Notes: a model not told the origin generated them from the sequence alone. Shown: positions 1 through 64,000, counted from the first letter of the stretch. The stretch: 64,000 nt of DNA from Verrucomicrobiia bacterium (GCA_947462875.1 CANHQJ010000004.1:62001-126000), one strand, 5' to 3'. A program made the numbers and translations.

Positions 1-99
1 AATTTGCGGCAGGTGGCGGAAATTTGTTTGCGCAAGGGCCTCCGGGTGGTGATGGCGGGCGCGGGCCGTGGCAAGCCGGGTGACACAGGGAAGCCATGA
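1..99 (+). CDS. C-terminal fragment of an upstream protein (partial)
   Basis: Frame 1 is open from the window edge to a TGA at 97-99, giving a 32-residue tail with an alternating hydrophobic pattern (VAEICLRKGLRVVMAGAG) and a Gly/Pro-rich end. The TGA overlaps the ATG of the next gene (ATGA), so the two genes are probably co-transcribed. The tail faintly resembles a PASTA module of a penicillin-binding protein, but it lacks the usual Q-x-P-x-x-G end. I do not assign a function. Confidence 0.5.
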   Translation, partial: NLRQVAEICLRKGLRVVMAGAGRGKPGDTGKP

Positions 100-848
100 A
101 TGAGGAGCCTCAAGATCAGGGAAAACATGCCATGCGTGCGAGCGCGTGGATTTTTCCGTGGCGCAGGAGTTTCCGGCGCCGGTGGAGCTTGCTCCTGGCA
201 GCGATGATGGTGCTGCCGGTTCTGGCCTTGTTGCTTTCGACGGTGCGGGTGAGGGTGTTCATCACGCCGCCCGCACTCAATCGCTCGGGGGAGCTGGTGC
301 TGGTGCCGGGCACGGATGACAACCGGCAGTTGCTGGAGAAGATTGTGCAGGAAACGCCTTTTCCTAATGCCGGGCGCGATGAGTCGATCGAGATGTGGAG
401 TGATGCCTCCATGCGTGCGGAGCTCCGCCTGGGGTTGCAATCCGGTCAACGCTTGCGGACGGTGGATCTGCCGGCAAACAAGCCGGTGTTCGAGCAAAAC
501 TGGTGGTGGCCGCCAGGGCCGGTGTCCGCGGATGTGGCGGTCCCTCCGTCACTGCCGCAGGGGAAAGCGCTCCAACCTCGCCTGCGCTGGTTGTCCTCGC
601 TGAGTCCGGAGCAAGTGCCGGCGGCATGGCCGTACTACGCGGGACCTGTGGCGAGTGCGGCGGGTGGCAAGTATTTGTTAGAAGTGAACCGCGAGGGGCG
701 TGTGGTGTCGTGCGTCTCGGCGGGAAAGGAATCGGACACACGCGTGGTGGCCTTGGAAAACTGGCTGCGCAGGCTGCGTTTTCCGGAAAGCAAACAAGCT
801 CCCGGCTGGCTGGCCTGTGAGATCATTTGGCAGTACGAACATGATTGA
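96..848 (+). CDS. Single-pass membrane protein of unknown function
   Basis: 250 residues. A basic N-terminus (WRRSFRRRW) is followed by one strong membrane segment at about residues 31-50, then a roughly 200-residue domain with no motif I recognise, presumably outside the cytoplasm. The C-terminal 60 residues (YYLLEVN-like strand, then NWLRRLRF) could form a small alpha/beta unit. An alternative start is the ATG at 132. The gene overlaps its upstream neighbour by ATGA and the next gene by 8 bases, which suggests one operon of three. It contains a GTTAG-context TTA codon at 676-682. The frame is well supported by the overlaps; the function is unknown. Confidence 0.75.
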   Translation: MNEEPQDQGKHAMRASAWIFPWRRSFRRRWSLLLAAMMVLPVLALLLSTVRVRVFITPPALNRSGELVLVPGTDDNRQLLEKIVQETPFPNAGRDESIEMWSDASMRAELRLGLQSGQRLRTVDLPANKPVFEQNWWWPPGPVSADVAVPPSLPQGKALQPRLRWLSSLSPEQVPAAWPYYAGPVASAAGGKYLLEVNREGRVVSCVSAGKESDTRVVALENWLRRLRFPESKQAPGWLACEIIWQYEHD

Positions 849-1068
849 GCTGAGTTTCATGGAATATTGCATGGGGATCGTCATCGGATCATTCCTGCTG
901 GTCGCGCTCTTCGGTTGGATCTCGCGCTTCGCTCATTTCAATGATGAGAGGCGTGGCAGGCGTTCGCGTTTTGTCTGTGATCTGTGCCTGACGACATGGG
1001 AGGATCGCGGTAAGGAAAAAATCGTGGACTGCCCGCATTGTGGCCGATCCTGCCAACGCCCCCGCTGA
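841..1068 (+). CDS. Small membrane zinc-ribbon protein
   Basis: The start at 841 overlaps the end of the preceding gene and gives 75 residues. A membrane helix at about residues 9-27 is followed by a basic linker and a four-cysteine zinc ribbon: C46-x-x-C49 and C64-x-x-C67 (CDLC and CPHC). The ribbon should lie on the cytoplasmic side if the basic linker follows the positive-inside rule. The role is unknown; tight spacing ties it to the preceding membrane protein. A later in-frame ATG at 859 is possible but would remove residues leading into the membrane helix. Confidence 0.7.
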   Translation: MIELSFMEYCMGIVIGSFLLVALFGWISRFAHFNDERRGRRSRFVCDLCLTTWEDRGKEKIVDCPHCGRSCQRPR

Positions 1069-1151
1069 GAAAAAACCCGCAAGTTTGATGATGGTAAGGC
1101 TTGCGTGCCAGATGGGGACTGTATAGGAACGGTCGGGAACAAGCCCCAAAC

Positions 1152-2405
1152 ATGGTTATGAACGAGAGACGCGTTGTGATTACAGGGATCGGCTGCATCA
1201 GCCCGATGGGAAATGATTTGGCATCGACTTGGGATGCCATGAAGGCCGGGCGCAGCGGCATCGATCGCATCACGTCCATGGACACTAGCGCCTACACCAC
1301 CCACATTGCCGGTGAGGTGAAAAATTTCGATGCGTCGCCTTTTTTCAACAATGCCAAGGACTGCCGACGCGCGGATCGCTACGTGCAATTGGCCGTGGCG
1401 GCGGCGCGCATGGCTTTGCTGGATTCGGGGCTGGATGTCGAAAAGGTCGATAAAAATCAGGTGGGCGTCATGGTGAGCAGCGGCATCGGCGGACTGGGCA
1501 CGCTGGAGGAAGAGCATACGAAGCTCATCCAGCGCGGGCCGGGACGGGTCTCGCCGTTCCTGATCCCGATGATGATCGCCAACATCGCCAGTGGCATCAT
1601 TTCCATGGAGTATGGCTTCGGTGGGCCGAACATGGCCATCGTGACGGCTTGTGCCACCTCGAATCACTCGATCGGAGAGGCATGGCGCATCATCAAGTTT
1701 GGCGATGCCGATGCCTTTCTCTGCGGCGGTGGCGAGGCCAGCATCCTGCCTTGCGGACTCGCGGGTTTCGGCAACATGAAGGCGCTGAGCACGCGCAATG
1801 ATGAGCCGCAGCGGGCATCGCGCCCGTTCGATGTGGGCCGCGATGGTTTCGTGATGGGGGAAGGTGCCGGTGTGCTGATGATCGAGGAGCTCGAACACGC
1901 GAAAAAACGCGGTGCCACGATTTACGCCGAACTCATCGGCTACGGCCTGAGCGCGGATGCCTATCACATGACTTCGCCGCATCCTGAGGGAGAAGGCGCC
2001 GCCCGCTGCATGGACATGGCTCTGCGCCACGGGAAAATCAATCCGGAGCAGGTCAGTTATGTCAATGCCCACGGCACCTCGACCGGCCTGGGCGATGTGT
2101 GCGAGACCAAGGCGATCAAAAAGACCTTCGGCGCGCATGCGAAAAACGGTCTCCTCGTGAGCTCCACCAAGTCGATGACCGGTCACTTGCTCGGAGCCGC
2201 CGGCGGTGTGGAAATCGCCGCGTGTTTGATGGCGATGAAGGAAAACATCGTGCCGCCCACCATCAACCTCGACGAACAGGACCCCGAGTGCGATCTCGAC
2301 TACGTGCCGCACGTGGCCCGCGAGGCACAGGTGGATGTGGCGCTCAGCAACAGCTTCGGCTTCGGCGGTCACAATGCCTCGCTGTTGATCAAACGCTTCG
2401 CCTAA
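1152..2405 (+). CDS. fabF: 3-oxoacyl-[acyl-carrier-protein] synthase II (KAS II)
   Basis: 417 residues, normal for FabF. It condenses malonyl-ACP with acyl-ACP in fatty acid elongation in the cytoplasm. The thiolase-fold signature is complete: nucleophilic Cys167 in VTACATS, His307 in AHGTST, Lys340 and His345 in STKSMTGHLLGAAG, and the C-terminal NSFGFGGHN glycine loop. I chose the ATG at 1152 because FabF proteins begin a few residues before RRVVITGIG; ATG 1158 is equally possible, and the longer reading from 1101 adds an unsupported 17 residues. It stands without an acyl carrier protein gene next to it. nadA follows after 12 bases. Confidence 0.95.
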   Translation: MVMNERRVVITGIGCISPMGNDLASTWDAMKAGRSGIDRITSMDTSAYTTHIAGEVKNFDASPFFNNAKDCRRADRYVQLAVAAARMALLDSGLDVEKVDKNQVGVMVSSGIGGLGTLEEEHTKLIQRGPGRVSPFLIPMMIANIASGIISMEYGFGGPNMAIVTACATSNHSIGEAWRIIKFGDADAFLCGGGEASILPCGLAGFGNMKALSTRNDEPQRASRPFDVGRDGFVMGEGAGVLMIEELEHAKKRGATIYAELIGYGLSADAYHMTSPHPEGEGAARCMDMALRHGKINPEQVSYVNAHGTSTGLGDVCETKAIKKTFGAHAKNGLLVSSTKSMTGHLLGAAGGVEIAACLMAMKENIVPPTINLDEQDPECDLDYVPHVAREAQVDVALSNSFGFGGHNASLLIKRFA

Positions 2406-2417
2406 CACTTTTTCTCC

Positions 2418-3356
2418 ATGTCAGTCACGTCCATCGATCTCGTTGCCGAAATCAAGCGTCTCAAACGCGAGCGCAATGCCGTCATTCTCGCTCACAATTA
2501 CCAGACCGGTGACATCCAGGATGTGGCGGACTATGTGGGCGACTCGCTCGGTTTGGCCTATCACGCGAAGGAAACGCAGGCGGATGTGATTGTTTTTTGC
2601 GGCGTGCATTTCATGGCGGAGACGGCGAAGATCGTCAATCCGGGCAAGATCGTGGTGCTGCCGGACAAGGATGCCGGTTGTTCGTTGGAGCAATCCTGCC
2701 CCGGCCCCGCTCTGGAGAAATTTCTCCAGGACCATGCGGAGAAAAACTACTACGTCATCGCCTACATCAATTGTTCGGCGCACGTCAAGGCGCTCTGCGA
2801 TGTGATTTGCACCTCGGGCAATGCGGTGAAAATCGTCAACAAAGCCCCGCAGGATCGGCCGATTCTTTTTGTGCCGGATCAAAATCTCGGCGCCTGGGTG
2901 ATGGAGCAGACCGGTCGCAAGATGGACCTGTGGCAGGGATCCTGCTACGTCCACGTCGAGTTCACGCGAGACTCGATCCGCAAGATCAAGGAGCAATACC
3001 CGCAGGCACTGGTCGTGGCGCATCCCGAATGCACGCAGGCCGTGCGCCTGCTGGCGGATGAGGTGTGTTCGACGGAAAAAATGGTGACGTATTGCAAAAA
3101 CGCTCCCGTCAACGATATCATCGTCGTCACCGAGAGCGGCATGCTGCATCGCCTGCGCCGTGAGTGCCCCGAGAAAAATCTCATCCCCGGCCCCACCGAT
3201 CGCTGCGCGTGTGCGGATTGCCGTTACATGAAGATGAACACCTTGCAGAAACTGCACGACTGCCTGCGCGATCTCAGCCCGCGCGTGGAGATCCCCGAAG
3301 ACATGCGCGCCCGCGCCGAGGCTCCCTTGTTGCTGATGCTGGAGCAGTCGCGCTAG
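2418..3356 (+). CDS. nadA: Quinolinate synthase A
   Basis: 312 residues, the usual size for the short NadA type. It makes quinolinate from iminoaspartate and dihydroxyacetone phosphate in NAD synthesis, using a [4Fe-4S] cluster. Visible features are the N-terminal AHNYQ, the first cluster cysteine C88 in DAGCSL, the second C176 in CYVH, the conserved HPE at 202-204, and a C-terminal CACADCRYMKMNTL block in which C263 or C268 supplies the third ligand. No nadB or nadC is visible nearby. It starts 12 bases after fabF and is probably co-transcribed with it. Confidence 0.95.
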   Translation: MSVTSIDLVAEIKRLKRERNAVILAHNYQTGDIQDVADYVGDSLGLAYHAKETQADVIVFCGVHFMAETAKIVNPGKIVVLPDKDAGCSLEQSCPGPALEKFLQDHAEKNYYVIAYINCSAHVKALCDVICTSGNAVKIVNKAPQDRPILFVPDQNLGAWVMEQTGRKMDLWQGSCYVHVEFTRDSIRKIKEQYPQALVVAHPECTQAVRLLADEVCSTEKMVTYCKNAPVNDIIVVTESGMLHRLRRECPEKNLIPGPTDRCACADCRYMKMNTLQKLHDCLRDLSPRVEIPEDMRARAEAPLLLMLEQSR

Positions 3357-3359
3357 GCA

Positions 3360-3381
3360 GGACCGCCTCTCCGAGCGGTCC
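3360..3381. terminator. Hairpin between convergent nadA and cyclo-ligase genes
   Basis: GGACCGC (3360-3366) pairs perfectly with GCGGTCC (3375-3381) across an 8-base loop. It lies between two convergent stop codons. There is no U-tract on either side, so intrinsic termination is only plausible. Confidence 0.45.
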
Positions 3382-3389
3382 CCGCCCCA

Positions 3390-3941
3390 TCAATCACTCA
3401 CCACGAGATTCATTCTAACGTCGTGTGGCTCAAAAGGAATATCGTCTAACAAAAATGCCGAAAAAGTCACGCCGATGCACGGCGGGGGCGTGGGATGGAG
3501 TTGGGCGAGGAAGCGGTCGTAGTAGCCGCCGCCTTTGCCGAGGCGATTGCCCTCGCGGGTGAAAGCGGTGCCGGGGCAGAGGATGACGTCGAGCATTTGT
3601 GGAGGGATTTCCGGCAGGGAGAGCGATGGCTCGCGCAGCCCCCAGGCCCCGGGGATCATTTCCGTTGTCACATCGGTCACCCGATGAAAAGTCATCTCCC
3701 GGCCGGTCACGCGCGGATAGAAAAACAAGCGCTCGGGAAACAGTGCCGGCAGTGCGCCCAGATCGGGCTCGCGCGGCAGCGCGGCGAACAACGCGATGTG
3801 CTGCCACTCGGGATGGGCGCGCAGCAAATCCGCCAGGTTGCCGACGATCCTACGCGATGCCGCGATGGGATCCGGCACGGAAATGCGGCGACATTCGCGT
3901 CGCAAAAGCTCTTTGTTTTCCCCTGGGAACGGATTTGGCAC
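3390..3941 (-). CDS. 5-formyltetrahydrofolate cyclo-ligase
   Basis: 183 residues from a GTG start at 3941, typical length. It converts 5-formyl-THF to 5,10-methenyl-THF using ATP. The family pattern is clear: an N-terminal K-x-x-L-R-R helix, then the nucleotide-binding GTAFTREGNRLGKGGGYYDRFL block. No ATG lies near the N-terminus, so GTG is the best start. It is divergent from the secreted protein at 3965 with only 23 bases between them. A GTTAG-context TTA codon occurs near the C-terminus (about 3446-3452). Confidence 0.9.
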   Translation of the reverse strand: MPNPFPGENKELLRRECRRISVPDPIAASRRIVGNLADLLRAHPEWQHIALFAALPREPDLGALPALFPERLFFYPRVTGREMTFHRVTDVTTEMIPGAWGLREPSLSLPEIPPQMLDVILCPGTAFTREGNRLGKGGGYYDRFLAQLHPTPPPCIGVTFSAFLLDDIPFEPHDVRMNLVVSD

Positions 3942-3964
3942 TTGAAAATTTTTGAGTTCGCAGG

Positions 3965-4582
3965 ATGCTAGTGCTTGTGAAGCGTGTATGGCAAGGACTG
4001 TTTGGACTATGGCTCATCTGCCCCGTGTTGCTGGCGGCGGAGGAGAAAAAGATCGACTACAAGCCGCCCGTGGTGGGCTCCGGATTGTTTTCCGACAAGC
4101 TCACCATGATGGACAAGGAGCGCGAGGAGTATGCGATCAACCTCGCGACCTACGCGGGTAATCAGATTGTCGATGGCAAGGGCTCCCCTGCGTCACTCAC
4201 CCAGGCGCGCCGGCTTCTCGCCTTGTCCTTGCACCTTTCCCCGCGCAACCGCAAGGCCGTGGTGATGAACTATCAGTTGGAAAAAGGCATCCTGCCGCAA
4301 AAAGTGGAGGGCGATTACAGCGCCGAGGTGCTGGCCCGCCTGCTCCTGACGCGCGGGCAGTTGCTGATGAAGCAGACCGCGGAGGAGGACGTTTTGTTAG
4401 GACGCTGTTTCATCGAGGTGGCGGCGGAAATGGATCCGCGCAATGAGGATGCGGTCTACGCCTCGGAACTTCTGCGGCTGGACAATAAAAAAATTTCCTG
4501 GGACATGCTCACCGACGTGAAGGTCAAGCCCCTGGTCTTGCCAGTGCCCGATGCCGCAAACAAAGAGGAGGCGCGGCCATGA
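3965..4582 (+). CDS. Secreted protein, possibly TPR-like
   Basis: 205 residues. A cleavable signal peptide covers about residues 1-25 (hydrophobic core GLFGLWLICPVLLA, then AEEKK). The mature part is helical, with pairs such as QARRLLALSLHLSPRNRKAVV and RCFIEVAAEMDPRNEDAVYASELL that look like tetratricopeptide helices with the 'P-x-N-x-x-A' turn. It overlaps the downstream adenosyltransferase gene by ATGA, so the two are translationally coupled although the products should end up in different compartments. The specific role is unknown. Confidence 0.75.
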   Translation: MLVLVKRVWQGLFGLWLICPVLLAAEEKKIDYKPPVVGSGLFSDKLTMMDKEREEYAINLATYAGNQIVDGKGSPASLTQARRLLALSLHLSPRNRKAVVMNYQLEKGILPQKVEGDYSAEVLARLLLTRGQLLMKQTAEEDVLLGRCFIEVAAEMDPRNEDAVYASELLRLDNKKISWDMLTDVKVKPLVLPVPDAANKEEARP

Positions 4583-5097
4583 GCATCATCACCAAACGGG
4601 GCGATGAGGGCGAAACGGATTTATTGTTCAGCCGCCGCATCCGCAAGACTTCCCTGCGCGTGCAGGCTCTGGGAGCGGTGGATGAACTGAACACGGCGCT
4701 GGGGCTCGCACGCGCGGCCGGCTTGCGGGTGGAGATCGAGACCGTCATCGATCGCGTGCAGGAAAAACTCGTGGCGGCGATGGGGCAGCTCGCAACCTTG
4801 CCCGAGGACCGTGAGCGCTATACCTATGCGGCGATCGCGCCTGAGGATGTCACCTGGGTCGAGGAAACGGCGAAGGAAATGGAAAGCCGTGGTGTCCGTT
4901 TCACCGGCTGGGCGCGTCCGGGAGCCGAGGGCGCCATCGCTTCCGCCGCGCTCGATATGGCCCGCTCGGTGGCACGTCGTGCGGAGCGGCAATCCTGGGA
5001 GCTGCACGAATCGGGTGGAGAGGTGAATCAGGACGTGCTCTTGTTTCTCAACCGCATTTCGGATTTGTTGTGGATCCTGGCCCGCGTGAGTGCGTGA
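4579..5097 (+). CDS. PduO-type ATP:cob(I)alamin adenosyltransferase
   Basis: 172 residues. It transfers the adenosyl group of ATP to cob(I)alamin to make coenzyme B12. PduO/MMAB signatures are present: TKRGDEGETDLL at the ATP site near the N-terminus, GAVDELNTALGLARA, and the C-terminal MARSVARRAERQSWEL...NQDVLLFLNRISDLLWILAR helix pair. Length is near the family norm of 180-190. It overlaps the upstream secreted protein by four bases. No B12-dependent enzyme lies beside it, and no cobalamin riboswitch is possible here because there is no leader. Confidence 0.9.
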   Translation: MSIITKRGDEGETDLLFSRRIRKTSLRVQALGAVDELNTALGLARAAGLRVEIETVIDRVQEKLVAAMGQLATLPEDRERYTYAAIAPEDVTWVEETAKEMESRGVRFTGWARPGAEGAIASAALDMARSVARRAERQSWELHESGGEVNQDVLLFLNRISDLLWILARVSA

Positions 5098-5230
5098 ATC
5101 GTTGGGCATGAAGGCCGGGCCGAGCGATGTTTTTCCGACTGGCTGAGGAGTGATGTCAGGCGCGTTCGCCCGCTGATGGTGTCGTTGTTTGTGCTTTTCA
5201 TGGTGTTGGATTTTTGCTAGCATTCCAGTC

Positions 5231-8200
5231 ATGTCTTCGCAGCGGTACTGGGCGTTTCTTTCGTATTCCTCGAAAGATGCGGGTTTTGTCAAAAAGCTGC
5301 ACACCAAGCTGGAAACCTACCGCATGCCGCGTGATTTGGTCGGGCGGCCGGGATTGGATGAGCCGATTCCGAAAAAGCTGTTTCCGGTTTTTCGCGATCG
5401 CGATGAATTGCCTCTGGCTTCCGATCTTGGCTCCACGATCCAGGATGCCTTGCATGCCTCGCGATATTTGATCGTGATTTGCTCGCCAAATTCCGCGCGT
5501 TCGCAATGGGTGAATGAGGAGATCCGCTGCTTCAAGGCCATGGGGCGTGCGAACCGCATTTTAGCGCTGATCATCGATGGTGAACCGAATGCGAGTCGCG
5601 ATCCGAACTCTCCCGTCGAAGAATGCTTCCCGCAGGCCTTGCGTTTTCATGTCGATGCCGATGGCACGATCACCGATCAACCGACGGAGCCGATCGCGGG
5701 GGATTTGCGTCCGGGCAAGGATGGCTGGGACATGGCGTTTCTCAAGTGCATCGCGGGCATCACCGGCTGCGGCTTGAATGCACTGACCGCTCGCGAAAAA
5801 AAGCGGGCGCGGCGGCGGAAGTTATTGATGGCAGCTGCGGGCTTGGTTCTTGCCGCTGGTGCCACGGGATGGTGGGACTACACGCGTATCAAAATCCATC
5901 ACTATGCGGAAATCGCCGAGCGCTTCGGGGTGCCGGAGGGCTATCATGAATTGTCATCTGACCAGGTGGCGCACCGGGAGTTGTCCTATAAAGTCGAATC
6001 ATCACGGCGCAAGGTGCGCAGCATCACCTGCGTGCATTCCTCCGGCGTGCCGACGGAACAAGGTGAATTCGATTCGGCGATACAGGAACTGAAATTTGGC
6101 GAAGATGATAGTTTGCAGGAAATCGTTTATCGCAATCCCATGGGCCACATCACGGCGCGACGGATTTTTTCCGCGCTGAAAGACCAGACGCGCATCATAG
6201 AATTCAAAAGCGAACACGATGACTCGCCGCTGGCCTTATCGGCAAAAGACATTTCCATGTCATCCAGCGCATCAATGGCAGCGCGCACGGAGGTGACGGC
6301 GCAGCGCGCTACCTACGCGGACGATGGATCACTGAAAGAGGTGCGTTTTCTCAGCTTGTGGCGTGAACCACGTGCTGATCCGGATGGCGTCTTTGGCATG
6401 CGTTACGAGTATGATGGCAGCTTGCTTCACTCCAAAATCATCAATCTCGATGCCGAGGGGCAGGCAGTGAAGAACCGTCGCGGTTTTGCTGTGGCGAAAT
6501 TCCGCCGCAATGCCATGGGCTTGATTGAGGAGGTGGGGCTGTTTGATGAACAGGAAAATCCTGTCATGGAGCCGGAATTGTATCATTGCTATCGCTATCA
6601 ATATGATCGTTACGGCAATCGCATCATAAAGACTTTTTACGATGAGTCCATGCAGCCCATCGAGGCTTCTCTCGGCTATCATCAAATGGCACTGACCCGA
6701 AGTGATGCCGGAGACATCCTCACGACAAAGTATTACGATCGATCGCTGAAGCCAGTCATGAGCATGGACGGCTACCATGAGGTCAGAGAAACGTATGATG
6801 CCCGCGGGGAAACGCTTTCGACGCAGTACTTCGATCAGAATGGGAAGCCTGCTGTGGACAAATGGCTCGTGCATGAGATGCGCATGACGCGTGATCAGCA
6901 CGGGTATGAAATGTCCCGCGAATATTACGATATCAATCGTGCGCCATTTCTGGGCGGCGAGCGCAGGATTTTCCGGGAGGCCTTTACCTATCATACGAAT
7001 GGCATGTTGCAATCGTTGTCCTACTTTGATGTGGAATTGAAGCCGATGGTGCCTCTTGATTTTGTCGCTCACCGCACCGAGTTCCAAATCGACTCGTTAG
7101 GGCGCTTGAAATCATGGGCGAACTATGATGTCAAAGGGCAACCGATCCGCGGAGCGGAGGGCGAATCGATGGTGCGTGTCAAACACGATCATCGCGGCAA
7201 TGTGATCGAAATGGCGAATTTCGATGCAACAGGAACCGCTTTTGACGTGAATGGATTTCACCGCATTTCCAATGAATTCAATGACCGTGGTCTGATCGTG
7301 AAATCCAGTAACTGGGCCGCGAATGGGCAGCCTGCGAATAACTTCAAAGGAATACATCTTACTGTGACAGAATACGACGATCGAGGTCACAAATCGGGAG
7401 AGAGCTATTTTGCGGCCAATCAGAAAGCCACTGTCGATTTGATCGGCGTGCATCGCTATCAATATCGTCGGGATGACCGTGGCAATGTCTTGGAGGAGCG
7501 CTACTTCGATGTTGCCAATCGTCCGAAACCAGCGAGCAATGGAGTTTACATTTTTCGTTTTCAATACACGGATGCCGGTAAACCGAAGCTCACCCAGTAC
7601 TTTGATAAAGATGACAAACCGATGCTTTCGAATCACGGTATTCATTCCTTTACCGCCACCTATGACAGCCGTGGCAATAATCTCGAAACAGCCTCTTTCG
7701 GCATCGATGGCAAAGCGGTGCGGCACCGTGAAGAGAATGTTCACTGCATTGTGTATGAATACGATGAACGCAATCGCGATGTCGTGGTGCGTTACCTCGA
7801 TGAACAACGCCTGCCGATGGCGGGTTATGAGGGCTGGCATGAGCGGCGCTATGAAAAAGACCTGCGCGGCAATATTACATTAACGCAGTATTTTTCCTCT
7901 GATCGCAAGCCGATGAATTCCGATGATGGCGTCCATTTGCTCCGCGCCCGTTATGATGAAAAAGACCGCTTGCTGGAAAAAAGTTGCTTCGGTCCCGATG
8001 AAAAACCGGTGCTCTGTGATGCGGGATGGCATCGTCTAACGATTGATCGTTTCGATCAAGACAACACGGATGAGTCGCGTTACTTCGGCGTGGATGGCAA
8101 GCCGATCATTCATCCCACCAAAGGCTGGCACAAAGAAAAAGTTTCCTATCCGAAGAATGGCGCGATCAAGGAAGTTTCCTTTTACGATGTGAATGAACAG

Positions 8201-9487
8201 CCTGGCACAGATGCAGAGGGCATTCATCGTTACGTGTATGAAATCTCCCATGGGAATGAAACGGCATGCTCCTACTTTGATAAAAAAGGGCAACCGTACT
8301 ACGTCGGCAATTATTGCCGATGGGAGAAAAGTTTCAACGGCCTGGGGCAGATGACGGAGCTCCGGTGGTACGATGAGGATCGCGAACCGGCATCGAATCC
8401 ATCGGGAGTCTATCGTCAAAGTAAACGCATTCTTGACAGTCGCACGACGGAGTTTGCCAATTTCAATGGTGACGGCAATCCGATGAAGGATAAGGAAGGC
8501 GTTCATCGATGGCGTCAGACGACTGATGATCAGGACCGGATTGTGGAGATTATGTATCTTGATCCGAATGGTGATCCGCTCAAGGAGGCCAACGGAGTGC
8601 ATCGTGTGAAAAACAGGTATGATGCTCGCGGCAATATCATCCGCAAAGAATTTTTACTTGCCAATGGCAAGCCGGCTCTGGTGCCCGCCGGGCACGCGGG
8701 GTATGAAGCGGAATTTGATGAACTCAACCGCGAAATTTCCCACACCTGGATGGGCGAGGATGGCAAGCCGGTGGCGCTTCATGACCATGTGGCCCGTTGG
8801 ACCTCGCGCTACGATGAGAACGGTAAGGAAATCGAGCGCCGTTTTTTCGGTGCAGATTTGCAGCGGACACTGGGAAGCGGTGGGCATCACATGCGCCGCA
8901 GTCAATTTGATGCCGCAGGGAACGAGACGGAGCGCAGTTTTTTTGGCATCAATGACGAACCGGTCGGGATCGAGTACGGTCTGCATCGTTGGGCGGCCCG
9001 TTACCATGCGAACGGCCGGCTGTTAGAAAAATCTTTCTTCGACATCGCGCAGCAAGCGCTTTCCCATCCCGAGGGCAATCATCGGTTTCTCCATACCTTC
9101 GATGACCGGGGCAACCAGATTCGCACGGAATATTTCGGCACTACCGGTGAGCCGGTGCTGTGGGAGAAACAATATCATCGGATTGAGCGCGGTTTTGACC
9201 AAAAGGACAACGAGACAAGCATTCGCTACTTTGGCACCAAGGGCGAACCTGTGGAAAATGACGACGGCTATCACGTGATGGAGAGTCTCTTCGATGACTT
9301 GGGCCGCCCCACGGAAATTACCGTTTCGGATCGCGAGGGCAAGCAACCGTCAAAAATCGCGTTTCGCAAAATGAAGATGAGCTATTATCTCAATCTGCCT
9401 CTCGTCGCAAAAAAATCGTACTATGACAGCGATGGGAAACTGTTGCACGAGCAGAAGCTCGACATGCAGGGCAATCCGATCGACTGA
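5231..9487 (+). CDS. TIR domain, membrane-anchored protein with about 31 tandem 32-residue repeats
   Basis: 1,418 residues from ATG 5231; an upstream TTG at 5189 adds an unlikely leader. Residues 4-150 are a bacterial TIR domain: FLSYSSKDAGFVKKL, the FRDRDEL loop, YLIVICSPNSARSQWVNEEI with Glu97 at the position of the catalytic NADase glutamate. A basic stretch (about 188-197) and one membrane helix (about 198-215) follow. From about residue 400 to the end there are about 31 repeats of 32-33 residues, each like Y-F-D-x-x-x-K-P-x...G-x-H-x-x-x...Y-D-x-R-G-N. They recall YD/RHS-type repeats but with a different period and no RHS core or toxin end. Base composition is lower in GC than its neighbours and TTA codons are less restricted, which hints at separate ancestry. 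Topology predicts TIR in the cytoplasm and repeats outside. A role in sensing or immunity is inference. Confidence 0.9.
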   Translation: MSSQRYWAFLSYSSKDAGFVKKLHTKLETYRMPRDLVGRPGLDEPIPKKLFPVFRDRDELPLASDLGSTIQDALHASRYLIVICSPNSARSQWVNEEIRCFKAMGRANRILALIIDGEPNASRDPNSPVEECFPQALRFHVDADGTITDQPTEPIAGDLRPGKDGWDMAFLKCIAGITGCGLNALTAREKKRARRRKLLMAAAGLVLAAGATGWWDYTRIKIHHYAEIAERFGVPEGYHELSSDQVAHRELSYKVESSRRKVRSITCVHSSGVPTEQGEFDSAIQELKFGEDDSLQEIVYRNPMGHITARRIFSALKDQTRIIEFKSEHDDSPLALSAKDISMSSSASMAARTEVTAQRATYADDGSLKEVRFLSLWREPRADPDGVFGMRYEYDGSLLHSKIINLDAEGQAVKNRRGFAVAKFRRNAMGLIEEVGLFDEQENPVMEPELYHCYRYQYDRYGNRIIKTFYDESMQPIEASLGYHQMALTRSDAGDILTTKYYDRSLKPVMSMDGYHEVRETYDARGETLSTQYFDQNGKPAVDKWLVHEMRMTRDQHGYEMSREYYDINRAPFLGGERRIFREAFTYHTNGMLQSLSYFDVELKPMVPLDFVAHRTEFQIDSLGRLKSWANYDVKGQPIRGAEGESMVRVKHDHRGNVIEMANFDATGTAFDVNGFHRISNEFNDRGLIVKSSNWAANGQPANNFKGIHLTVTEYDDRGHKSGESYFAANQKATVDLIGVHRYQYRRDDRGNVLEERYFDVANRPKPASNGVYIFRFQYTDAGKPKLTQYFDKDDKPMLSNHGIHSFTATYDSRGNNLETASFGIDGKAVRHREENVHCIVYEYDERNRDVVVRYLDEQRLPMAGYEGWHERRYEKDLRGNITLTQYFSSDRKPMNSDDGVHLLRARYDEKDRLLEKSCFGPDEKPVLCDAGWHRLTIDRFDQDNTDESRYFGVDGKPIIHPTKGWHKEKVSYPKNGAIKEVSFYDVNEQPGTDAEGIHRYVYEISHGNETACSYFDKKGQPYYVGNYCRWEKSFNGLGQMTELRWYDEDREPASNPSGVYRQSKRILDSRTTEFANFNGDGNPMKDKEGVHRWRQTTDDQDRIVEIMYLDPNGDPLKEANGVHRVKNRYDARGNIIRKEFLLANGKPALVPAGHAGYEAEFDELNREISHTWMGEDGKPVALHDHVARWTSRYDENGKEIERRFFGADLQRTLGSGGHHMRRSQFDAAGNETERSFFGINDEPVGIEYGLHRWAARYHANGRLLEKSFFDIAQQALSHPEGNHRFLHTFDDRGNQIRTEYFGTTGEPVLWEKQYHRIERGFDQKDNETSIRYFGTKGEPVENDDGYHVMESLFDDLGRPTEITVSDREGKQPSKIAFRKMKMSYYLNLPLVAKKSYYDSDGKLLHEQKLDMQGNPID

Positions 9488-9497
9488 GTCTCGCGCA

Positions 9498-10403
9498 TCA
9501 AGGCACGGCGGTTTGTTCGAGCGCCGATTGGATCAGTAGCTGCACCTCGGTGCTGTCTTCCAACTGCATGCGGTGCCGCATCACGGCGGGGAAGAGAGCC
9601 TGCACGTGATCGGGGTGGACCTCTTTTTGATCGTCGAGAAACGCTTTCGCGCGCGCGGCCTGCATGAGATTGAGCAGGGCGCGGATCGATACGCATTGCT
9701 CCGCGCCGGCGAGGCGGCGCAGCGAATCGCCGAGCGAGGTGATGTAGGCGGCCACGGAGGGATGGAGAAAAATGGCATCGACTTCCTTTTGCAATTGGAG
9801 GATCTGCTCGCGCGTGAGCAGCTCCGTGGTGTCGTGGCCGTTGATGGTGCCCTGGGCGTGGGCGAGCAGGATGGAGGTCTGCACGTCGTTCTCCGGCAGC
9901 TCCATGCGGATCGATAGCAGGAAGCGGTCGAGCTGCGGTTCCGGCAGCGGGAAGGTACCGCTGGTGTGCACGTCATTTTGCGTGGCGATGACGAGGAAGG
10001 GCGAGGGGAGATGGTGTGTGACGCCATCGAGCGTGACCTGCTGTTCGCTCATGCACTCCAGCAGCGCGGACTGCACGCGGGGCGAGGTGCGGTTGATTTC
10101 ATCGGCCAGCACGCAATGCGCGAAGACGGGGCCGGGGATGAACTGGAAATCGCCCTGATTGATCCGATAGAGCGAATAGCCTAACAAATCGGCAGGGAGC
10201 AGGTCCGGCGTGAACTGGATGCGCTTGAACTCGCCGCCGATGGATTTCGCCAGCGTCGAGGCGAGTGATGTTTTGCCAATGCCGGGCGCGCCTTCGATCA
10301 GCGCGTGGCCACGCGCGAGCAGGGCGATGAGCAGCAGTTCCGCGGCGTCCTCGGAGCCGAGAACCGTTTGATGCAGGCGCGAGCGAAGGGCTTCGAGTGA
10401 CAT
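9498..10403 (-). CDS. MoxR family AAA+ ATPase
   Basis: 301 residues. Walker A is EGAPGIGKTS (37-46), Walker B is LADEINR, followed by a sensor-like VIATQND and LDRFL arginine region, all typical of MoxR chaperones that remodel VWA-containing partners. The open frame extends to 10739, but that part lies antisense-overlapping xth coding sequence and has low-complexity composition, so ATG 10403 is chosen; it begins 7 bases after the xth stop. Unlike the second MoxR at 57.5 kb, it has no DUF58 or VWA gene next to it. It ends 10 bases from the convergent TIR-repeat gene. Confidence 0.88.
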   Translation of the reverse strand: MSLEALRSRLHQTVLGSEDAAELLLIALLARGHALIEGAPGIGKTSLASTLAKSIGGEFKRIQFTPDLLPADLLGYSLYRINQGDFQFIPGPVFAHCVLADEINRTSPRVQSALLECMSEQQVTLDGVTHHLPSPFLVIATQNDVHTSGTFPLPEPQLDRFLLSIRMELPENDVQTSILLAHAQGTINGHDTTELLTREQILQLQKEVDAIFLHPSVAAYITSLGDSLRRLAGAEQCVSIRALLNLMQAARAKAFLDDQKEVHPDHVQALFPAVMRHRMQLEDSTEVQLLIQSALEQTAVP

Positions 10404-10410
10404 GATGTTG

Positions 10411-11175
10411 TTAGGAAAGTCGGAGGCTGACGGGACAATGATCGGAGCCGTGGATGTGTGGCAAAATTTCCGCTGCGGCGATGCGGTCACGCAGGGCCTG
10501 TGAGGTGAGGAAATAATCGAGGCGCCAACCGACATTGCGCTCGCGCGCGCCGCCGCGATAGGACCACCACGAGTAGGCATCGCGTTTGTCCGGATAGAGA
10601 TGGCGGAAGGTGTCGGTGAATCCGGCATCGAGCATGTTCGAAAAGCCCTCGCGCTCCTCATCGGTGAAGCCGGGATTGCGACGGTTCTCGCGCGGGCGGG
10701 CGAGGTCGATTTCCTGATGCGAAACATTGAGGTCGCCACAGAAGATGACGGGCTTGTTTTTTTCCACCTCGAGCTGTTTCACGAAGGCGAGAAAATCGGC
10801 ATCCCACTGCACGCGGTAATCGAGCCGGCGCAGCTCATCCTGCGAGTTCGGCGTATAGACGGTGACTAGCGAAAACTCCGCGAACTCCGCCGTGATCACG
10901 CGACCCTCGGTGTCGTGGTGGTCGTGACGGATGCCGTATTCGATCGATAGCGGCGCCGTTTTCGAAAAAATCGCCGTGCCGGAGTAACCCGGTTTTTGCG
11001 CGGAGTTCCAGTAGCGTTTGTAGCCGGCAAACTCCAGTGGCAGCTCGACCTGTTCCTCGCGCGCTTTGGTTTCCTGCAGGCACAGCACATCGGGATTCTC
11101 CGCACTGACAAAGTCCGCCATGCCCTTGGTGAGCGCGGCGCGGATGCCATTCACGTTCCAGGAAATCAGCAGCAT
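10411..11175 (-). CDS. xth: Exodeoxyribonuclease III
   Basis: 254 residues, normal for the ExoIII/AP endonuclease family, which cuts 5' to abasic sites and degrades 3' ends in base-excision repair. Conserved points: WNVNGIRAA with Asn7, QETK with Glu35, VTVYTPN, the CGDLNV Asp-x-Asn pair, RLDYFLTS and the C-terminal GSDHCPVSL Asp-His pair. It starts 4 bases after the yqeY stop and is followed closely by moxR, giving a yqeY-xth-moxR operon. Confidence 0.95.
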
Positions 11176-11179
11176 GATC

Positions 11180-11635
11180 TTAGCTCAAACGTTTCATCAC
11201 CGCTTGCGAGAGTGTGCGACCATCGGCACGGCCATCGACGAGCTCTTGCAGCACTTTCATCACCTTGCCCATGTCCGCCTTGCTGGTGGCTCCGGTCTCG
11301 GCGATGGCTTTTTCTAACAACTCCGCGACCTCGCTTTCGCTGAGCGCGGCGGGGAGGAATTTCGCCAGGATGGCCATCTCGCTCTTTTCATTCTCCGCCA
11401 GTTCCGCGCGTCCGGCATTTTCAAATTGCCCGATGGAGTCCTGGCGCTGCTTGATCTGCTTGCGCACGATGGCGAGGCACTCGGCGTCTTCCAGCGGTGT
11501 GCCGAGGCCGCCTTTTTCGATCGACGCGTTGGTCAGGGCGCTCTTGAGGGCGCGCAGGGTATTGAGAGCCACGCTGTCCTTGGCGCGCATGGCGTTTTTG
11601 ATGTCTTCCGAGAGATTTTCCACAAATGTGCTCAT
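11180..11635 (-). CDS. yqeY: GatB/YqeY domain protein
   Basis: 151 residues, standard for YqeY, a protein related to the tRNA-binding tail domain of GatB. The sequence reads as helices with the signature [44 protein letters not shown], and [25 protein letters not shown] near the end. ATG 11635 is chosen because the family begins with this [13 protein letters not shown]-like helix; the frame running on to 12409 is antisense to the monooxygenase. The exact cellular role of YqeY is not established. Confidence 0.92.
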
Positions 11636-11761
11636 GCGGGAAACATGCCTCAGAACCGTTGAGGGAACAAGGATGATTTTTTTCGTCACCGATGCATGAT
11701 CCTCCTCAATAAGATTGCATCCTTTCTTGTTGCGCTTTAGTGTTTTTCGGCTTTGTCCACC

Positions 11762-12946
11762 ATGAAACATTCTCCCATGCAAATCGGCATCGTTGGCTGT
11801 GGCACCGCTGGCCCGGCCGCGGCCATCATGTTGGCGCGGCAAGGTCATGTGGTGCGGGTCTTCGACAAAGCGGCGAGCTGTCGTGCCGTGGGTGCCGGGT
11901 TCATGTTGCAACCGACGGGCATGGCGGTGCTCGAGGAAATGGGTTTGTTGGAAAAAATCCTGCCGCTGGGTTCCCACATCACCACGCTGCATGTTTGGGA
12001 GAAGGAGCGCACGCTCATGCGTCTGGACTATGAGGACTGGAAAAAAGGCAGCTTCGGCCTCGGTCTGCACCGTCCGGTGCTGTTGCGTGTCCTGCTCGAT
12101 GCCATGGAGCAGACGGGTGTGACGATGTGCTGGGATTGCGAAATCGTGCAGGCGCGGGAAAATCAATCGCGCTGGACGCTGACGGACGATCACGGCGTGG
12201 AGCATGGTCCGTTTGATCTGCTGATCATCGCCGATGGCGCGCGCTCGACCTTGCGTAAATTCGTTTCTCCCGCGGCCGTCGATCATTCGTATCCTTGGGG
12301 TGCACATTGGTTCATCGGCGAAAACAACGGCAGTTTTCCCTCGGACAAACTCCATCAGATCGTCCACGGCACCCGCGTGCTCTGCGGCTTTTTGCCGACA
12401 GGACGGCACACATCCGACTCACCCGAGCTGCTGAGTTTGTTCTGGAGCGTGAACCTGGCCGATGATGCCGCCATTCGCGCGAAGCCGTTAGAGGATTGGA
12501 AAAAGGAAATCCTCCGCCATGAGCCGAAAGCCGACGCGTTTCTGCAACAGATCACCGATTGGAAACAAGTCATCACCGCCCGCTATGGCGATGTGCGTCT
12601 CTTGCGCTGGACCGCTCCGGGCATCGCCGTGCTGGGTGATGCCGCGCATGCCATGAGCCCGCAGCTCGGGCAAGGAGTGAATCTTGCCTTGATGGATGCC
12701 GATGGCTTGGCGGACTGCATCGCGGAGTTTCCTCTGCCGCAGGCGCTGAAAGCCTACACCCGCCGCAGGCTCGCACACATCTGCTACTACCGCGCCGCGA
12801 CGCGTGGACTCACGCCGTTTTTCCAATCATCGCACGATTGGCTCGCGCTGCCGCGTGGGATCGCCTTCCGCACCATGCAGCACATCCGGCCCCTGCGCCA
12901 TGCCATGACCCGCTCGATGGCAGGCGTGATGTTCAGCGGAAAATAG
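11762..12946 (+). CDS. FAD-dependent monooxygenase (UbiH/PHBH-like)
   Basis: 394 residues. The N-terminal Rossmann motif GCGTAG (12-17) binds FAD, followed by LARQGHVVRVFDKA. The second FAD motif GDAAHAMSPQLGQGVNLALMDADGLA lies near residue 293. The middle DLLIIADGARSTLRK is the conserved DG motif of flavoprotein hydroxylases. An alternative start is the ATG at 11777. Substrate cannot be told from sequence; there is no ubiquinone or aromatic pathway gene next to it. It is convergent with the exporter gene at 12956. TTA at 12487 is in GTTAG context. Confidence 0.88.
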   Translation: MKHSPMQIGIVGCGTAGPAAAIMLARQGHVVRVFDKAASCRAVGAGFMLQPTGMAVLEEMGLLEKILPLGSHITTLHVWEKERTLMRLDYEDWKKGSFGLGLHRPVLLRVLLDAMEQTGVTMCWDCEIVQARENQSRWTLTDDHGVEHGPFDLLIIADGARSTLRKFVSPAAVDHSYPWGAHWFIGENNGSFPSDKLHQIVHGTRVLCGFLPTGRHTSDSPELLSLFWSVNLADDAAIRAKPLEDWKKEILRHEPKADAFLQQITDWKQVITARYGDVRLLRWTAPGIAVLGDAAHAMSPQLGQGVNLALMDADGLADCIAEFPLPQALKAYTRRRLAHICYYRAATRGLTPFFQSSHDWLALPRGIAFRTMQHIRPLRHAMTRSMAGVMFSGK

Positions 12947-12955
12947 CGCGCCTCA

Positions 12956-14182
12956 TCACAAACTTTTCCCCGGTGGCAGCAGGGCATTGGCGAAGAGCAA
13001 TCCGGCGACCAGCGCCACAAACAACATCAGCGCCTGGCTGCCGATGTTCGCGCCCGGCAGGATTTGCGTGCCTACGATCCATTGGTTCAGAATCATATAC
13101 GTCGTGCTGCCCGGGACCAACAGAATGATGCCCTGCGTGGAGATCACCGAGGATGGAGCCTTGGCGATGCGGGCGAAACAATTGCTATAGAGCCCCACGC
13201 CCAGCGCGCCGATGAACATGCCCGCGATCATGCCGAACGACTGCCCCACGCGCTGCGAGACAAAAAACGCGATGGCGCAGGAGAGCATGCCCCACACCGC
13301 CTTGCGCCACGGGATGTTGAAAGCCACCGTCAGCGAGAGCGAGAGCAGGATCACGGCGGGCCAGTTTTTTCCCGCCATCATGGCCGCCGGTGCGGACGTG
13401 GCCGTGACGCCGGGCCATAGCAGCGTGGCGGTGGAAATACCCATGATCGCGCCGAACAACAACAGCAGCAGGTGCATGATCGCCTCCACCAGGCGGGAGC
13501 TGCCGGAGATCAGCTGTCGGGCGGAAATCTCACTCATCGCCACCGTCAGCGACAGCCCCGGAATGAACACGAGGATCGAGGACAAAATGACAAAGGGCAC
13601 ATTGATGGGAATGCCTAACGAAAATATCCACTGCGCCACCACGCCGGAAAGAAAGGGCGATAGAATCGTCAGGAGCGATCCCAGGCGCTGGAAACGCATG
13701 CTCAGTGAGAACAGCAAAAACGTCACGATGCTCAGCAGTGCCGAGGCGATCACATCCTGCCAGTAGCCCGAGAGCAAGGTGGCAAAGGCCCCGCCCGTCA
13801 GCGCCCAGCAAAAGCCGTGCACGCAGAGAGGATAGAGCGGCGGTGCTGCGGCGAAGACGGCAAGCGCGCGCATGGCATCGGCGAGCGCGATTTTGCCACG
13901 GCTCACGTTTTCCACCATGGTATCGATCATCCACAAACGTCCGAGATTCAGATCGCCCGGACTGACGCGTTCGATGTGGATTTGCTGGTCATACGGATCC
14001 TCCCGCCAGAACACACAGGTGAATCCCGTGGGGCTGAACAGGAACTGCCCTTTCATATCGAGCATGTGCGTCACATTTGTCAGATGGGTCTCGATCCGCT
14101 GGCTCGATGCCCCGCACTGATGCAGCGCCCGCCCGAGCTCGATCACAAATTGCATGCGTTTCTGATACTCGGGTAGCTCCAT
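12956..14182 (-). CDS. ThrE-type threonine/serine exporter family protein
   Basis: 408 residues. A soluble N-terminal part (1-125) with LGRALHQCGASSQRIETHL and a P-T-G-F-T-C-V-F strand matches the DUF1212 half of ThrE. It is followed by about ten membrane helices, including the DUF3815-like C-terminal half with the loops LVPGSTTYMI and LLPPGKSL. Fusion of both halves in one chain is the ThrE arrangement. ATG 14182 is chosen because the frame upstream to 14428 lacks family similarity. Transport of threonine, serine or another small solute is inferred from the family only. Confidence 0.82.
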   Translation of the reverse strand: MELPEYQKRMQFVIELGRALHQCGASSQRIETHLTNVTHMLDMKGQFLFSPTGFTCVFWREDPYDQQIHIERVSPGDLNLGRLWMIDTMVENVSRGKIALADAMRALAVFAAAPPLYPLCVHGFCWALTGGAFATLLSGYWQDVIASALLSIVTFLLFSLSMRFQRLGSLLTILSPFLSGVVAQWIFSLGIPINVPFVILSSILVFIPGLSLTVAMSEISARQLISGSSRLVEAIMHLLLLLFGAIMGISTATLLWPGVTATSAPAAMMAGKNWPAVILLSLSLTVAFNIPWRKAVWGMLSCAIAFFVSQRVGQSFGMIAGMFIGALGVGLYSNCFARIAKAPSSVISTQGIILLVPGSTTYMILNQWIVGTQILPGANIGSQALMLFVALVAGLLFANALLPPGKSL

Positions 14183-14450
14183 CGCGTGAGCCTCTTCTAT
14201 CGCATGTCCGGGAAGTTGACAAATGAATTGCGGTGAGGGTGGTCGCAGACCGCTTGCGGGAAATGGGGACGGTTGAGATAGTGATATTTTGAACGATTGC
14301 GGACTTTGGTGCTGGCTGCCGGGGATTCTATTCCGCATTACGGTCAGTCTCGTAATCACGATAGCCATTTTTTTATGATCAGGCAGGCATCGGATAGGTC
14401 TGTCTGCGCATATGGGAAAAGCAACCAAGCAGAGTAAGGACCCGGGTCTG

Positions 14451-15455
14451 TTACCAAGCGCGAGGCTGCTGCACGAAAGCCGGGTCAGCTACCTCCGGGG
14501 CATAATAGCGGTGGAACACAGGGCATGCGGAGCCGGACAACGGAGGAACCAGCCAGGACCAGTCACCGGGAACCTGACGACCGCAGCGTTCCTCATTGTC
14601 AATATGAAGCATAAAATGTTCGGAAGCCGTATGGTGATCCACCAAAGTGACACCTGCCGTGCGGAATGAGTGCAGAACCGCGGTGTTGAGTTCGATCAAT
14701 GCGCGGTCTTTCCACAGTGACCGCAACGACCGGACGTCCAATCCCATGCGAGCCGCCACAACGGGCAGGAGATTGTAGCGCTTTTCATCGCCAAAATTCC
14801 GAGAGGCGATCTCCGTGCTCATGTAGTAACCGCTGAATGGAGCCGCCGTGAAACGCCTCCCTATCCCGATCAGTGCCATGTCAGTGACGGCGGGAAGGGC
14901 ATGCCATTTCAAACCCAGATCCGCAAACCAGTCATAATCCGGATGGCTGATGGGCACCTCAAGTACCGCTTCCGAAGGCAATTCAAAAATCTCGGGTTGC
15001 TCTCCCGGGAACTGGATTACGAGCGGCAGTATGTCAAACGCGGTCTTGTCCGCGCGCGGCGTCCAGCCCATCTCCGCAAGTTTGGCGGTGAAGGCCGCCT
15101 GTTCGGGATCACCCAGCACGGTCCCATCCGCATTCCGGTGTCCTGCGTAACGAATCAATTGCCGGTTCCAGATCCGGATCCCACGCCCAGCGGCGTCCGC
15201 CTCACGGAAAACGGTGACGGCAGAGCGAATTCGCCCGCCGTTTGTCGAAAACCGCAGGTGCTTGATGCAGGCCTCAAATACCTCAGCGGGCGAGTCCGCC
15301 GCCCTGGCGTCGAGTAACTCGAGGCTCTGCCACAACAAGCGCCCAATGCAGCGGGAGTTATTGCGCCAGGCAATTCGGGCCATCTGAGCCAGCTCGCCAC
15401 TTGTCGCTTGCGGTAGAAAATCAGAATCTGAATCCATAGGAGATGATTTATACAC
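14451..15455 (-). CDS. nos: Bacterial nitric oxide synthase oxygenase domain
   Basis: 334 residues from GTG 15455, or 328 from ATG 15437. It is predicted to oxidise L-arginine to NO and citrulline at a thiolate-ligated haem. Conserved points: WRNNSRCIGRL with haem ligand Cys36, the LPAVTDM...FTAAPFSGYYMSTEIASRNF segment with the arginine-binding Glu215, the RYN block, and DWSWLVPPLSGSACPVFHRYY at the pterin/dimer face. Like other bacterial enzymes it has no reductase domain. The N-terminus is about 30 residues shorter than in Bacillus or Staphylococcus enzymes; an in-frame TAA 54 bases upstream of the GTG excludes a long extension. No flavodoxin or reductase lies nearby. Confidence 0.9.
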   Translation of the reverse strand: MYKSSPMDSDSDFLPQATSGELAQMARIAWRNNSRCIGRLLWQSLELLDARAADSPAEVFEACIKHLRFSTNGGRIRSAVTVFREADAAGRGIRIWNRQLIRYAGHRNADGTVLGDPEQAAFTAKLAEMGWTPRADKTAFDILPLVIQFPGEQPEIFELPSEAVLEVPISHPDYDWFADLGLKWHALPAVTDMALIGIGRRFTAAPFSGYYMSTEIASRNFGDEKRYNLLPVVAARMGLDVRSLRSLWKDRALIELNTAVLHSFRTAGVTLVDHHTASEHFMLHIDNEERCGRQVPGDWSWLVPPLSGSACPVFHRYYAPEVADPAFVQQPRAW

Positions 15456-15678
15456 GGAATCTTTCCCGCATCTGTGATGCCACTTGATCTGATCAAGGTC
15501 TTACAGCACCCAGTTGCGATAAAAATCGTCTTGGGAGGGAAAGTAGAGCAAGTAGATGGGAAAATCAATAGTTGCCCATCATCGTCTTCATCCAGCAACG
15601 CACGCTCATTTCTGGATCGTGCCGGGAGGCCGGATGCCGGTTGACAAAACAGGGACTTTGGAACAGGTTGCGGGCGTC

Positions 15679-16569
15679 ATGAAAGAGAAAAAGATCGGTG
15701 TCGTTGGCGTGGGACGGATGGGGGCGAATATGGCTCGTCGGTTGAAGGATGTGGGCTATGAGGTGACGGTGGTGTATGATCGGTTTCCGGCACTCGCGGA
15801 GGCACTTGCGGCGGAGCTCGGCTGCACGGCGGCGGCCACGTTGGCGGAGGTATCGGCGGCGGCGGAGGTGGTTCTCACGGTGGTGACGGACGATGCGGCG
15901 ATGCGCGGGATTTTTGCGAAAGAAGGCGATTCGTTGTTGGAAATGGCGGAGGGGCGTTTGTTCATCAACTGCGCGACGGTGAGTCCCCAGGTGCACGAAG
16001 AGGTCACGGCGGCTTGTGAGGCGGTGGGGGCATCGGCGCTGGAGGCGTGCATGGCATCTAGCATCACGCAGGCGCGGGAAGGGACGCTGTATCTGATGAT
16101 AGGCGGCAAGGAGAGTGATTACCTCGCGGCGGAACCGCTGCTTCACGATCTCTCGACGGCCTTGCGCTACGTCGGCCCGGTGGGCAAGGCGGCGCAGGTG
16201 AAGGCGCTGGTCAACATGGTGATGAACATCAACACGGCGGGTCTTGCCGAAGGACTGGGACTCGGTGCGGCGCTGGGGCTGGACCTGGCGATGCTGAAGG
16301 AAATTTTCTCCCAGACGGGCGCGAACTCGCGCGTGCTGGTGACGGATGGCGATGACATGATCGCCCGTGAGCATGATTGTTATTTCAGCGCGGCGCATGC
16401 GGCGAAGGACAGTGGCATCGCGAACGCGCTCGCCGCACAGGCGGGGGTGGCGGTTCCCTTGTCGGTAGCCACACAGGCGCAGTATGATGCGATGGTCGCG
16501 CGCGGACTCGGGGAACTCGACAAGTCGGGCATCGCCGAGCTGACCTTTCCCGGACGTGGCTCCCTCTAA
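15679..16569 (+). CDS. NAD(P)-dependent beta-hydroxyacid dehydrogenase (HIBADH family)
   Basis: 296 residues. The Rossmann motif GVGRMG (10-15) is at the start as expected when translation begins at ATG 15679; the frame is open from 15556 but the extra residues do not belong to the family. Lys175 in KAAQVKALVNMVMN is the catalytic lysine, and the substrate segment FINCATVSPQ plus the C-terminal helical domain (KDSGIANALAAQAGVAVPLS) fit 3-hydroxyisobutyrate/glyoxylate reductase-type enzymes. The exact substrate is not determinable. It is followed after 8 bases by an alpha/beta hydrolase, probably co-transcribed. Confidence 0.9.
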   Translation: MKEKKIGVVGVGRMGANMARRLKDVGYEVTVVYDRFPALAEALAAELGCTAAATLAEVSAAAEVVLTVVTDDAAMRGIFAKEGDSLLEMAEGRLFINCATVSPQVHEEVTAACEAVGASALEACMASSITQAREGTLYLMIGGKESDYLAAEPLLHDLSTALRYVGPVGKAAQVKALVNMVMNINTAGLAEGLGLGAALGLDLAMLKEIFSQTGANSRVLVTDGDDMIAREHDCYFSAAHAAKDSGIANALAAQAGVAVPLSVATQAQYDAMVARGLGELDKSGIAELTFPGRGSL

Positions 16570-16577
16570 TCATTTTT

Positions 16578-17300
16578 ATGAAACTTCCCATTTCCAACGC
16601 GCAGGGTGAGGTCCTCGATGTCGCCTATCATTCCGCGGAAAAATCCGACAGGCTGCTCATTCTCGGGCACGGCGTGACAGGCAACAAGGACAGGCCTTTG
16701 CTGATTGCGGTGGCGGAAGGCTTGGCCGCGCGTGGGTGGCCTTGTTTGCGGATTTCGTTCAGTGGCAATGGCGAGTCGCAAGGTCGATTCGAGGATTCCT
16801 CGATCACCAAGGAAATCGGCGATTTGCAGGCGGTGCTCGATGCGATTCCCGACACCACACGCGTGGCCTATTGCGGGCACAGCATGGGTGGTGCCGTGGG
16901 CGTTTTGACGGCGGTGCGCGATGAACGCGTGCGCGTGTTGATCACGCTGGCGGGCATGGTGTTTACCAAGGAATTCTGCGAGCGAGAATTCGGCGAAGTC
17001 ACCCCCGGCGCGGGCTGCATGTGGGACGAGGAAACGTGTCCGTTATCCCAGGCCTATGTGGATGACCTGCATTGGCACGGATCCACGCTCGATGCCGCCG
17101 CTGCGATGCAAGTGCCGTGGTTGCTCGTGCACGGCACGGCCGATGACGTGGTGTTTCCCCGCGATAGCGAGGCGGCGTATGAAGCCGCACCTGAGCCGAA
17201 AAAACTCGTGAGCATCGGGGGAGCGGGGCACTCGTTCGATGAGGCTACCTACGCCACGGTGATCGAGGAGATCCATGCCTGGCTGGACAAGCATCTGTAA
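16578..17300 (+). CDS. Alpha/beta hydrolase
   Basis: 240 residues with a complete catalytic triad: Ser102 in GHSMGG, Asp in HGTADDVV and His in GAGHSFD near the C-terminus. The oxyanion region is LGHGVTGNKD. There is no signal peptide, so it is cytoplasmic. It resembles short-chain esterase or acylpeptidase-like hydrolases, but the substrate is unknown. It lies 8 bases behind the HIBADH-type dehydrogenase and is convergent with a lipoprotein gene. Confidence 0.85.
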   Translation: MKLPISNAQGEVLDVAYHSAEKSDRLLILGHGVTGNKDRPLLIAVAEGLAARGWPCLRISFSGNGESQGRFEDSSITKEIGDLQAVLDAIPDTTRVAYCGHSMGGAVGVLTAVRDERVRVLITLAGMVFTKEFCEREFGEVTPGAGCMWDEETCPLSQAYVDDLHWHGSTLDAAAAMQVPWLLVHGTADDVVFPRDSEAAYEAAPEPKKLVSIGGAGHSFDEATYATVIEEIHAWLDKHL

Positions 17301-17303
17301 GAC

Positions 17304-17678
17304 TCACTCGTTTTTCGGAGGCAGCAAACCGAACTCAGGGTTGTCCAGCGCGCCGCTGGGCAGTTCCGGTTCTTTGAAATCGACAGGTTTGCCGAACCAG
17401 GAGCTGAAAAAACCGCGGTTTTTCTGATACGCGAGAGCCTTGTCCTTGCCGAGTTGCATTTCCTTGAGCTGGTCTTCCCGCACCTCGACGACGGGCACCT
17501 TGGAGGGCAGCAGGTCGCGGAAAGAGAAGCGGGCGATGTCGCCGCGTTTGATTTCCGGCATCTTGGGCGCTGAAACCTTGGGCATTTTGTTTTTCAGCGA
17601 GGCAATGGACCCGGAAAGACCGCAGGAACTCAAGCCGAGCGAAAGAACTGCGAGTGCGATGGGGAAAAGACGTTTCAT
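17304..17678 (-). CDS. Small lipoprotein of unknown function
   Basis: 124 residues. The N-terminus is a lipoprotein signal: MKRLFPIALAVLSLG, then lipobox LSSC with the lipidated Cys at residue 19. The mature part is charged and lysine-rich, with a repeated K-M-P-K-V/E-I pattern (NKMPKVSAPKMPEIK) and a FFSSWFGKPVDFKEPELP segment. No known domain is recognisable. Its stop lies 3 bases from the convergent hydrolase stop. It probably belongs to a lineage-restricted envelope protein group. Confidence 0.78.
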   Translation of the reverse strand: MKRLFPIALAVLSLGLSSCGLSGSIASLKNKMPKVSAPKMPEIKRGDIARFSFRDLLPSKVPVVEVREDQLKEMQLGKDKALAYQKNRGFFSSWFGKPVDFKEPELPSGALDNPEFGLLPPKNE

Positions 17679-17768
17679 GACTGTTGCGGGAGCACTTCCT
17701 ATATAGCATCGCTCGGACCAACTTCCAAGTCAATTTTTTGTCACGTGGCGGAATTGTCACGGAATGTT

Positions 17769-18356
17769 TTATGCCCCCATCTCCGGCAATAACGTATGGT
17801 GGCGGGGGACGCCGGTCAGGGCGGCATCGAGCTGGAGGCGCTGGCTCATGGCGGCTACGGCGCGGGCGAGGAGATCGACGTCGCCACGGGCATCGTGACG
17901 GCGCAGGGACGTTTCCGCGAGGCCGAGGCGGGATTTCACGTGATCGAGCGAGTGGCCGAGGCCGCGGGTTTTGCCGAACAAGAGCTTCGAGATGTGGATG
18001 GAGTCGATGCAGGGAATGTCGCGCACCGCTTGGCCGTGACGGCGGCTGGTGGCGGCGAGAAATTTCGAATCAAAGCGCAGACCGTTGTGCGCGATCAGGG
18101 TGGAGTCGCCGAGCCATTCGGAAAACGCGCACAGCACTTGTCCGGGGCTGGGGGCCTGGGCGACGTGGTGATTGCCGATGCCGGTGTAGCTTTCGATGAA
18201 CGAGGAGATCCGCTGACGCGGGCGGGCAAAGCTGAAAAAGGCGTCCTCCGCGATCATTCGGCCGTGGCAAAAGCGGACGGCGGCGATCTGGATCAGGTCA
18301 TCCGTCTCTGGATGGAGGCCGGTGGTTTCGAGGTCGTAGATGGCGAAAGTGTGCAT
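17769..18356 (-). CDS. DEDDh 3'-5' exonuclease (DnaQ-like)
   Basis: 195 residues. The exonuclease I motif is YDLETTG with Asp8 and Glu10, motif II is LIAHNGLRFDSKFL, and motif III is RRHDARGDVDLLA with the general-base His and the last Asp. This is a complete DEDDh site for hydrolysis of DNA or RNA 3' ends. As a free-standing protein it could be a proofreading subunit, an RNase T/oligoribonuclease-like enzyme or a general nuclease; there is no polymerase gene nearby to decide. rlmN lies 39 bases upstream on the same strand. Confidence 0.88.
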   Translation of the reverse strand: MHTFAIYDLETTGLHPETDDLIQIAAVRFCHGRMIAEDAFFSFARPRQRISSFIESYTGIGNHHVAQAPSPGQVLCAFSEWLGDSTLIAHNGLRFDSKFLAATSRRHGQAVRDIPCIDSIHISKLLFGKTRGLGHSLDHVKSRLGLAETSLRRHDARGDVDLLARAVAAMSQRLQLDAALTGVPRHHTLLPEMGA

Positions 18357-18395
18357 GGAAATTTTCTAACAAAAGCCGGTGCCGGCGGTGCGGGT

Positions 18396-19475
18396 TCACG
18401 AGGCGCGATCGGCCTTGAGCTGGCCGCAACCGGCGGCGACATCGATGCCGCGGCGCTGGCGGAAGGTCACGGGATAGCCGGCGCTGCGCAGGATGCGTTG
18501 GAAGGCGATGCCGGCCTTGTGCGCGCTGGCGTTCCCCGCGTAGCCAGCGGTGGGATTCAGGGGGATCAGATTGATGTGGACGTTGATGCCCTGTAGCAAC
18601 TCCGCGAGCTGGTGGGCGATTTCCGGCGTGTCATTGGCACCCGCGATCAAGGTCCACTCGATGAAAATGCGTTTGCCGATGGTGCGATCGTAGTGCCGGC
18701 AGGCCTCGATGAGTTCGGCCATGTGCCATTTTTTTCCGACGGGGATCAGGGCTTGTCGTTGCGCATCATCGGCACCGTGAAGACTGAGCGCGAGGTTGTA
18801 GGGGCAGCCTTCATCGGCCATGCGGCGGATGGCGGGGACGAGGCCGACGGTGCTGATGGTGATGCGGTGTTTCGACAAACTGGGACCGCGCACATCGGCG
18901 ATGGTGGCCAGCGCTTTCATCACGGCATCGTAGTTGTGCAGTGGCTCGCCCATGCCCATGAGCACGAGATTGCGCAAGTGAGTGCCGTGGTCGCGGCGCA
19001 GGATGCGCTGCACGTGCAGCACCTGGGCGATGATCTCGCCGGGGCGCAGGTGGCGGGTGAAACCCATTTGCCCGGTGGCACAGAAGACGCAGCCCATGGC
19101 GCAGCCGACCTGCGTGCTGACGCAGGCGGTGAAGCGACCATCGTAGCCCATCAGAACGGTCTCGATCGTTTTTCCATCGCGCAGGCGGAGGAGAAATTTC
19201 CGCGTCATGCCATCGCTGCTGCGGGTCTCGGTGACGGTCTCCGGGGCATCGACAAAATATCCGGCATCGTCCGCATAAAAATGTTTCTCCAGCCAGCGCT
19301 GCAAGGGGCCGAGAAAAGTGGCGGGCATTTTCTCTAACAGATCGGCGTGTCCATGGAGGGAACGCCAGAGAGCGCGGGCGTGGATGGCATTCAGGCCATC
19401 TTCCTGCAGCAACGACTGCATTTCGGCGAAGCTTAGATCGTGCAGAGAGCGTGGTTGGCCCGGTGCGGCAGACAT
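18396..19475 (-). CDS. rlmN: 23S rRNA (adenine-2503-C2)-methyltransferase, radical SAM
   Basis: 359 residues. The radical-SAM cluster motif C125-x3-C129-x2-C132 is seen in GCAMGCVFCATG. Two further conserved cysteines are Cys118 (TACVSTQ) and Cys350 (AAGCGQL), the methyl-carrying residue in the RlmN/Cfr mechanism. VLMGMGEPLHNYD and ISTVGLVPAIRRMA are family signatures. It modifies A2503 of 23S rRNA and tRNA A37. ATG 19475 is chosen because the reading up to 19589 overlaps the cyclophilin gene end and adds no family sequence. Confidence 0.95.
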   Translation of the reverse strand: MSAAPGQPRSLHDLSFAEMQSLLQEDGLNAIHARALWRSLHGHADLLEKMPATFLGPLQRWLEKHFYADDAGYFVDAPETVTETRSSDGMTRKFLLRLRDGKTIETVLMGYDGRFTACVSTQVGCAMGCVFCATGQMGFTRHLRPGEIIAQVLHVQRILRRDHGTHLRNLVLMGMGEPLHNYDAVMKALATIADVRGPSLSKHRITISTVGLVPAIRRMADEGCPYNLALSLHGADDAQRQALIPVGKKWHMAELIEACRHYDRTIGKRIFIEWTLIAGANDTPEIAHQLAELLQGINVHINLIPLNPTAGYAGNASAHKAGIAFQRILRSAGYPVTFRQRRGIDVAAGCGQLKADRAS

Positions 19476-19491
19476 GGCGAGGCGCGGAAAA

Positions 19492-20784
19492 TTATTGGAT
19501 CGGCACCATGGAGAAGCCTTTGTCTCCGCCGGGTTCGGTGAATTGACCGGGATAAAAGCCTGCCTCGGTTTCGGGATTGGTGATGACAAAATGTTTCACT
19601 TTGGACACGCAGCGGCCGTGGAGGTTGTTTTTGATTTTTTTATCGAAGCCGAGGTGAAGGTGGATGATTTTTTGCTGGTCGAGTTCGAACTCCGCGATGG
19701 CGTGATGCGGAGCGGCTTGGTAGTGCAGGCTGGCGGCGTGAATCGTGCCGGTCTGCGCGAGTTTGCTGCCGGCAGGCGTGAACATGTAGCCCATGGCGCC
19801 TTCGAGCGGGAAAGAAAAGAGATAGACGCCCTCGGCATTTTCCAATGAAAGGGTCCAGCCCTTGAGGGACATCGGCGTGAGGGCATCCGGATGATATTTC
19901 GCGAGGATGGGACGGAAACCCGTGACCGGAGAATCCGCCGGGTGGGTGACATCGTAGTAGCGGACGGTGAAGGGCGATGGCGCGTGCCAACGGCTTTCGA
20001 GCTTTTGCCATGCCTGCACGGCGGGGTCGATGCTGGCATAGACGAGCAGCTCGCTGCGTTGCCCCTGGCTGAAAACGAAGCGGGCGGTGTGTTCCGGGCT
20101 GGGTGCGGTTTCGCTTTTGAAGGGCGGCACGGAGAGCGTGGGCAATTTCATCGAGGCGGCCTTGAATTGCTGGGCCTCCTTGCCGATGCGGCGGATGGTG
20201 ATTTTTTGAATGATCACATCGGCGACGGGCTTGTCGTTCGCGTCCACCGTGGTCGAGAGGATGGCATCCACCACGCTCTGGCCGGCGACGACTTTACCGA
20301 AGACGGTATGTTTGCCTTCCAGTCCCTTGATGGCGGTGCCGGTGACAAAAAACTGGCTGCCGTTGGTGTTCGGCCCGCTGTTGGCCATGGCGAGAACGTA
20401 GGGTTCATCGAAGCGGTAGGTCGCGGGGGCGTTGACGTTCATTTCGTCAGGAAACTCGTAGCCCGGGCCATCGGTGCCATCGCCGCGCTTGGAGCCTGCC
20501 TGCATGAGCTTGAATCCCTCGGCATTGATCACGCGGTGGATCGCCATGCCTTGGTAAAAGGGCTGCGGGGGCGTGAGCCGGGAAAGCTGGCCATCGCGCT
20601 CGTCCACCCACTGCCGCGAACCCTCGGCGAGCGAGACGAAATTGGCCACCGTGCGCGGGGTTTGTTGGAAATTCAGCTCGCAAGTGAAGTATCCCGCGCT
20701 GGTTTGCACATCCGCATAGAGCTGCGCCACGCCCTGGCTGACGCTGGCCAGCAGGGTTACAAACACAGCAAAAAGGATGCGCAT
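19492..20784 (-). CDS. Secreted cyclophilin-type peptidyl-prolyl isomerase with extra C-terminal domain
   Basis: 430 residues. A signal peptide (about 1-20, ending SQGVAQ) leads into a cyclophilin domain at about 22-205: the catalytic Arg in AIHRVI, KLMQAGSKRGDGTDGPGYEFPDE, MANSGPNTNGSQFFVT, and GKHTVFGKVVAG. It should catalyse prolyl isomerisation in the periplasm. Residues 215-430 form an additional domain with strands such as LLVYASIDPAVQAW and GVYLFSFPLEGAMGYMFTP that I cannot place; it may be a substrate or envelope-binding part. Confidence 0.88.
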   Translation of the reverse strand: MRILFAVFVTLLASVSQGVAQLYADVQTSAGYFTCELNFQQTPRTVANFVSLAEGSRQWVDERDGQLSRLTPPQPFYQGMAIHRVINAEGFKLMQAGSKRGDGTDGPGYEFPDEMNVNAPATYRFDEPYVLAMANSGPNTNGSQFFVTGTAIKGLEGKHTVFGKVVAGQSVVDAILSTTVDANDKPVADVIIQKITIRRIGKEAQQFKAASMKLPTLSVPPFKSETAPSPEHTARFVFSQGQRSELLVYASIDPAVQAWQKLESRWHAPSPFTVRYYDVTHPADSPVTGFRPILAKYHPDALTPMSLKGWTLSLENAEGVYLFSFPLEGAMGYMFTPAGSKLAQTGTIHAASLHYQAAPHHAIAEFELDQQKIIHLHLGFDKKIKNNLHGRCVSKVKHFVITNPETEAGFYPGQFTEPGGDKGFSMVPIQ

Positions 20785-20907
20785 GGGGAAACGCTGGCAT
20801 ATTTCGGATGTATTGACAATGGAAAACTTCGGACAGGGGATTCCTTTGTGTCATCAGGATTTCGTGCGTTGGCTGCGCGCAAATGTAGCCGGAAAAAATC
20901 AATGTTC

Positions 20908-20935
20908 TTGTCATTCGTCGTAATTTACGTATGAT
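20908..20935 (+). promoter_or_regulatory. Candidate sigma-70-type promoter for the YhaO/YhaN pair
   Basis: TTGTCA (20908-20913) and TATGAT (20930-20935) are separated by 16 bases and lie 26 bases upstream of the start codon at 20962. The boxes match the consensus at 5 of 6 and 5 of 6 positions. The interval lies between divergent genes, where a promoter is expected. Confidence 0.45.
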
Positions 20936-20961
20936 CTTTTTGGTAAAAAACGCAGCACCCT

Positions 20962-22122
20962 ATGGCCCTTACTTTTCTCCACACCGCCGATTGGCAACTC
21001 GGCAAGCCGTATCAGCGCGTCACTGATGAGACCAAACGCGCCCGCCTGCAGCACGAGCGCATCGCGGGGCTCCGGCGCATCGGTGACGCGGCGCGTGAGG
21101 CGAATGCGGCCTTTGTGCTTGTGGCCGGTGATTTGTTTGACAGCACCAGCCCGCTGAATGCCACGGTGGCCGCGGCGTGTGAGGCCATTGGCGCGATGAA
21201 GATCCCCGTGCTCGTCATCCCTGGAAATCACGACTACGGCGGCCCGGGCAGCCTGTGGCAGCAACCGTTTTTCGTGCGCGAGCGCGAAAAGCTCGCGCCG
21301 AATCTTCGCATCCTCCTCACGCCTGAGCCTGTCGTGCTCGCGGATGCGGTGCTTTTTCCCGCCCCGCTGCTCCGCCGCCACGATCATGCGGACCCCACGG
21401 CCTGGATTCGGCATGCGTTCGAGTCGCCGGATTTCCCCACGCAACTGCCGCGCATCGTGCTCGCTCACGGCAGCGTGCAGGGCTTCGAGTCCGCGCAGGA
21501 TGACGATGACGAGGAGGCGAAAGGCCTGAACCTCATCGACCTCAAGCGTTTGCCCGATGCCGAAATCGACTACATCGCCCTCGGTGACTGGCATGGAACG
21601 AAACAAATTTCGCCCAAGGCCTGGTATGCAGGCACCCACGAGATCGATCGATTCCCCAAAGGCTCTGACAACGATCCCGGAAACATTCTCCTCGTGCAGG
21701 TCTCGCGTGGGGAGATGCCGCTGGTGGAGAAAAAACGCACGGGTCATTTCCGGTGGAATGATTTTCCCTATCGATTTTCCGAGGACGAGGGATACCCCGC
21801 CTTTGAAACGGCCCTCGAACAACGCATCGGCGAGTGGGGGCAGGACAGCTTGCTCAAGCTATCGCTCGAAGGCACTCTCGGCATCGAGACATCACAACGC
21901 CTCGCTCAGCTCATCGAGTCGCTCCAGGCCCGGTTGCTCCGGATGAAGATCGATGACCGCGTCACCATCGCGCCGACCGAGGAAGAAATGCAGGCGCTCG
22001 CCCGGCGCCCGGGCGATCCGCTCATCGAGTCCGTAGCGGGCAAGCTCATCGCCCTAACGGCTGGCGAAAAATCCGACATCGCCCGCCTCGCCCTCCGAGA
22101 GCTGTATGCGACGATTTCCTGA
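20962..22122 (+). CDS. Metallophosphoesterase DNA exonuclease (YhaO/SbcD-like)
   Basis: 386 residues. Mre11/SbcD phosphoesterase motifs are in order: LHTADWQLG with the first Asp-His-type metal ligands, LVAGDLFD, IPGNHDYGG, LAHGSVQG and LGDWHG. A C-terminal capping part (about 280-386) follows. With the adjacent SMC-like ATPase it should form a DNA-end processing complex. The GDWHG form and size are closer to YhaO than to E. coli SbcD. The next gene starts 29 bases downstream on the same strand. Confidence 0.9.
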   Translation: MALTFLHTADWQLGKPYQRVTDETKRARLQHERIAGLRRIGDAAREANAAFVLVAGDLFDSTSPLNATVAAACEAIGAMKIPVLVIPGNHDYGGPGSLWQQPFFVREREKLAPNLRILLTPEPVVLADAVLFPAPLLRRHDHADPTAWIRHAFESPDFPTQLPRIVLAHGSVQGFESAQDDDDEEAKGLNLIDLKRLPDAEIDYIALGDWHGTKQISPKAWYAGTHEIDRFPKGSDNDPGNILLVQVSRGEMPLVEKKRTGHFRWNDFPYRFSEDEGYPAFETALEQRIGEWGQDSLLKLSLEGTLGIETSQRLAQLIESLQARLLRMKIDDRVTIAPTEEEMQALARRPGDPLIESVAGKLIALTAGEKSDIARLALRELYATIS

Positions 22123-22151
22123 AAAGCTGAAATTTTTATCAATCCATTCTC

Positions 22152-24863
22152 ATGCGCCTTCTTTCTCTCACTGTCCGGAACTACCGCATTCATCGCGAGC
22201 TAACGATCGAGTTTGACGCGTCGCGGCATCTGATCGGAGGGGCGAACGAGACGGGCAAGAGCACCCTGGCCGAGGCGATCCATCGCGCGCTTTTCATGCG
22301 CCACCGCGCGGGCGGCGATTTGCAGAAATCCATGGTCTCCGGCATTCACAGCGGCCAACCGCAGGTGACACTTCGCTTCGAGGCGGCGGGGGATGTCTGG
22401 ACCATCGAAAAGGAATTTTCCGGCACCAAGGGCAAGGCGCACCTTACCTCGCGCGGCGGGATCAGCCTGCAAGGGGATGCCGCTGAGGAAAAACTCGCGG
22501 AAGTCACTGCGAACCCGGAGGGAGTCGCCAATCGGGAAAATGATCTCATCACCCGCTGGGCACACCTGTGGGTATGGCAAGGCACTGCGGGTAATGATGC
22601 GGCCTCTTTTACCACAGACTATCGCAACGAGCTCATCCAGCGCCTTCAGGAACAAGGTCTGGCCGCCGTCATGCAGTCGGCCCATGACGAGCGGACGCGC
22701 GAGGCGATTCGCGAAAAATACGACAAGCTCTTTACCAAAACCGGCACCATCAAAACGGGCTCGCCCCTCGATGGCGCCACCAAGGCGCTCGCCGAGGCCG
22801 GCGCCAGGCTTGATACCGCAACGCAGCAAAAAGCCCGCCTCGAGGCCGCCATAGTCGAGCAGGAATCCGCCACGCGGACCTTGGCGGAATCGACCGCCGC
22901 ATTGCCCGCGCTGCGCGAGCAGCTCACACACACTTCGGCGGCACTCGATCAGGCGACCGCCCTCCGCACGCAGCTGGATCATCAACAACTCCTGCACACC
23001 CAGGCCGTCGCGGTCCTGCAAGAGCTGAATAAAAACGACCAGCTCATCCATGCCTATCAGGCCCAGGCCGCTACCGCGCGCAGAGAGCTTGCTCCTGCCG
23101 AAGATCAGCTGGCCCAGCTCGCCGGGCAGGTTGCTGCCGCTGCCGCGAAGGCCGCCACGGCCCGGAGCGATGCCGATGCCATTAGCACCACCCTGCGCCA
23201 CGCCCGCCAGCAGCATGATCTCGCACAAGCCTGTGTCACTTACTTCGAAAAAAACGCTTCACACGTGAATTTAGTTGAAAAATCACAGGCCATCGCCGGC
23301 ATCGAACAGGAGCTGAGCGAGCACCGCGCCGCGCTGTCCTCGCTGCCCGTCGTTTCCGCGGCTCAGCTCGATTCCCTGCGCGCGCTGGAATCCCGGCTCG
23401 CCGCCGCGAAAAGCGCGCTTTCCGCCATCGCCACCGCCGTCGAATTGATCGCTTCCCCGCAGACGGTTTCGTTAGATCAAGAGGCGCTCGGCGTGGGCAG
23501 CACGCGGATCATCACGGAAAATGCCGAGCTATCCCTCGCCGATGGCACGCGCCTGCGCATCCAGCCCGGCGGCGGAAACTCGCTCGCCGGCGCCCGCCGC
23601 ACGGTCGATGAACTCCAGCAACAACTCACCGCTTCCCTCGATCAGCTTGCCATCGCCAGTGCCGCGGAGGCGGCTGATATAGTGGGCAAACGCCAGGAGC
23701 TGGAGCAAAAAACCACCGCCATTCAATCGCGCCTGAAGGACCTCGGCGCGCGCGATCTGCCCGAGGCGCTCGCCGCTGCTGCCAGTGCTCTCGCCACCGC
23801 GAGCCATGAAAGGCAGCGCCGCTATGAAGCCCTCGCCGCCACGGTTTCCTTGCCCACCACGCTGGCCGCCGCGTCGGCTTGGCAAAAGGAGACCCGCACC
23901 GCGCAGATGGAGGCGGAACAGCAGGAACAAATTCTCCGCTCCGAGGTGACCGCCGCCGAGCAGGTCCATCAGGAAAAAGTCGCCACTCACCAGCGCGCGC
24001 GGCAAGCGCTCGAAACGCAGCGCGGCATCATCGCCGATCGCGAAACCTCGGCGCGCACGCTCGAGGAAATGCATGGTGATGCCACCACCCGCGCCCAATC
24101 CATCGCCGAAGCGACCCGCCAGGAAGCCACGGCCAAGGCTGCTCTCGAGACCACGGAAGCGGCACTCCGGGAACTCAATCCCCCACGTCTGAAACAAGAG
24201 GTCGAGCGTCTTCAGCGCGTGATCCGCACGGAGGAAGACAAACAGCAGGAAGCCCGCACACGCATCGCCGTGGCACAACAAAAGCTCGCCAGCGATGGCT
24301 CGACGGATCCCGATGCCGATTTGCTGCGCGCCAAAGCCCGCCATGCGGCGGCTCTCGAGGAACACGCGCGCGAGCAACGCCATGCCGATGCCATCGCGCT
24401 TTTGCACAAACTTTTTACCGAATCCCAGGAATCCATCAGCCGCAGCGTGACCCAGCCCATCGCCGATCGCGTCACCGACTATCTCGAATGCCTGTACGGG
24501 CGTGGCGTGAGCATCGAGGTCGTGTGGAGCGATGCCGCGCAGTCCTCGGAAATCCGCATCACCCGCCCGGGCGCGCCGACCTTCGCGTTTGACAGTCTCA
24601 GCGGCGGGGCCAAGGAACAAGTGGCCGCCGCTGTCCGCCTGGCGACGGCGGAAATTCTCGCCTCATCGCACAATGGCTGCCTGCCCATCCTCTTCGATGA
24701 TTCCTTCGCCTACAGCGATGACAATCGCGTCCAGTCCTTGCAATCCATGCTCGATCTCGCCGCGACGCGCGGTCTGCAAGTCATCGTGCTGACCTGCACC
24801 CCCGCCGCCTACATCGGCCTCGGTGCTCGGGAAACGCGCCTCGCTAGCTCCATTTCCGCCTAA
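22152..24863 (+). CDS. SMC-like ATPase (YhaN/SbcC-like) partner of the nuclease
   Basis: 903 residues. Walker A GGANETGKST (29-38) is at the N-terminus; the ABC signature LSGGAKEQVAAAVRLATAEIL and Walker B LPILFDDSFAYSD are in the last 120 residues. Between them lies a long Ala/Glu/Gln-rich antiparallel coiled coil (about 180-740). I find no Cys-x-x-Cys zinc hook in the middle of the coil, unlike Rad50 or SbcC, which fits the YhaN branch. It probably uses ATP to open DNA ends for the preceding phosphoesterase in repair or in removal of foreign ends. Confidence 0.9.
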   Translation: MRLLSLTVRNYRIHRELTIEFDASRHLIGGANETGKSTLAEAIHRALFMRHRAGGDLQKSMVSGIHSGQPQVTLRFEAAGDVWTIEKEFSGTKGKAHLTSRGGISLQGDAAEEKLAEVTANPEGVANRENDLITRWAHLWVWQGTAGNDAASFTTDYRNELIQRLQEQGLAAVMQSAHDERTREAIREKYDKLFTKTGTIKTGSPLDGATKALAEAGARLDTATQQKARLEAAIVEQESATRTLAESTAALPALREQLTHTSAALDQATALRTQLDHQQLLHTQAVAVLQELNKNDQLIHAYQAQAATARRELAPAEDQLAQLAGQVAAAAAKAATARSDADAISTTLRHARQQHDLAQACVTYFEKNASHVNLVEKSQAIAGIEQELSEHRAALSSLPVVSAAQLDSLRALESRLAAAKSALSAIATAVELIASPQTVSLDQEALGVGSTRIITENAELSLADGTRLRIQPGGGNSLAGARRTVDELQQQLTASLDQLAIASAAEAADIVGKRQELEQKTTAIQSRLKDLGARDLPEALAAAASALATASHERQRRYEALAATVSLPTTLAAASAWQKETRTAQMEAEQQEQILRSEVTAAEQVHQEKVATHQRARQALETQRGIIADRETSARTLEEMHGDATTRAQSIAEATRQEATAKAALETTEAALRELNPPRLKQEVERLQRVIRTEEDKQQEARTRIAVAQQKLASDGSTDPDADLLRAKARHAAALEEHAREQRHADAIALLHKLFTESQESISRSVTQPIADRVTDYLECLYGRGVSIEVVWSDAAQSSEIRITRPGAPTFAFDSLSGGAKEQVAAAVRLATAEILASSHNGCLPILFDDSFAYSDDNRVQSLQSMLDLAATRGLQVIVLTCTPAAYIGLGARETRLASSISA

Positions 24864-24894
24864 CGGTTGTAGGGGTTTCTTCAAAAAATCCGAC

Positions 24895-24930
24895 ACAAAA
24901 AAAGCGAGTTGCTTGGCAGCAACTCGCTTT
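24895..24930 (-). terminator. Intrinsic terminator of the ammonium transporter gene
   Basis: A perfect 13-bp stem (24901-24913 with 24918-24930) closes a 4-base loop. Read on the minus strand the stem ends in a run of seven U, the standard intrinsic terminator form. It sits between the convergent yhaN-like and amt genes and may also stop the plus-strand transcript. Confidence 0.85.
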
Positions 24931-24953
24931 GTGAGGATAACACCGAATGATGA

Positions 24954-26489
24954 TTAGTGCTCGTAGCCTTGCTCGCCGTGATCGGCGATGTCCAGACCTT
25001 CGCGCTCGGCTTCCGGTGTGGAGCGCAGACCGACCAGCACTTTCACGATGAAGGCGATGACGATGGTAGCGACGATGGAGAGAACCAGGGTGATGCCGAT
25101 GGCAGTCAGCTGGCCGGTCATCAGAGCGCTCTTATCAAGAGCGAAGGTTCCGTCAGCGGCAGCTTTGGCCAGACCGTTTTTACCGGCATAGTCAGCCAGC
25201 AGCAGGTTGGCGTTCGCATCGCTGGTGGCCAAAACTCCTGTCAGGACCGCACCCAATGTGCCACCCACGGCGTGCACACCGAAGGTGTCCAGGGCGTCGT
25301 CGTAGCCGAGTTTCGCCTTGATGATGGCGACAAAGATATAGGGAACAATACCGGCCAGCAAGCCGATCAGCATGGCGCCGTTGGCATCGATGAATCCGCA
25401 AGCGGGAGTCACCACCACCAAGCCGCCGACGATACCCGAGCAGAATCCGAGAACCGAGGGCTTGCCACGATGCAGGCCTTCGATGAGAGCCCACACGAAA
25501 CCAGCGGTGGCGGCTGCCAGGGTGGTCGTCATGAAGGCGTTGGCACCCACGCCATCAGCAGCGAGAGCGGAACCGGCGTTGAAACCATACCAGCCGACCC
25601 AGAGCATGCCGGTGCCGACGAAACAGAGAACCATGCTGTGAGGGGACATTTTCTCTTTGCCGAATCCGGTGCGTTTGCCGAGGAGGATGCAGAGAATCAG
25701 AGCGGACCAACCGGAAGTCATGTGCACCACGGTGCCGCCGGCGAAGTCGATCGCGGTGACTTTGGCATCACCATTCCAGACGCCGTTCATGAGACCGGTG
25801 CCACCCCAAACCATGTGTGCCATGGGGAAATAGACGACCAGCATCCACAGGAAAACGAACAGCATGATGGCTTTGAACTTCATGCGTTCCGCCACGGCAC
25901 CGATGATCAGCGCGGGGGTGATGATGGCGAACATCATTTGGAACATGCAGAAAACGCTTTGGGAAATCCAGCCTGCGTAGGTGGTGTTCGGAGCGGCGCC
26001 CACGCCTTTGAGGAAGAAGTATTCAGTGCCACCAAGATAAGGTGAATTGAAACTCGAACCGAAGACCAGACTGTAACCCACGGCCCACCAGAGAATGGCG
26101 ACAATGCCGGCTATGCCAGCGCACTGCGCGCAGATGGAGAGGACGTTTTTGCTGCGAACCAGGCCACCGTAGAACAAGGCCAGGCCGGGCAGGGTCATGA
26201 ACAATACCAGTGCGGCGCAGATCATGATGAAGCCATTATGACCGGGCCCCGCGATGTCCTTCAACTGGTGCGCCGGAGCGACGTTGTTGAAATAAGCTTC
26301 CAAGTCAGCCACGCGGTCCTCAACAGTAGGTGCGGCAGCCTCGGTCGCGGCAGGTGTGGCGGCGCTCTCCGCTGGGGGAGCGGCGGGCGCGGGTTCTTGA
26401 GCGGTTACCATCGGTGATAGCAGGCCCAACATAGCGGAACCAAGCAAAAGAAATTTTGCCGGCATGGTTAGATAGGATCGTTTTGTCAT
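24954..26489 (-). CDS. amt: Ammonium transporter (Amt/MEP/Rh family)
   Basis: 511 residues. A signal-like N-terminus (about 1-30) and an Ala/Pro/Glu-rich segment with a short amphipathic helix (VEDRVADLEAYFNN) precede 11 membrane helices. Pore features: GLALFYGGLVRSKNVLS, GGTVVHMTSGWSAL with the first pore His, and the conserved D-x-F-G-V-H-A-V-G-G with the second. The last 20 residues are cytoplasmic and acidic. It conducts ammonium across the inner membrane. ATG 26489 is chosen over the open frame to 26627 because the signal peptide begins there and a sigma-54-type promoter lies just upstream. No glnK gene is adjacent. Confidence 0.93.
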   Translation of the reverse strand: MTKRSYLTMPAKFLLLGSAMLGLLSPMVTAQEPAPAAPPAESAATPAATEAAAPTVEDRVADLEAYFNNVAPAHQLKDIAGPGHNGFIMICAALVLFMTLPGLALFYGGLVRSKNVLSICAQCAGIAGIVAILWWAVGYSLVFGSSFNSPYLGGTEYFFLKGVGAAPNTTYAGWISQSVFCMFQMMFAIITPALIIGAVAERMKFKAIMLFVFLWMLVVYFPMAHMVWGGTGLMNGVWNGDAKVTAIDFAGGTVVHMTSGWSALILCILLGKRTGFGKEKMSPHSMVLCFVGTGMLWVGWYGFNAGSALAADGVGANAFMTTTLAAATAGFVWALIEGLHRGKPSVLGFCSGIVGGLVVVTPACGFIDANGAMLIGLLAGIVPYIFVAIIKAKLGYDDALDTFGVHAVGGTLGAVLTGVLATSDANANLLLADYAGKNGLAKAAADGTFALDKSALMTGQLTAIGITLVLSIVATIVIAFIVKVLVGLRSTPEAEREGLDIADHGEQGYEH

Positions 26490-26553
26490 ATTCAGTGGTC
26501 GGGTTAGATCAAGCTGAGAATTCACTTCTCGTTTTGATGTTCTGCGATGTCGT

Positions 26554-26570
26554 AGCAGGGTGCGTGCCAA
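26554..26570 (-). promoter_or_regulatory. Sigma-54-type (-24/-12) promoter for amt
   Basis: On the minus strand TTGGCACG (26570-26563) is followed after 4 bases by CTGCT (26558-26554). This matches the -24 element TGGCACG fully and the -12 element TTGCT at four of five bases, including the invariant GC, with exact spacing. Transcription would begin about 50 bases before the amt start codon. A small dyad CCTGC-N5-GCAGG at 26630-26644, about 65 bases further upstream, could belong to an activator site. NtrC-type nitrogen control is inferred. Confidence 0.65.
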
Positions 26571-26670
26571 CTTTTCCCGACTACTGAAAATATGACATCG
26601 GCATAGCTCCGGCGAGCGGTGTCTCATGACCTGCCAGTTGCAGGATTCATGCGTATCTTATGTCGTCTTA

Positions 26671-26689
26671 TCATGAAAATTTTTCATGA
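26671..26689. promoter_or_regulatory. Perfect AT-rich palindrome TCATGAAAATTTTTCATGA
   Basis: Nine-base arms around a single central base, lying between the HAD hydrolase stop (26735, minus strand) and the amt promoter. It could be an operator or a weak terminator for the HAD gene. There is no GC-rich stem, so an operator is the likelier reading. Confidence 0.4.
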
Positions 26690-26734
26690 ATCTTGCCTTT
26701 TTGGGCTCTTTTGGCCGTGGCGAGGCAGTGCGGA

Positions 26735-27328
26735 TCAGAGACCAAGCGCCGCCGCGCTATTTTCCAGCGCCGCATGATCCCGGTGATCGTACTGGTGGCA
26801 ATGGAAGCCGTAACGCCGCCCCGCCTCGATGTTGGCGGGCAGATCATCGATGTAAAAGGTTTCCTCGGGCACCAGTTGGTAGGTATCGATCGCGGTTTGG
26901 TAGAATCCATGGTGCGGTTTCATGCAGCCGATTTCATGCGACATCACGGCGCCATGAAAGTGGGCAAACACCGGATAGGCCTCATAGATCCATGGATGAT
27001 GGATGGGATTGATGTTGGAAAAAAGAATCAAACGATGACCGTCCGCCGCCCATTTCTCGGCAAGTTGCCAGGTCTCCGGGATCGGCGTGAAAATCGAGCG
27101 CCAGGCGGCGATGAATTCCCCGGCACTCGCAGGGCTGCCCAATGTTTCGAGCGCCCATGCGGTGAACGCGGCGGCATCGATGCGGCCGCTTTCCAGATCA
27201 TCGCGTTTGACATCGAGCAATCGCAGTCGCTCGGCGGCATCGCCCAGCTCAGCGGGGATCAGGGCGTGGAGCGCTTCTTTGTAATCAAAGCGCAGCAGCA
27301 CGTTGCCTATGTCAAACAGAATGGTCAT
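26735..27328 (-). CDS. HAD family hydrolase (YihX-like)
   Basis: 197 residues. Motif I is FDIGNVLLRFD, the D-x-G-N form seen in YihX-type haloacid dehalogenase phosphatases; motif II is LILFSNINP; the lysine/acid part is GCMKPHHGFYQ and FYIDDLPANIEAGRRYGF. These predict a small-molecule phosphatase with a helical cap (about 15-85). ATG 27328 is chosen because motif I then begins at residue 5; the extra 10 residues from 27358 are unsupported. The substrate is unknown. Confidence 0.85.
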   Translation of the reverse strand: MTILFDIGNVLLRFDYKEALHALIPAELGDAAERLRLLDVKRDDLESGRIDAAAFTAWALETLGSPASAGEFIAAWRSIFTPIPETWQLAEKWAADGHRLILFSNINPIHHPWIYEAYPVFAHFHGAVMSHEIGCMKPHHGFYQTAIDTYQLVPEETFYIDDLPANIEAGRRYGFHCHQYDHRDHAALENSAAALGL

Positions 27329-27420
27329 GGCGCAAGGGTGCGCTCGGGCATGACGCAAGGAAAGGAGAAAATCTCATGGATTGTGGTTGAGTTTTCCCGA
27401 TGTCTGACTAGAGTGCGCGC

Positions 27421-28365
27421 GTGACGATACAAGGACTGAAACATGGAATTCTGCTGTTTCTGGGATGCTTGACGGGAGTCGCGACGGCGCAGGAGGCCTA
27501 TATGGTCGTGGAGGCTCACTCAGGCAAAGTGCTGCTCGCACAAAATTCCCAGGTAAAACGTCCGGTTGCGAGTCTCACGAAAATTTGCACGGGCGTGGTG
27601 GCCACGGATTGGGCGATCGCGACGGATCAGGATTTGAAAAAAGTAATGGCCACCGTGCCGGAGTCGGTCACACGCGTGGGGGGCGCGAATCCTCTCAACT
27701 TGCAACCCGGGCAGCAGATCAGCCTCTCGGACGCGTTGTATGCGGCGTTGTTAGGCTCGGACAATCTCGCTGCGATGACGATCGCGGATCACATTGGCCG
27801 CGACATGAGCAATCGCCGGGGCAAGCAGGAAGATCCGGTGTGGCATTTTGTGAAGGAGATGAATGAGCTCGCCCGCTCGCTGGGCATGAAGAACACCCGC
27901 TTTCTCAATCCGCATGGCCTGGAGCTGCCGAAGCAGGAGGGCTACTCCACCGCCGCGGATATGGCGAAACTCTCGATCTACGCGATGCGCCGGCCGGCCT
28001 TCGCGTTTTTTGTGCGTCAGAAATCGCGCAGCATCACGGTGGCGGGAAAATCGTATACCCTCACGAATACGAATCAATTGGTCGGTGAGGCGGGCATATT
28101 GGGCATCAAAACCGGACAGACCACCCCGGCGGGACCCTGCCTGGCCACTTCGATGGAAAAAGATCCTCTCGTGCGCACCAAGCCCGATGGCAGCAAGGGC
28201 GCGACGCCACGCCGCATGATCGTGGTGTTGCTCAACAGCCCCGACCGGTTCGGCCGCACGCGCGGTTTGCTGAATGCTGGCTGGCGCGGCTATGATCAAT
28301 GGATTGCCGAGGGCGCGCTGATCAAGGATCGCAATCGAGAAATTTTACCCGTGCCAAAGTTTTGA
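27421..28365 (+). CDS. D-alanyl-D-alanine carboxypeptidase, peptidase S11
   Basis: 314 residues from GTG 27421. A signal peptide (about 1-23, ending ATAQ) leads to an S11 penicillin-binding domain: SLTK with Ser51 and Lys54, the S-x-N motif SDN near residue 112, and KTG in GIKTGQTTPAG. It should trim the terminal D-Ala of peptidoglycan pentapeptides in the periplasm. The chain ends soon after the catalytic domain without the amphipathic C-terminal anchor of DacA, so it may be soluble. An ATG occurs 24 bases downstream in another frame, so GTG is required. Confidence 0.9.
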   Translation: MTIQGLKHGILLFLGCLTGVATAQEAYMVVEAHSGKVLLAQNSQVKRPVASLTKICTGVVATDWAIATDQDLKKVMATVPESVTRVGGANPLNLQPGQQISLSDALYAALLGSDNLAAMTIADHIGRDMSNRRGKQEDPVWHFVKEMNELARSLGMKNTRFLNPHGLELPKQEGYSTAADMAKLSIYAMRRPAFAFFVRQKSRSITVAGKSYTLTNTNQLVGEAGILGIKTGQTTPAGPCLATSMEKDPLVRTKPDGSKGATPRRMIVVLLNSPDRFGRTRGLLNAGWRGYDQWIAEGALIKDRNREILPVPKF

Positions 28366-28406
28366 GCTTTGCACGGTTTTTGCTTTCAGACGTAACAGAA
28401 TCAAAT

Positions 28407-29480
28407 ATGAAAATCGGAATTTTGAATAGCGGGGGCGATTGCCCGGGGTTGAACGCAGTGATTCACGGGGTGGTCGGAGCGGCGGCGGAACTTGGTTGGG
28501 AAGTTGTCGGGTTTCGCGATGGCTTCGAGGGTCTCTTGCCTCCCGGCGATTTCATGATGCTGAAACCGGAGGATACGGTGGGGATTTTGAAACTCGGCGG
28601 AACAATTCTCGGCACGACCAACAAAGGCCATTTCGCGGCGAAAGTCGGCGTCGGTGAAGTCAGCGGCGTGCCGAAAGAGATCGTTGCCAAAGCCAAGCGC
28701 ACGATGGAGCAAATGGGTATCGGCGCGCTGGTCGTCGTCGGCGGCGATGGCTCGCTCACCACGGGTCTGCAACTCTATCGCGAGGGCTGGCCCATCATCG
28801 GCGTGCCGAAAACGATCGACAATGACCTGCAAGCAACGGCGATGACGTTCGGCTTCGACAGCGCCGTTAGCACGGTGGTGGATGGCTTGGATCGCCTCCA
28901 CACCACGGCGGCCAGTCACAAGCGCGTGATGGTGCTGGAAGTGATGGGGCGTCACGCCGGATGGATCGCTCTCTGGGGCGGCATGGCGGGCGGTGCCAAT
29001 GTGGTGCTGTTGCCGGAGATTCCGTTTGATATGGCAAAAGTCGCCGCACACATCAAGGCGCGCGAAGCCGCAGGTTGCCACAGCACGCTGGTGGTGGTGG
29101 CGGAGGGAGCGCGTTTGCCGGATGGTCATGTGATGAGCATTGACGATAACTGCGGCGGCGAAGTGCGCCTCGGCGGCATGGGCGAATACGTGGCGCAGCA
29201 AATCGAAAAACTCACGGGCAAGGAAACACGCGCCTGCACCCTCGGTCACTTGCAACGCGGCGGCGCGCCGACATCGCTGGACCGCATTCTCGGCGTCCGC
29301 TTCGGCGTGATGGCGGTGAAGTTGGCAGCGGAAGGTCGTTTCGGCCGCATGGTCAGCTATCAATCGTACCACGTCGATTCGGTGCCCATCGAGGAAGCCG
29401 TCGACCAATTGCGCCTCGTCAATCCCACGGGAGAGATGGTCCAGGCGGCAAGAGCCATCGGAATTTGTTTCGGAGATTGA
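28407..29480 (+). CDS. pfkA: 6-phosphofructokinase
   Basis: 357 residues. Visible motifs: N-terminal GILNSGGDCPGLNAVI, GGDGS (112-116), PKTIDND (134-140) with the catalytic Asp, MGRHAGWIA, and LGHLQRGGAPTSLDRI. The Gly of GGDGS corresponds to the residue that favours ATP, whereas pyrophosphate enzymes have Asp there; the Lys in PKTIDND is the form found in the PPi-type lineage and in actinobacterial ATP enzymes. So phosphoryl donor is probably ATP but should be tested. ATG 28407 is chosen because the family starts M-K-I-G-I-L; the reading from 28299 overlaps the carboxypeptidase gene. Confidence 0.93.
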   Translation: MKIGILNSGGDCPGLNAVIHGVVGAAAELGWEVVGFRDGFEGLLPPGDFMMLKPEDTVGILKLGGTILGTTNKGHFAAKVGVGEVSGVPKEIVAKAKRTMEQMGIGALVVVGGDGSLTTGLQLYREGWPIIGVPKTIDNDLQATAMTFGFDSAVSTVVDGLDRLHTTAASHKRVMVLEVMGRHAGWIALWGGMAGGANVVLLPEIPFDMAKVAAHIKAREAAGCHSTLVVVAEGARLPDGHVMSIDDNCGGEVRLGGMGEYVAQQIEKLTGKETRACTLGHLQRGGAPTSLDRILGVRFGVMAVKLAAEGRFGRMVSYQSYHVDSVPIEEAVDQLRLVNPTGEMVQAARAIGICFGD

Positions 29481-29528
29481 TGAATTCGGTGTTTCCATGG
29501 ACTCGGGAATCTGCTTGAATCCCGCGCC

Positions 29529-30014
29529 ATGTCCACCGACCCATTACTGGAATTGCTGCGTTCGAAAGCCCGCCACTCTCACGAAGAACTCGCCGAATTG
29601 CTCGCGATGAGCGAGGCGGAGGTGCGTGCGAAAATCGCGGCGTGGGAAAAGGACGGCACCATTCTCGGTTACCACGCGGTGGTCAATGGCGAGCGCGCCG
29701 GCGATCTGAACGTGCAGGCGTTCATCGAGGTGAAAGTCACGCCCGAGCGCGGTGGTGGCTTCGACCGGTTGGCCCTGCGCATCGCCCGCTTCGATCAAGT
29801 GGTGAGCTGCTATCTCGCCAGCGGCGGCTATGACCTGATGGTCGTGGTGGAGGGGACCGATCTGCGCGAGGTCGCGCGTTTCGTGTCCGAACGACTCAGC
29901 ACTTTGGATGGCGTTCTTTCGACCGCCACGCACTTCCTGCTGAAAACCTACAAACAATACGGCTTCCTTTTCGAGGGCGAAGGTGGCGTGGAACGTCTCG
30001 CTGTGAGCCCTTGA
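29529..30014 (+). CDS. Lrp/AsnC family transcriptional regulator
   Basis: 161 residues. A winged helix-turn-helix at about 5-55 (ELLRSKARHSHEELAELLAMSEAEVRAKIAAWEKDGTILGYHAVVN) and a C-terminal RAM ligand domain with VSCYLASGGYDLMVVVEGTDL. The aminotransferase starts 23 bases later in the same direction, a common pairing in which the regulator senses an amino acid and controls the enzyme. The DNA site is not identified. Confidence 0.9.
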   Translation: MSTDPLLELLRSKARHSHEELAELLAMSEAEVRAKIAAWEKDGTILGYHAVVNGERAGDLNVQAFIEVKVTPERGGGFDRLALRIARFDQVVSCYLASGGYDLMVVVEGTDLREVARFVSERLSTLDGVLSTATHFLLKTYKQYGFLFEGEGGVERLAVSP

Positions 30015-30037
30015 AAACCTGTTAGATTTTTTGACTT

Positions 30038-31204
<1,167 letters not shown>

Positions 31205-31208
31205 GCGC

Positions 31209-31985
31209 ATGACTGATCGCGACCAGCCCTTGCGTTTGAGCAATCCCAAGGGCTGGGTGAACGCACACGTGGTGCCCTTCGTGATTTTCATGGGGATACT
31301 GTTGCTGTTGCAGTTTGGGAGCGACCTGTTTCAGTGGGATCATCCATCGGCACCGTGGTGGCGGCGTTGGCCGGAGCAATGGGTGTACCCCTTGCAAACG
31401 ATCATTTGCCTGATCTATCTGCTGCGGCAGTGGCGTTATTATGAGTTTCACTGGAACCTCCGCTGGGCGCTGATTGGCGTGGTGTTTGGCGCGGTGGGCA
31501 TCGCCTGCTGGTTGTTGCCGACGACTCTTTACGATCGCTGGCAATTGACGGGAGAAACCACCGGCTGGATGAAATGGCTCGGCATTCAGGAGCGCAAGGA
31601 AGGTTTTGACCCTGGTGTCTTCACGCATCCCGCAGGGCATGGATTTTCGTTAGGGATGCGCTTCCTGCGCGCGGCGGTGGTCGTGGCCTTGATCGAGGAA
31701 ATTTTCTGGCGTGGTTTTCTCATGCGCTTTTTGGCGAACCGCGATGGCGACTACTGGAAAGTCCCCTTCGGCAAACACACCTGGCTGGCCTTTGTCGTCT
31801 GCACCCTGGCCTTCACCATCGCTCACGCGCCCATCGATTATGCCGGTGCATTGGTTTATGGTTCGTTGACCTATCTGCTCTGCGTTTGGAGCAAAAATCT
31901 GGGTGCCTGCGTCATCATGCACGCCACCGCGAATTTCCTCATGGGCTGCTACATCATGGCGTATGGGAAATTCGGGTTGTGGTAG
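31209..31985 (+). CDS. CAAX prenyl protease-related membrane protein (CPBP family)
   Basis: 258 residues with 6-7 membrane segments. The CPBP glutamic-protease motifs are all present: EEIFWRGFLMR with Glu163-Glu164, FTIAHAP with His, and VIMHATANFLMG with His and Asn. The size and the R-F-L/P-F-V-I-F beginning match the CAAX-protease-related group that often accompanies exosortase/PEP-CTERM systems. No exosortase gene or PEP-CTERM substrate is visible in this window, so the link is only by family. It starts 4 bases after the aminotransferase stop. Confidence 0.82.
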   Translation: MTDRDQPLRLSNPKGWVNAHVVPFVIFMGILLLLQFGSDLFQWDHPSAPWWRRWPEQWVYPLQTIICLIYLLRQWRYYEFHWNLRWALIGVVFGAVGIACWLLPTTLYDRWQLTGETTGWMKWLGIQERKEGFDPGVFTHPAGHGFSLGMRFLRAAVVVALIEEIFWRGFLMRFLANRDGDYWKVPFGKHTWLAFVVCTLAFTIAHAPIDYAGALVYGSLTYLLCVWSKNLGACVIMHATANFLMGCYIMAYGKFGLW

Positions 31986-32384
31986 CAGATCTTGAGCATT
32001 CTCCCAGTAGGATCAATTTTGTTGTGTCTGCTGTTAGATGATTTTCCTGCGCGCCACAGGCGCAATGACTCGTTAGCCCGGTGGCAACGCCCCGGGAATA
32101 GTGGATTTTATGATCACAAGCCCTGTAGGGGCGGGACTCCTTGAATCGTTGGTGCGTGCGTCAAATAAAATAAGGGGAGTTGCGCCCTTTCAGGGCTGAT
32201 CGATGAAGGGTTTTGATATTTCCCTGGGCGCTGCCCAGGGCTGACGAGTGGTTGCACCGTTGGCGCGTGAAGAATGCCAGTTGCGTTGGTCTTTTCATGT
32301 CTCCCTTTTCATAAATTGATCGACAGAAAACGATTCTTTGTGACGTTATTGTTTCCCGCCGGGAGTATCCACGGTGTTGTTACG
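31986..32384. repeat. Intergenic cluster of palindromic (REP-like) repeats
   Basis: No coding signal in about 400 bases. It holds three GC-rich palindromes at similar spacing: CCCGG...CCGGG (32077-32096), GCCCTttcAGGGC (32184-32196) and CCCTGGGC-GCT-GCCCAGGG (32222-32240). They are embedded in phrases such as 'agccctgtaggggcgg' and 'gccctttcagggctgatcgatgaa' of the sort dispersed in genomes of the PVC group. This fits a dispersed, non-autonomous repeat; copy number in the genome cannot be seen here. Confidence 0.55.
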
Positions 32385-33257
32385 ATGAAGCACATTTTGA
32401 TTTTTTTAACAGCCACTTGCACGGGGCTCATGGCCGCTCCGGATGGAGCACAGTTGTTCACGAATAATTGTTCGGCTTGTCACCTGCTCGATCAGATGGT
32501 GGTGGGGCCGTCTCTCGCGGAAATCCGCGGGCTGTACCTGGGCAAACCGGACGATTTTGTGAAGTGGTGCGTGGCGCCGAAGAAGAAGCGCGAGAACGTG
32601 ATCGAAATGCCATCGATGGTGCACGTGGGCGATGAAGGCTTGCGGGCGATTTACGATCACATCATGAAGGTGGCCGAGGGCGTGAAAGCGAAAAAGCAGG
32701 ATCCCGGTGATCCTTACAAAACGTCTGCTACCTACACGGCACGCCCGCAGGTGCAGCGGATTTTTATGCCGAATGCCGGCCCAGCCTCGATTGCGGTGGC
32801 GCTCGATGCGACGAACTCGCTGTGCTGGGACGCCGGTGAATGCCGGTTGCGCTATGCCTGGACGGGCGGATTCATCGATGGCTTTCCGTACTGGCGCGGC
32901 AATGGTAGCAGTGTCGCGGCGGTGGTGGGCACGGTGAAATACACGGAAGCGCAATCGCCTTTCGGCACAGGAAAAGAAGTGAAATTTCTCGGCTACACGA
33001 TGAAGGACAAGCTGCCGACGTTCCGCTATCAGATCGGCGCGCAGACGGTGACGGAGCGCTTTACCCCGCTCAAGGAGGGCACGGGTTTTCAGCGCACCTT
33101 TGCGGTCACGCCCACTCCTTCCGCACCGATGACCTTGGAATTCACCGCGCAAGACGGCGTGACCATCACCAGCGATAAAGGCAAGATGGACGGCACGAAA
33201 TTGACTCTCGCACCGGCCGATGCCGCTACTTTCACACTTACTATTTCTCTGAAATGA
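32385..33257 (+). CDS. Secreted monohaem c-type cytochrome with C-terminal beta domain
   Basis: 290 residues. A signal peptide (1-18, ending LMAA) is followed by a small class I cytochrome domain (about 20-105): haem site C29-S-A-C32-H33 and a distal Met in IEMPSM. Residues 115-290 form a beta-rich domain (KTSATYTARPQVQRIFMPNAGPASIAVALD...) with no recognised family. It should carry electrons in the periplasm. Overlaps the next gene by ATGA, so the products are probably made together. ATG 32385 is chosen because the signal peptide begins there; the open frame to 32274 adds low-quality sequence. Confidence 0.88.
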   Translation: MKHILIFLTATCTGLMAAPDGAQLFTNNCSACHLLDQMVVGPSLAEIRGLYLGKPDDFVKWCVAPKKKRENVIEMPSMVHVGDEGLRAIYDHIMKVAEGVKAKKQDPGDPYKTSATYTARPQVQRIFMPNAGPASIAVALDATNSLCWDAGECRLRYAWTGGFIDGFPYWRGNGSSVAAVVGTVKYTEAQSPFGTGKEVKFLGYTMKDKLPTFRYQIGAQTVTERFTPLKEGTGFQRTFAVTPTPSAPMTLEFTAQDGVTITSDKGKMDGTKLTLAPADAATFTLTISLK

Positions 33258-34756
33258 AATCACTTTCTTTACTCGCATGGTTGTCTCTGAGTCTCGTCGC
33301 CAGTGCCTGGACGGAGCATTTTTCCTTTGAGGAAATCGCCGGTCCGCCGGGAGTAGACCCGCAGGTCGGGGCGATGGAGACCTTGGCTGACGGTCGATTG
33401 GCGGTGGCCTTTCATCGTGGCGAGGTCATGATTTATGATCCTGTGGCCAAAACATGGACCGCGTTTGCCAGCGGATTGCAGGAGCCTCTTGGCATGCTCG
33501 CGGACAAGGATGGCAGCCTGTTGGTGATGCAGCGCGCCGAGCTGACACGCCTGCGCGATACCGATGGCGATGGAAGTGCGGATTCGTACGAGACTGTGTT
33601 TGATGACTTCGGTATGTCCGGTAACTACCATGAGTTTGCCTACGGTCCCGCCCGCGATGCGCAGGGGAATCTCTACATCGTGTTAGGGGTGGCATCGAAT
33701 GGCGCATCGATGGCAAAAGAGATCCGCGGTGAGTTTTCCAAGATCGGCAAGGTCGATTTCGCTGGCATGAGCACACGCGAAACCTGGGGCAAGAATCGCG
33801 GTGCCGCCGGGCGCATGTATGCCCGCGTGAAATGGCGCGGCTGGGTGCTGAAACTCTCGCCCGATGGCAAAACGATGGAGCCCTTCGCCAGCGGCTTCCG
33901 CTCGCCGAATGGCATCGGCTTCGATGCCGCAGGGCGTTTGCTCATCACCGACAACCAAGGCGACTGGCGTCCGACCAGTCCTCTCTACGATGTGAAAAAA
34001 GGCGGCTTCTACGGGCATCCGGCCTCGCTCGTATGGACACCCGGCTGGGACGGCAAAGATCCGATGAGCATGCCCGTGCCAGAGCTCGACAAGTTGCAAC
34101 AGCCCGCGATCGGCTATTTCCCGCAAGGCGAACTCGCCAACTCCCCGACCTGGCCGGTGGTGATTCCGAAAGGAAGTTTTCCTGAGACTTGGACCAATCA
34201 TACGTTGATCGGCGAGATGAATCAGAAAAATCTCGTGCGCGTGCTGGAGGACAAGGTCGATGGAACCTTGCAAACCGCGCTCGTACCGGTGTTCGATGGC
34301 TCACCGCTCGGCATGGGCAGCAACCGCCTTGCCTTCGGCAAAGACGGAGTGCTCTATGTCGGAAAAACGGCATTGTCCTGGGCCGGTGGCAAGGGCATCA
34401 CGCGCATCAAGTGGAATGGCAAAGCATTTCTCGCGCTCGATCAGATCAAAGCACAGAAACAAGGGTTCGCCCTGCGTTTCAGCCAGCCGCTTGATGCGGC
34501 CACGTTGGACAAGCTCACCGTCAGCCGCCACACCTACGACTACCATCAAGCCTACGGCGCGCCGAAAAAAGACCTCACCAAACTCGAAGTGAAAAACGCC
34601 AAACTCTCCGCCGATGGCCAGACTCTCACCTTCGAAATCGGAGAGCTCAAAGAAAAATACCTGCACTTCATCGACATGACAGCCCTGCGCGGCAAGGACG
34701 GCGGAAAAGTGTTAGGCAGCAAGGCGTGGTATCAGGTCATCAAGGCTCCGAAGTGA
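33254..34756 (+). CDS. Secreted beta-propeller dehydrogenase-like protein
   Basis: 500 residues. A signal peptide (about 1-19, ASA-W) precedes a six-bladed propeller of the glucose/sorbosone dehydrogenase-like kind found in PVC 'membrane-bound dehydrogenase' proteins: repeated strands LADGRLAVAFHRGEVMIYD, DKDGSLLVMQRAELTRLRDTDGDG, DAQGNLYIVLG, FRSPNGIGFDAAGRLLITDNQGDW and FGKDGVLYVGK. The DTDGDGSAD loop looks calcium-binding. A C-terminal beta domain (about 395-500) follows. Coupled by ATGA to the cytochrome gene, which suggests it passes electrons to that cytochrome. The substrate is unknown. Confidence 0.85.
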   Translation: MKSLSLLAWLSLSLVASAWTEHFSFEEIAGPPGVDPQVGAMETLADGRLAVAFHRGEVMIYDPVAKTWTAFASGLQEPLGMLADKDGSLLVMQRAELTRLRDTDGDGSADSYETVFDDFGMSGNYHEFAYGPARDAQGNLYIVLGVASNGASMAKEIRGEFSKIGKVDFAGMSTRETWGKNRGAAGRMYARVKWRGWVLKLSPDGKTMEPFASGFRSPNGIGFDAAGRLLITDNQGDWRPTSPLYDVKKGGFYGHPASLVWTPGWDGKDPMSMPVPELDKLQQPAIGYFPQGELANSPTWPVVIPKGSFPETWTNHTLIGEMNQKNLVRVLEDKVDGTLQTALVPVFDGSPLGMGSNRLAFGKDGVLYVGKTALSWAGGKGITRIKWNGKAFLALDQIKAQKQGFALRFSQPLDAATLDKLTVSRHTYDYHQAYGAPKKDLTKLEVKNAKLSADGQTLTFEIGELKEKYLHFIDMTALRGKDGGKVLGSKAWYQVIKAPK

Positions 34757-34793
34757 TCGTGCTTTGTTTTGAGCAGAAGTAATTGCCGAAGTA

Positions 34794-36230
34794 TCATATA
34801 GATTCGGGGAACTCAAGAGGTTTGTAATCAAATGCCTCGAGCTTTGTTTTCCTAAGAGCAAGCGTCTCATGAAATTCTTGTGCCTCAATATCCTTGAAGA
34901 AAGGAGCATCAGGTGCAAGATCCCTAACTGCACTTTCGACATCATCCAGGGTCACACGAAAAAATTCCTTCCGAAAGTTTGTTACATTGATTCTGCTGTC
35001 GGCAAATTTTAGATGTAAAGCGCGTTCTAATGCTGGTGCATCTTCACTGTAAATGATAGCATGTGTGTCGAAGATAAATGGAACACTTGCATCGCCTAAT
35101 TCACGCACACGATCTTGCGGATCTAGTCGCCGTGTTAGGCCAATTTTAATGACGTCTGAGCCGAAGGATCCGATATTGGATATGATGTATACATATCCGG
35201 ATTTTGTAAGTTGAGCCATAGATTTTGCTCGTTCCGCTTTTTCATGCGCAGCAGCGAGATCCCTTTCTAGCATTTCGATCTTTTGAGTGTATTGTTCGAG
35301 TTTAGAACCTTCGTGATTTCCGGCTTCTATTCTGGCTTTTTCAAGAAGCTTAGCGAATTTTGATTCCTCACGCTCTGCATCTTCAATATCACGTAGTAGT
35401 TTTTGCTCTTCACGTGCAGCACGCGCCGATTCTGCTTTCTCCTCTTTTTCGAATTTTAATTTTTCTCTGTACTCGTGGGTGAGACGAAGTTCTTGAAGTT
35501 TAAGGTTGAAATAGCCATCGGTGATTTTAATGGCATTTGTTTCGTTTAGTTTGTTGATTTGATCACGAACGAGATAAAGACGTTTTTCCATGGCGGCAGC
35601 ATTGTTCCAACGAGTATTGGAGATTGCTGCGTCACATTCCCCATTTAATGCCCTAAGCGTTAGACGTATGTTTCGATCTGTCATCGCTTTTCCTTTTGCT
35701 TTACTGCCTGTTAGTAGCCATTCGGTCTCACAAATGACTGCCGTTTTTTCAGATATTCTTGCTTTCTGTCTAGAACGCACATCTTCAATTGCTTTCTTGA
35801 AAGCTTCGCTATCACTATAGTCGAAATGTGGTTGATAGATTCCGACCTCGGCAAATGCCATTCTTTCGTCTATGATGGCGACTTCATGGGAGAGTTTGTT
35901 AAAAATCTCTTTTTTGTCGTAATATTGCTTCTTCAGACTAGTTAACTCTCCAAGCAATTTTTCTTTTTGCGCCTCAATTTCTGCTAAATTGATTTTATGA
36001 TTTTCTTGAATTTTTGATATTTCATCTTCGATTTCGATGATGTGCCTAAACCTTGCTTCAGTTGCTGACCGGTATTCGAATTCGCTTTGTAATGATTTTC
36101 CCAAGTCGGAAATTTTTTGTGTTTGATTTCCGGAAATCGTTTTGAGGAGTGCGTTTTTTTTCGTGGTGAAAATTAATCCCGCAATACTCGCGGTAATAAG
36201 AATGATTAGTAATATTTCTAGAAGAGTCAT
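34794..36230 (-). CDS. Membrane-anchored DUF4041/GIY-YIG nuclease, SNIPE-like
   Basis: 478 residues from ATG 36230; a GTG start at 36266 would add 12. The N-terminus is one membrane helix (about 3-22) followed by coiled coil (about 30-115), a DUF4041-like domain (about 120-250: GIYQPHFDYSDSEAFKKAIEDVRSRQKARISEKTA), another charged coil (about 260-345) and a C-terminal GIY-YIG nuclease of the T5orf172/MUG113 kind: GYVYIISN, VIKIGLTRR, and the catalytic Glu in LERALHLKF. Membrane anchor plus DUF4041 plus GIY-YIG is the layout reported for SNIPE, which cuts phage DNA during injection. The gene is markedly AT-rich compared with all neighbours and stands alone, as expected for an acquired defence gene. 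Function here is inferred. Confidence 0.85.
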   Translation of the reverse strand: MTLLEILLIILITASIAGLIFTTKKNALLKTISGNQTQKISDLGKSLQSEFEYRSATEARFRHIIEIEDEISKIQENHKINLAEIEAQKEKLLGELTSLKKQYYDKKEIFNKLSHEVAIIDERMAFAEVGIYQPHFDYSDSEAFKKAIEDVRSRQKARISEKTAVICETEWLLTGSKAKGKAMTDRNIRLTLRALNGECDAAISNTRWNNAAAMEKRLYLVRDQINKLNETNAIKITDGYFNLKLQELRLTHEYREKLKFEKEEKAESARAAREEQKLLRDIEDAEREESKFAKLLEKARIEAGNHEGSKLEQYTQKIEMLERDLAAAHEKAERAKSMAQLTKSGYVYIISNIGSFGSDVIKIGLTRRLDPQDRVRELGDASVPFIFDTHAIIYSEDAPALERALHLKFADSRINVTNFRKEFFRVTLDDVESAVRDLAPDAPFFKDIEAQEFHETLALRKTKLEAFDYKPLEFPESI

Positions 36231-36275
36231 TCGATTGGAATTATTAATTTTTACAGAATAAAACACACATTTCTA

Positions 36276-37196
36276 TCAAATTTTCCGCGCCGTCGCCACC
36301 AGCGTCTGCAGCTTCGGTGCTTTGGTTTCGCGATCGACGATGGAGGTTTCCACTTCTTGGAAGCCGGCTTGTTCCAGCCACTCGGCGAGTTCGCCTTCGG
36401 GGAAGCCGAGCCAGCGGTCGGAGTAGAGTTCGTGGGCTTTGGTGAAGCTGTGTTTGGCGAGATCGAGAATCAGCAATCGACCGCCGGGTTTGAGAATCCG
36501 ATAGGCCTCGGCGATGGCGCGCGCTGGTTCCTCGGCGTGGTGCAGCGCCTGGCTGAGGATGGCGAGATCGACGCTGGCATCGTCAATCGGCACGTCTTCG
36601 ATTTCGCCGAGGCGGAATTCCAGATTCGGCAACTCGTGTTGCAGCGCGAGGTTTTTTCCGAACTCAACCATTTTGGGTGAGATGTCGATGGCGATCACGT
36701 GCTTCGCGCGCTGGGCGAGCAGTTGCGAGAGTGTGCCTTCGCCCGCGCCGAGGTCGGCTACGACGTCGTAGTTCAGCACCTTCAGCAAGGCTTCGGCGAG
36801 GCCTTTCCACGAGCGACCCGGCACGTAGTTCTTGCCGAATTTCCCGGCGAGCTCATCGAAATAGGCGCGGGCCTTGTCCTTGCGCTTGCGGTTGAGGTGG
36901 CGCAGGGCGGCGAGGTCCTTGGCGGATTCGGGTAGCTCCGATGCGGCACTCTGGGCGATGGCCAGTAGCTCCTGTGGCAGCTCGGCCTGGTAGATGTTGT
37001 TTTTTCCCGAGCGCTGATCGGTCACCAGTCCCTCCTGTTTCAATAAGGACAGCTGCGTGGAAATGCGGCTCTGGCCCATGCCGAGAATTTCCTGCAGCTC
37101 CACCACCGACAGCGGATGGCTATGCAGCAACAAGACGATGCGCAAGCGTGTGGGGTCGGCGAGAAGTTTCAGGCATTTCAAGGTTGACAGTTTCAT
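36276..37196 (-). CDS. ArsR-type regulator fused to SAM methyltransferase (SahR-like)
   Basis: 306 residues. Residues 1-95 are an ArsR-type winged helix ([50 protein letters not shown]). After a helical linker, residues 130-306 form a class I SAM-binding domain: [60 protein letters not shown]. This two-domain form is that of SahR, a regulator of the SAM cycle that senses S-adenosylhomocysteine. It is divergent from metK and ahcY, the expected targets. ATG 37196 is chosen; the open frame on to 38369 runs antisense through metK. Ligand is inferred. Confidence 0.88.
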
Positions 37197-37206
37197 CTTG
37201 TGCGTG

Positions 37207-37236
37207 ATTGTATCAACGCATCGCGATTTGACGATA
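37207..37236. promoter_or_regulatory. Candidate SAH-regulator promoter and operator
   Basis: For the regulator gene, TCGTCA (37234-37229) and TACAAT (37212-37207) on the minus strand are 16 bases apart. Between them lies a perfect ATCGCGAT palindrome (37220-37227). Outer TATC (37211-37214) and GATA (37233-37236) are symmetric about the same centre at 37223.5, giving a 26-base dyad with 18 symmetric positions. Its place between divergent sahR-like and metK genes fits autoregulation and control of metK. Binding is untested. Confidence 0.5.
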
Positions 37237-37250
37237 CGAAAATTAGAATT

Positions 37251-38444
37251 ATGAGCCGTTACATTTTTTCCTCCGAATCCGTGGGTGAAGGGCATCCTGA
37301 CAAAGTGGCCGACACCATTTCCGATGCCATCCTCGATGCGTGCCTGGCCGTCGATCCGCACAGCCGCGTGGCCTGCGAGACCTTTGTGAAAAGCAATGTC
37401 GTCGTCGTGGGTGGTGAGATCACCATTCCGAAGATCGGCCAGAAGTCGATCGGCGAAGCGATCAACATCGACAAGATCATCCGTGATGCCGTGCGCGGTA
37501 TCGGTTATGTGAACAGCGACGACGTTTTCCACGCCGACCAGATTTTCATCAACAATTACCTCACCACCCAATCGCCTGACATCGCGCAGGGCGTGGATGC
37601 GAAAAAGGCCAAGGGCAAAAAACACGCCGAGCAAGGAGCGGGGGACCAGGGCATCATGTTCGGTTATGCCTGCAACGAGACTGCCGAGCTCATGCCCGCG
37701 CCCATCATGTATGCGCATTTGTTGGGTCGTGAGCTGACGAAAGTCCGCAAAGCCGGCAAGGTTGCCAAGTGGCTGCGCCCGGATGCCAAATCGCAGGTTT
37801 CCGTCGAATACGTCGATGGCAAGCCGACGCGCATCGTCAACGTGGTGATTTCCACGCAGCATGCGGCCTCGGTGGAGCACGCGGAGATTGAAAAATTCTG
37901 CATCGCGCTGATCAAGCGGGTGTTGCCGAAAAACATGCTGACCAAAGATACCGAGTATCTGATCAACCCGACGGGCAAGTTCGTCATCGGCGGTCCTCAG
38001 GGCGATAGCGGTCTCACGGGTCGCAAGATCATCGTCGATACTTACGGCGGCATGGGTCGTCACGGTGGCGGTGCTTTCTCCGGCAAGGACCCTTCCAAGG
38101 TCGATCGCAGTGCTGCTTACATGGGTCGCTGGGTCGCGAAAAACGTGGTCGCCGCCGGTCTGGCCGCGAAGTGCGAAATCCAATTTGCGTATGCCATCGG
38201 CCATCCACTGCCCGTGAGCGTGCATGTGGATACCTTCGGCACTGGCACGAAGCCTGATGCCGCCATCCTCGCCGCCGTGCTGAAAGTTTTCTCCTTCAAG
38301 CCCGCCGACATTGTCAAGCAGCTCAACCTGCTGCGCCCGATCTACTCCAAGTCCACGAACTACGGCCACTTCGGCAAAGACGATGCGGATCTCACCTGGG
38401 AGCGCACGGACAAGGTGGAGGCGCTGAAGAAGGCAGTGAAGTAG
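37251..38444 (+). CDS. metK: S-adenosylmethionine synthetase
   Basis: 397 residues, normal length. It makes SAM from methionine and ATP. Signatures: [46 protein letters not shown], and the P-loop-like [26 protein letters not shown] 37251 is chosen because the family begins a few residues before IFSSESV; the reading from 37200 covers the candidate operator. Only 54 bases separate it from the divergent regulator, which leaves no room for a SAM riboswitch. ahcY lies downstream beyond the S23 insert. Confidence 0.96.
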
Positions 38445-38457
38445 ATTGTCAGATGAT

Positions 38458-38480
38458 CAGACATAAGACGTAAGACTTGA
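38458..38480 (+). repeat. Left arm of 23-bp inverted repeat flanking the S23 gene
   Basis: The 23 bases pair with 38931-38953 at 22 of 23 positions in inverted orientation (mismatch at the 13th base). The arm itself contains a short direct repeat of the AAGACNTAAGAC kind. It starts 13 bases after the metK stop. Confidence 0.85.
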
Positions 38481-38506
38481 ATGATTCAACCAAATCGATT
38501 CCGCAT

Positions 38507-38893
38507 ATGGCACATCATCATTTTGAAGAATTGGAGATTTGGAAAAGAAGCTCTCGTCTTGCGGTTTCGGTGCTGCTTTTGACGGAAAAAATTTCTCTTT
38601 ATGCTTTGCGCGATCAGATGTCACGAAGCTCGATTTCCGTGCCTTCGAATATTGCCGAAGGTGCGGAGCGAGATAGCGACAAGGAGTTCCGTAGATTTTT
38701 GTCCATTGCCAAAGGTTCGCTCGCTGAGCTACGCACGCAACTTTACATCGCAGTCAAAGCGGAGATTCTAACTACGGATGAAGTCACACCTCTAATCGCA
38801 GAAACCAGAGAGCTTGCGGCTATGATTCAAGCATTTCGCAAACGTCTTGGCGGCGATGGATTCATCAACAAAATCGTATCACTTTTTATCTAA
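38507..38893 (+). CDS. Four-helix-bundle protein of the S23 (23S rRNA intervening sequence) family
   Basis: 128 residues from ATG 38507. It carries the family signature: FEELEIWKRSSRLAVSV at the start, LRDQMSRSSISVPSNIAEGAERDSDKEFRRFLSIAKGSLAELRTQLYIAVKAEI in the middle, and a final helix. Four amphipathic helices are predicted. The family is best known from intervening sequences in 23S rRNA genes, where the gene sits in an inverted repeat. Here gene plus 23-bp inverted repeat (38458-38953) sits between metK and ahcY. Lower GC than both neighbours supports insertion. Biochemical role of the protein is unknown. Confidence 0.9.
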   Translation: MAHHHFEELEIWKRSSRLAVSVLLLTEKISLYALRDQMSRSSISVPSNIAEGAERDSDKEFRRFLSIAKGSLAELRTQLYIAVKAEILTTDEVTPLIAETRELAAMIQAFRKRLGGDGFINKIVSLFI

Positions 38894-38930
38894 CCAACGA
38901 ACAAACAACAAAACACGCTGATTAGCAGAC

Positions 38931-38953
38931 TCAAGTCTTATGTCTTATGTCTG
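38931..38953 (-). repeat. Right arm of 23-bp inverted repeat flanking the S23 gene
   Basis: Inverted copy of 38458-38480 with one mismatch. It ends inside the first codons of the longest ahcY reading (ATG 38947), so that ATG belongs to the element rather than to native ahcY. Confidence 0.85.
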
Positions 38954-38973
38954 AAAATCTTACCTCTACCAAC

Positions 38974-40380
38974 ATGAACGACTACAAAGTACGCGACATC
39001 GGCCTCGCAGAATTCGGCCGCAAGGAAATCGACATCGCTGAGCACGAAATGCCCGGCCTGATGGCAACACGGGAAAAATATGGCAAGGAAAAGCCGCTGC
39101 AAGGCGTGCGCATCATGGGCTCGCTGCACATGACGATTCAGACCGCCGTGTTGATCGAAACCCTTGTGGATCTCGGCGCGGAAGTGCGCTGGGTGAGCTG
39201 CAACATTTTCTCCACGCAGGATCACGCCGCCGCAGCGATTGCCGCCCGTGGCATTCCGGTGTTCGCTTGGAAAGGTGAGACACTGGAAGAGTATTGGTGG
39301 TGCACGTGGAAAGCGCTCGTCAATCCACAAGGCCTCGGACCACAGTTGATCGTCGATGACGGTGGCGACGCGACCTTGCTGATTCACAAAGGCTATGAGC
39401 TGGAAAACGGTTCTGATTGGGTCACCACTCCTTCCGGCAGCCATGAAGAACAAGTCATCAAAGACCTGCTCAAACAAATCCACAAGGACCAGCCCGGCAT
39501 TTTCCACGAGATCGTGAAGGAATGGAAAGGTGTTTCGGAAGAAACCACCACCGGCGTGCATCGTCTCTATCAAATGGCAAAAGCCGGTACCTTGCTTGTG
39601 CCCGCGATCAACGTGAACGACTCGGTGACGAAGTCGAAGTTCGACAACCTCTACGGTTGCCGCGAGTCGCTCGTGGATGGCATCAAGCGCGCCACCGACG
39701 TGATGATCTCCGGCAAGGTCGGCGTGGTCTGCGGCTACGGCGATGTCGGTAAAGGTTGCGCGCAAGCCCTGCGCGGACAAGGCGCTCAGGTCGTCGTGAC
39801 CGAAGTCGATCCCATCTGCGCGCTGCAAGCCGCGATGGAAGGCTTCCGCGTATTGACCGTGGAAGACACCCTCGGCTGGGGCGACATCTACGTGACCACC
39901 ACCGGCAACAAGGACATCATCCGCCTCGAGCACATGGAGAAAATGAAGGACCAGGCCATCGTCTGCAACATCGGTCACTTCGATAACGAAATCCAGATCG
40001 ACAAGCTCGACAAAGCGCCTGGTGTGACCAAGCTCAACATCAAACCACAGGTGGACAAGTACACCTTCCCAGCAGGCAACTGCATCTACATGCTGGCCGA
40101 AGGACGTCTGGTCAACCTCGGTTGCGCCACCGGTCACCCGAGCTTCGTGATGTCGAACAGCTTCACCAACCAGACGCTGGCGCAAATCGATTTGTGGAAA
40201 AACAAAGACGTTTATAAAGCTGGTCAAGTCACCGTGCTTCCGAAACACCTCGACGAAGAAGTCGCCCGCCTGCACCTCGCCAAGATCGGGGCCAAGCTGA
40301 CCAAGCTCACGCCCGATCAGGCCGACTACATCGGCGTCTCCCCCGAAGGCCCCTTCAAGGCGGAGCACTACCGCTACTAA
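38974..40380 (+). CDS. ahcY: Adenosylhomocysteinase (SAH hydrolase)
   Basis: 468 residues from ATG 38974. It splits SAH to adenosine and homocysteine and uses bound NAD. Motifs: [27 protein letters not shown] at the start, [15 protein letters not shown], the NAD site [49 protein letters not shown], and the C-terminal KAEHYRY with the conserved Lys and Tyr. A longer reading from 38947 starts within the right inverted-repeat arm and adds nine residues; it may be the start now used. Part of the SAM cycle with metK and the SahR-like regulator. A strong terminator follows. Confidence 0.95.
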
Positions 40381-40424
40381 CCGTGGCGGAGGCGTCCCGC
40401 CTCCCAGCCTTTTATCAACTTCCT

Positions 40425-40458
40425 ACAACCCCGCCCTATCCGGCGGGGTTGTTTTTTC
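40425..40458 (+). terminator. Intrinsic terminator of ahcY
   Basis: ACAACCCCGCC (40425-40435) pairs perfectly with GGCGGGGTTGT (40442-40452), a six-base loop, followed by six T. A smaller GC hairpin (GAGGCG-tcc-CGCCTC) precedes it at about 40389-40403. Confidence 0.9.
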
Positions 40459-40465
40459 TTCTTCA

Positions 40466-41030
40466 TCACTCTTCCGCCCGCAACCGCAAGAACAACCTTC
40501 CCTCAACAGCAAGTGTTCGCGGGATTCGGATCTCCACCTTGTCGATACCGTTGCCGTAAAAGTCCGCTTCGTTCGCAATCGTCACGCCATTGACACCTGC
40601 TTGTGCCGTGTTCCAAGTCGGAGAAAGATCACTGTTGTATTGCACGATCACAGGCAGGTAGCGCGCGGCGGCGACACGGCGATGGACAAAAATCACATGT
40701 TCTTGCGTGAGAAGCGGCGTGTTTTCTCCCGGTGTCAAAGGATCGGGGAAACCCGGACGCGGATCGCGGCCCATGATAAACTCGATGCCGTTCGGCACGC
40801 CATCGCCAGGGTTTCCGTGCTGCTGAGGAATTGCCTATTGTCGTTGAGCGTGAGAGTTCCCGCCGCATTGCCGGGCGCGATTCGCGCGGCATTCGCCAGG
40901 GTCGCCGAACCGCTGATCGTGCCCGCCGCGAGATAGCCGTGATCCACGGAGATCATCGCGCTGCCATTGAGAGTGCCAATACCAAAAAAAGTATCGGTGC
41001 GATTGAAGTACGATGCATTTTGCGTTTCAT
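40466..41030 (-). pseudogene. Decayed secreted beta-strand-repeat protein gene
   Basis: Three pieces of one secreted protein are seen in three different frames. At 41030 an ATG begins a 25-residue signal peptide (MKRKMHRTS..., core APILFLVLALSMAA) that ends at an in-frame TGA. The next frame continues with MISVDHGYLAAGTISGSATLANAARIAPGNAAGTLTLND, typical of beta-strand repeat proteins. A second shift at about 40815 leads into PGDGVPNGIEFIMGRDPR and the C-terminal module ending FLRLRAEE at 40466. Two frame breaks and the very short middle show loss of most of the repeat region. It is a remnant related in type to the giant gene downstream. Confidence 0.7.
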
Positions 41031-41173
41031 AGTGGAATATGCGGATAGTTCCACAAGTTCATTTACCGCGTCGACGAGAAAAAAGATGAATTTTTCGCAT
41101 CATGATGGGCGACCCACAAAAAACGCCGCTCGGAGCGATCCGAACGGCGATTGTCTCTCGAAGAATCGGTGGC

Positions 41174-41290
41174 TTAGGGGGCCAATTGCTGAGCTGTGAG
41201 GCGGATGAAATTTTTCGGATCTACGGCGGCATCGTCTTCGGCGCGGAAGACATGCCATACCCAGTCGCTTCCGATGGCGGCGCCGGTCAG
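41174..41290 (-). pseudogene. C-terminal remnant of another secreted protein
   Basis: On the minus strand a stop-to-stop stretch of 36 codons reads QLTGAAIGSDWVWHVF, then RAEDDAAVDPKNFIRLTAQQLAP and TAA at 41174-41176. The 'NFIRL' ending with preceding 'F-R-A-E-D' is how many verrucomicrobial secreted proteins finish. No start codon or upstream domain remains. It lies just upstream of the other remnant, so this is a small graveyard of secreted-protein genes. Confidence 0.5.
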
Positions 41291-41644
41291 TTGTCATCAA
41301 GAGTCTTGAGCGGCTCCGTGGCAGAGGCAGAGCCGCCCAAACGAGATTTTGTCCCAATCTCACCTCATGAGAATTTTTCCATCAGATTCCGGATGGCCTT
41401 AGGCATTCGGTGTTGTTCATAAAAACAGTGTTTGGAAAAGATTATCTGGCCTATAAAAAATGCAATTTCTGGTCTTTGGAGAAGTCGACGAGACAGCACA
41501 CATGGTTTTTTTCAAAAAATTCTCAATTTTCTATTGCGGCTGCAGCTGTGTATGGTAATTTTTCTGTGTCAGATAATTGCATAGATAATATATTTTTGTT
41601 AGAAAAAACTAACCAAACTCAAAAGCGCCTACCCTACAAATCCC
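41291..41644 (+). promoter_or_regulatory. AT-rich leader of the giant gene
   Basis: About 350 bases without a gene, clearly AT-richer than the surroundings, upstream of the giant gene. It contains TTGCGG...TATGGTAAT at about 41533-41560, which could be a promoter, and a small hairpin GTTAG-aaaaaa-CTAAC at about 41598-41613, 30 bases before the start codon. No convincing Shine-Dalgarno sequence is present. Confidence 0.35.
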
Positions 41645-44600
41645 ATGAAAGCCAAAAAAGCCAACTATCTTCTCCGTCATCTTCTTCATTTCGCAGGACC
41701 TGCGATTTTTGTCACTTGTCTCTCAACAGCCCATGCGCAGAATCGTTTCTGGGATGGAGGCTCGGCAAATATCGCCGGCAACGGGAATGGTGCCAGCGGT
41801 GGTGGCGCAGGAACCTGGAACACGACACTAACGAATTGGGATGAGGGGGCTTCGCCCATGGTAGCATGGAACAATGCCAATTTGAACACGGCGGTATTTG
41901 GCGGAACAGCCGGCACGGTTACCATCAACGCGCCTGTTTCCGCGGGCGGGCTCACGTTCACCGCAGCGGGATACACGATTGCCAGTGGAGCCTCCCCTAA
42001 CGTGCTGACACTGGGTGGCACCTCCGCTACCATCACCACCAGTGCGCTGACCACGGCGCAAAGCACCACAATCAGTGCGATCATTGCAGGCAACTTGACA
42101 GGCGGTCTTACCATCGCATCCAACGGGGACATGACCGCATCGGGCGGCGGTGCCGCAGGGCGCGGTGTGATCTTCAGTGGGACCAACACCTTCACGGGCA
42201 ACATCACGGTGACTTCGGGTCTCTTCAGTCCTGGCGCTGATGGAACTCTGGGTAATGCGGCGAATACCATCACTCTCAACGGCGGCGGTCTGTTGGCTAA
42301 CGTCACGAATACGATCTCTCGAGCTGTGGCTTATGGAGCATCGAATGGCACGATCCGCGTTTACGGCTCTCAAACCCTCACCATGAGCGGAATCCAGAGC
42401 GGCTCCGGAACACTCACGAAAACCGATAGCGGCATCCTCATCCTCTCCAACAGTGCTAATACACGGACTGGCACCAGCACCATCAGCGCGGGTGAACTTC
42501 AGGCTCTCTCCCCCACTGCTGCGGGAACCTACACCACCCTCGGCACCGGCGCGATCACCGCAGCCTCCGGCACCACGCTCCGATTCAGGACCGGCAGCAC
42601 CGCCAACGTGATCACCTACGCGAACGCCATCAACCTGAACGGAGCCACCCTCATCCATGAGGACGGCAATCACACCCTAACCGGGGCCGTCGCTCTCACC
42701 GGCAGCAACACCATCAACGGCATCTGGGCCGGGAAGAACCTCACCCTTTCAGGCGTGATCAGCAGCACAGGTTCCATCATCAAGACCAATGCCTCCGGCC
42801 AGGACACCGTCCTGTCGCTTTCCACGGCTTCCGGTAACAACACCTTCACCGGCGGAGTCACCATCAACGCGGGCGAACTTCGCGGAGTTGTTCCAACCAC
42901 CGCCGCCACCTACACTCCCTTCGGCACCGCAGCAGTAACCGCGAATGCTGGCACCACCCTGCGCGTCTTCACCGGCAGCACCGCGAACGTACTGACGATC
43001 ACCAACGCGATCAACCTCAACAGCGCGACCCTCGCGCACGAGGACGGAAACTTTACCCTCAGCGGCGCCATGGTTCTCAACGGCAACAACACCGTGACCG
43101 GTCGTTATGCCGGGAAAAACCTTACCCTTTCGGGCGCGATCAGCGGACCAGGTTCCATCATCAAGACCAATACCTCCGGCCAGGACACCGTCCTGACGCT
43201 TTCAGGAAACAACACCTTTTTCGGCGGTGTCACCGTCAGTGATGGCAGCGTCCGCGCCAACACCGCCACCGCCCTCGGCAGCGGCGTCTCTATTCTCGTT
43301 CAGAACAACGAGAACCCGGCTGCCCCCAACACCAACACACTGCAGATCGCCGGCGGATTTACCCATGGCACAGGAAGAACCCTCACGCTGCGCAACAACT
43401 CCACGACCAACGTCACAAACGCCAGAGCAGCGGTCGATAACGTCTCAGGCAACAACACCTGGGCTGGCACTATCCTCCTCGATCAGGGCACCAACCAGAC
43501 CATCAGTTCGAGTAGCGGCACCTTCACGATCTCAGGTAATGTCAACCAGTCGGCAACGCCTTCGACTGGCCTGTTTGTCCGAGGCAATGGCACCGGACTT
43601 GTGAGTGGAAACCTGAACCTCGGCTCAGCCGCCCTCTTCAAGACCGATGGTGGCACCTGGACCGTTAGCTCTACCGGCAACACTCACGGCACCATCACCG
43701 TCGCCAACGGGACTCTCGCCGCCGGAGCCACGAACGCCTTTCAGACCTCGAACGCTCTTGTGCTCGGCGAGGGCAATGGGAACAACGGACGCTTCACCAT
43801 CAACACGGGCTTCAGCCAGTCGTTCAGCTCGATCTCCAACAACGCCTCCACCACCGGCTCCCACACCATTGATGGTGCCGGCTCGCTGAACGTCGGCGCA
43901 GGTGGCATGACCCTGACCGTCAATGATGGCACCGCCGTCAACGACATCACCCTGGCCGCTCCGGTCATCGGTTCCGGCACACTCACCAAGGCGGGCGCAG
44001 GAAACCTCGTCTTCAACAGCACCACTGAGGGTCCCCTCCTCCTGAGCGCCGGTACCCTCAGCGGCACCGGCACCGCCTCGTCAATCACCACTGCGGCAGG
44101 CACGACCCTCACTCCGGGATCCGCCACCACCGTCGGCACCCTGACCACCTCCAGTCTGGCGCTCGTGGATGGCACGGTCGCCGTTAATCTCGGCAATTCC
44201 GGCACCGACGTAATCAGCGTCACCGCCGCGAACGGCCTGACCCAGAGCGGCAGCACCGTGATCTCCGTGACTCCGAACGGTGCCATCAATACCGCCTCCA
44301 CCTTCTACCCGATCTTCGCCTACTCCGGCACCGCTCCCTCCACCGCAGGATTCAGCGTCACCGGCCTGCCTCCACGCGCGGCAGCAACCGTGACCGACAA
44401 CGGCAGTGGTCTCATCGGCATCACTGCCAGCAATGACCGGGTCAAATGGACCGGCGTCACCAATGGAACCTGGGACATCAACACCACCGCCAACTGGCTG
44501 ACCGTCGTCGGCGCAGCCGCCGTAACCTACCTCCAGAATGACGACCTTCTCTTCGACGATTCCGGAATCAATACCAACATCACCCTTGGAACCACGGTGA

Positions 44601-47600
44601 CTCCGTCCGCCGTGGAATTCAGCAACACCACCGCCGTCAGCTACACCCTCGCCGGAGCCGGAGTGCTTTCCGGGCCGATGAGCCTGACCAAAACTGGAGA
44701 CGGCACGGTCACCCTGAACGGCACCGCCGCTCACAGCTACACCGGTGCCACCAACGTCAACGCCGGAACGCTCTCGATCAACACCGGTGCCAGCACCCTG
44801 AGCGGAACCAGCGGCATCGCAGTAGCCTCGGGAGCATCGCTGCAGCTCTTCGCAAACAACGTCGCTGACTACACCTTCAGTCGCAACCTTTCCGGTCTTG
44901 GCACCGTGGTCATCGACCCGAACGCTGGAGGCACGGCAGGCTCGCGCGGCGTGACCCTTTCCGGAACCAGCACCGGCTTCTCAGGAGCCCTTCAACTGAC
45001 TCCCTCCGGCAACCTCGTCACCAACGGCAGCTTCCGTTTGGTTGCCAACCAGGCCGCCCTTGGCTCCAGCACGATCACCGTCAGTGACCGCGCCCAGCTC
45101 TGGCCCACTGGCGACATCACTAACAACATCACGATCACTGGATACGGCTTCCAGGAAGTCGGAGGCGGCATCGCAGCCGCAGTCGCTACCGGAGCCGATG
45201 CCAGCTCGCCAACCCCTCCAAGCGGAGTTTACACTGGAAACAGCGGCATCGGTGCCATCCGCATGAATACCAATACGATCTCGGGCAACATCACCCTCAA
45301 CGGTGACGCCAAGATCATGCCCTACAATACCACCGGCATCCTCTCGGGCACCCTTTCCAACACCGCTTCCACCGACGATCTCGTCGTCGGCGGCGGTGGA
45401 GCCGGTACCAACCTCGTGATCACCGGCGACGCCACAGCCTTGGAACGCATCTGGGTCAACGGCGGCGGCACGGCCGGCACCAACACGCTCGTCATCGGCA
45501 ACAGCACCACCACCGGCACCCTTGGCTCCGGCGATGTCATCCTCTATCAGGATGCCGCCACCGCCGCTGTTCGCTTCCAGCGCAGCGACGGCTACACTCT
45601 GGCCCAGAACATCATCTCCGCCCGCGACGCCACCGCCACCAACTTGGCCAAGGGTGGAGTCCAGATCAACACCACCGGCACCGGTTTCACCCTCGGCAGC
45701 AACACCATCGACCTCTCTGACGGGACCAATGGCGGCAACATCAACGTGGGCAACACCGTCAACGGGTCAATCTTCAACATCAGTACTGGCGCCACCGTTG
45801 AGACCGGATACTTCGGAGTCGGCGAAGCGGCCAACAACTCCGCCACGGTCAACCAGACTGGCGGGGCCGTTGCCATCAACGGCATCGCTACGAACACCGG
45901 CAACAACCTCCGCGTCGGTCACTTTGGTACGGAGACCTCCACCTACAACATTTCCGCAGGAACCCTGAGCTTCAATGCGGGAGCACCCGCCTCCACGCCT
46001 TCCGCTGGAGGGGAGCTGGGCGGCGGCATCTACGTCGGCGTGGACGGCCAGGGCATCTTCAACCAGTCCGGTGGCACCGTCACCACCAACTGGGTCGTCC
46101 TCGACAACCGCGGTAACTCCGCAGCCGGAACCAACATGACCACCGGCATCGACCAATACAACCTGAGTGGTGGCCTCCTGGAACTGAAGTCCGCCTTCGG
46201 CATCATCGGTCGCAACCTGACCACCAACGTCAACCTCGGGGGCGGCACGATCCGCAACACGGCGGCTGACAGCACCACGGTGGCGCTCAACAGCGTCATC
46301 AGCACCACCACTTCCACGACCACCACGCTGGATACCGTGAACAGCACCCGGAAGTTCAGCCTGATGAACGACGTGACGGGTAGTGGCACCCTCCTGCTTT
46401 CCGGCGGCGGCACGCTGGACCTCAACCCGGACAGCAATACCACCCGCACCGGCACTTCCACAGGCACCGGCACCCAGACGATCTCCGCGATCATCGACGG
46501 AACCAGCCCGGTGGTGAAACTCGGCACCGGAACCACCACGCTGTCCTCCGCCAGCACCTATAGCGGCACCACCAGCGTCAACGCCGGTCGCCTCAACCTC
46601 ACCGGCAGCCTCGCCAACTCCGACCTGACCGTCGCCACCGGAGCCACTCTCGGCGGTGAAGGAACCGCGAAGACCCTCACCTTCGGCACCGGCACCACCA
46701 ATCTTTCGATCGACCCGAACACCGCCGGTGCCCTTACCTCGACCGATGCCCTCACCATCAATGGAACGGTCTCGGTCGATTTCACCAGCCCGCCGACCAC
46801 CACCGGTCCGGTCAAGGTGATGAACTTCGGCAGCAACCCCGCACCGTTCGCGGCCAGTAATTTCACCCTCGTCAACGCGGCCAGCTACCGTGCCTCCACC
46901 TTCACCGTCAACGCCTCCGACGTCACCCTCGATTTCACGAAGAAGACCCTCGTCTGGGACGGCTCCGGAACCACCTGGGAAGTCGGTGGCGCGGAAAATG
47001 ACTGGAACGGCGGGGCCAATGATAACTTCTTCAACGGCGACGATGTGGTCTTCGACGACACCTACGTCACCAGCGACCAGACAATCACCACAGCAGGGAC
47101 GCTGACTCCCGGCTCGATCACGGTGAACAGTGACTTCTACAACCATACGATCAGTGGAGCTGGCGTCATCACCGGCACCACTGGCATCACCAAGAACGGC
47201 TTGTTCGACCTCAACATGGGTGGAACCCACACCTTCACCGGCGCGATCACCGTGAACAACGGCATCCTCCGTCTGCAGTCAGCAGGAGCCCTCGGCTCCG
47301 CCAGCGCCAATATCACGGTGGTGGGTGACGGCGTTAGCGGTGGTGCTCTCGATCTTGGGAACCTGGCCGCCAACACGATCAACCTCGGCACCCGGACCGT
47401 CACGATCTCAGGAGTTGGCATTGGCTCGGGTGCCATCATCAGTACCGGCGCAAACACCCAGCAAAACGCCTTCCAGTTCGTGACCCTGGCCGCCGACGCC
47501 ACCATCGGCGGCACCGCCCGTTACGACATTCGTGGAGCCGCCTCCATCCTGAACCTTAACGGCAAGAAGTTGACAAAAGCCGGCACCAACCTGGTCTATG

Positions 47601-50600
47601 CCACGGTGGACGGCACGGTCACCTCCGGCGATGTCGAGGTCAACGCAGGCACCCTAGCCTTCTGGAACGGCACCGTTCAAGGCACCGGCAACATACAGTC
47701 CAATGTTGGAGGAAGCCTCAACGTGGAAAGCACCGCCGCCGGCAAGTTCACCCGCCAGGTCACCCTCAACGGAGGCAACCTCGGTAGCACCAACGCCGCC
47801 ACCCTGAGTGGCAATGTGGCCTACACCGCCGCCTCGACCATCAACAACACGGCTGACCTGTTCCTCGCCGGAACCATCAGCGAGGTCTTCGGTCCGTTCG
47901 ATCTGGTCAAGACCGCTGCGGGAACCCTCATCATCAGCGGCACCAACTCCCTGACCGGAAACGTCAACGTCTCCACTGGCATCCTGCGTGTCGGCACGGA
48001 CGCACAGCTCGGTCCGGTCCCTGGCTCCCCGGTCTCCAACTCGATCACCCTTCAGAACGGCGGACGCATCCAGGGCGGCAATACCGCTGGAAACGATCTG
48101 ACCATCGACTCCAATCGCGGAATCTCCCTGCCCAACGGCGATGGCGGACTGCACGTCTGGAGCGGCTTCACCATGAACTATGGCGGAACCGTTTCCGGAG
48201 TCGGCAACTTCACCAAGTCCGATGGCGGCACCCTGAACTTCACCGGCACCGGTTCCTACACCGGATCCACCAGGGCCACCGCAGGCACCATGAACTTCAA
48301 TGGAGCCACCATCCCGACCACGAGCTCGCTCGCCGTCTCCGGTGGCACTGCCAACCTCAATAACGGTACCGTCATTACGGCCACCAACGCTGCGACCTCC
48401 GGCAGTTCCGTGACCAACTTCAACTCCGGAAGCTCGTTCACCGTAGGCACCGGTGGATCCTTCAGCGCCCAAGGCTCCACGGTCAATATTGCCAGCGGAG
48501 CGAGCGTCTCCATCCCAAGGCTGGTGATGTCCGATAGCAGTGGCGCAGTCACCACCTTCAACCAGGCCGGAGGCACTCTCAACATTACTGGAACCGACAA
48601 CTCGGACGGGACCAGTGCATCCTTCTTGATGGGTCACTGGGGCAATAATTCGAGCTCCACCTACAACCTCTCCGGCGGCTCCCTCAACGCCTTCGGCGCG
48701 GAGCTGAAGCCAGGCTGGGACAGTGCGGCGGTTTATTTCAACCAGACCGGCGGCACCTTCAACGCCCTCGGAATCGACCTGGCGAACGGCCGCGGCAATG
48801 CCGCCTCCTTCAACCTTCAGGGCGGTCGTGTTAACCTCGGAGCCAGCGGCATCTCGGCCAACGGAGCCAAGCAGGTCAATGCGGGCGGGGGCACCTTCGG
48901 TGCATTTGCCAACTGGACCGGAGCCCAGCCGCTCAACCTAACCGGCGTCGTGGGCAGCGTGACCTTCAACACCCTCGACTCCGTGGATAACACCACCCCG
49001 CGCACCATCACGCAATCCGCCGTGATGTCCGGAGCAGGCGGCGTCATCAAGACCGGAGCCGGAAACCTCGTCCTCTCCGGAGCCCAGACCTACACCGGCA
49101 CAACAACCGTGAACGGCGGCAAGCTTCATCTCAGCGGCTCCCTGGTTTCCAGTGTCACCACGACCAGCAGCGGCAACCTCCAGGGTGGAAACACCAGCAC
49201 CATCGGAACCGCCACCGTGCCAAACCTGACGCTCAACGGCGGCGGAGTCACCGGACGCATTGGCACCACGGGAGACCTGGTCAACGTGACCGGCAGCTTC
49301 AGCGTTTCCGGCCCCAGCACCATCACCGCCAGCCCGAACTCGGTTCTCGCCGTCGGAGCCCGCTACAAGGTCATCGACTACGTGGGCTCCATCGGAGATT
49401 CCGGATTCGCTGGCCTGTCGCTGGCCCCGCTGACGAACCCGCACATCTCCGCCACACTCTACGACAACACGGTCGATACCTCCGTCGATGTGGAGATCGT
49501 TGCGTATGATGCGCTTGTCTGGAAGGGCGATGCCTCCACCTCCTGGGATGTCCAGACCACTGCGAACTGGCGCCTCAGCTCCGACTTGGGCACCTCAAGC
49601 ACCTTCTACGACTTCGACGCTGTCATCTTCGACGACACGGCGACGACCGGAACCGTGGTCCTCACCGGAAGCATCCAGCCTTCCGCTCTCGTGTTTGAAA
49701 ACACCACTGCATTGGACTACAGCCTCTCCGGCTCCCCCATCACCGGCCCAACCACACTCGTCAAGAATGGCTCCGGCAAGGTGACCCTCCTCAACAACAA
49801 CACCAACACCGGAGTCGTCACCATCAACGCCGGCACGGTCGCGGTTGGAGATGGCGGCACAACGGGTGCTCTGGGTGGCACAGGAAACATTTCCATCGGT
49901 TCTGCAGGAACTCTGGAAATCAATCGCTCGGATGCTCAGACCCTGAGTCGCACCATTGTCAATGGTGGCACCTTGCGCAAATCAGGCTCTGGGACTCTGA
50001 CAGTAAGTTCTGGCAACCATGTGGGCGACTTTGTTGTCAATGATGGCACCTTTGCCCCGCGGGGCGGCGGTTGGGCCACCAGCTTTGCCGCCAATCGGAC
50101 GATCACGGTCAATGCTCCGGGCATTTTGGATACCACGACCCATGCCTTGGGTGGGCTTGGCGGCGCCACCCGTCCGAACAACATCGTCGTCAATGAGGAT
50201 GGCATCTGGAAACTTAACAATGAGCAACAGCTTCCCAATACGGCCCTTACGCTGAATGCCGGTATCGTCAATGGTCCTGGTGACATCCGGGGAACTGGTA
50301 CGATTGTCACCATTGCGCACGCCACCAAGTCTTCCGTAATCAATGCGCCTGCCAGCACGGGCAACGGAGTGATCACATTCAACGTCGCAGATGGTGATGT
50401 GGCCGTCGACTTGTCGGTGACAGGCAACATCATTGGTGGCAATCCCATCACCAAAACCGGTGCGGGCATTCTGGTGCCGAGTGGAAATAACTCATACACC
50501 GGCGGTACGAACCTGAACGGTGGTGTTCTCGTCGCATCCACCGTTGCTGACGCAGGTGGCGTGGGTAGCATCGGGGTTTACACCACTGGCGGTCCCGGTT

Positions 50601-52150
50601 ACCTGGGTATCGCCAATGACGCGACATTCCGCTATACAGGGACGGGCAGCGAAACCACCGCCCGGAATCTATGGATCGATACCGGTGCAGAGAACAAGAC
50701 GATCGATGTGGTCAATGCCACGGCTTCTCTCACTTTCAGTGGAACTGGAGGAAACACCAACAAGCCGTTTACCAAGGCAGGTCTTGGAGCGCTCACTCTC
50801 GCGGATTCCATCGTAACAGACGGAGCCGTGACCGTGACTGCCGGCCGCTTGATATTGACCGGCTTGAACAGCTTCACGGGTGCAACGACGATCAGTGGGG
50901 GAACTCTGGAGATTGGTGCGGGCGGTTCCTCCGGGACCCTGGGCACCGGTGCCGTGACCAACGACGCGTCGTTGATCATCAACCGGGACTCGGCGATCAC
51001 GGTTTCGAACGCCATTTCCGGCACCGGCTCACTGACCCAGCAAGGAACGGGCGCGACGACTCTCACGGGCAACAACAGCTATCAAGGTGCCACGGTCATC
51101 AACTCGGGTATCCTTGAAATTGGGTCAGGTGGCACGTCGGGAACGCTGGGAAGCGGGGCCGTGACAAACAACACCAGTCTGATCTTCAATCGCAGCGACG
51201 CTTTGACAGTGGCGAATGTGATTTCGGGAACGGGAACCTTGACCAAGAATGCGGCAGGAACGCTGACACTCAGCGGAAGCAATACCTACTCCGGTGCCAC
51301 CACGGTAGCGGCAGGAACCTTGCTTGCGAACAACACCTCCGGTTCTGCCACTGGCACGAGTGCGGTTTCCGTCAGCGCTGGAGCGGTTCTTGGTGGAACG
51401 GGTAGCATTTCGGGCTCGGTCGCAGTTGCCGGAACAGGCGGCATTGCACCCGGTGTGACAATCGGTCAACTGACCATCGGCGCATTGACTCTTGCAGGAA
51501 CTTACACCTGCGATGCGGATGCCACCAGTTCGGATGTGATTGCCGTCAATGGGAACATCGATCTCACAGGGGCGACTCTTGCCATCAGCGGCACGATGAC
51601 GGCATCGAGCTACACGATCGCGACCTACACCGGCACGCGCACGGGAAGCTTCACCATTTCTCCAGCATTGCCTGCGGGTTATGAGATCGATTACAGCACC
51701 GCCGGTGTGATCAAGATCGCCAAATCCGGATACAACTCCTGGGCTTCGGTCAATGCTCCTACAGGCAACGCCAACGACGACTTCGACGGTGACGGTGTCA
51801 GCAATGCGATCGAGTATGTTCTTGGTGGAACCAAAGATACCAATGATCGCAACAAGCTGCCGCAAGTGACGATGGATGGAAACAATCTGATCTTTACGTT
51901 CACTCGTAGCAAAGACTCGATCACCCCGGACACAACGGTCGCTGTGCAGGTTGATACCGACCTCGAAGCTTGGCCAACGAGCGGCGCGAACTACTATGCA
52001 GTTCCGGATGCTCCTGTGGCGAATAATCCTGGCATCACGGTGGTGGACAATGCTCCCGCGAATACCCAAACCGTTACTCTGACGGTGCCGATGGGAGCAG
52101 ATACGAAGAAATTCGCCCGCCTATCGGTCACAGTGGCTGCCGCGCCTTGA
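41645..52150 (+). CDS. Giant secreted autotransporter-associated beta-strand-repeat protein
   Basis: 3,501 residues. A signal peptide covers about 1-31 (ending STAHA-Q). Nearly all the rest is Gly/Thr/Asn/Ser-rich beta-helix sequence with many 'SGxGxLTKxGxGTLTLSGxNTYTGxTTVNAGTL' strands, the autotransporter-associated repeat. Four W-x-G...W...NW heads start at about 41743, 44448, 46950 and 49516, so the protein is four fused sections of 830-900 residues. Residues 280-530 contain a 127-residue tandem duplication, and a 69-residue duplication lies near the C-terminus. It ends with a NDDFDGDGVSNAIEYVLGG calcium-binding-like module and a short beta domain, not with an outer-membrane barrel. It is probably a surface or released adhesin; how it leaves the cell is unclear. 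A terminator follows. Confidence 0.93.
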   Translation: MKAKKANYLLRHLLHFAGPAIFVTCLSTAHAQNRFWDGGSANIAGNGNGASGGGAGTWNTTLTNWDEGASPMVAWNNANLNTAVFGGTAGTVTINAPVSAGGLTFTAAGYTIASGASPNVLTLGGTSATITTSALTTAQSTTISAIIAGNLTGGLTIASNGDMTASGGGAAGRGVIFSGTNTFTGNITVTSGLFSPGADGTLGNAANTITLNGGGLLANVTNTISRAVAYGASNGTIRVYGSQTLTMSGIQSGSGTLTKTDSGILILSNSANTRTGTSTISAGELQALSPTAAGTYTTLGTGAITAASGTTLRFRTGSTANVITYANAINLNGATLIHEDGNHTLTGAVALTGSNTINGIWAGKNLTLSGVISSTGSIIKTNASGQDTVLSLSTASGNNTFTGGVTINAGELRGVVPTTAATYTPFGTAAVTANAGTTLRVFTGSTANVLTITNAINLNSATLAHEDGNFTLSGAMVLNGNNTVTGRYAGKNLTLSGAISGPGSIIKTNTSGQDTVLTLSGNNTFFGGVTVSDGSVRANTATALGSGVSILVQNNENPAAPNTNTLQIAGGFTHGTGRTLTLRNNSTTNVTNARAAVDNVSGNNTWAGTILLDQGTNQTISSSSGTFTISGNVNQSATPSTGLFVRGNGTGLVSGNLNLGSAALFKTDGGTWTVSSTGNTHGTITVANGTLAAGATNAFQTSNALVLGEGNGNNGRFTINTGFSQSFSSISNNASTTGSHTIDGAGSLNVGAGGMTLTVNDGTAVNDITLAAPVIGSGTLTKAGAGNLVFNSTTEGPLLLSAGTLSGTGTASSITTAAGTTLTPGSATTVGTLTTSSLALVDGTVAVNLGNSGTDVISVTAANGLTQSGSTVISVTPNGAINTASTFYPIFAYSGTAPSTAGFSVTGLPPRAAATVTDNGSGLIGITASNDRVKWTGVTNGTWDINTTANWLTVVGAAAVTYLQNDDLLFDDSGINTNITLGTTVTPSAVEFSNTTAVSYTLAGAGVLSGPMSLTKTGDGTVTLNGTAAHSYTGATNVNAGTLSINTGASTLSGTSGIAVASGASLQLFANNVADYTFSRNLSGLGTVVIDPNAGGTAGSRGVTLSGTSTGFSGALQLTPSGNLVTNGSFRLVANQAALGSSTITVSDRAQLWPTGDITNNITITGYGFQEVGGGIAAAVATGADASSPTPPSGVYTGNSGIGAIRMNTNTISGNITLNGDAKIMPYNTTGILSGTLSNTASTDDLVVGGGGAGTNLVITGDATALERIWVNGGGTAGTNTLVIGNSTTTGTLGSGDVILYQDAATAAVRFQRSDGYTLAQNIISARDATATNLAKGGVQINTTGTGFTLGSNTIDLSDGTNGGNINVGNTVNGSIFNISTGATVETGYFGVGEAANNSATVNQTGGAVAINGIATNTGNNLRVGHFGTETSTYNISAGTLSFNAGAPASTPSAGGELGGGIYVGVDGQGIFNQSGGTVTTNWVVLDNRGNSAAGTNMTTGIDQYNLSGGLLELKSAFGIIGRNLTTNVNLGGGTIRNTAADSTTVALNSVISTTTSTTTTLDTVNSTRKFSLMNDVTGSGTLLLSGGGTLDLNPDSNTTRTGTSTGTGTQTISAIIDGTSPVVKLGTGTTTLSSASTYSGTTSVNAGRLNLTGSLANSDLTVATGATLGGEGTAKTLTFGTGTTNLSIDPNTAGALTSTDALTINGTVSVDFTSPPTTTGPVKVMNFGSNPAPFAASNFTLVNAASYRASTFTVNASDVTLDFTKKTLVWDGSGTTWEVGGAENDWNGGANDNFFNGDDVVFDDTYVTSDQTITTAGTLTPGSITVNSDFYNHTISGAGVITGTTGITKNGLFDLNMGGTHTFTGAITVNNGILRLQSAGALGSASANITVVGDGVSGGALDLGNLAANTINLGTRTVTISGVGIGSGAIISTGANTQQNAFQFVTLAADATIGGTARYDIRGAASILNLNGKKLTKAGTNLVYATVDGTVTSGDVEVNAGTLAFWNGTVQGTGNIQSNVGGSLNVESTAAGKFTRQVTLNGGNLGSTNAATLSGNVAYTAASTINNTADLFLAGTISEVFGPFDLVKTAAGTLIISGTNSLTGNVNVSTGILRVGTDAQLGPVPGSPVSNSITLQNGGRIQGGNTAGNDLTIDSNRGISLPNGDGGLHVWSGFTMNYGGTVSGVGNFTKSDGGTLNFTGTGSYTGSTRATAGTMNFNGATIPTTSSLAVSGGTANLNNGTVITATNAATSGSSVTNFNSGSSFTVGTGGSFSAQGSTVNIASGASVSIPRLVMSDSSGAVTTFNQAGGTLNITGTDNSDGTSASFLMGHWGNNSSSTYNLSGGSLNAFGAELKPGWDSAAVYFNQTGGTFNALGIDLANGRGNAASFNLQGGRVNLGASGISANGAKQVNAGGGTFGAFANWTGAQPLNLTGVVGSVTFNTLDSVDNTTPRTITQSAVMSGAGGVIKTGAGNLVLSGAQTYTGTTTVNGGKLHLSGSLVSSVTTTSSGNLQGGNTSTIGTATVPNLTLNGGGVTGRIGTTGDLVNVTGSFSVSGPSTITASPNSVLAVGARYKVIDYVGSIGDSGFAGLSLAPLTNPHISATLYDNTVDTSVDVEIVAYDALVWKGDASTSWDVQTTANWRLSSDLGTSSTFYDFDAVIFDDTATTGTVVLTGSIQPSALVFENTTALDYSLSGSPITGPTTLVKNGSGKVTLLNNNTNTGVVTINAGTVAVGDGGTTGALGGTGNISIGSAGTLEINRSDAQTLSRTIVNGGTLRKSGSGTLTVSSGNHVGDFVVNDGTFAPRGGGWATSFAANRTITVNAPGILDTTTHALGGLGGATRPNNIVVNEDGIWKLNNEQQLPNTALTLNAGIVNGPGDIRGTGTIVTIAHATKSSVINAPASTGNGVITFNVADGDVAVDLSVTGNIIGGNPITKTGAGILVPSGNNSYTGGTNLNGGVLVASTVADAGGVGSIGVYTTGGPGYLGIANDATFRYTGTGSETTARNLWIDTGAENKTIDVVNATASLTFSGTGGNTNKPFTKAGLGALTLADSIVTDGAVTVTAGRLILTGLNSFTGATTISGGTLEIGAGGSSGTLGTGAVTNDASLIINRDSAITVSNAISGTGSLTQQGTGATTLTGNNSYQGATVINSGILEIGSGGTSGTLGSGAVTNNTSLIFNRSDALTVANVISGTGTLTKNAAGTLTLSGSNTYSGATTVAAGTLLANNTSGSATGTSAVSVSAGAVLGGTGSISGSVAVAGTGGIAPGVTIGQLTIGALTLAGTYTCDADATSSDVIAVNGNIDLTGATLAISGTMTASSYTIATYTGTRTGSFTISPALPAGYEIDYSTAGVIKIAKSGYNSWASVNAPTGNANDDFDGDGVSNAIEYVLGGTKDTNDRNKLPQVTMDGNNLIFTFTRSKDSITPDTTVAVQVDTDLEAWPTSGANYYAVPDAPVANNPGITVVDNAPANTQTVTLTVPMGADTKKFARLSVTVAAAP
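42482..43240 (+). repeat. Two tandem 381-bp units inside the giant gene
   Basis: The segment beginning at 42482 (ISAGELQALSPTAAGTY) recurs at 42863 (INAGELRGVVPTTAATY), a spacing of 381 bases or 127 residues. Both units carry HEDGN-x-TL, AGKNLTLSG and SIIKTN-x-SGQDTVL in the same order with long identical DNA tracts, so the duplication is fairly recent. Confidence 0.85.
50903..51320 (+). repeat. Two tandem 207-bp units near the end of the giant gene
   Basis: LEIGAGGSSGTLGTGAVTN (from about 50910) recurs as LEIGSGGTSGTLGSGAVTN (from about 51117), a 69-residue period. Similar but more diverged than the 381-bp pair. Confidence 0.75.
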
Positions 52151-52185
52151 TTTGCGTCGCACTCCAAAAGGCCTTGTGCTGATTC

Positions 52186-52226
52186 ATCCGATCTCCTGCC
52201 CAATCGCGGGAGACCGGATTTTTTTT
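52186..52226 (+). terminator. Intrinsic terminator of the giant gene
   Basis: ATCCG-a-TCTCC-tGC pairs with GC-gGGAGA-c-CGGAT around a short loop (52186-52218), with single mismatches inside the stem, followed by eight T. It lies 36 bases after the stop codon. Confidence 0.8.
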
Positions 52227-52325
52227 GCTGAGATCGTGAGTGGCCTATGAGTAGAAAAAAGCAACGTGTTCCCACTTGCTAAGTGTCGCACTTTGTGAAA
52301 TATTTCACAAGCTTCACCACGACTC

Positions 52326-53333
52326 ATGCCAGCGATCACCAAGCAACCGGGACACAGCGATTCTTTTCCGTTCGAACTCGTGCGACCGCACCTTGAGCTC
52401 GTGGAGGTGGCGATTCGCGAGCAGGTGCGTGCCTTTGACCCGATGGTCGAGCCCTACGTTTCCTACGTCTGCAATACTTCCGGCAAACGGATCCGTCCCG
52501 CCCTGGCGGTGCTGACGGGTGGAGCGCTCGGCGAGGCGAATGAGGATCACCGCAAGATCGGCGTGATTCTCGAGCTGATTCACATGGCCACGCTGGTGCA
52601 CGATGACATCATCGACGGTGCCAGCACCCGCCGCATGGTTCCCACGGCGAACGCGAAGTGGGGCAACGGGCTTTCCGTTCTCCTGGGCGATGCCTTGTTT
52701 TCCCATGCGCTCACCTTGGCGACGGACTTTGACTCGATCGATATTTGCCGCAAGGTCGGCCATGCCGCACGTGAAGTGTGCCAGGGCGAGATCATGCAGA
52801 CGCAGCGCCGCTTCGATCTCACGCTGACGAAGGACGAGTATTTCCAGATCATGGAAATGAAAACGGGCGCGCTTTTTGCCGCCGCCGCCGGCCTGGCCGC
52901 GAAGCTTTCCGGTGCCAGCGAGGAAGTGGAAAAGCGCATGTATGATTACGGCCTGCGCCTCGGTGCGGTCTATCAGATTTACGATGACTGCCTCGACCTT
53001 GTCGGTGTGGAGGAAACGGTGGGCAAGACCCTGCGCACGGACCTCGAAAAAGGAAAACTCACGCTGCCCATCCTGAATTTGTTAGAGTCCGCCAGCGATG
53101 CCCAGCGCATGAAGCTCACGGCCCGCATCATCAACCAGCAACCGCTCGATCTGCCAGTGCTTGTCGGCATTGCCGAGTATGAAGGAGCGGTCGAGAGAGC
53201 CATCGATACGGCCAAAGATTTGTTAGGCCAATGCCACGACGACCTGTCGGTGCTGCCGGACAATGAAAGCTCGCAAGCCCTGCACCAGATCGCGCGTTTC
53301 CTCGGATCTCTGCTGGAGAAATGCCGTCGCTGA
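52326..53333 (+). CDS. Polyprenyl diphosphate synthase (all-trans)
   Basis: 335 residues. The first aspartate-rich motif is DDIID (93-97) in LVHDDIIDGASTRR, the second is YQIYDDCLDLVG. GKRIRPAL near residue 53 binds diphosphate. Both motifs are complete, so it should extend allylic diphosphates with IPP to a long chain, probably octa- or nonaprenyl for the quinone side chain. Product length cannot be set, although small residues before the first DDxxD (MATLVH) favour a long chain. murJ begins 16 bases after its stop. Confidence 0.92.
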   Translation: MPAITKQPGHSDSFPFELVRPHLELVEVAIREQVRAFDPMVEPYVSYVCNTSGKRIRPALAVLTGGALGEANEDHRKIGVILELIHMATLVHDDIIDGASTRRMVPTANAKWGNGLSVLLGDALFSHALTLATDFDSIDICRKVGHAAREVCQGEIMQTQRRFDLTLTKDEYFQIMEMKTGALFAAAAGLAAKLSGASEEVEKRMYDYGLRLGAVYQIYDDCLDLVGVEETVGKTLRTDLEKGKLTLPILNLLESASDAQRMKLTARIINQQPLDLPVLVGIAEYEGAVERAIDTAKDLLGQCHDDLSVLPDNESSQALHQIARFLGSLLEKCRR

Positions 53334-53349
53334 GAGGGCGTCCCACTCC

Positions 53350-54999
53350 ATGGCAGAAGAACCCGTCAGCGCCGCCGATGAAAACCGCAAGGCCGCGAAG
53401 GCCACGGGGAAAATCGGCATCGCCGTGATGCTGAGTCGCATTCTCGGGCTGGTCCGGGATATTTTCATGGTGCGCCTCTACGGCACCAGCCTGCTGGCGG
53501 ACTGCTTCAATCTCGCCTTCAAGATCCCGAACCTGCTGCGCGATCTGTTTGCGGAGGGGGCTTTGTCGCAGGCGTTTGTCACGACGTTTTCCAAGCGGCT
53601 CAAGGAGGAGGGCGAGACTTCGGCCTGGCTGCTGGCGAATCGTGTGCTCTCGCTGGCGGTTGTGGTGATGAGTGGCGTGACCATCGTCGGGGTGCTGCTG
53701 GCACCGTGGATCGTCGATCTGATCCTCTCGTTTGCCGACAAATCGTTCGGTGCCGAGCAGCGGGATCTGATCGTTCTGCTGGCGCGGGTGATGTATCCAT
53801 TTATTCTATTGGTCAGTCTTTCTGCACTGGTCATGGGCATGTTGAATGCGAAGCAGGTATTCGGCATGCCGGCCCTGGCCTCGTGTTTTTTCAATCTCGG
53901 CTGCATCATCGGCGGCGGCGCGCTGGGCTACTGGATGGATCCGAAGTGGGGGGAAAAAAGTCTCATCGGCATCAGCATCGGCGTGCTGATCGGTGGCATG
54001 GGGCAGTTGGTGGTGCAGTTTCCCTCGCTCTGGCGTGTCGGTTTCCGACCGCAGTGGGATCGCTTGTGGAGTGACAGCGGTGTGAAAAAAATCATCGCAC
54101 TGATGGGACCGGCGATGATCGCGGCCAGCGCGGTGCAGGTGAATGTGATGGTGAATGCGATGTTCGCCACCAGCACGGGCGAGGGCGGTGTCTCGGCGCT
54201 GAATTACGCGTTTCGCCTCATGCAGTTGCCCATCGGCATGTTCGGTGTGGCGGTGGCCACGATAACCTTGCCCGCGCTGTCGCGTGCGGCGGTGGGGGGC
54301 ATAGGCAAGGAGTTTTCGCCGACCCTGGCGCGCGGCATCAATCTGGTGACGATTCTCGTGCTGCCTTGCGCGGTGGGGCTCTCGCTGCTGGCGACGCCGC
54401 TGGTGGCGATGATCTTCAAGGGCGGCGACATGCACCACCGCAGCACGAGCATGATCGCCGGAGCCTTGCAGTGTTACGCCTACGGGCTGGTCTGTTACAG
54501 CTGGATCAAGATCGTGCAACCGGCGTTTTATGCGATCGAGAAACGCTGGGTGCCCATGGTGATCAGCTTCATCGCGATGGGACTGAATTTTTCGCTCAAC
54601 TGGTACTTTGTGCGCGTCATGCACTGGGGCCATGAGTCGCTGGCCTTGACCACGAGTCTGCTGGCGATGGTGAATTTCGTGCTGCTCTATGGCATGCTGC
54701 ACCGGCTGGTGGGTGGGCTTTCGATGGCTTCGCTGTGGAGCACGCTGTGGCGCTGCGGAATCGCGGCCGGTTTGATGGGCGGCTTGTGCTGGCTGGCGAA
54801 TGAGCATGTTTTTGTGGCGCTTGCCGGCTGGTCCTGGCTGATGCGCTGCCTGCTGCTCGGGGCGGTGATCGGGGGGGCGGCCGCGGTGTATTTCGCGGCA
54901 TGCTACCTGCTGGGCGTGACGGAAGCGCGCGATTGTCTGGGCATGGTGCTGCGTCGTGTGCCGGGCTTGAAAAGGTTTGCGCCGGGTGCGGGGAAATGA
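53350..54999 (+). CDS. murJ: Lipid II flippase MurJ
   Basis: 549 residues with about 14 membrane helices of the MOP superfamily. The N-terminal part has the MurJ signatures LSRILGLVRDIFMVRLYG and ADCFNLAFKIPNLLRDLFAEGALSQAFVTTFS, containing the Arg and the conserved F-x-F/N-x-x-R residues of the central cavity. It moves lipid II across the inner membrane for peptidoglycan synthesis. ATG 53350 is chosen because the earlier reading from 53263 lies inside the polyprenyl synthase gene. The upstream synthase may supply related polyprenyl lipids, so the two may be in one operon. Confidence 0.93.
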   Translation: MAEEPVSAADENRKAAKATGKIGIAVMLSRILGLVRDIFMVRLYGTSLLADCFNLAFKIPNLLRDLFAEGALSQAFVTTFSKRLKEEGETSAWLLANRVLSLAVVVMSGVTIVGVLLAPWIVDLILSFADKSFGAEQRDLIVLLARVMYPFILLVSLSALVMGMLNAKQVFGMPALASCFFNLGCIIGGGALGYWMDPKWGEKSLIGISIGVLIGGMGQLVVQFPSLWRVGFRPQWDRLWSDSGVKKIIALMGPAMIAASAVQVNVMVNAMFATSTGEGGVSALNYAFRLMQLPIGMFGVAVATITLPALSRAAVGGIGKEFSPTLARGINLVTILVLPCAVGLSLLATPLVAMIFKGGDMHHRSTSMIAGALQCYAYGLVCYSWIKIVQPAFYAIEKRWVPMVISFIAMGLNFSLNWYFVRVMHWGHESLALTTSLLAMVNFVLLYGMLHRLVGGLSMASLWSTLWRCGIAAGLMGGLCWLANEHVFVALAGWSWLMRCLLLGAVIGGAAAVYFAACYLLGVTEARDCLGMVLRRVPGLKRFAPGAGK

Positions 55000-55011
55000 T
55001 TCAGTGAAGCC

Positions 55012-55377
55012 ATGCGCGCGCGATTGACCAAAGAATTCCGTTTTGAAGCAGCTCACACTCTGCCGAGCCTGCCGGAGGACCACAAGTGCCGCAAGATGCA
55101 TGGCCACAGCTTCAAGGTCACGGTCACGGTCGAGGGCGAGGTCGATGAATCCATCGGCTGGATTTACGATCACAAGCGCATTTCCGATGCGATGAATCCC
55201 TTGCTCGACTTGCTGGATCACGGCTACCTCAATGACATCGAAGGCCTGGAGAGCCCGACGATCGAAAAAATGTGCGCGTGGTTCTGGCGCAAGATCGAGG
55301 CGCAGTTGCCCGGGCTCTACGAGATCTGCATTTATGAAACACCGACGGCGAGCTGCTCGTTCCGCGGTGAGTTCTGA
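55012..55377 (+). CDS. queD: 6-carboxytetrahydropterin synthase / PTPS family
   Basis: 121 residues, typical length. Zinc ligands His15 (EAAHTL), His30 and His32 (MHGHSF) are present, with the catalytic Cys26 four residues before. LLDHGYLND and CIYETPTASC supply the catalytic Asp/His and Glu. The C-x3-H-G-H arrangement fits QueD, which makes 6-carboxy-tetrahydropterin for queuosine. No queC or queE is nearby, so the assignment within the family rests on this motif. It follows murJ by 12 bases and is convergent with the squalene synthase gene, 3 bases apart. Confidence 0.9.
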   Translation: MRARLTKEFRFEAAHTLPSLPEDHKCRKMHGHSFKVTVTVEGEVDESIGWIYDHKRISDAMNPLLDLLDHGYLNDIEGLESPTIEKMCAWFWRKIEAQLPGLYEICIYETPTASCSFRGEF

Positions 55378-55380
55378 AGC

Positions 55381-56199
55381 TCACCCGACCATGTGCCTGG
55401 CGAGGATCGCCATCTTGCGGAAGTTCGAGAGGCTGTAGCGTTTTTCGAATACCTTGAATCCATCCGCGCGCATCTGCTGGAGCACGGTGTGATAGATATC
55501 GCGCATCACTTCCGCCGCCATCAGTGCCTTGCGGTCATCCGCGGGCAGACTGGCGCGGGCTTGTTCATACAGCGCCTCGGTGCGCTCGGCCTCGAAGTTC
55601 ATCAAGGCAAAAAACCGCTCATCCACGGTGCGGGCGATCAGGTCCGCCTCGCTGTAGCCGAAGCGATGGAGGTCTTCCATCGGCAGATAGATGCGCTGGC
55701 CGTTGTCGAGGTCCTCGCGGATGTCGCGCAGGATGTTGGTGAGTTGCAGCGCGTGGCCGAGGGCGACGGCGTAGGTCTCCGAGGAGGGATGCGTCGCGCC
55801 GAAGAGTTTCAGCGAAATGAGTCCCACCGCGCAGGCCACTTTCCAGGTGTAGCCTTGCAAATCCTCCCAGGTCTGGAAACGCTGCGGCTCGGTATCCATC
55901 GTGCAGCCATCGATGATGGCGAGCATCAGGTCCTGCGGGATTTGATATTTTTCCTGCAAGGTCACCACTTCGCGCTGGAACGGCGTCGGCTCGGCGAAGC
56001 CGTGGCAAATGCCCTCGCGCCATTCCGCCAGCTCGGCCTTGCGTTTTTCGACAGGGCGGGATTCCTCATCGGCAATGTCATCGATCACCCGGCAGTAGGC
56101 GTAAAAAACGACCATGTCCTCCCGTCGTTCCTTCGGCAGGATGTTCAGGGCGAAGGCGAGGTTTGATTTCGCCTTGCGGGTGATTTCAGACGATCTCAT
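55381..56199 (-). CDS. Squalene/phytoene synthase family protein
   Basis: 272 residues. The two aspartate-rich motifs are YAYCRVIDDIADE (Asp40-Asp44) and QLTNILRDIREDLDNGQRIYLP; both are complete, so head-to-head condensation of two prenyl diphosphates is expected. In bacteria of this group the product is usually a squalene precursor (HpnC/HpnD-like) or a carotenoid; a single gene without hpnE or crtI nearby does not decide. Its start overlaps the lepB stop (ATGA), so it is translated from the lepB message. Confidence 0.9.
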   Translation of the reverse strand: MRSSEITRKAKSNLAFALNILPKERREDMVVFYAYCRVIDDIADEESRPVEKRKAELAEWREGICHGFAEPTPFQREVVTLQEKYQIPQDLMLAIIDGCTMDTEPQRFQTWEDLQGYTWKVACAVGLISLKLFGATHPSSETYAVALGHALQLTNILRDIREDLDNGQRIYLPMEDLHRFGYSEADLIARTVDERFFALMNFEAERTEALYEQARASLPADDRKALMAAEVMRDIYHTVLQQMRADGFKVFEKRYSLSNFRKMAILARHMVG

Positions 56200-57374
56200 T
56201 TAATGAAGCCCCAGTGCCCGGTGGTGAAGGGCCAGAGGGAAAAGAGCGCCGGGCCCACGAGGTTGAACTCTTTGACGCTGCCCCAGTAGCGGGAGTCCAG
56301 CGAGTTGCCGGAATTGTCGCCCAGCGCCGCATACTCGCGCATGCCGCGCGGCGCTTGTGCCGCGAGCACCAGCTCGTCTCCCGACTTGACGATTTCCGCT
56401 GCCGGATGATCGCCGTAGGAATAGCCGAAGCCGCCCATGCGCCCTTGGTTCGGGAAGGTGAAGACTTTGTTGATGCCCTTTTCCGTGGCGATCTTGCCAT
56501 TCACAAAAAGATGGGGACTGTCGATCACCAGCGTGTCGCCGGGCACGCCGCAGAGGCGTTTGATGTAGTGCGTGGCCTTGGCCTGATCGCTGCCGCTGAA
56601 CTTGCCGATCTTGCGCTCGATGCCGAGGGTATCGAAGACAAACACCTCGCCGCGCACGGGCTTGCGGAAATGATAGGAAATTTTATCGACGAGCACCAGG
56701 TCACCGCCATCGATGGTGCCCTGGAACATGATGTCGCCTTTTTTGAAACTCTTGCCGGTGCAAGGCATCTGGCTCAGACCGCCGTTGATGGCTTGATCGG
56801 TCTCGTTGATGGGGGCGGGAAAAATGATCGAGTCCCCGGTGTCAAACAGCACCTTGGTGCGGGAGAAAAACAGTTTGGAAACATCCACCCGGCTGACGAT
56901 GCGACCGGAGGCCGGTGCCTCGATCTTGTGCCAACGCCGCCCGCGCGACGCCCAATCATACACCTGCCGGCCGATCCAAGGCGTCTCGAAATTTTTCTCC
57001 GTGTGGTTCTCGGCGATGATGCCGTTCAGCGTGGGCTGCATCGATCCGGTGGGAATGCGAAAGGGCTGGATCACATACGAGCGCAGACCAAGCGCGACGA
57101 CCAGTGCCACGAAAATGACTTCCACGTTTTCCTCGAACCAACGCGGCGCGCTGCTGTGCGGCAGGGCGTTTTCGCAGGTGGCACGCAGCTGCTTGGAGCA
57201 CTCGTCCACAGCCTCGCGCTTGCCGGCCTTGAGCGCGGCGCGCAGGTCGGACAGCCGCGATTCGATCTCATCGATGCGGTCGGGCTTCAGCAGGTCGCGT
57301 TTGTAATGAAGAAACTTCTGCGCCCCCTTGAGCAGCAATTGCGTTTCCTTCTTCCATTTCGGTGTGAAAAACAT
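56196..57374 (-). CDS. lepB: Signal peptidase I
   Basis: 392 residues, longer than most signal peptidases. A cytoplasmic coiled N-terminus (1-80) is followed by one membrane helix (about 86-100) and the S26 domain: catalytic Ser111 in IPTGSMQPTL, the Lys base in YIKRLCGVPGDTL, and GDNSGNSLDSRYWG near the C-terminus. An insertion between the Ser and Lys boxes (about 120-240) accounts for the extra length. It removes signal peptides of exported proteins on the outer face of the inner membrane. ATG 57374 is chosen; the extra 24 residues from 57446 lack family character. Confidence 0.93.
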   Translation of the reverse strand: MFFTPKWKKETQLLLKGAQKFLHYKRDLLKPDRIDEIESRLSDLRAALKAGKREAVDECSKQLRATCENALPHSSAPRWFEENVEVIFVALVVALGLRSYVIQPFRIPTGSMQPTLNGIIAENHTEKNFETPWIGRQVYDWASRGRRWHKIEAPASGRIVSRVDVSKLFFSRTKVLFDTGDSIIFPAPINETDQAINGGLSQMPCTGKSFKKGDIMFQGTIDGGDLVLVDKISYHFRKPVRGEVFVFDTLGIERKIGKFSGSDQAKATHYIKRLCGVPGDTLVIDSPHLFVNGKIATEKGINKVFTFPNQGRMGGFGYSYGDHPAAEIVKSGDELVLAAQAPRGMREYAALGDNSGNSLDSRYWGSVKEFNLVGPALFSLWPFTTGHWGFIK

Positions 57375-57529
57375 CGGAGCAATCCTGACCCATTCACCGC
57401 AGGCTGACAAGTGCAAAGCGAGGGACTGGCTGCGGAGCGGAATCATGAATGCGGTTTCTCAACTTCACGGAAAATTCATCAAAGGTTTCTTCCCATAAGC
57501 GGGTTTATCAGATAGAAAATCGATAGTTT

Positions 57530-58507
57530 ATGGACGAACAACAAATCAACGGCGTGGCGACGGTGACGCACCGCATTATCGAGGAACTCAGAAAAAGCAT
57601 TGTCGGTCAGGATGAGATCGTGGTGGGATTGCTGGCATCGCTTTATGCCAACGGCCATTGCTTGCTGGTGGGCGTGCCGGGCTTGGCCAAAACCCTGTTG
57701 GTGCAATCGTTGGGCACATCGCTGAACATGGCTTTCAACCGGATTCAATTCACGCCGGATTTGATGCCGTCGGACATCCTTGGCTCGGAGGTGATTCACG
57801 AAAACAACGGCCGCATGGAATTCCAGTTCCGCCAGGGGCCGGTGTTCACCAATCTGCTGCTGGCCGATGAAATCAACCGCACACCGCCGAAAACCCAGTC
57901 CGCCTTGCTGGAAGCGATGCAAGAACGCCGCGTGACCATTGCCGGTCAAGTGCGTCCCCTGCCCAGCCCGTTCCTGGTGGTCGCCACGCAAAACCCCATT
58001 GAGCAGGAAGGAACCTATCCGCTGCCGGAGGCGCAGCTCGACCGCTTCATGTTCGCGCTTGATCTCGGCTACCCCACGCGCGATGAGGAGGTGGAGATTG
58101 TGACCAGAACCACCATCGGCGAGCACAGCAAACCGTCGCCCGTGATTTCCGCGCAGGATATCATGACAATTCAGAAAATCGTGCGCGCCATGCCGGTGTC
58201 ACGCCATGTCATCGAGTATGCCGTGGATCTGGTGACCGCCACGCGTCCGGCATCCGGCGGCAAAGTGGCACAAAATTATCTCGAATGGGGCGCGGGGCCG
58301 CGTGCCTCGCAGTACCTGATTCTTGGTGCCAAGGCATATGCCTTGATGGATGGCCGTGCCGCGCCGGAAGCCCGCGATGTGGTGAAAGCCGCGCCCATGG
58401 TGATGGCGCATCGCGTAGTACCGAATTTCCGCGCCACCGGCGAGGGCCTGAAGGCTCATGCCCTGGTCCAACAAATCCTCGGTGAGGTCAAACAACCATC
58501 CTACTGA
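57530..58507 (+). CDS. MoxR family AAA+ ATPase of the VWA cluster
   Basis: 325 residues. Walker A is GVPGLAKT (48-55), Walker B LLADEIN, and the sensor segment VVATQNPIEQEGTYPLPEAQLDRF is the characteristic MoxR block, followed by the helical lid. Together with the next three genes it forms the common MoxR-DUF58-BatA-VWA arrangement, in which the ATPase is thought to act on the VWA proteins at the membrane. The start codon of the DUF58 gene lies 10 bases after its stop. Confidence 0.94.
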   Translation: MDEQQINGVATVTHRIIEELRKSIVGQDEIVVGLLASLYANGHCLLVGVPGLAKTLLVQSLGTSLNMAFNRIQFTPDLMPSDILGSEVIHENNGRMEFQFRQGPVFTNLLLADEINRTPPKTQSALLEAMQERRVTIAGQVRPLPSPFLVVATQNPIEQEGTYPLPEAQLDRFMFALDLGYPTRDEEVEIVTRTTIGEHSKPSPVISAQDIMTIQKIVRAMPVSRHVIEYAVDLVTATRPASGGKVAQNYLEWGAGPRASQYLILGAKAYALMDGRAAPEARDVVKAAPMVMAHRVVPNFRATGEGLKAHALVQQILGEVKQPSY

Positions 58508-58517
58508 AGTCACGAGC

Positions 58518-59675
58518 ATGGGCGAGCAGGAATCCTACGCAGAGCAGTTGGCGCGGCGCAAAGCAGAAATGTTTCGCAGCCGTCAGCAAGCCGCGCCGCC
58601 GCTTCCTCACGTGCAGCCGCCGCCCTTGCGCACATCGCCTGCACCGACCACTCTGCCACCTCCCTCTTTCACCAAGTATCAGCCGCCGGCGGGTAGAACG
58701 TCGCCGATGGGCAAGGGGCCGCCGCCGCTGCCCACGCAGGTGCAGAAGTCAGCCTCCAAGGAGGAAATTCTCGCGAAAAATCTGCTCAATCCGGCGGAAC
58801 TGGCCCACTACACCAAACTCACGGTCTTCGCCAAACAACTGGTGGAAAGTCATTTCAGCGGCAAACACAAGTCGGCGGACATCGGTGGCGGTGGCGAGTT
58901 CGCCGAGTTCAAGCACTACGAGCCGGGATTGGCCGTGGATGCCATCGACTGGAAAATTTTCGCCGCCACCAAAAAACTTCTCATCCGCACCTATCGGGAG
59001 GAGACGGACATGGCGATTCATCTGCTGGTCGATTCCTCCGCCAGCATGGGCTATCTGGGCAGCGGCAAGGCAGCCAAAGGCGGACACGCCGCGCGTATCG
59101 CCGCAGGCTTGTGCTACCTGACCATGCGTCAGGGCGATGATGTGTCCCTCACTTTGTTTGCCGATGCCGTGCTGGATCATAAACCCTCCGGTCGTTCCAA
59201 GCGGCACCTTGCGGAGGTCTTGCGCACTTTGGTCAAGCCCGCACACATGGCCAGCGGACGCACCGATGTGGCGGCGGCATTGCGGGCCAGTGCCAAATTG
59301 CTCAAGCGCAAAGGCAAGCTGGTCGTCATCTCGGACTTCCTCGGCTGTGATACGACCGACATGCTCGACGAAGCCGCGCGTTTCATCCATCGCGGCTATC
59401 AGGTGTTGTTCATGCAAATCCGTGACCCGGATGAATCGATGTTGCCCTCCGTGGCCATCGCCCGCCTGGTGGACATGGAGACGCAGGAAATCATCGAGGT
59501 GGAGCCCGAGTTGATTCGCAAAGAATACCAGCGCGATGTGGAAAACAACACGCGGGAACTGGCGGAGCAATGTTCGCGGCGGCGCATTGAGTTTTCGGAC
59601 ATCAGCAATCAACACACCTATCGGGAGGCGATCGAATGCTATCTCGGATTCCGTGGGGGGCGGACCACACGCTGA
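58518..59675 (+). CDS. DUF58 domain protein with VWA-like fold
   Basis: 385 residues. Residues 1-85 are a Pro/Gln-rich disordered segment. The rest is the DUF58 region: GGGGEFAEFKHYEPGLAVDAIDWKIFAATKKLLIRTYREE, then the metal-site-like D172-S-S-A-S in LLVDSSASMGYL, and VVISDFLG. No membrane segment is seen, so the protein is cytoplasmic, unlike many DUF58 proteins. ATG 58518 is chosen because the longer reading overlaps the moxR end. Its stop TGA shares bases with the next start (TGATG), which gives translational coupling. Confidence 0.9.
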   Translation: MGEQESYAEQLARRKAEMFRSRQQAAPPLPHVQPPPLRTSPAPTTLPPPSFTKYQPPAGRTSPMGKGPPPLPTQVQKSASKEEILAKNLLNPAELAHYTKLTVFAKQLVESHFSGKHKSADIGGGGEFAEFKHYEPGLAVDAIDWKIFAATKKLLIRTYREETDMAIHLLVDSSASMGYLGSGKAAKGGHAARIAAGLCYLTMRQGDDVSLTLFADAVLDHKPSGRSKRHLAEVLRTLVKPAHMASGRTDVAAALRASAKLLKRKGKLVVISDFLGCDTTDMLDEAARFIHRGYQVLFMQIRDPDESMLPSVAIARLVDMETQEIIEVEPELIRKEYQRDVENNTRELAEQCSRRRIEFSDISNQHTYREAIECYLGFRGGRTTR

Positions 59676-61771
59676 TGCTGCATTTCCTCCAACTCTCCCA
59701 CGTGTTTTTCCTGGTGCCGGTGTTGATCGTGCCCTTGATCATCCATTGGTTGAACCAGCGTCATCCGCGCCGCTTCCGTTTCTCCTCGGTGGATCAGTTG
59801 AAGAAAACCATGGCGGGCCGTTCGAAGCCATCGCGCTGGCGTCACTACATCATGCTGCTGTTGCGCACGCTCGCCCTGCTGCTCTTGTTGCTGGCCTTCC
59901 TCCATCCGCTGTTCATGCAACAAGCCGCACCGCAGCGCAACCTGCGGCACACGATCATTTTGTTAGATCACTCGCTGAGCATGACCTATCAGGAAAGCGG
60001 CTCCAGTCCGCAGAAGCGGGCCTTGCAGGAGCTGCGCCGCCTGCTGGATCAAATGACCCCGCAGGATCGTTTCAATCTGATTCTCGTCAACCGCCAGCCC
60101 ACGCCGGCCTTTCCGGATTTTTCCACCAATCGGGCGGGGGCCTTGCGCTTTGTGGAAACGGCCCCCGAGGCGCTGGCGGAGGCGGACTTTTCCGCGGCCA
60201 ATGCGATCGCCGCATCCCTGGCGGTGCAGGCCTCCTCCGCGCCGGATGTGTATTATTTCTCCGACTTCCAACGGAAAAACTGGTCGAACGTGCGCTTTGA
60301 TGCGCTGCCGGAAAACTGCCGTCTGCATTTTGTCAACGTCGCGACATCGAGCGAGCGAGGCAACCAATCGGTGCAGGAAATTTCCCTCGACCAGGAAGTG
60401 GTGATCGAGGGCGGCAGTGTCGATTGCAAGGTCCGCGTGGCCAATCATTCGCCGCAGGCATGGCAGGGAAAGGTGGAGGCGGGCTTCCAGGATCTGCCTC
60501 TGGCGGTGAAGGACGTGTCCATCGCCCCGTGGTCGGAAACCGATGTGATGATGACATTGCCTGTGCGCCATCACGGGATGCTGCGCATGTTCGCCCGCAT
60601 CCCGCGCGATGCCCTCACTGCGGACAATCAACGTCATCAGGTGATTCGCGTCAAAGCCCGGGAACCCGTGGTGCTGCTGGATGGCAATGCCAACGTCACG
60701 GACTTCGGCGAGCCTCGCACCTTCCTGACCACGGCGGTCAATCCCTACAATCAAAACCAGGGCACCTACATTCCGCGCGCCGTCGATGCCAAAACATTCA
60801 CGCGTTCGATTCTCTCCACCACCACACGCGTGGTTGCCTGCCGCCTTCCGGCACTGACGGATGAGCAGGCAAATGCCATCGTCGCCTACCTGCGCAATGG
60901 CGGTGGCATGTTGTGGTTTCTCGATGGCCGGAAGGACGCGGAAAATCTCGCCAAGCTCTCGGCCATTGCCGGCAACGCCATGCCGCTGCGTGTCACGCAA
61001 AAACTCTCGCAGGACGACCTCAAGGACGGGGCGATGAAGGTCGCTTACGCCGATGTGAATTCGCGTTTTCTTCGCCTGTTCCAGGGCGAGCGCATGCAGA
61101 ACTTGAATTTGTTAGAGTTTTACGAGATGTATCGTGCGGCGGCCACGCAGAATGGCAAAATCCTGTTGCGTTATGCCGATGAGACGCCCGCCATGGCGGA
61201 GTGCAATGTGGGCCTGGGTTCGCTGGTGATTTGCAATTTCTCGGTGGCGGAGGCTTCCAGCAATCTTGCGCGGCAACGGCTGTTTCCCGTGTGGATCCAT
61301 GAGATTCTCCTGCGCATGAATCACAACAATGGATCCAGCATGGATGCCTTCACCGTCGGCGAGTCCATCACCGGACAAGCGTGGGCGGCGGAAACCCTGG
61401 GGCTGTCGCTCAAGGACCCGTCCGGTGAAGTGATGAAGTCCGCGAAATTTTCCCCGCAAGGCGACATGCTGCGCGTGACCTTCCCGACCAAACAGGCCGG
61501 CTTCTATCGCATGACCGCGTCCAATCAGCAGGACCTCATGTGCTACGCCGTGAATGTCAGCAAGGAGGAATCCGACCTCCGCAGCATCGATCCCACCGTG
61601 CTTCCCCAGCGGGCGGGAGACCATCTGACGAGTTCCCACGAAACGAACAGTCAAATCGATTTCTCCGCCATCATGCGTGGCAGCCCCGCCTATCATTGGT
61701 TCATTCTCGCCGCCTTGGCGATCCTGTTGCTGGAAACCTGTTTGTTCAAAAAGCCCAGAACCACTTCCTGA
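59675..61771 (+). CDS. BatA-like membrane protein with N-terminal BatA domain and VWA domain
   Basis: 698 residues. Two N-terminal membrane helices (about 4-24 and 58-80) flank NQRHPRRFRFSSVDQLKK, the N-terminal BatA signature. A VWA domain follows with D98-H-S-L-S and FSDFQRKNW. The large middle part is beta-rich (LDQEVVIEGGSVDCKVRVANHS), then comes a glutamine-amidotransferase-like NGGGMLWFLDGR segment. A final helix at the C-terminus (HWFILAALAILLLETCLF) re-enters the membrane. ATG 59675 is chosen over 59636 because the BatA domain begins there. Confidence 0.9.
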   Translation: MLHFLQLSHVFFLVPVLIVPLIIHWLNQRHPRRFRFSSVDQLKKTMAGRSKPSRWRHYIMLLLRTLALLLLLLAFLHPLFMQQAAPQRNLRHTIILLDHSLSMTYQESGSSPQKRALQELRRLLDQMTPQDRFNLILVNRQPTPAFPDFSTNRAGALRFVETAPEALAEADFSAANAIAASLAVQASSAPDVYYFSDFQRKNWSNVRFDALPENCRLHFVNVATSSERGNQSVQEISLDQEVVIEGGSVDCKVRVANHSPQAWQGKVEAGFQDLPLAVKDVSIAPWSETDVMMTLPVRHHGMLRMFARIPRDALTADNQRHQVIRVKAREPVVLLDGNANVTDFGEPRTFLTTAVNPYNQNQGTYIPRAVDAKTFTRSILSTTTRVVACRLPALTDEQANAIVAYLRNGGGMLWFLDGRKDAENLAKLSAIAGNAMPLRVTQKLSQDDLKDGAMKVAYADVNSRFLRLFQGERMQNLNLLEFYEMYRAAATQNGKILLRYADETPAMAECNVGLGSLVICNFSVAEASSNLARQRLFPVWIHEILLRMNHNNGSSMDAFTVGESITGQAWAAETLGLSLKDPSGEVMKSAKFSPQGDMLRVTFPTKQAGFYRMTASNQQDLMCYAVNVSKEESDLRSIDPTVLPQRAGDHLTSSHETNSQIDFSAIMRGSPAYHWFILAALAILLLETCLFKKPRTTS

Positions 61772-63936
61772 TGTTGATCGATCCTGTCATCCCCCTTCTC
61801 TGGATTTTTGTCATCGCCTTGGTCATGACGGTGGCGACCGTATGGCATTACTGGCGCAGCGCGCGGCATCTGACCGTCAGTAAGTCCCTGACCTTGATGA
61901 TTACGCGTTTGCTGGCCGTGGTTGTCATCGTCGCCCTGCTTCTGCAGCCCTATGAGGAGAAAAAAGTGTATATGCAGGCGGCCAAGCGGCAGATCTGGTT
62001 GGCGGTGGATGAGTCGCTTTCCATGAACGAGCCGCACCAGACTGGCGCTACGAGGATGGATGCCGTGAAACAAGACCTCGCGGAAAGCGGATTGATGCAA
62101 GCGGACAACCAGCTTGTGCGGTATTTCACGTTTGCCGATCAATCGCATCGCTCCACTGCGGCTGCCATCGCCAAACTCCAGCCCGCGAAACCGGGCACCC
62201 GCTTTCATCATTCGCTCAGCCAGATGCTGCAAGAGGGAACCTATCATTTCGCGCCCTCGGCCCTGATTTTGTTCACGGATGGGCATGATTTTGAAATGGT
62301 GGCTCCCGGCGAAACCGCGCGCCGTGCGGTCGAGCGTGGCATGCCGATTTACGCGGTTCCCTACGGCACCGTTGACTCCGCCCGCGATATCTCGATCAAG
62401 CTGGCCAACTTCCACCCCCACGCCTACATCAAACAAAAAACCCGCATGGATGTGATCGTCCGCAGCATCGGCTTTCCGCATGAGATCATCCAGGTCAAGC
62501 TGCTGTGCGAGGGCAAGGTCGTGCAATCCAAGCAGATCACCAGCAACGCCAATCCTTTCCAGTTGCTGAGCTTCGATGTCATCCATGAGGAGCCGGGGCA
62601 GTATGAATACAGTTTTCAGATTGATCCGCACAACGGCGAGCGCGAGTTGTCCAACAACGTGGTGAGCACATACCTGAATGTGATTTCGGAACGCCTGCGC
62701 ATTTTGGAAATCGAAGGCAGGCCGTTCTGGGACTCGACCTTCCTGCGCCGTTCGTTTACCCGCAATGACAAGTTCGACATCGATTCGCTGGTGGCATTCA
62801 CCAATGATCGCGTGCGTCCCATCCGCTCGAATCCGGATCGGAAATCAATGGAACTGGCCGTGCCTGCCACGGTCGATGATTTCAAGCCCTACAACATCGT
62901 GATATTCGGCAGGAACGTGGAAAAGGTGATAGGCAAGGCCGGCATCGAGGCCGCGGAGCAATGGGCCCGACTGCACGGCGGCATCGTGATTTTCGCCCGT
63001 GGCAGCGCCTGGGAGGAAAAATGGCCGCAGTTTGATGACTTCACTCCGGTGGCGTGGGATACCTCCAGCCCGCGCGGCGTGCGCATGGAGCTCACACGCT
63101 CGGGTGCCGGGCTGCCGCCATGCCGCATCATGAAGGATGTGATCGATGACGATCAATACCCGGAAATCACCGCTTTTGAAAGCAAGGGAAAGGCGCTGGC
63201 GATGAGCGATGTGCTCACCACGGATGACGCGAAGGCTCCGGTGATGGTCTACCGGCGCTATGGCAATGGTCAGACCCTCTCCCTCGGCGCGGCGAATCTC
63301 TGGCGTTGGGTGTTTCACCCGCAGACCGAGTATCAAAACAATTCCTACGATCGCTTTTGGGACCAGATGGCATTGTGGTTGCTTGCCAATGGGGGCATGG
63401 CACCGCAATCCGGCTACAGTTTCCATGTCGATCGCTCCAATCTCCCGCTGGGCGAGTCCATGCACGCGGTGTTCTCCGCGCATGGCATCGAGTTGCCGGC
63501 GAGTGCGCCCGTGGTATCGGTGCTTCGCGATGGCGAGCCGCTCACGCAAATCACCATGACGCCCCGCAAGGACCGCGAGGATACCGACTTTGAACTGAAC
63601 TTCGAGCCTCAGGATGTGGGCCGCTATCGCTTGGAAACCAGCTCGCCGCAGGGGAAAAAGATGGTTACCCAATTCGTCGTCAATCGAGAGGATTGGGAAA
63701 CGTTAGAGACGGCCATGGATGTGGAATACCTCGAACAACTCACCACCGCTACCGGCGGCAGAGTCATTTCCATCGATGGCGTGAAAGAGCTCATCAACTC
63801 CATGCAGCGCGAGGCGGAGGAAATTCCACCAAGCATCGAAAAAGTTCCCCTGTGGGATCAAATGCGCTATCTCTATCTCATCGCCACGTTTCTCGGCATC
63901 GACTGGTTGCTTCGTCGTCGCTGGGGGCTCACTTGA
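61771..63936 (+). CDS. Membrane protein with VWA domain and large periplasmic region
   Basis: 721 residues. Two membrane helices (about 5-25 and 43-60) precede a VWA domain with D80-E-S-L-S in AVDESLSMNEP and LFTDGHDFEM. Then come CARDB-like beta domains (IKLANFHPHAYIKQKTRMDVIVRSIGFP), and a VVIFGRNVEK...GGIVIFARGSAW segment like a glutamine-amidotransferase fold without an evident nucleophile. A last helix (RYLYLIATFLGIDWLLRRRW) closes the protein. The start overlaps the preceding stop (TGATG), so the cluster is tightly coupled. It is paralogous in plan to the preceding protein. Function is probably envelope stress or cell-surface assembly, by analogy with other MoxR-VWA clusters. Confidence 0.9.
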   Translation: MLIDPVIPLLWIFVIALVMTVATVWHYWRSARHLTVSKSLTLMITRLLAVVVIVALLLQPYEEKKVYMQAAKRQIWLAVDESLSMNEPHQTGATRMDAVKQDLAESGLMQADNQLVRYFTFADQSHRSTAAAIAKLQPAKPGTRFHHSLSQMLQEGTYHFAPSALILFTDGHDFEMVAPGETARRAVERGMPIYAVPYGTVDSARDISIKLANFHPHAYIKQKTRMDVIVRSIGFPHEIIQVKLLCEGKVVQSKQITSNANPFQLLSFDVIHEEPGQYEYSFQIDPHNGERELSNNVVSTYLNVISERLRILEIEGRPFWDSTFLRRSFTRNDKFDIDSLVAFTNDRVRPIRSNPDRKSMELAVPATVDDFKPYNIVIFGRNVEKVIGKAGIEAAEQWARLHGGIVIFARGSAWEEKWPQFDDFTPVAWDTSSPRGVRMELTRSGAGLPPCRIMKDVIDDDQYPEITAFESKGKALAMSDVLTTDDAKAPVMVYRRYGNGQTLSLGAANLWRWVFHPQTEYQNNSYDRFWDQMALWLLANGGMAPQSGYSFHVDRSNLPLGESMHAVFSAHGIELPASAPVVSVLRDGEPLTQITMTPRKDREDTDFELNFEPQDVGRYRLETSSPQGKKMVTQFVVNREDWETLETAMDVEYLEQLTTATGGRVISIDGVKELINSMQREAEEIPPSIEKVPLWDQMRYLYLIATFLGIDWLLRRRWGLT

Positions 63937-63950
63937 AATTTCCGACCATC

Positions 63951-64000
63951 ATGCCAGAACAACAACATACGGACGTCAATCCCGTGCTCTCCGCGTTGAA
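63951..64000 (+). CDS. Start of the next gene in the MoxR-VWA cluster (partial)
   Basis: ATG 63951 opens a frame reading MPEQQHTDVNPVLSAL up to the window edge, 14 bases after the preceding stop and in the same direction. Position suggests a further member of the cluster; too little is visible to identify it. Confidence 0.5.
   Translation, partial: MPEQQHTDVNPVLSAL

What the first reader, a model, noticed from the sequence alone, without database searches (positions are those of the whole stretch)
5231..9487. TIR-TM protein with about 31 tandem 32-residue repeats, a possible new membrane immune receptor
Seen: a TIR domain with the NADase glutamate position filled (Glu97 in SQWVNEE), one membrane helix, and about 1,000 residues of one repeat type (Y-F-D-x3-K-P...G-x-H...Y-D-x-R-G-N). 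Known: bacterial TIR domains act as NADases in several antiphage systems. Inference: the repeats form an extended extracytoplasmic sensor and TIR the internal effector. I know no described defence system with this layout.
Basis: partly seen in the sequence, partly recalled or inferred. Interest (0 to 1): 0.78.

Follow-up and report, generated by a model that had tools for sequence, protein, structure and literature searches.

The report
Membrane TIR receptor with RHS-like repeats
A bacterial protein joins an NAD-cutting immune-type TIR domain inside the cell to a long RHS-like repeat arm probably outside it, and its relatives sit beside genes for proteins that probably bind NAD-derived signals, so it looks like the alarm sensor of a little-known bacterial signalling and probable self-defence system.

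Summary
An intact 1,418-residue gene (5231-9487, +) encodes a TIR domain, one membrane helix, a β-rich juxtamembrane region and 31 repeats (about 29 near full length) of 32 residues. Glu97 is invariant in 113 of 113 related TIRs. The repeats are not a new fold: homologues exceed Pfam's RHS_repeat cut-off, and a confident model (pLDDT 96) matches RHS proteins and teneurins.

The layout recurs across Verrucomicrobiota, Planctomycetota and Pseudomonadota, mostly as one TIR clade. The wider TIR-TM family carries swappable rear parts (TPR, WD40-like).

The new point is partners. Of 80 family loci, 30 have a SLOG- or RyR-domain gene within about 9 kb, mostly within 1.5 kb; RyR is otherwise rare. The window gene has no such neighbour, but its genome holds a SLOG-membrane gene elsewhere. 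In its genus both genes are intact together (2 genomes), or neither is intact (8).

Best reading: an envelope-facing sensor whose TIR makes an NAD-derived signal read by a SLOG/membrane effector, probably antiviral. Architecture, conserved Glu and gene linkage are shown; topology, NAD chemistry, ligand and antiphage role are inferred. A new variant of known TIR signalling systems (Thoeris-like), not categorically new.

The parts
5231..9487 (+). gene for the 1,418-aa TIR-TM-RHS-like repeat protein (stop codon included)
   Evidence: full-length homologue 67% identical in G006
5246..5770 (+). TIR domain (residues 6-180)
   Evidence: PF13676/PF08937; fold match Z 14.3 to SPARTA TIR over model residues 3-180, also SARM1 and RUN1
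5519..5521 (+). codon of Glu97, the expected catalytic glutamate (WVNEE)
   Evidence: invariant in 113/113; aligns with the E of the WTEYE stretch of the solved bacterial TIR 7uxr
5822..5878 (+). predicted membrane helix (residues 198-216; model helix 182-218), preceded by REKKRARRRK
5891..6364 (+). conserved beta-rich juxtamembrane region (residues 221-378; FGVPEG motif, Pro235 and Gly237 invariant)
6365..9307 (+). 31 tandem 32-residue RHS/YD-like beta-hairpin repeats (residues 379-1359)
5098..9485 (.). segment absent from the close relative G004, where the cobalamin adenosyltransferase and MoxR genes are about 160 bp apart

Best explanation
A single-pass membrane sensor. The RHS-like beta-hairpin array stands outside the cytoplasmic membrane and detects an envelope event (phage, injected or surface protein, or damage). 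Binding clusters or re-orients the cytoplasmic TIR, which cleaves NAD+ and releases an ADP-ribose-type signal. That signal is read by a SLOG-domain membrane protein; in this genome the candidate is the 553-codon open frame on contig C32, in many relatives the adjacent SLOG, RyR-TrkA_N or RyR-TPR-S-SLOG protein. The partner then perturbs the membrane or ion balance and stops growth, a Thoeris-like abortive response. Shown: architecture, conserved Glu, predicted repeat fold, gene linkage. Inferred: topology, NAD cleavage, signal identity, ligand, antiphage role.
For: Glu97 and Asp56 invariant in 113 TIRs. TIR fold close to NAD-cleaving TIRs such as SPARTA and SARM1. TIR-TM-repeat proteins from three phyla form one supported clade (100/91), 8 of 9 rows with repeats; the ninth ends at a contig edge. 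In 80 family loci: 27 SLOG, 13 RyR, 30 either; 29 of 33 such genes lie within 1.5 kb of a TIR ORF. Background in 57 related genomes (about 254 Mb): 10 RyR and 25 SLOG matches, so under 0.2 of each expected by chance in the 1.12 Mb scanned. Five of the eight repeat-bearing loci outside the Akkermansia-type genus have these partners (L054-L058). L058's SLOG-membrane gene, 111 bp from a TIR-repeat gene, is a full-length homologue of the window genome's SLOG protein (24%, E 1.6e-23). In the genus both genes are intact in G000 and G006, both broken in G003 and G008, and the close relative G004 lacks both. RyR domains of phage proteins bind or cleave 2'/3'cADPR (PMC13232231); SLOG of ThsA senses cADPR isomers (PMC11204291, abstract). 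PDZ-like C-termini in L056 and L058 fit an extracytoplasmic arm.
Against: No SLOG, RyR or defence gene adjoins the window gene, so its partner is inferred in trans. Genus co-occurrence rests on 10 genomes (Fisher p 0.022, uncorrected for kinship), with only two intact pairs. The 80 loci include near relatives, so the neighbour count overstates independent events; the background genomes are other taxa. The helix is weakly hydrophobic here and PDZ matches are below cut-off. A TIR-less TM-repeat family exists in the Akkermansia-type genus, so the arm has uses without a fused TIR. No biochemical or infection data.
Confidence: 0.5

Rival explanations
1. Stand-alone NADase: on sensing, the TIR simply depletes NAD+ and halts the cell, with no messenger and no partner.
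For: The window gene has no partner next to it; many bacterial TIR effectors deplete NAD+ (established knowledge; e.g. the Cat1 and SpbK papers listed). Three of the eight repeat loci outside the Akkermansia-type genus (L053, L059, L060) also lack SLOG/RyR neighbours.
Against: Strong linkage of the family to SLOG and RyR genes and shared gain/loss with the SLOG gene in the genus.
Confidence: 0.2
2. Non-immune sensor: the array monitors cell-wall or envelope state, or neighbour contact, and the TIR signal tunes physiology rather than stopping phage-infected cells.
For: RHS/YD and teneurin repeats serve in contact and secretion systems (known families; fold match). No defence island at the window. 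TIR-less TM-repeat proteins are common in the related genus.
Against: Patchy presence, broken copies in relatives, a clean gene-presence difference at one site and a phylum-crossing TIR tree are typical of conflict genes; L054 and L055 lie with other TIR, patatin and restriction-type genes.
Confidence: 0.15
3. The repeats are cytoplasmic and the helix is only a tether or not a membrane helix at all; the array scaffolds or senses inside the cell.
For: Helix weakly hydrophobic in this protein; relatives carry WD40-like and TPR rear parts, which are often cytoplasmic.
Against: Clear membrane segments in homologues at the same place and positive charge on the TIR side; PDZ-like ends in some homologues.
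Confidence: 0.15

Closest known systems
Thoeris (ThsB TIR plus ThsA SLOG/macro effectors)
   Same: TIR with catalytic Glu; the second-best Pfam match is ThsB_TIR, above its cut-off; partner genes with SLOG domains near many relatives
   Different: Membrane-anchored TIR with a repeat arm; partners are SLOG-membrane, RyR-TrkA_N or RyR-TPR-S-SLOG proteins, no SIR2-SLOG ThsA found; ThsB profiles in PADLOC score only weakly
Predicted NAD-signal conflict systems with TPR-S, SLOG and SLATT (Burroughs and Aravind 2015 and 2020, from memory; the 2020 text is not held)
   Same: Relatives' partners carry TPR-S (PF20308), SLOG, SLATT-like and RyR domains, of which those authors predicted several to read NAD-derived signals
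   Different: I recall no description there of a TIR-TM protein with an RHS-like extracytoplasmic arm, and no paper held mentions one
RHS/YD repeat proteins and teneurins
   Same: Homologues' repeats exceed PF05593 (up to 43.2 bits, cut-off 22); Foldseek top hits are Rhs effectors, with teneurins below
   Different: 32-residue unit with GKP and GxH motifs, no RHS core or toxin domain found, fused to a TIR; the window protein itself is below the RHS cut-off
Toll-like receptors
   Same: Repeat arm, one membrane helix and TIR domain: similar layout
   Different: Reverse order (TIR N-terminal), RHS-like instead of LRR repeats, expected enzymatic TIR; a resemblance of layout, not evidence of descent

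Membership tests
TIR NADase family | TIR fold | tested here: met
   PF13676 43.7 bits; model Z 14.3 to SPARTA TIR
TIR NADase family | conserved catalytic Glu | tested here: met
   Glu97 invariant in 113/113
TIR NADase family | NAD+ cleavage | not testable with these tools
   needs an enzyme assay
Thoeris | ThsB-type TIR at family score | tested here: inconclusive
   Pfam ThsB_TIR above cut-off, PADLOC ThsB 13.5 bits only, NCBIfam far below cut-offs
Thoeris | cognate ThsA (SIR2-SLOG) effector in the genome | tested here: inconclusive
   PF18185 no match in own genome, but no control rang either; the SLOG gene found is SLOG-membrane
Thoeris | TIR gene adjacent to its effector gene | tested here: not met
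   no SLOG or RyR profile match within the window
RHS/YD repeat family (PF05593) | repeat profile above curated cut-off | tested here: inconclusive
   homologues above (31.5, 28.5, 23.8, 43.2 bits), window protein not listed
RHS/YD repeat family (PF05593) | beta-hairpin repeat fold like RHS | tested here: met
   model pLDDT 96.3; 26 matches at E<=0.001, top ones Rhs proteins; TM-scores low, so curvature differs
RHS polymorphic toxin | RHS core and C-terminal toxin domain | tested here: not met
   PF03527 only 11.3 bits against 27.9 and no toxin domain in the Pfam scan; the array runs nearly to the C-terminus
TIR + SLOG/RyR/TPR-S signalling systems | SLOG, RyR or TPR-S partner linked to the TIR gene | tested here: inconclusive
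   met in 30 of 80 family loci; for the window only in trans, with shared gain/loss in 10 genomes

The most novel reading that the evidence does not exclude
A bacterial transmembrane TIR receptor family with an RHS-like extracytoplasmic array feeds an ADP-ribose-type messenger to RyR- or SLOG-gated membrane proteins (RyR-TrkA_N channel-like proteins in relatives, a SLOG-membrane protein in trans here): a prokaryotic counterpart of cADPR-to-ryanodine-receptor signalling used for defence.
Probability: 0.3. Interest if true: 0.88.

Novelty: new variant of a known kind. Interest (0 to 1): 0.66.

Why it matters
Most studied bacterial TIR systems sense infection inside the cell. A family that couples a TIR to an outward-facing repeat array, across three phyla, would resemble Toll-like receptors in layout and would show how bacteria sense threats at the envelope. 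The linkage to RyR-domain, channel-like proteins makes an open question testable: whether cADPR-RyR signalling in animals has a bacterial immune counterpart. A 2026 preprint (PMC13232231) shows phage RyR proteins binding or cleaving such signals; the loci here suggest bacterial proteins that would read them.

Tried and rejected
Direct defence-family assignment: PADLOC and NCBIfam gave only weak TIR-level matches. Plasmid and phage collections: no full-length homologue; only the TIR part, in 9 plasmids, and nothing in phages. Defence island at the window: neighbours are ketoacyl synthase, NadA, 5-FTHF cyclo-ligase, cobalamin adenosyltransferase, MoxR, an exonuclease/endonuclease-family protein, with no defence hit beyond weak AAA matches of MoxR. 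The nearby nadA is probably coincidence, since the TIR gene is at another site in G006. RyR in the own genome: none found, while the same model rang in 5 relatives. First repeat alignment A3 had shifted registers and was replaced by A5. Literature: no paper held describes TIR with RHS repeats; Burroughs and Aravind 2020 is not held. MORN_2 was only a sub-threshold hit.

Full report
What is there. The window is a stretch of contig C4 of a 3.95-Mb genome, by its nearest relatives one of the Akkermansiaceae; the nearest named relative of the gene is on a MAG filed as Akkermansia muciniphila MiE-14oct19-73 (89% identity over the TIR-TM query). The gene at 5231-9487 (+) is open, 1,418 codons, with a full-length homologue 67% identical in a congener. 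The TIR is clear and its expected catalytic Glu97 is invariant in every relative aligned (19, 13 and 113 sequences). A structure model (pLDDT 85) puts a long helix at 182-218, then β-strands. The TIR part superposes on NAD-cleaving TIRs: Z 14.3 with SPARTA, 12.8 with SARM1. The helix is Ala/Gly rich and weak by hydropathy in this protein, stronger in homologues.

The repeats. The period is 32 with 31 units at residues 379-1359, about 29 near full length; shuffled sequence gives nothing comparable. Six units modelled with 18 sequences reach pLDDT 96.3; each is a β-hairpin followed by a loop that holds the GKP and GxH motifs. Foldseek's best matches are Rhs effectors, then the single-layer sheet of OspA and teneurins. 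TM-scores are low, so the local hairpin ladder matches while the overall curvature differs. By sequence, several homologues pass the RHS_repeat cut-off; the window copy does not. I therefore call them RHS/YD-like, not a new repeat. Within the window protein units are 26% identical on average; in L055 and L139 they are 60-65%, with pairs up to 88-100%, and variation is concentrated in a few positions, which points to recent tandem expansion.

How widespread. The broader family is TIR-TM with an exchangeable rear part: WD40-like, TPR, helical repeats, or this array (seen by reading translations; not all profiled). A tree of 113 TIRs places the window TIR in a clade (100/91) of nine, eight of which carry the array; the ninth, L100, is cut by its contig end. 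The clade spans Verrucomicrobiota, Planctomycetota and Vreelandella (Gammaproteobacteria), so the gene has probably moved between phyla. L060 and the Akkermansia-type genus proteins L138, L139 and L141 carry a similar juxtamembrane region and array on other TIR lineages (long branches make the latter placement unsure), so arm and TIR may have been re-paired.

Partners. Reading the neighbourhoods of the repeat loci showed SLOG-type proteins near L054-L058 and the same RyR-TrkA_N membrane protein beside both L055 and L056, from different phyla. Pfam confirmed RyR, TrkA_N, guanylate cyclase, SLATT-like (below cut-off) and patatin domains. The SLOG call itself rests on the VGxTGHR-type Rossmann sequence and my own profiles, as no Pfam SLOG model was hit. 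Iterated profiles over all 80 loci found SLOG in 27, RyR in 13, either in 30; 29 of 33 such genes are within 1.5 kb of a TIR ORF, 17 within 300 bp. Several proteins fuse RyR with SLOG, some also with TPR-S and a cyclase domain. In 57 related genomes (about 254 Mb by summing the listed sizes) there are 10 RyR matches and 25 SLOG matches, so chance predicts well under one of each in 1.12 Mb. Two cautions: the 80 loci are not independent, and the background is from one order.

The window's own case. No SLOG or RyR profile matches inside the window. The genome has one SLOG match, on contig C32, directly after a GH75-like gene; the protein has about three hydrophobic segments and aligns end to end with L058's SLOG-membrane protein, whose gene is 111 bp from a TIR-repeat gene. 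Across the ten genomes of the genus, both genes are intact in G000 and G006. In G003 and G008 both are broken, by different lesions. G002 and G007 keep only SLOG remnants. G001, G004 and G009 have neither; G005 has only a distant SLOG. The GH75-like gene is present and matched nearly end to end wherever tested, so the loss is specific to the SLOG gene. G004, with 93-94% identical flanking proteins, has a clean site without the TIR gene. The Fisher value is 0.022, and 0.0014 for TIR-TM against SLOG over 57 genomes, neither corrected for kinship. Some of these genomes are fragmented, and a contig end (as in G003) can mimic a broken gene.

Mechanism. The most economical reading is a sensor that uses its outer array to detect an envelope event and its TIR to make an NAD-derived signal for a SLOG or RyR reader, often membrane-embedded. 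SLOG sensing of cADPR isomers is established for Thoeris (PMC11204291, as listed), and phage RyR-domain proteins bind or cleave 2' and 3'cADPR (PMC13232231). SLATT has been predicted to be an ADPr-derivative-regulated membrane effector (PMC9503650). What the array binds, which product is made and whether the outcome is phage defence are not shown. Burroughs and Aravind (J Bact 2020) predicted a TPR scaffold that reads NAD-derived signals; I cite this from memory because the text is not held.

A TIR-less TM-array family in the related Akkermansia-type genus shows that the arm also occurs without a fused TIR.

Noticed in passing
window 34797-36266 (-): DUF4041/T5orf172 protein with a very strong PADLOC match to PD-Lambda-1 (534 bits), an antiphage system; weak coding-composition signal suggests recent acquisition.
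   Followed up: partly
window 41645-52147 (+): 3,501-residue protein with eight PATR (passenger-associated transport) repeats, probably a giant autotransporter-like surface protein.
   Followed up: no
window 38477-38890 (+): 23S rRNA intervening-sequence-type protein (PF05635, 111 bits) in a setting of protein-coding genes.
   Followed up: no
L145, L147, L150, L152, L156-L162: Akkermansia-type genus proteins of about 410 residues: short cytoplasmic tail, membrane helix, similar juxtamembrane region and a few RHS-like repeats, but no TIR; present in many of these genomes.
   Followed up: partly
L139:292-3411, L055:8965-11985: Arrays with nearly identical units and a few variable positions, as in rapidly changing recognition repeats; the positions could be mapped on the model.
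   Followed up: partly
L040, L057, L063, L068, L076, L077, L081, L119: Proteins fusing RyR and SLOG, several with TPR-S and a cyclase-like domain, near TIR-TM genes.
   Followed up: partly
L038:7322-9295 (own genome, contig C5): Second TIR-TM protein of the window genome, 658 aa, with a different, apparently helical rear part.
   Followed up: no
L164:7853-9268 (own genome, contig C32): GH75 chitosanase-like protein with an N-terminal hydrophobic segment, conserved throughout the genus, with the SLOG gene starting at its stop codon; why these two are coupled is unknown.
   Followed up: partly
L054:1635-6774 and 12755-18747: Second TIR protein beside the SLOG-membrane gene, and helicase/restriction-type and methyltransferase-like genes with a transposase nearby: a defence-island-like setting.
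   Followed up: partly
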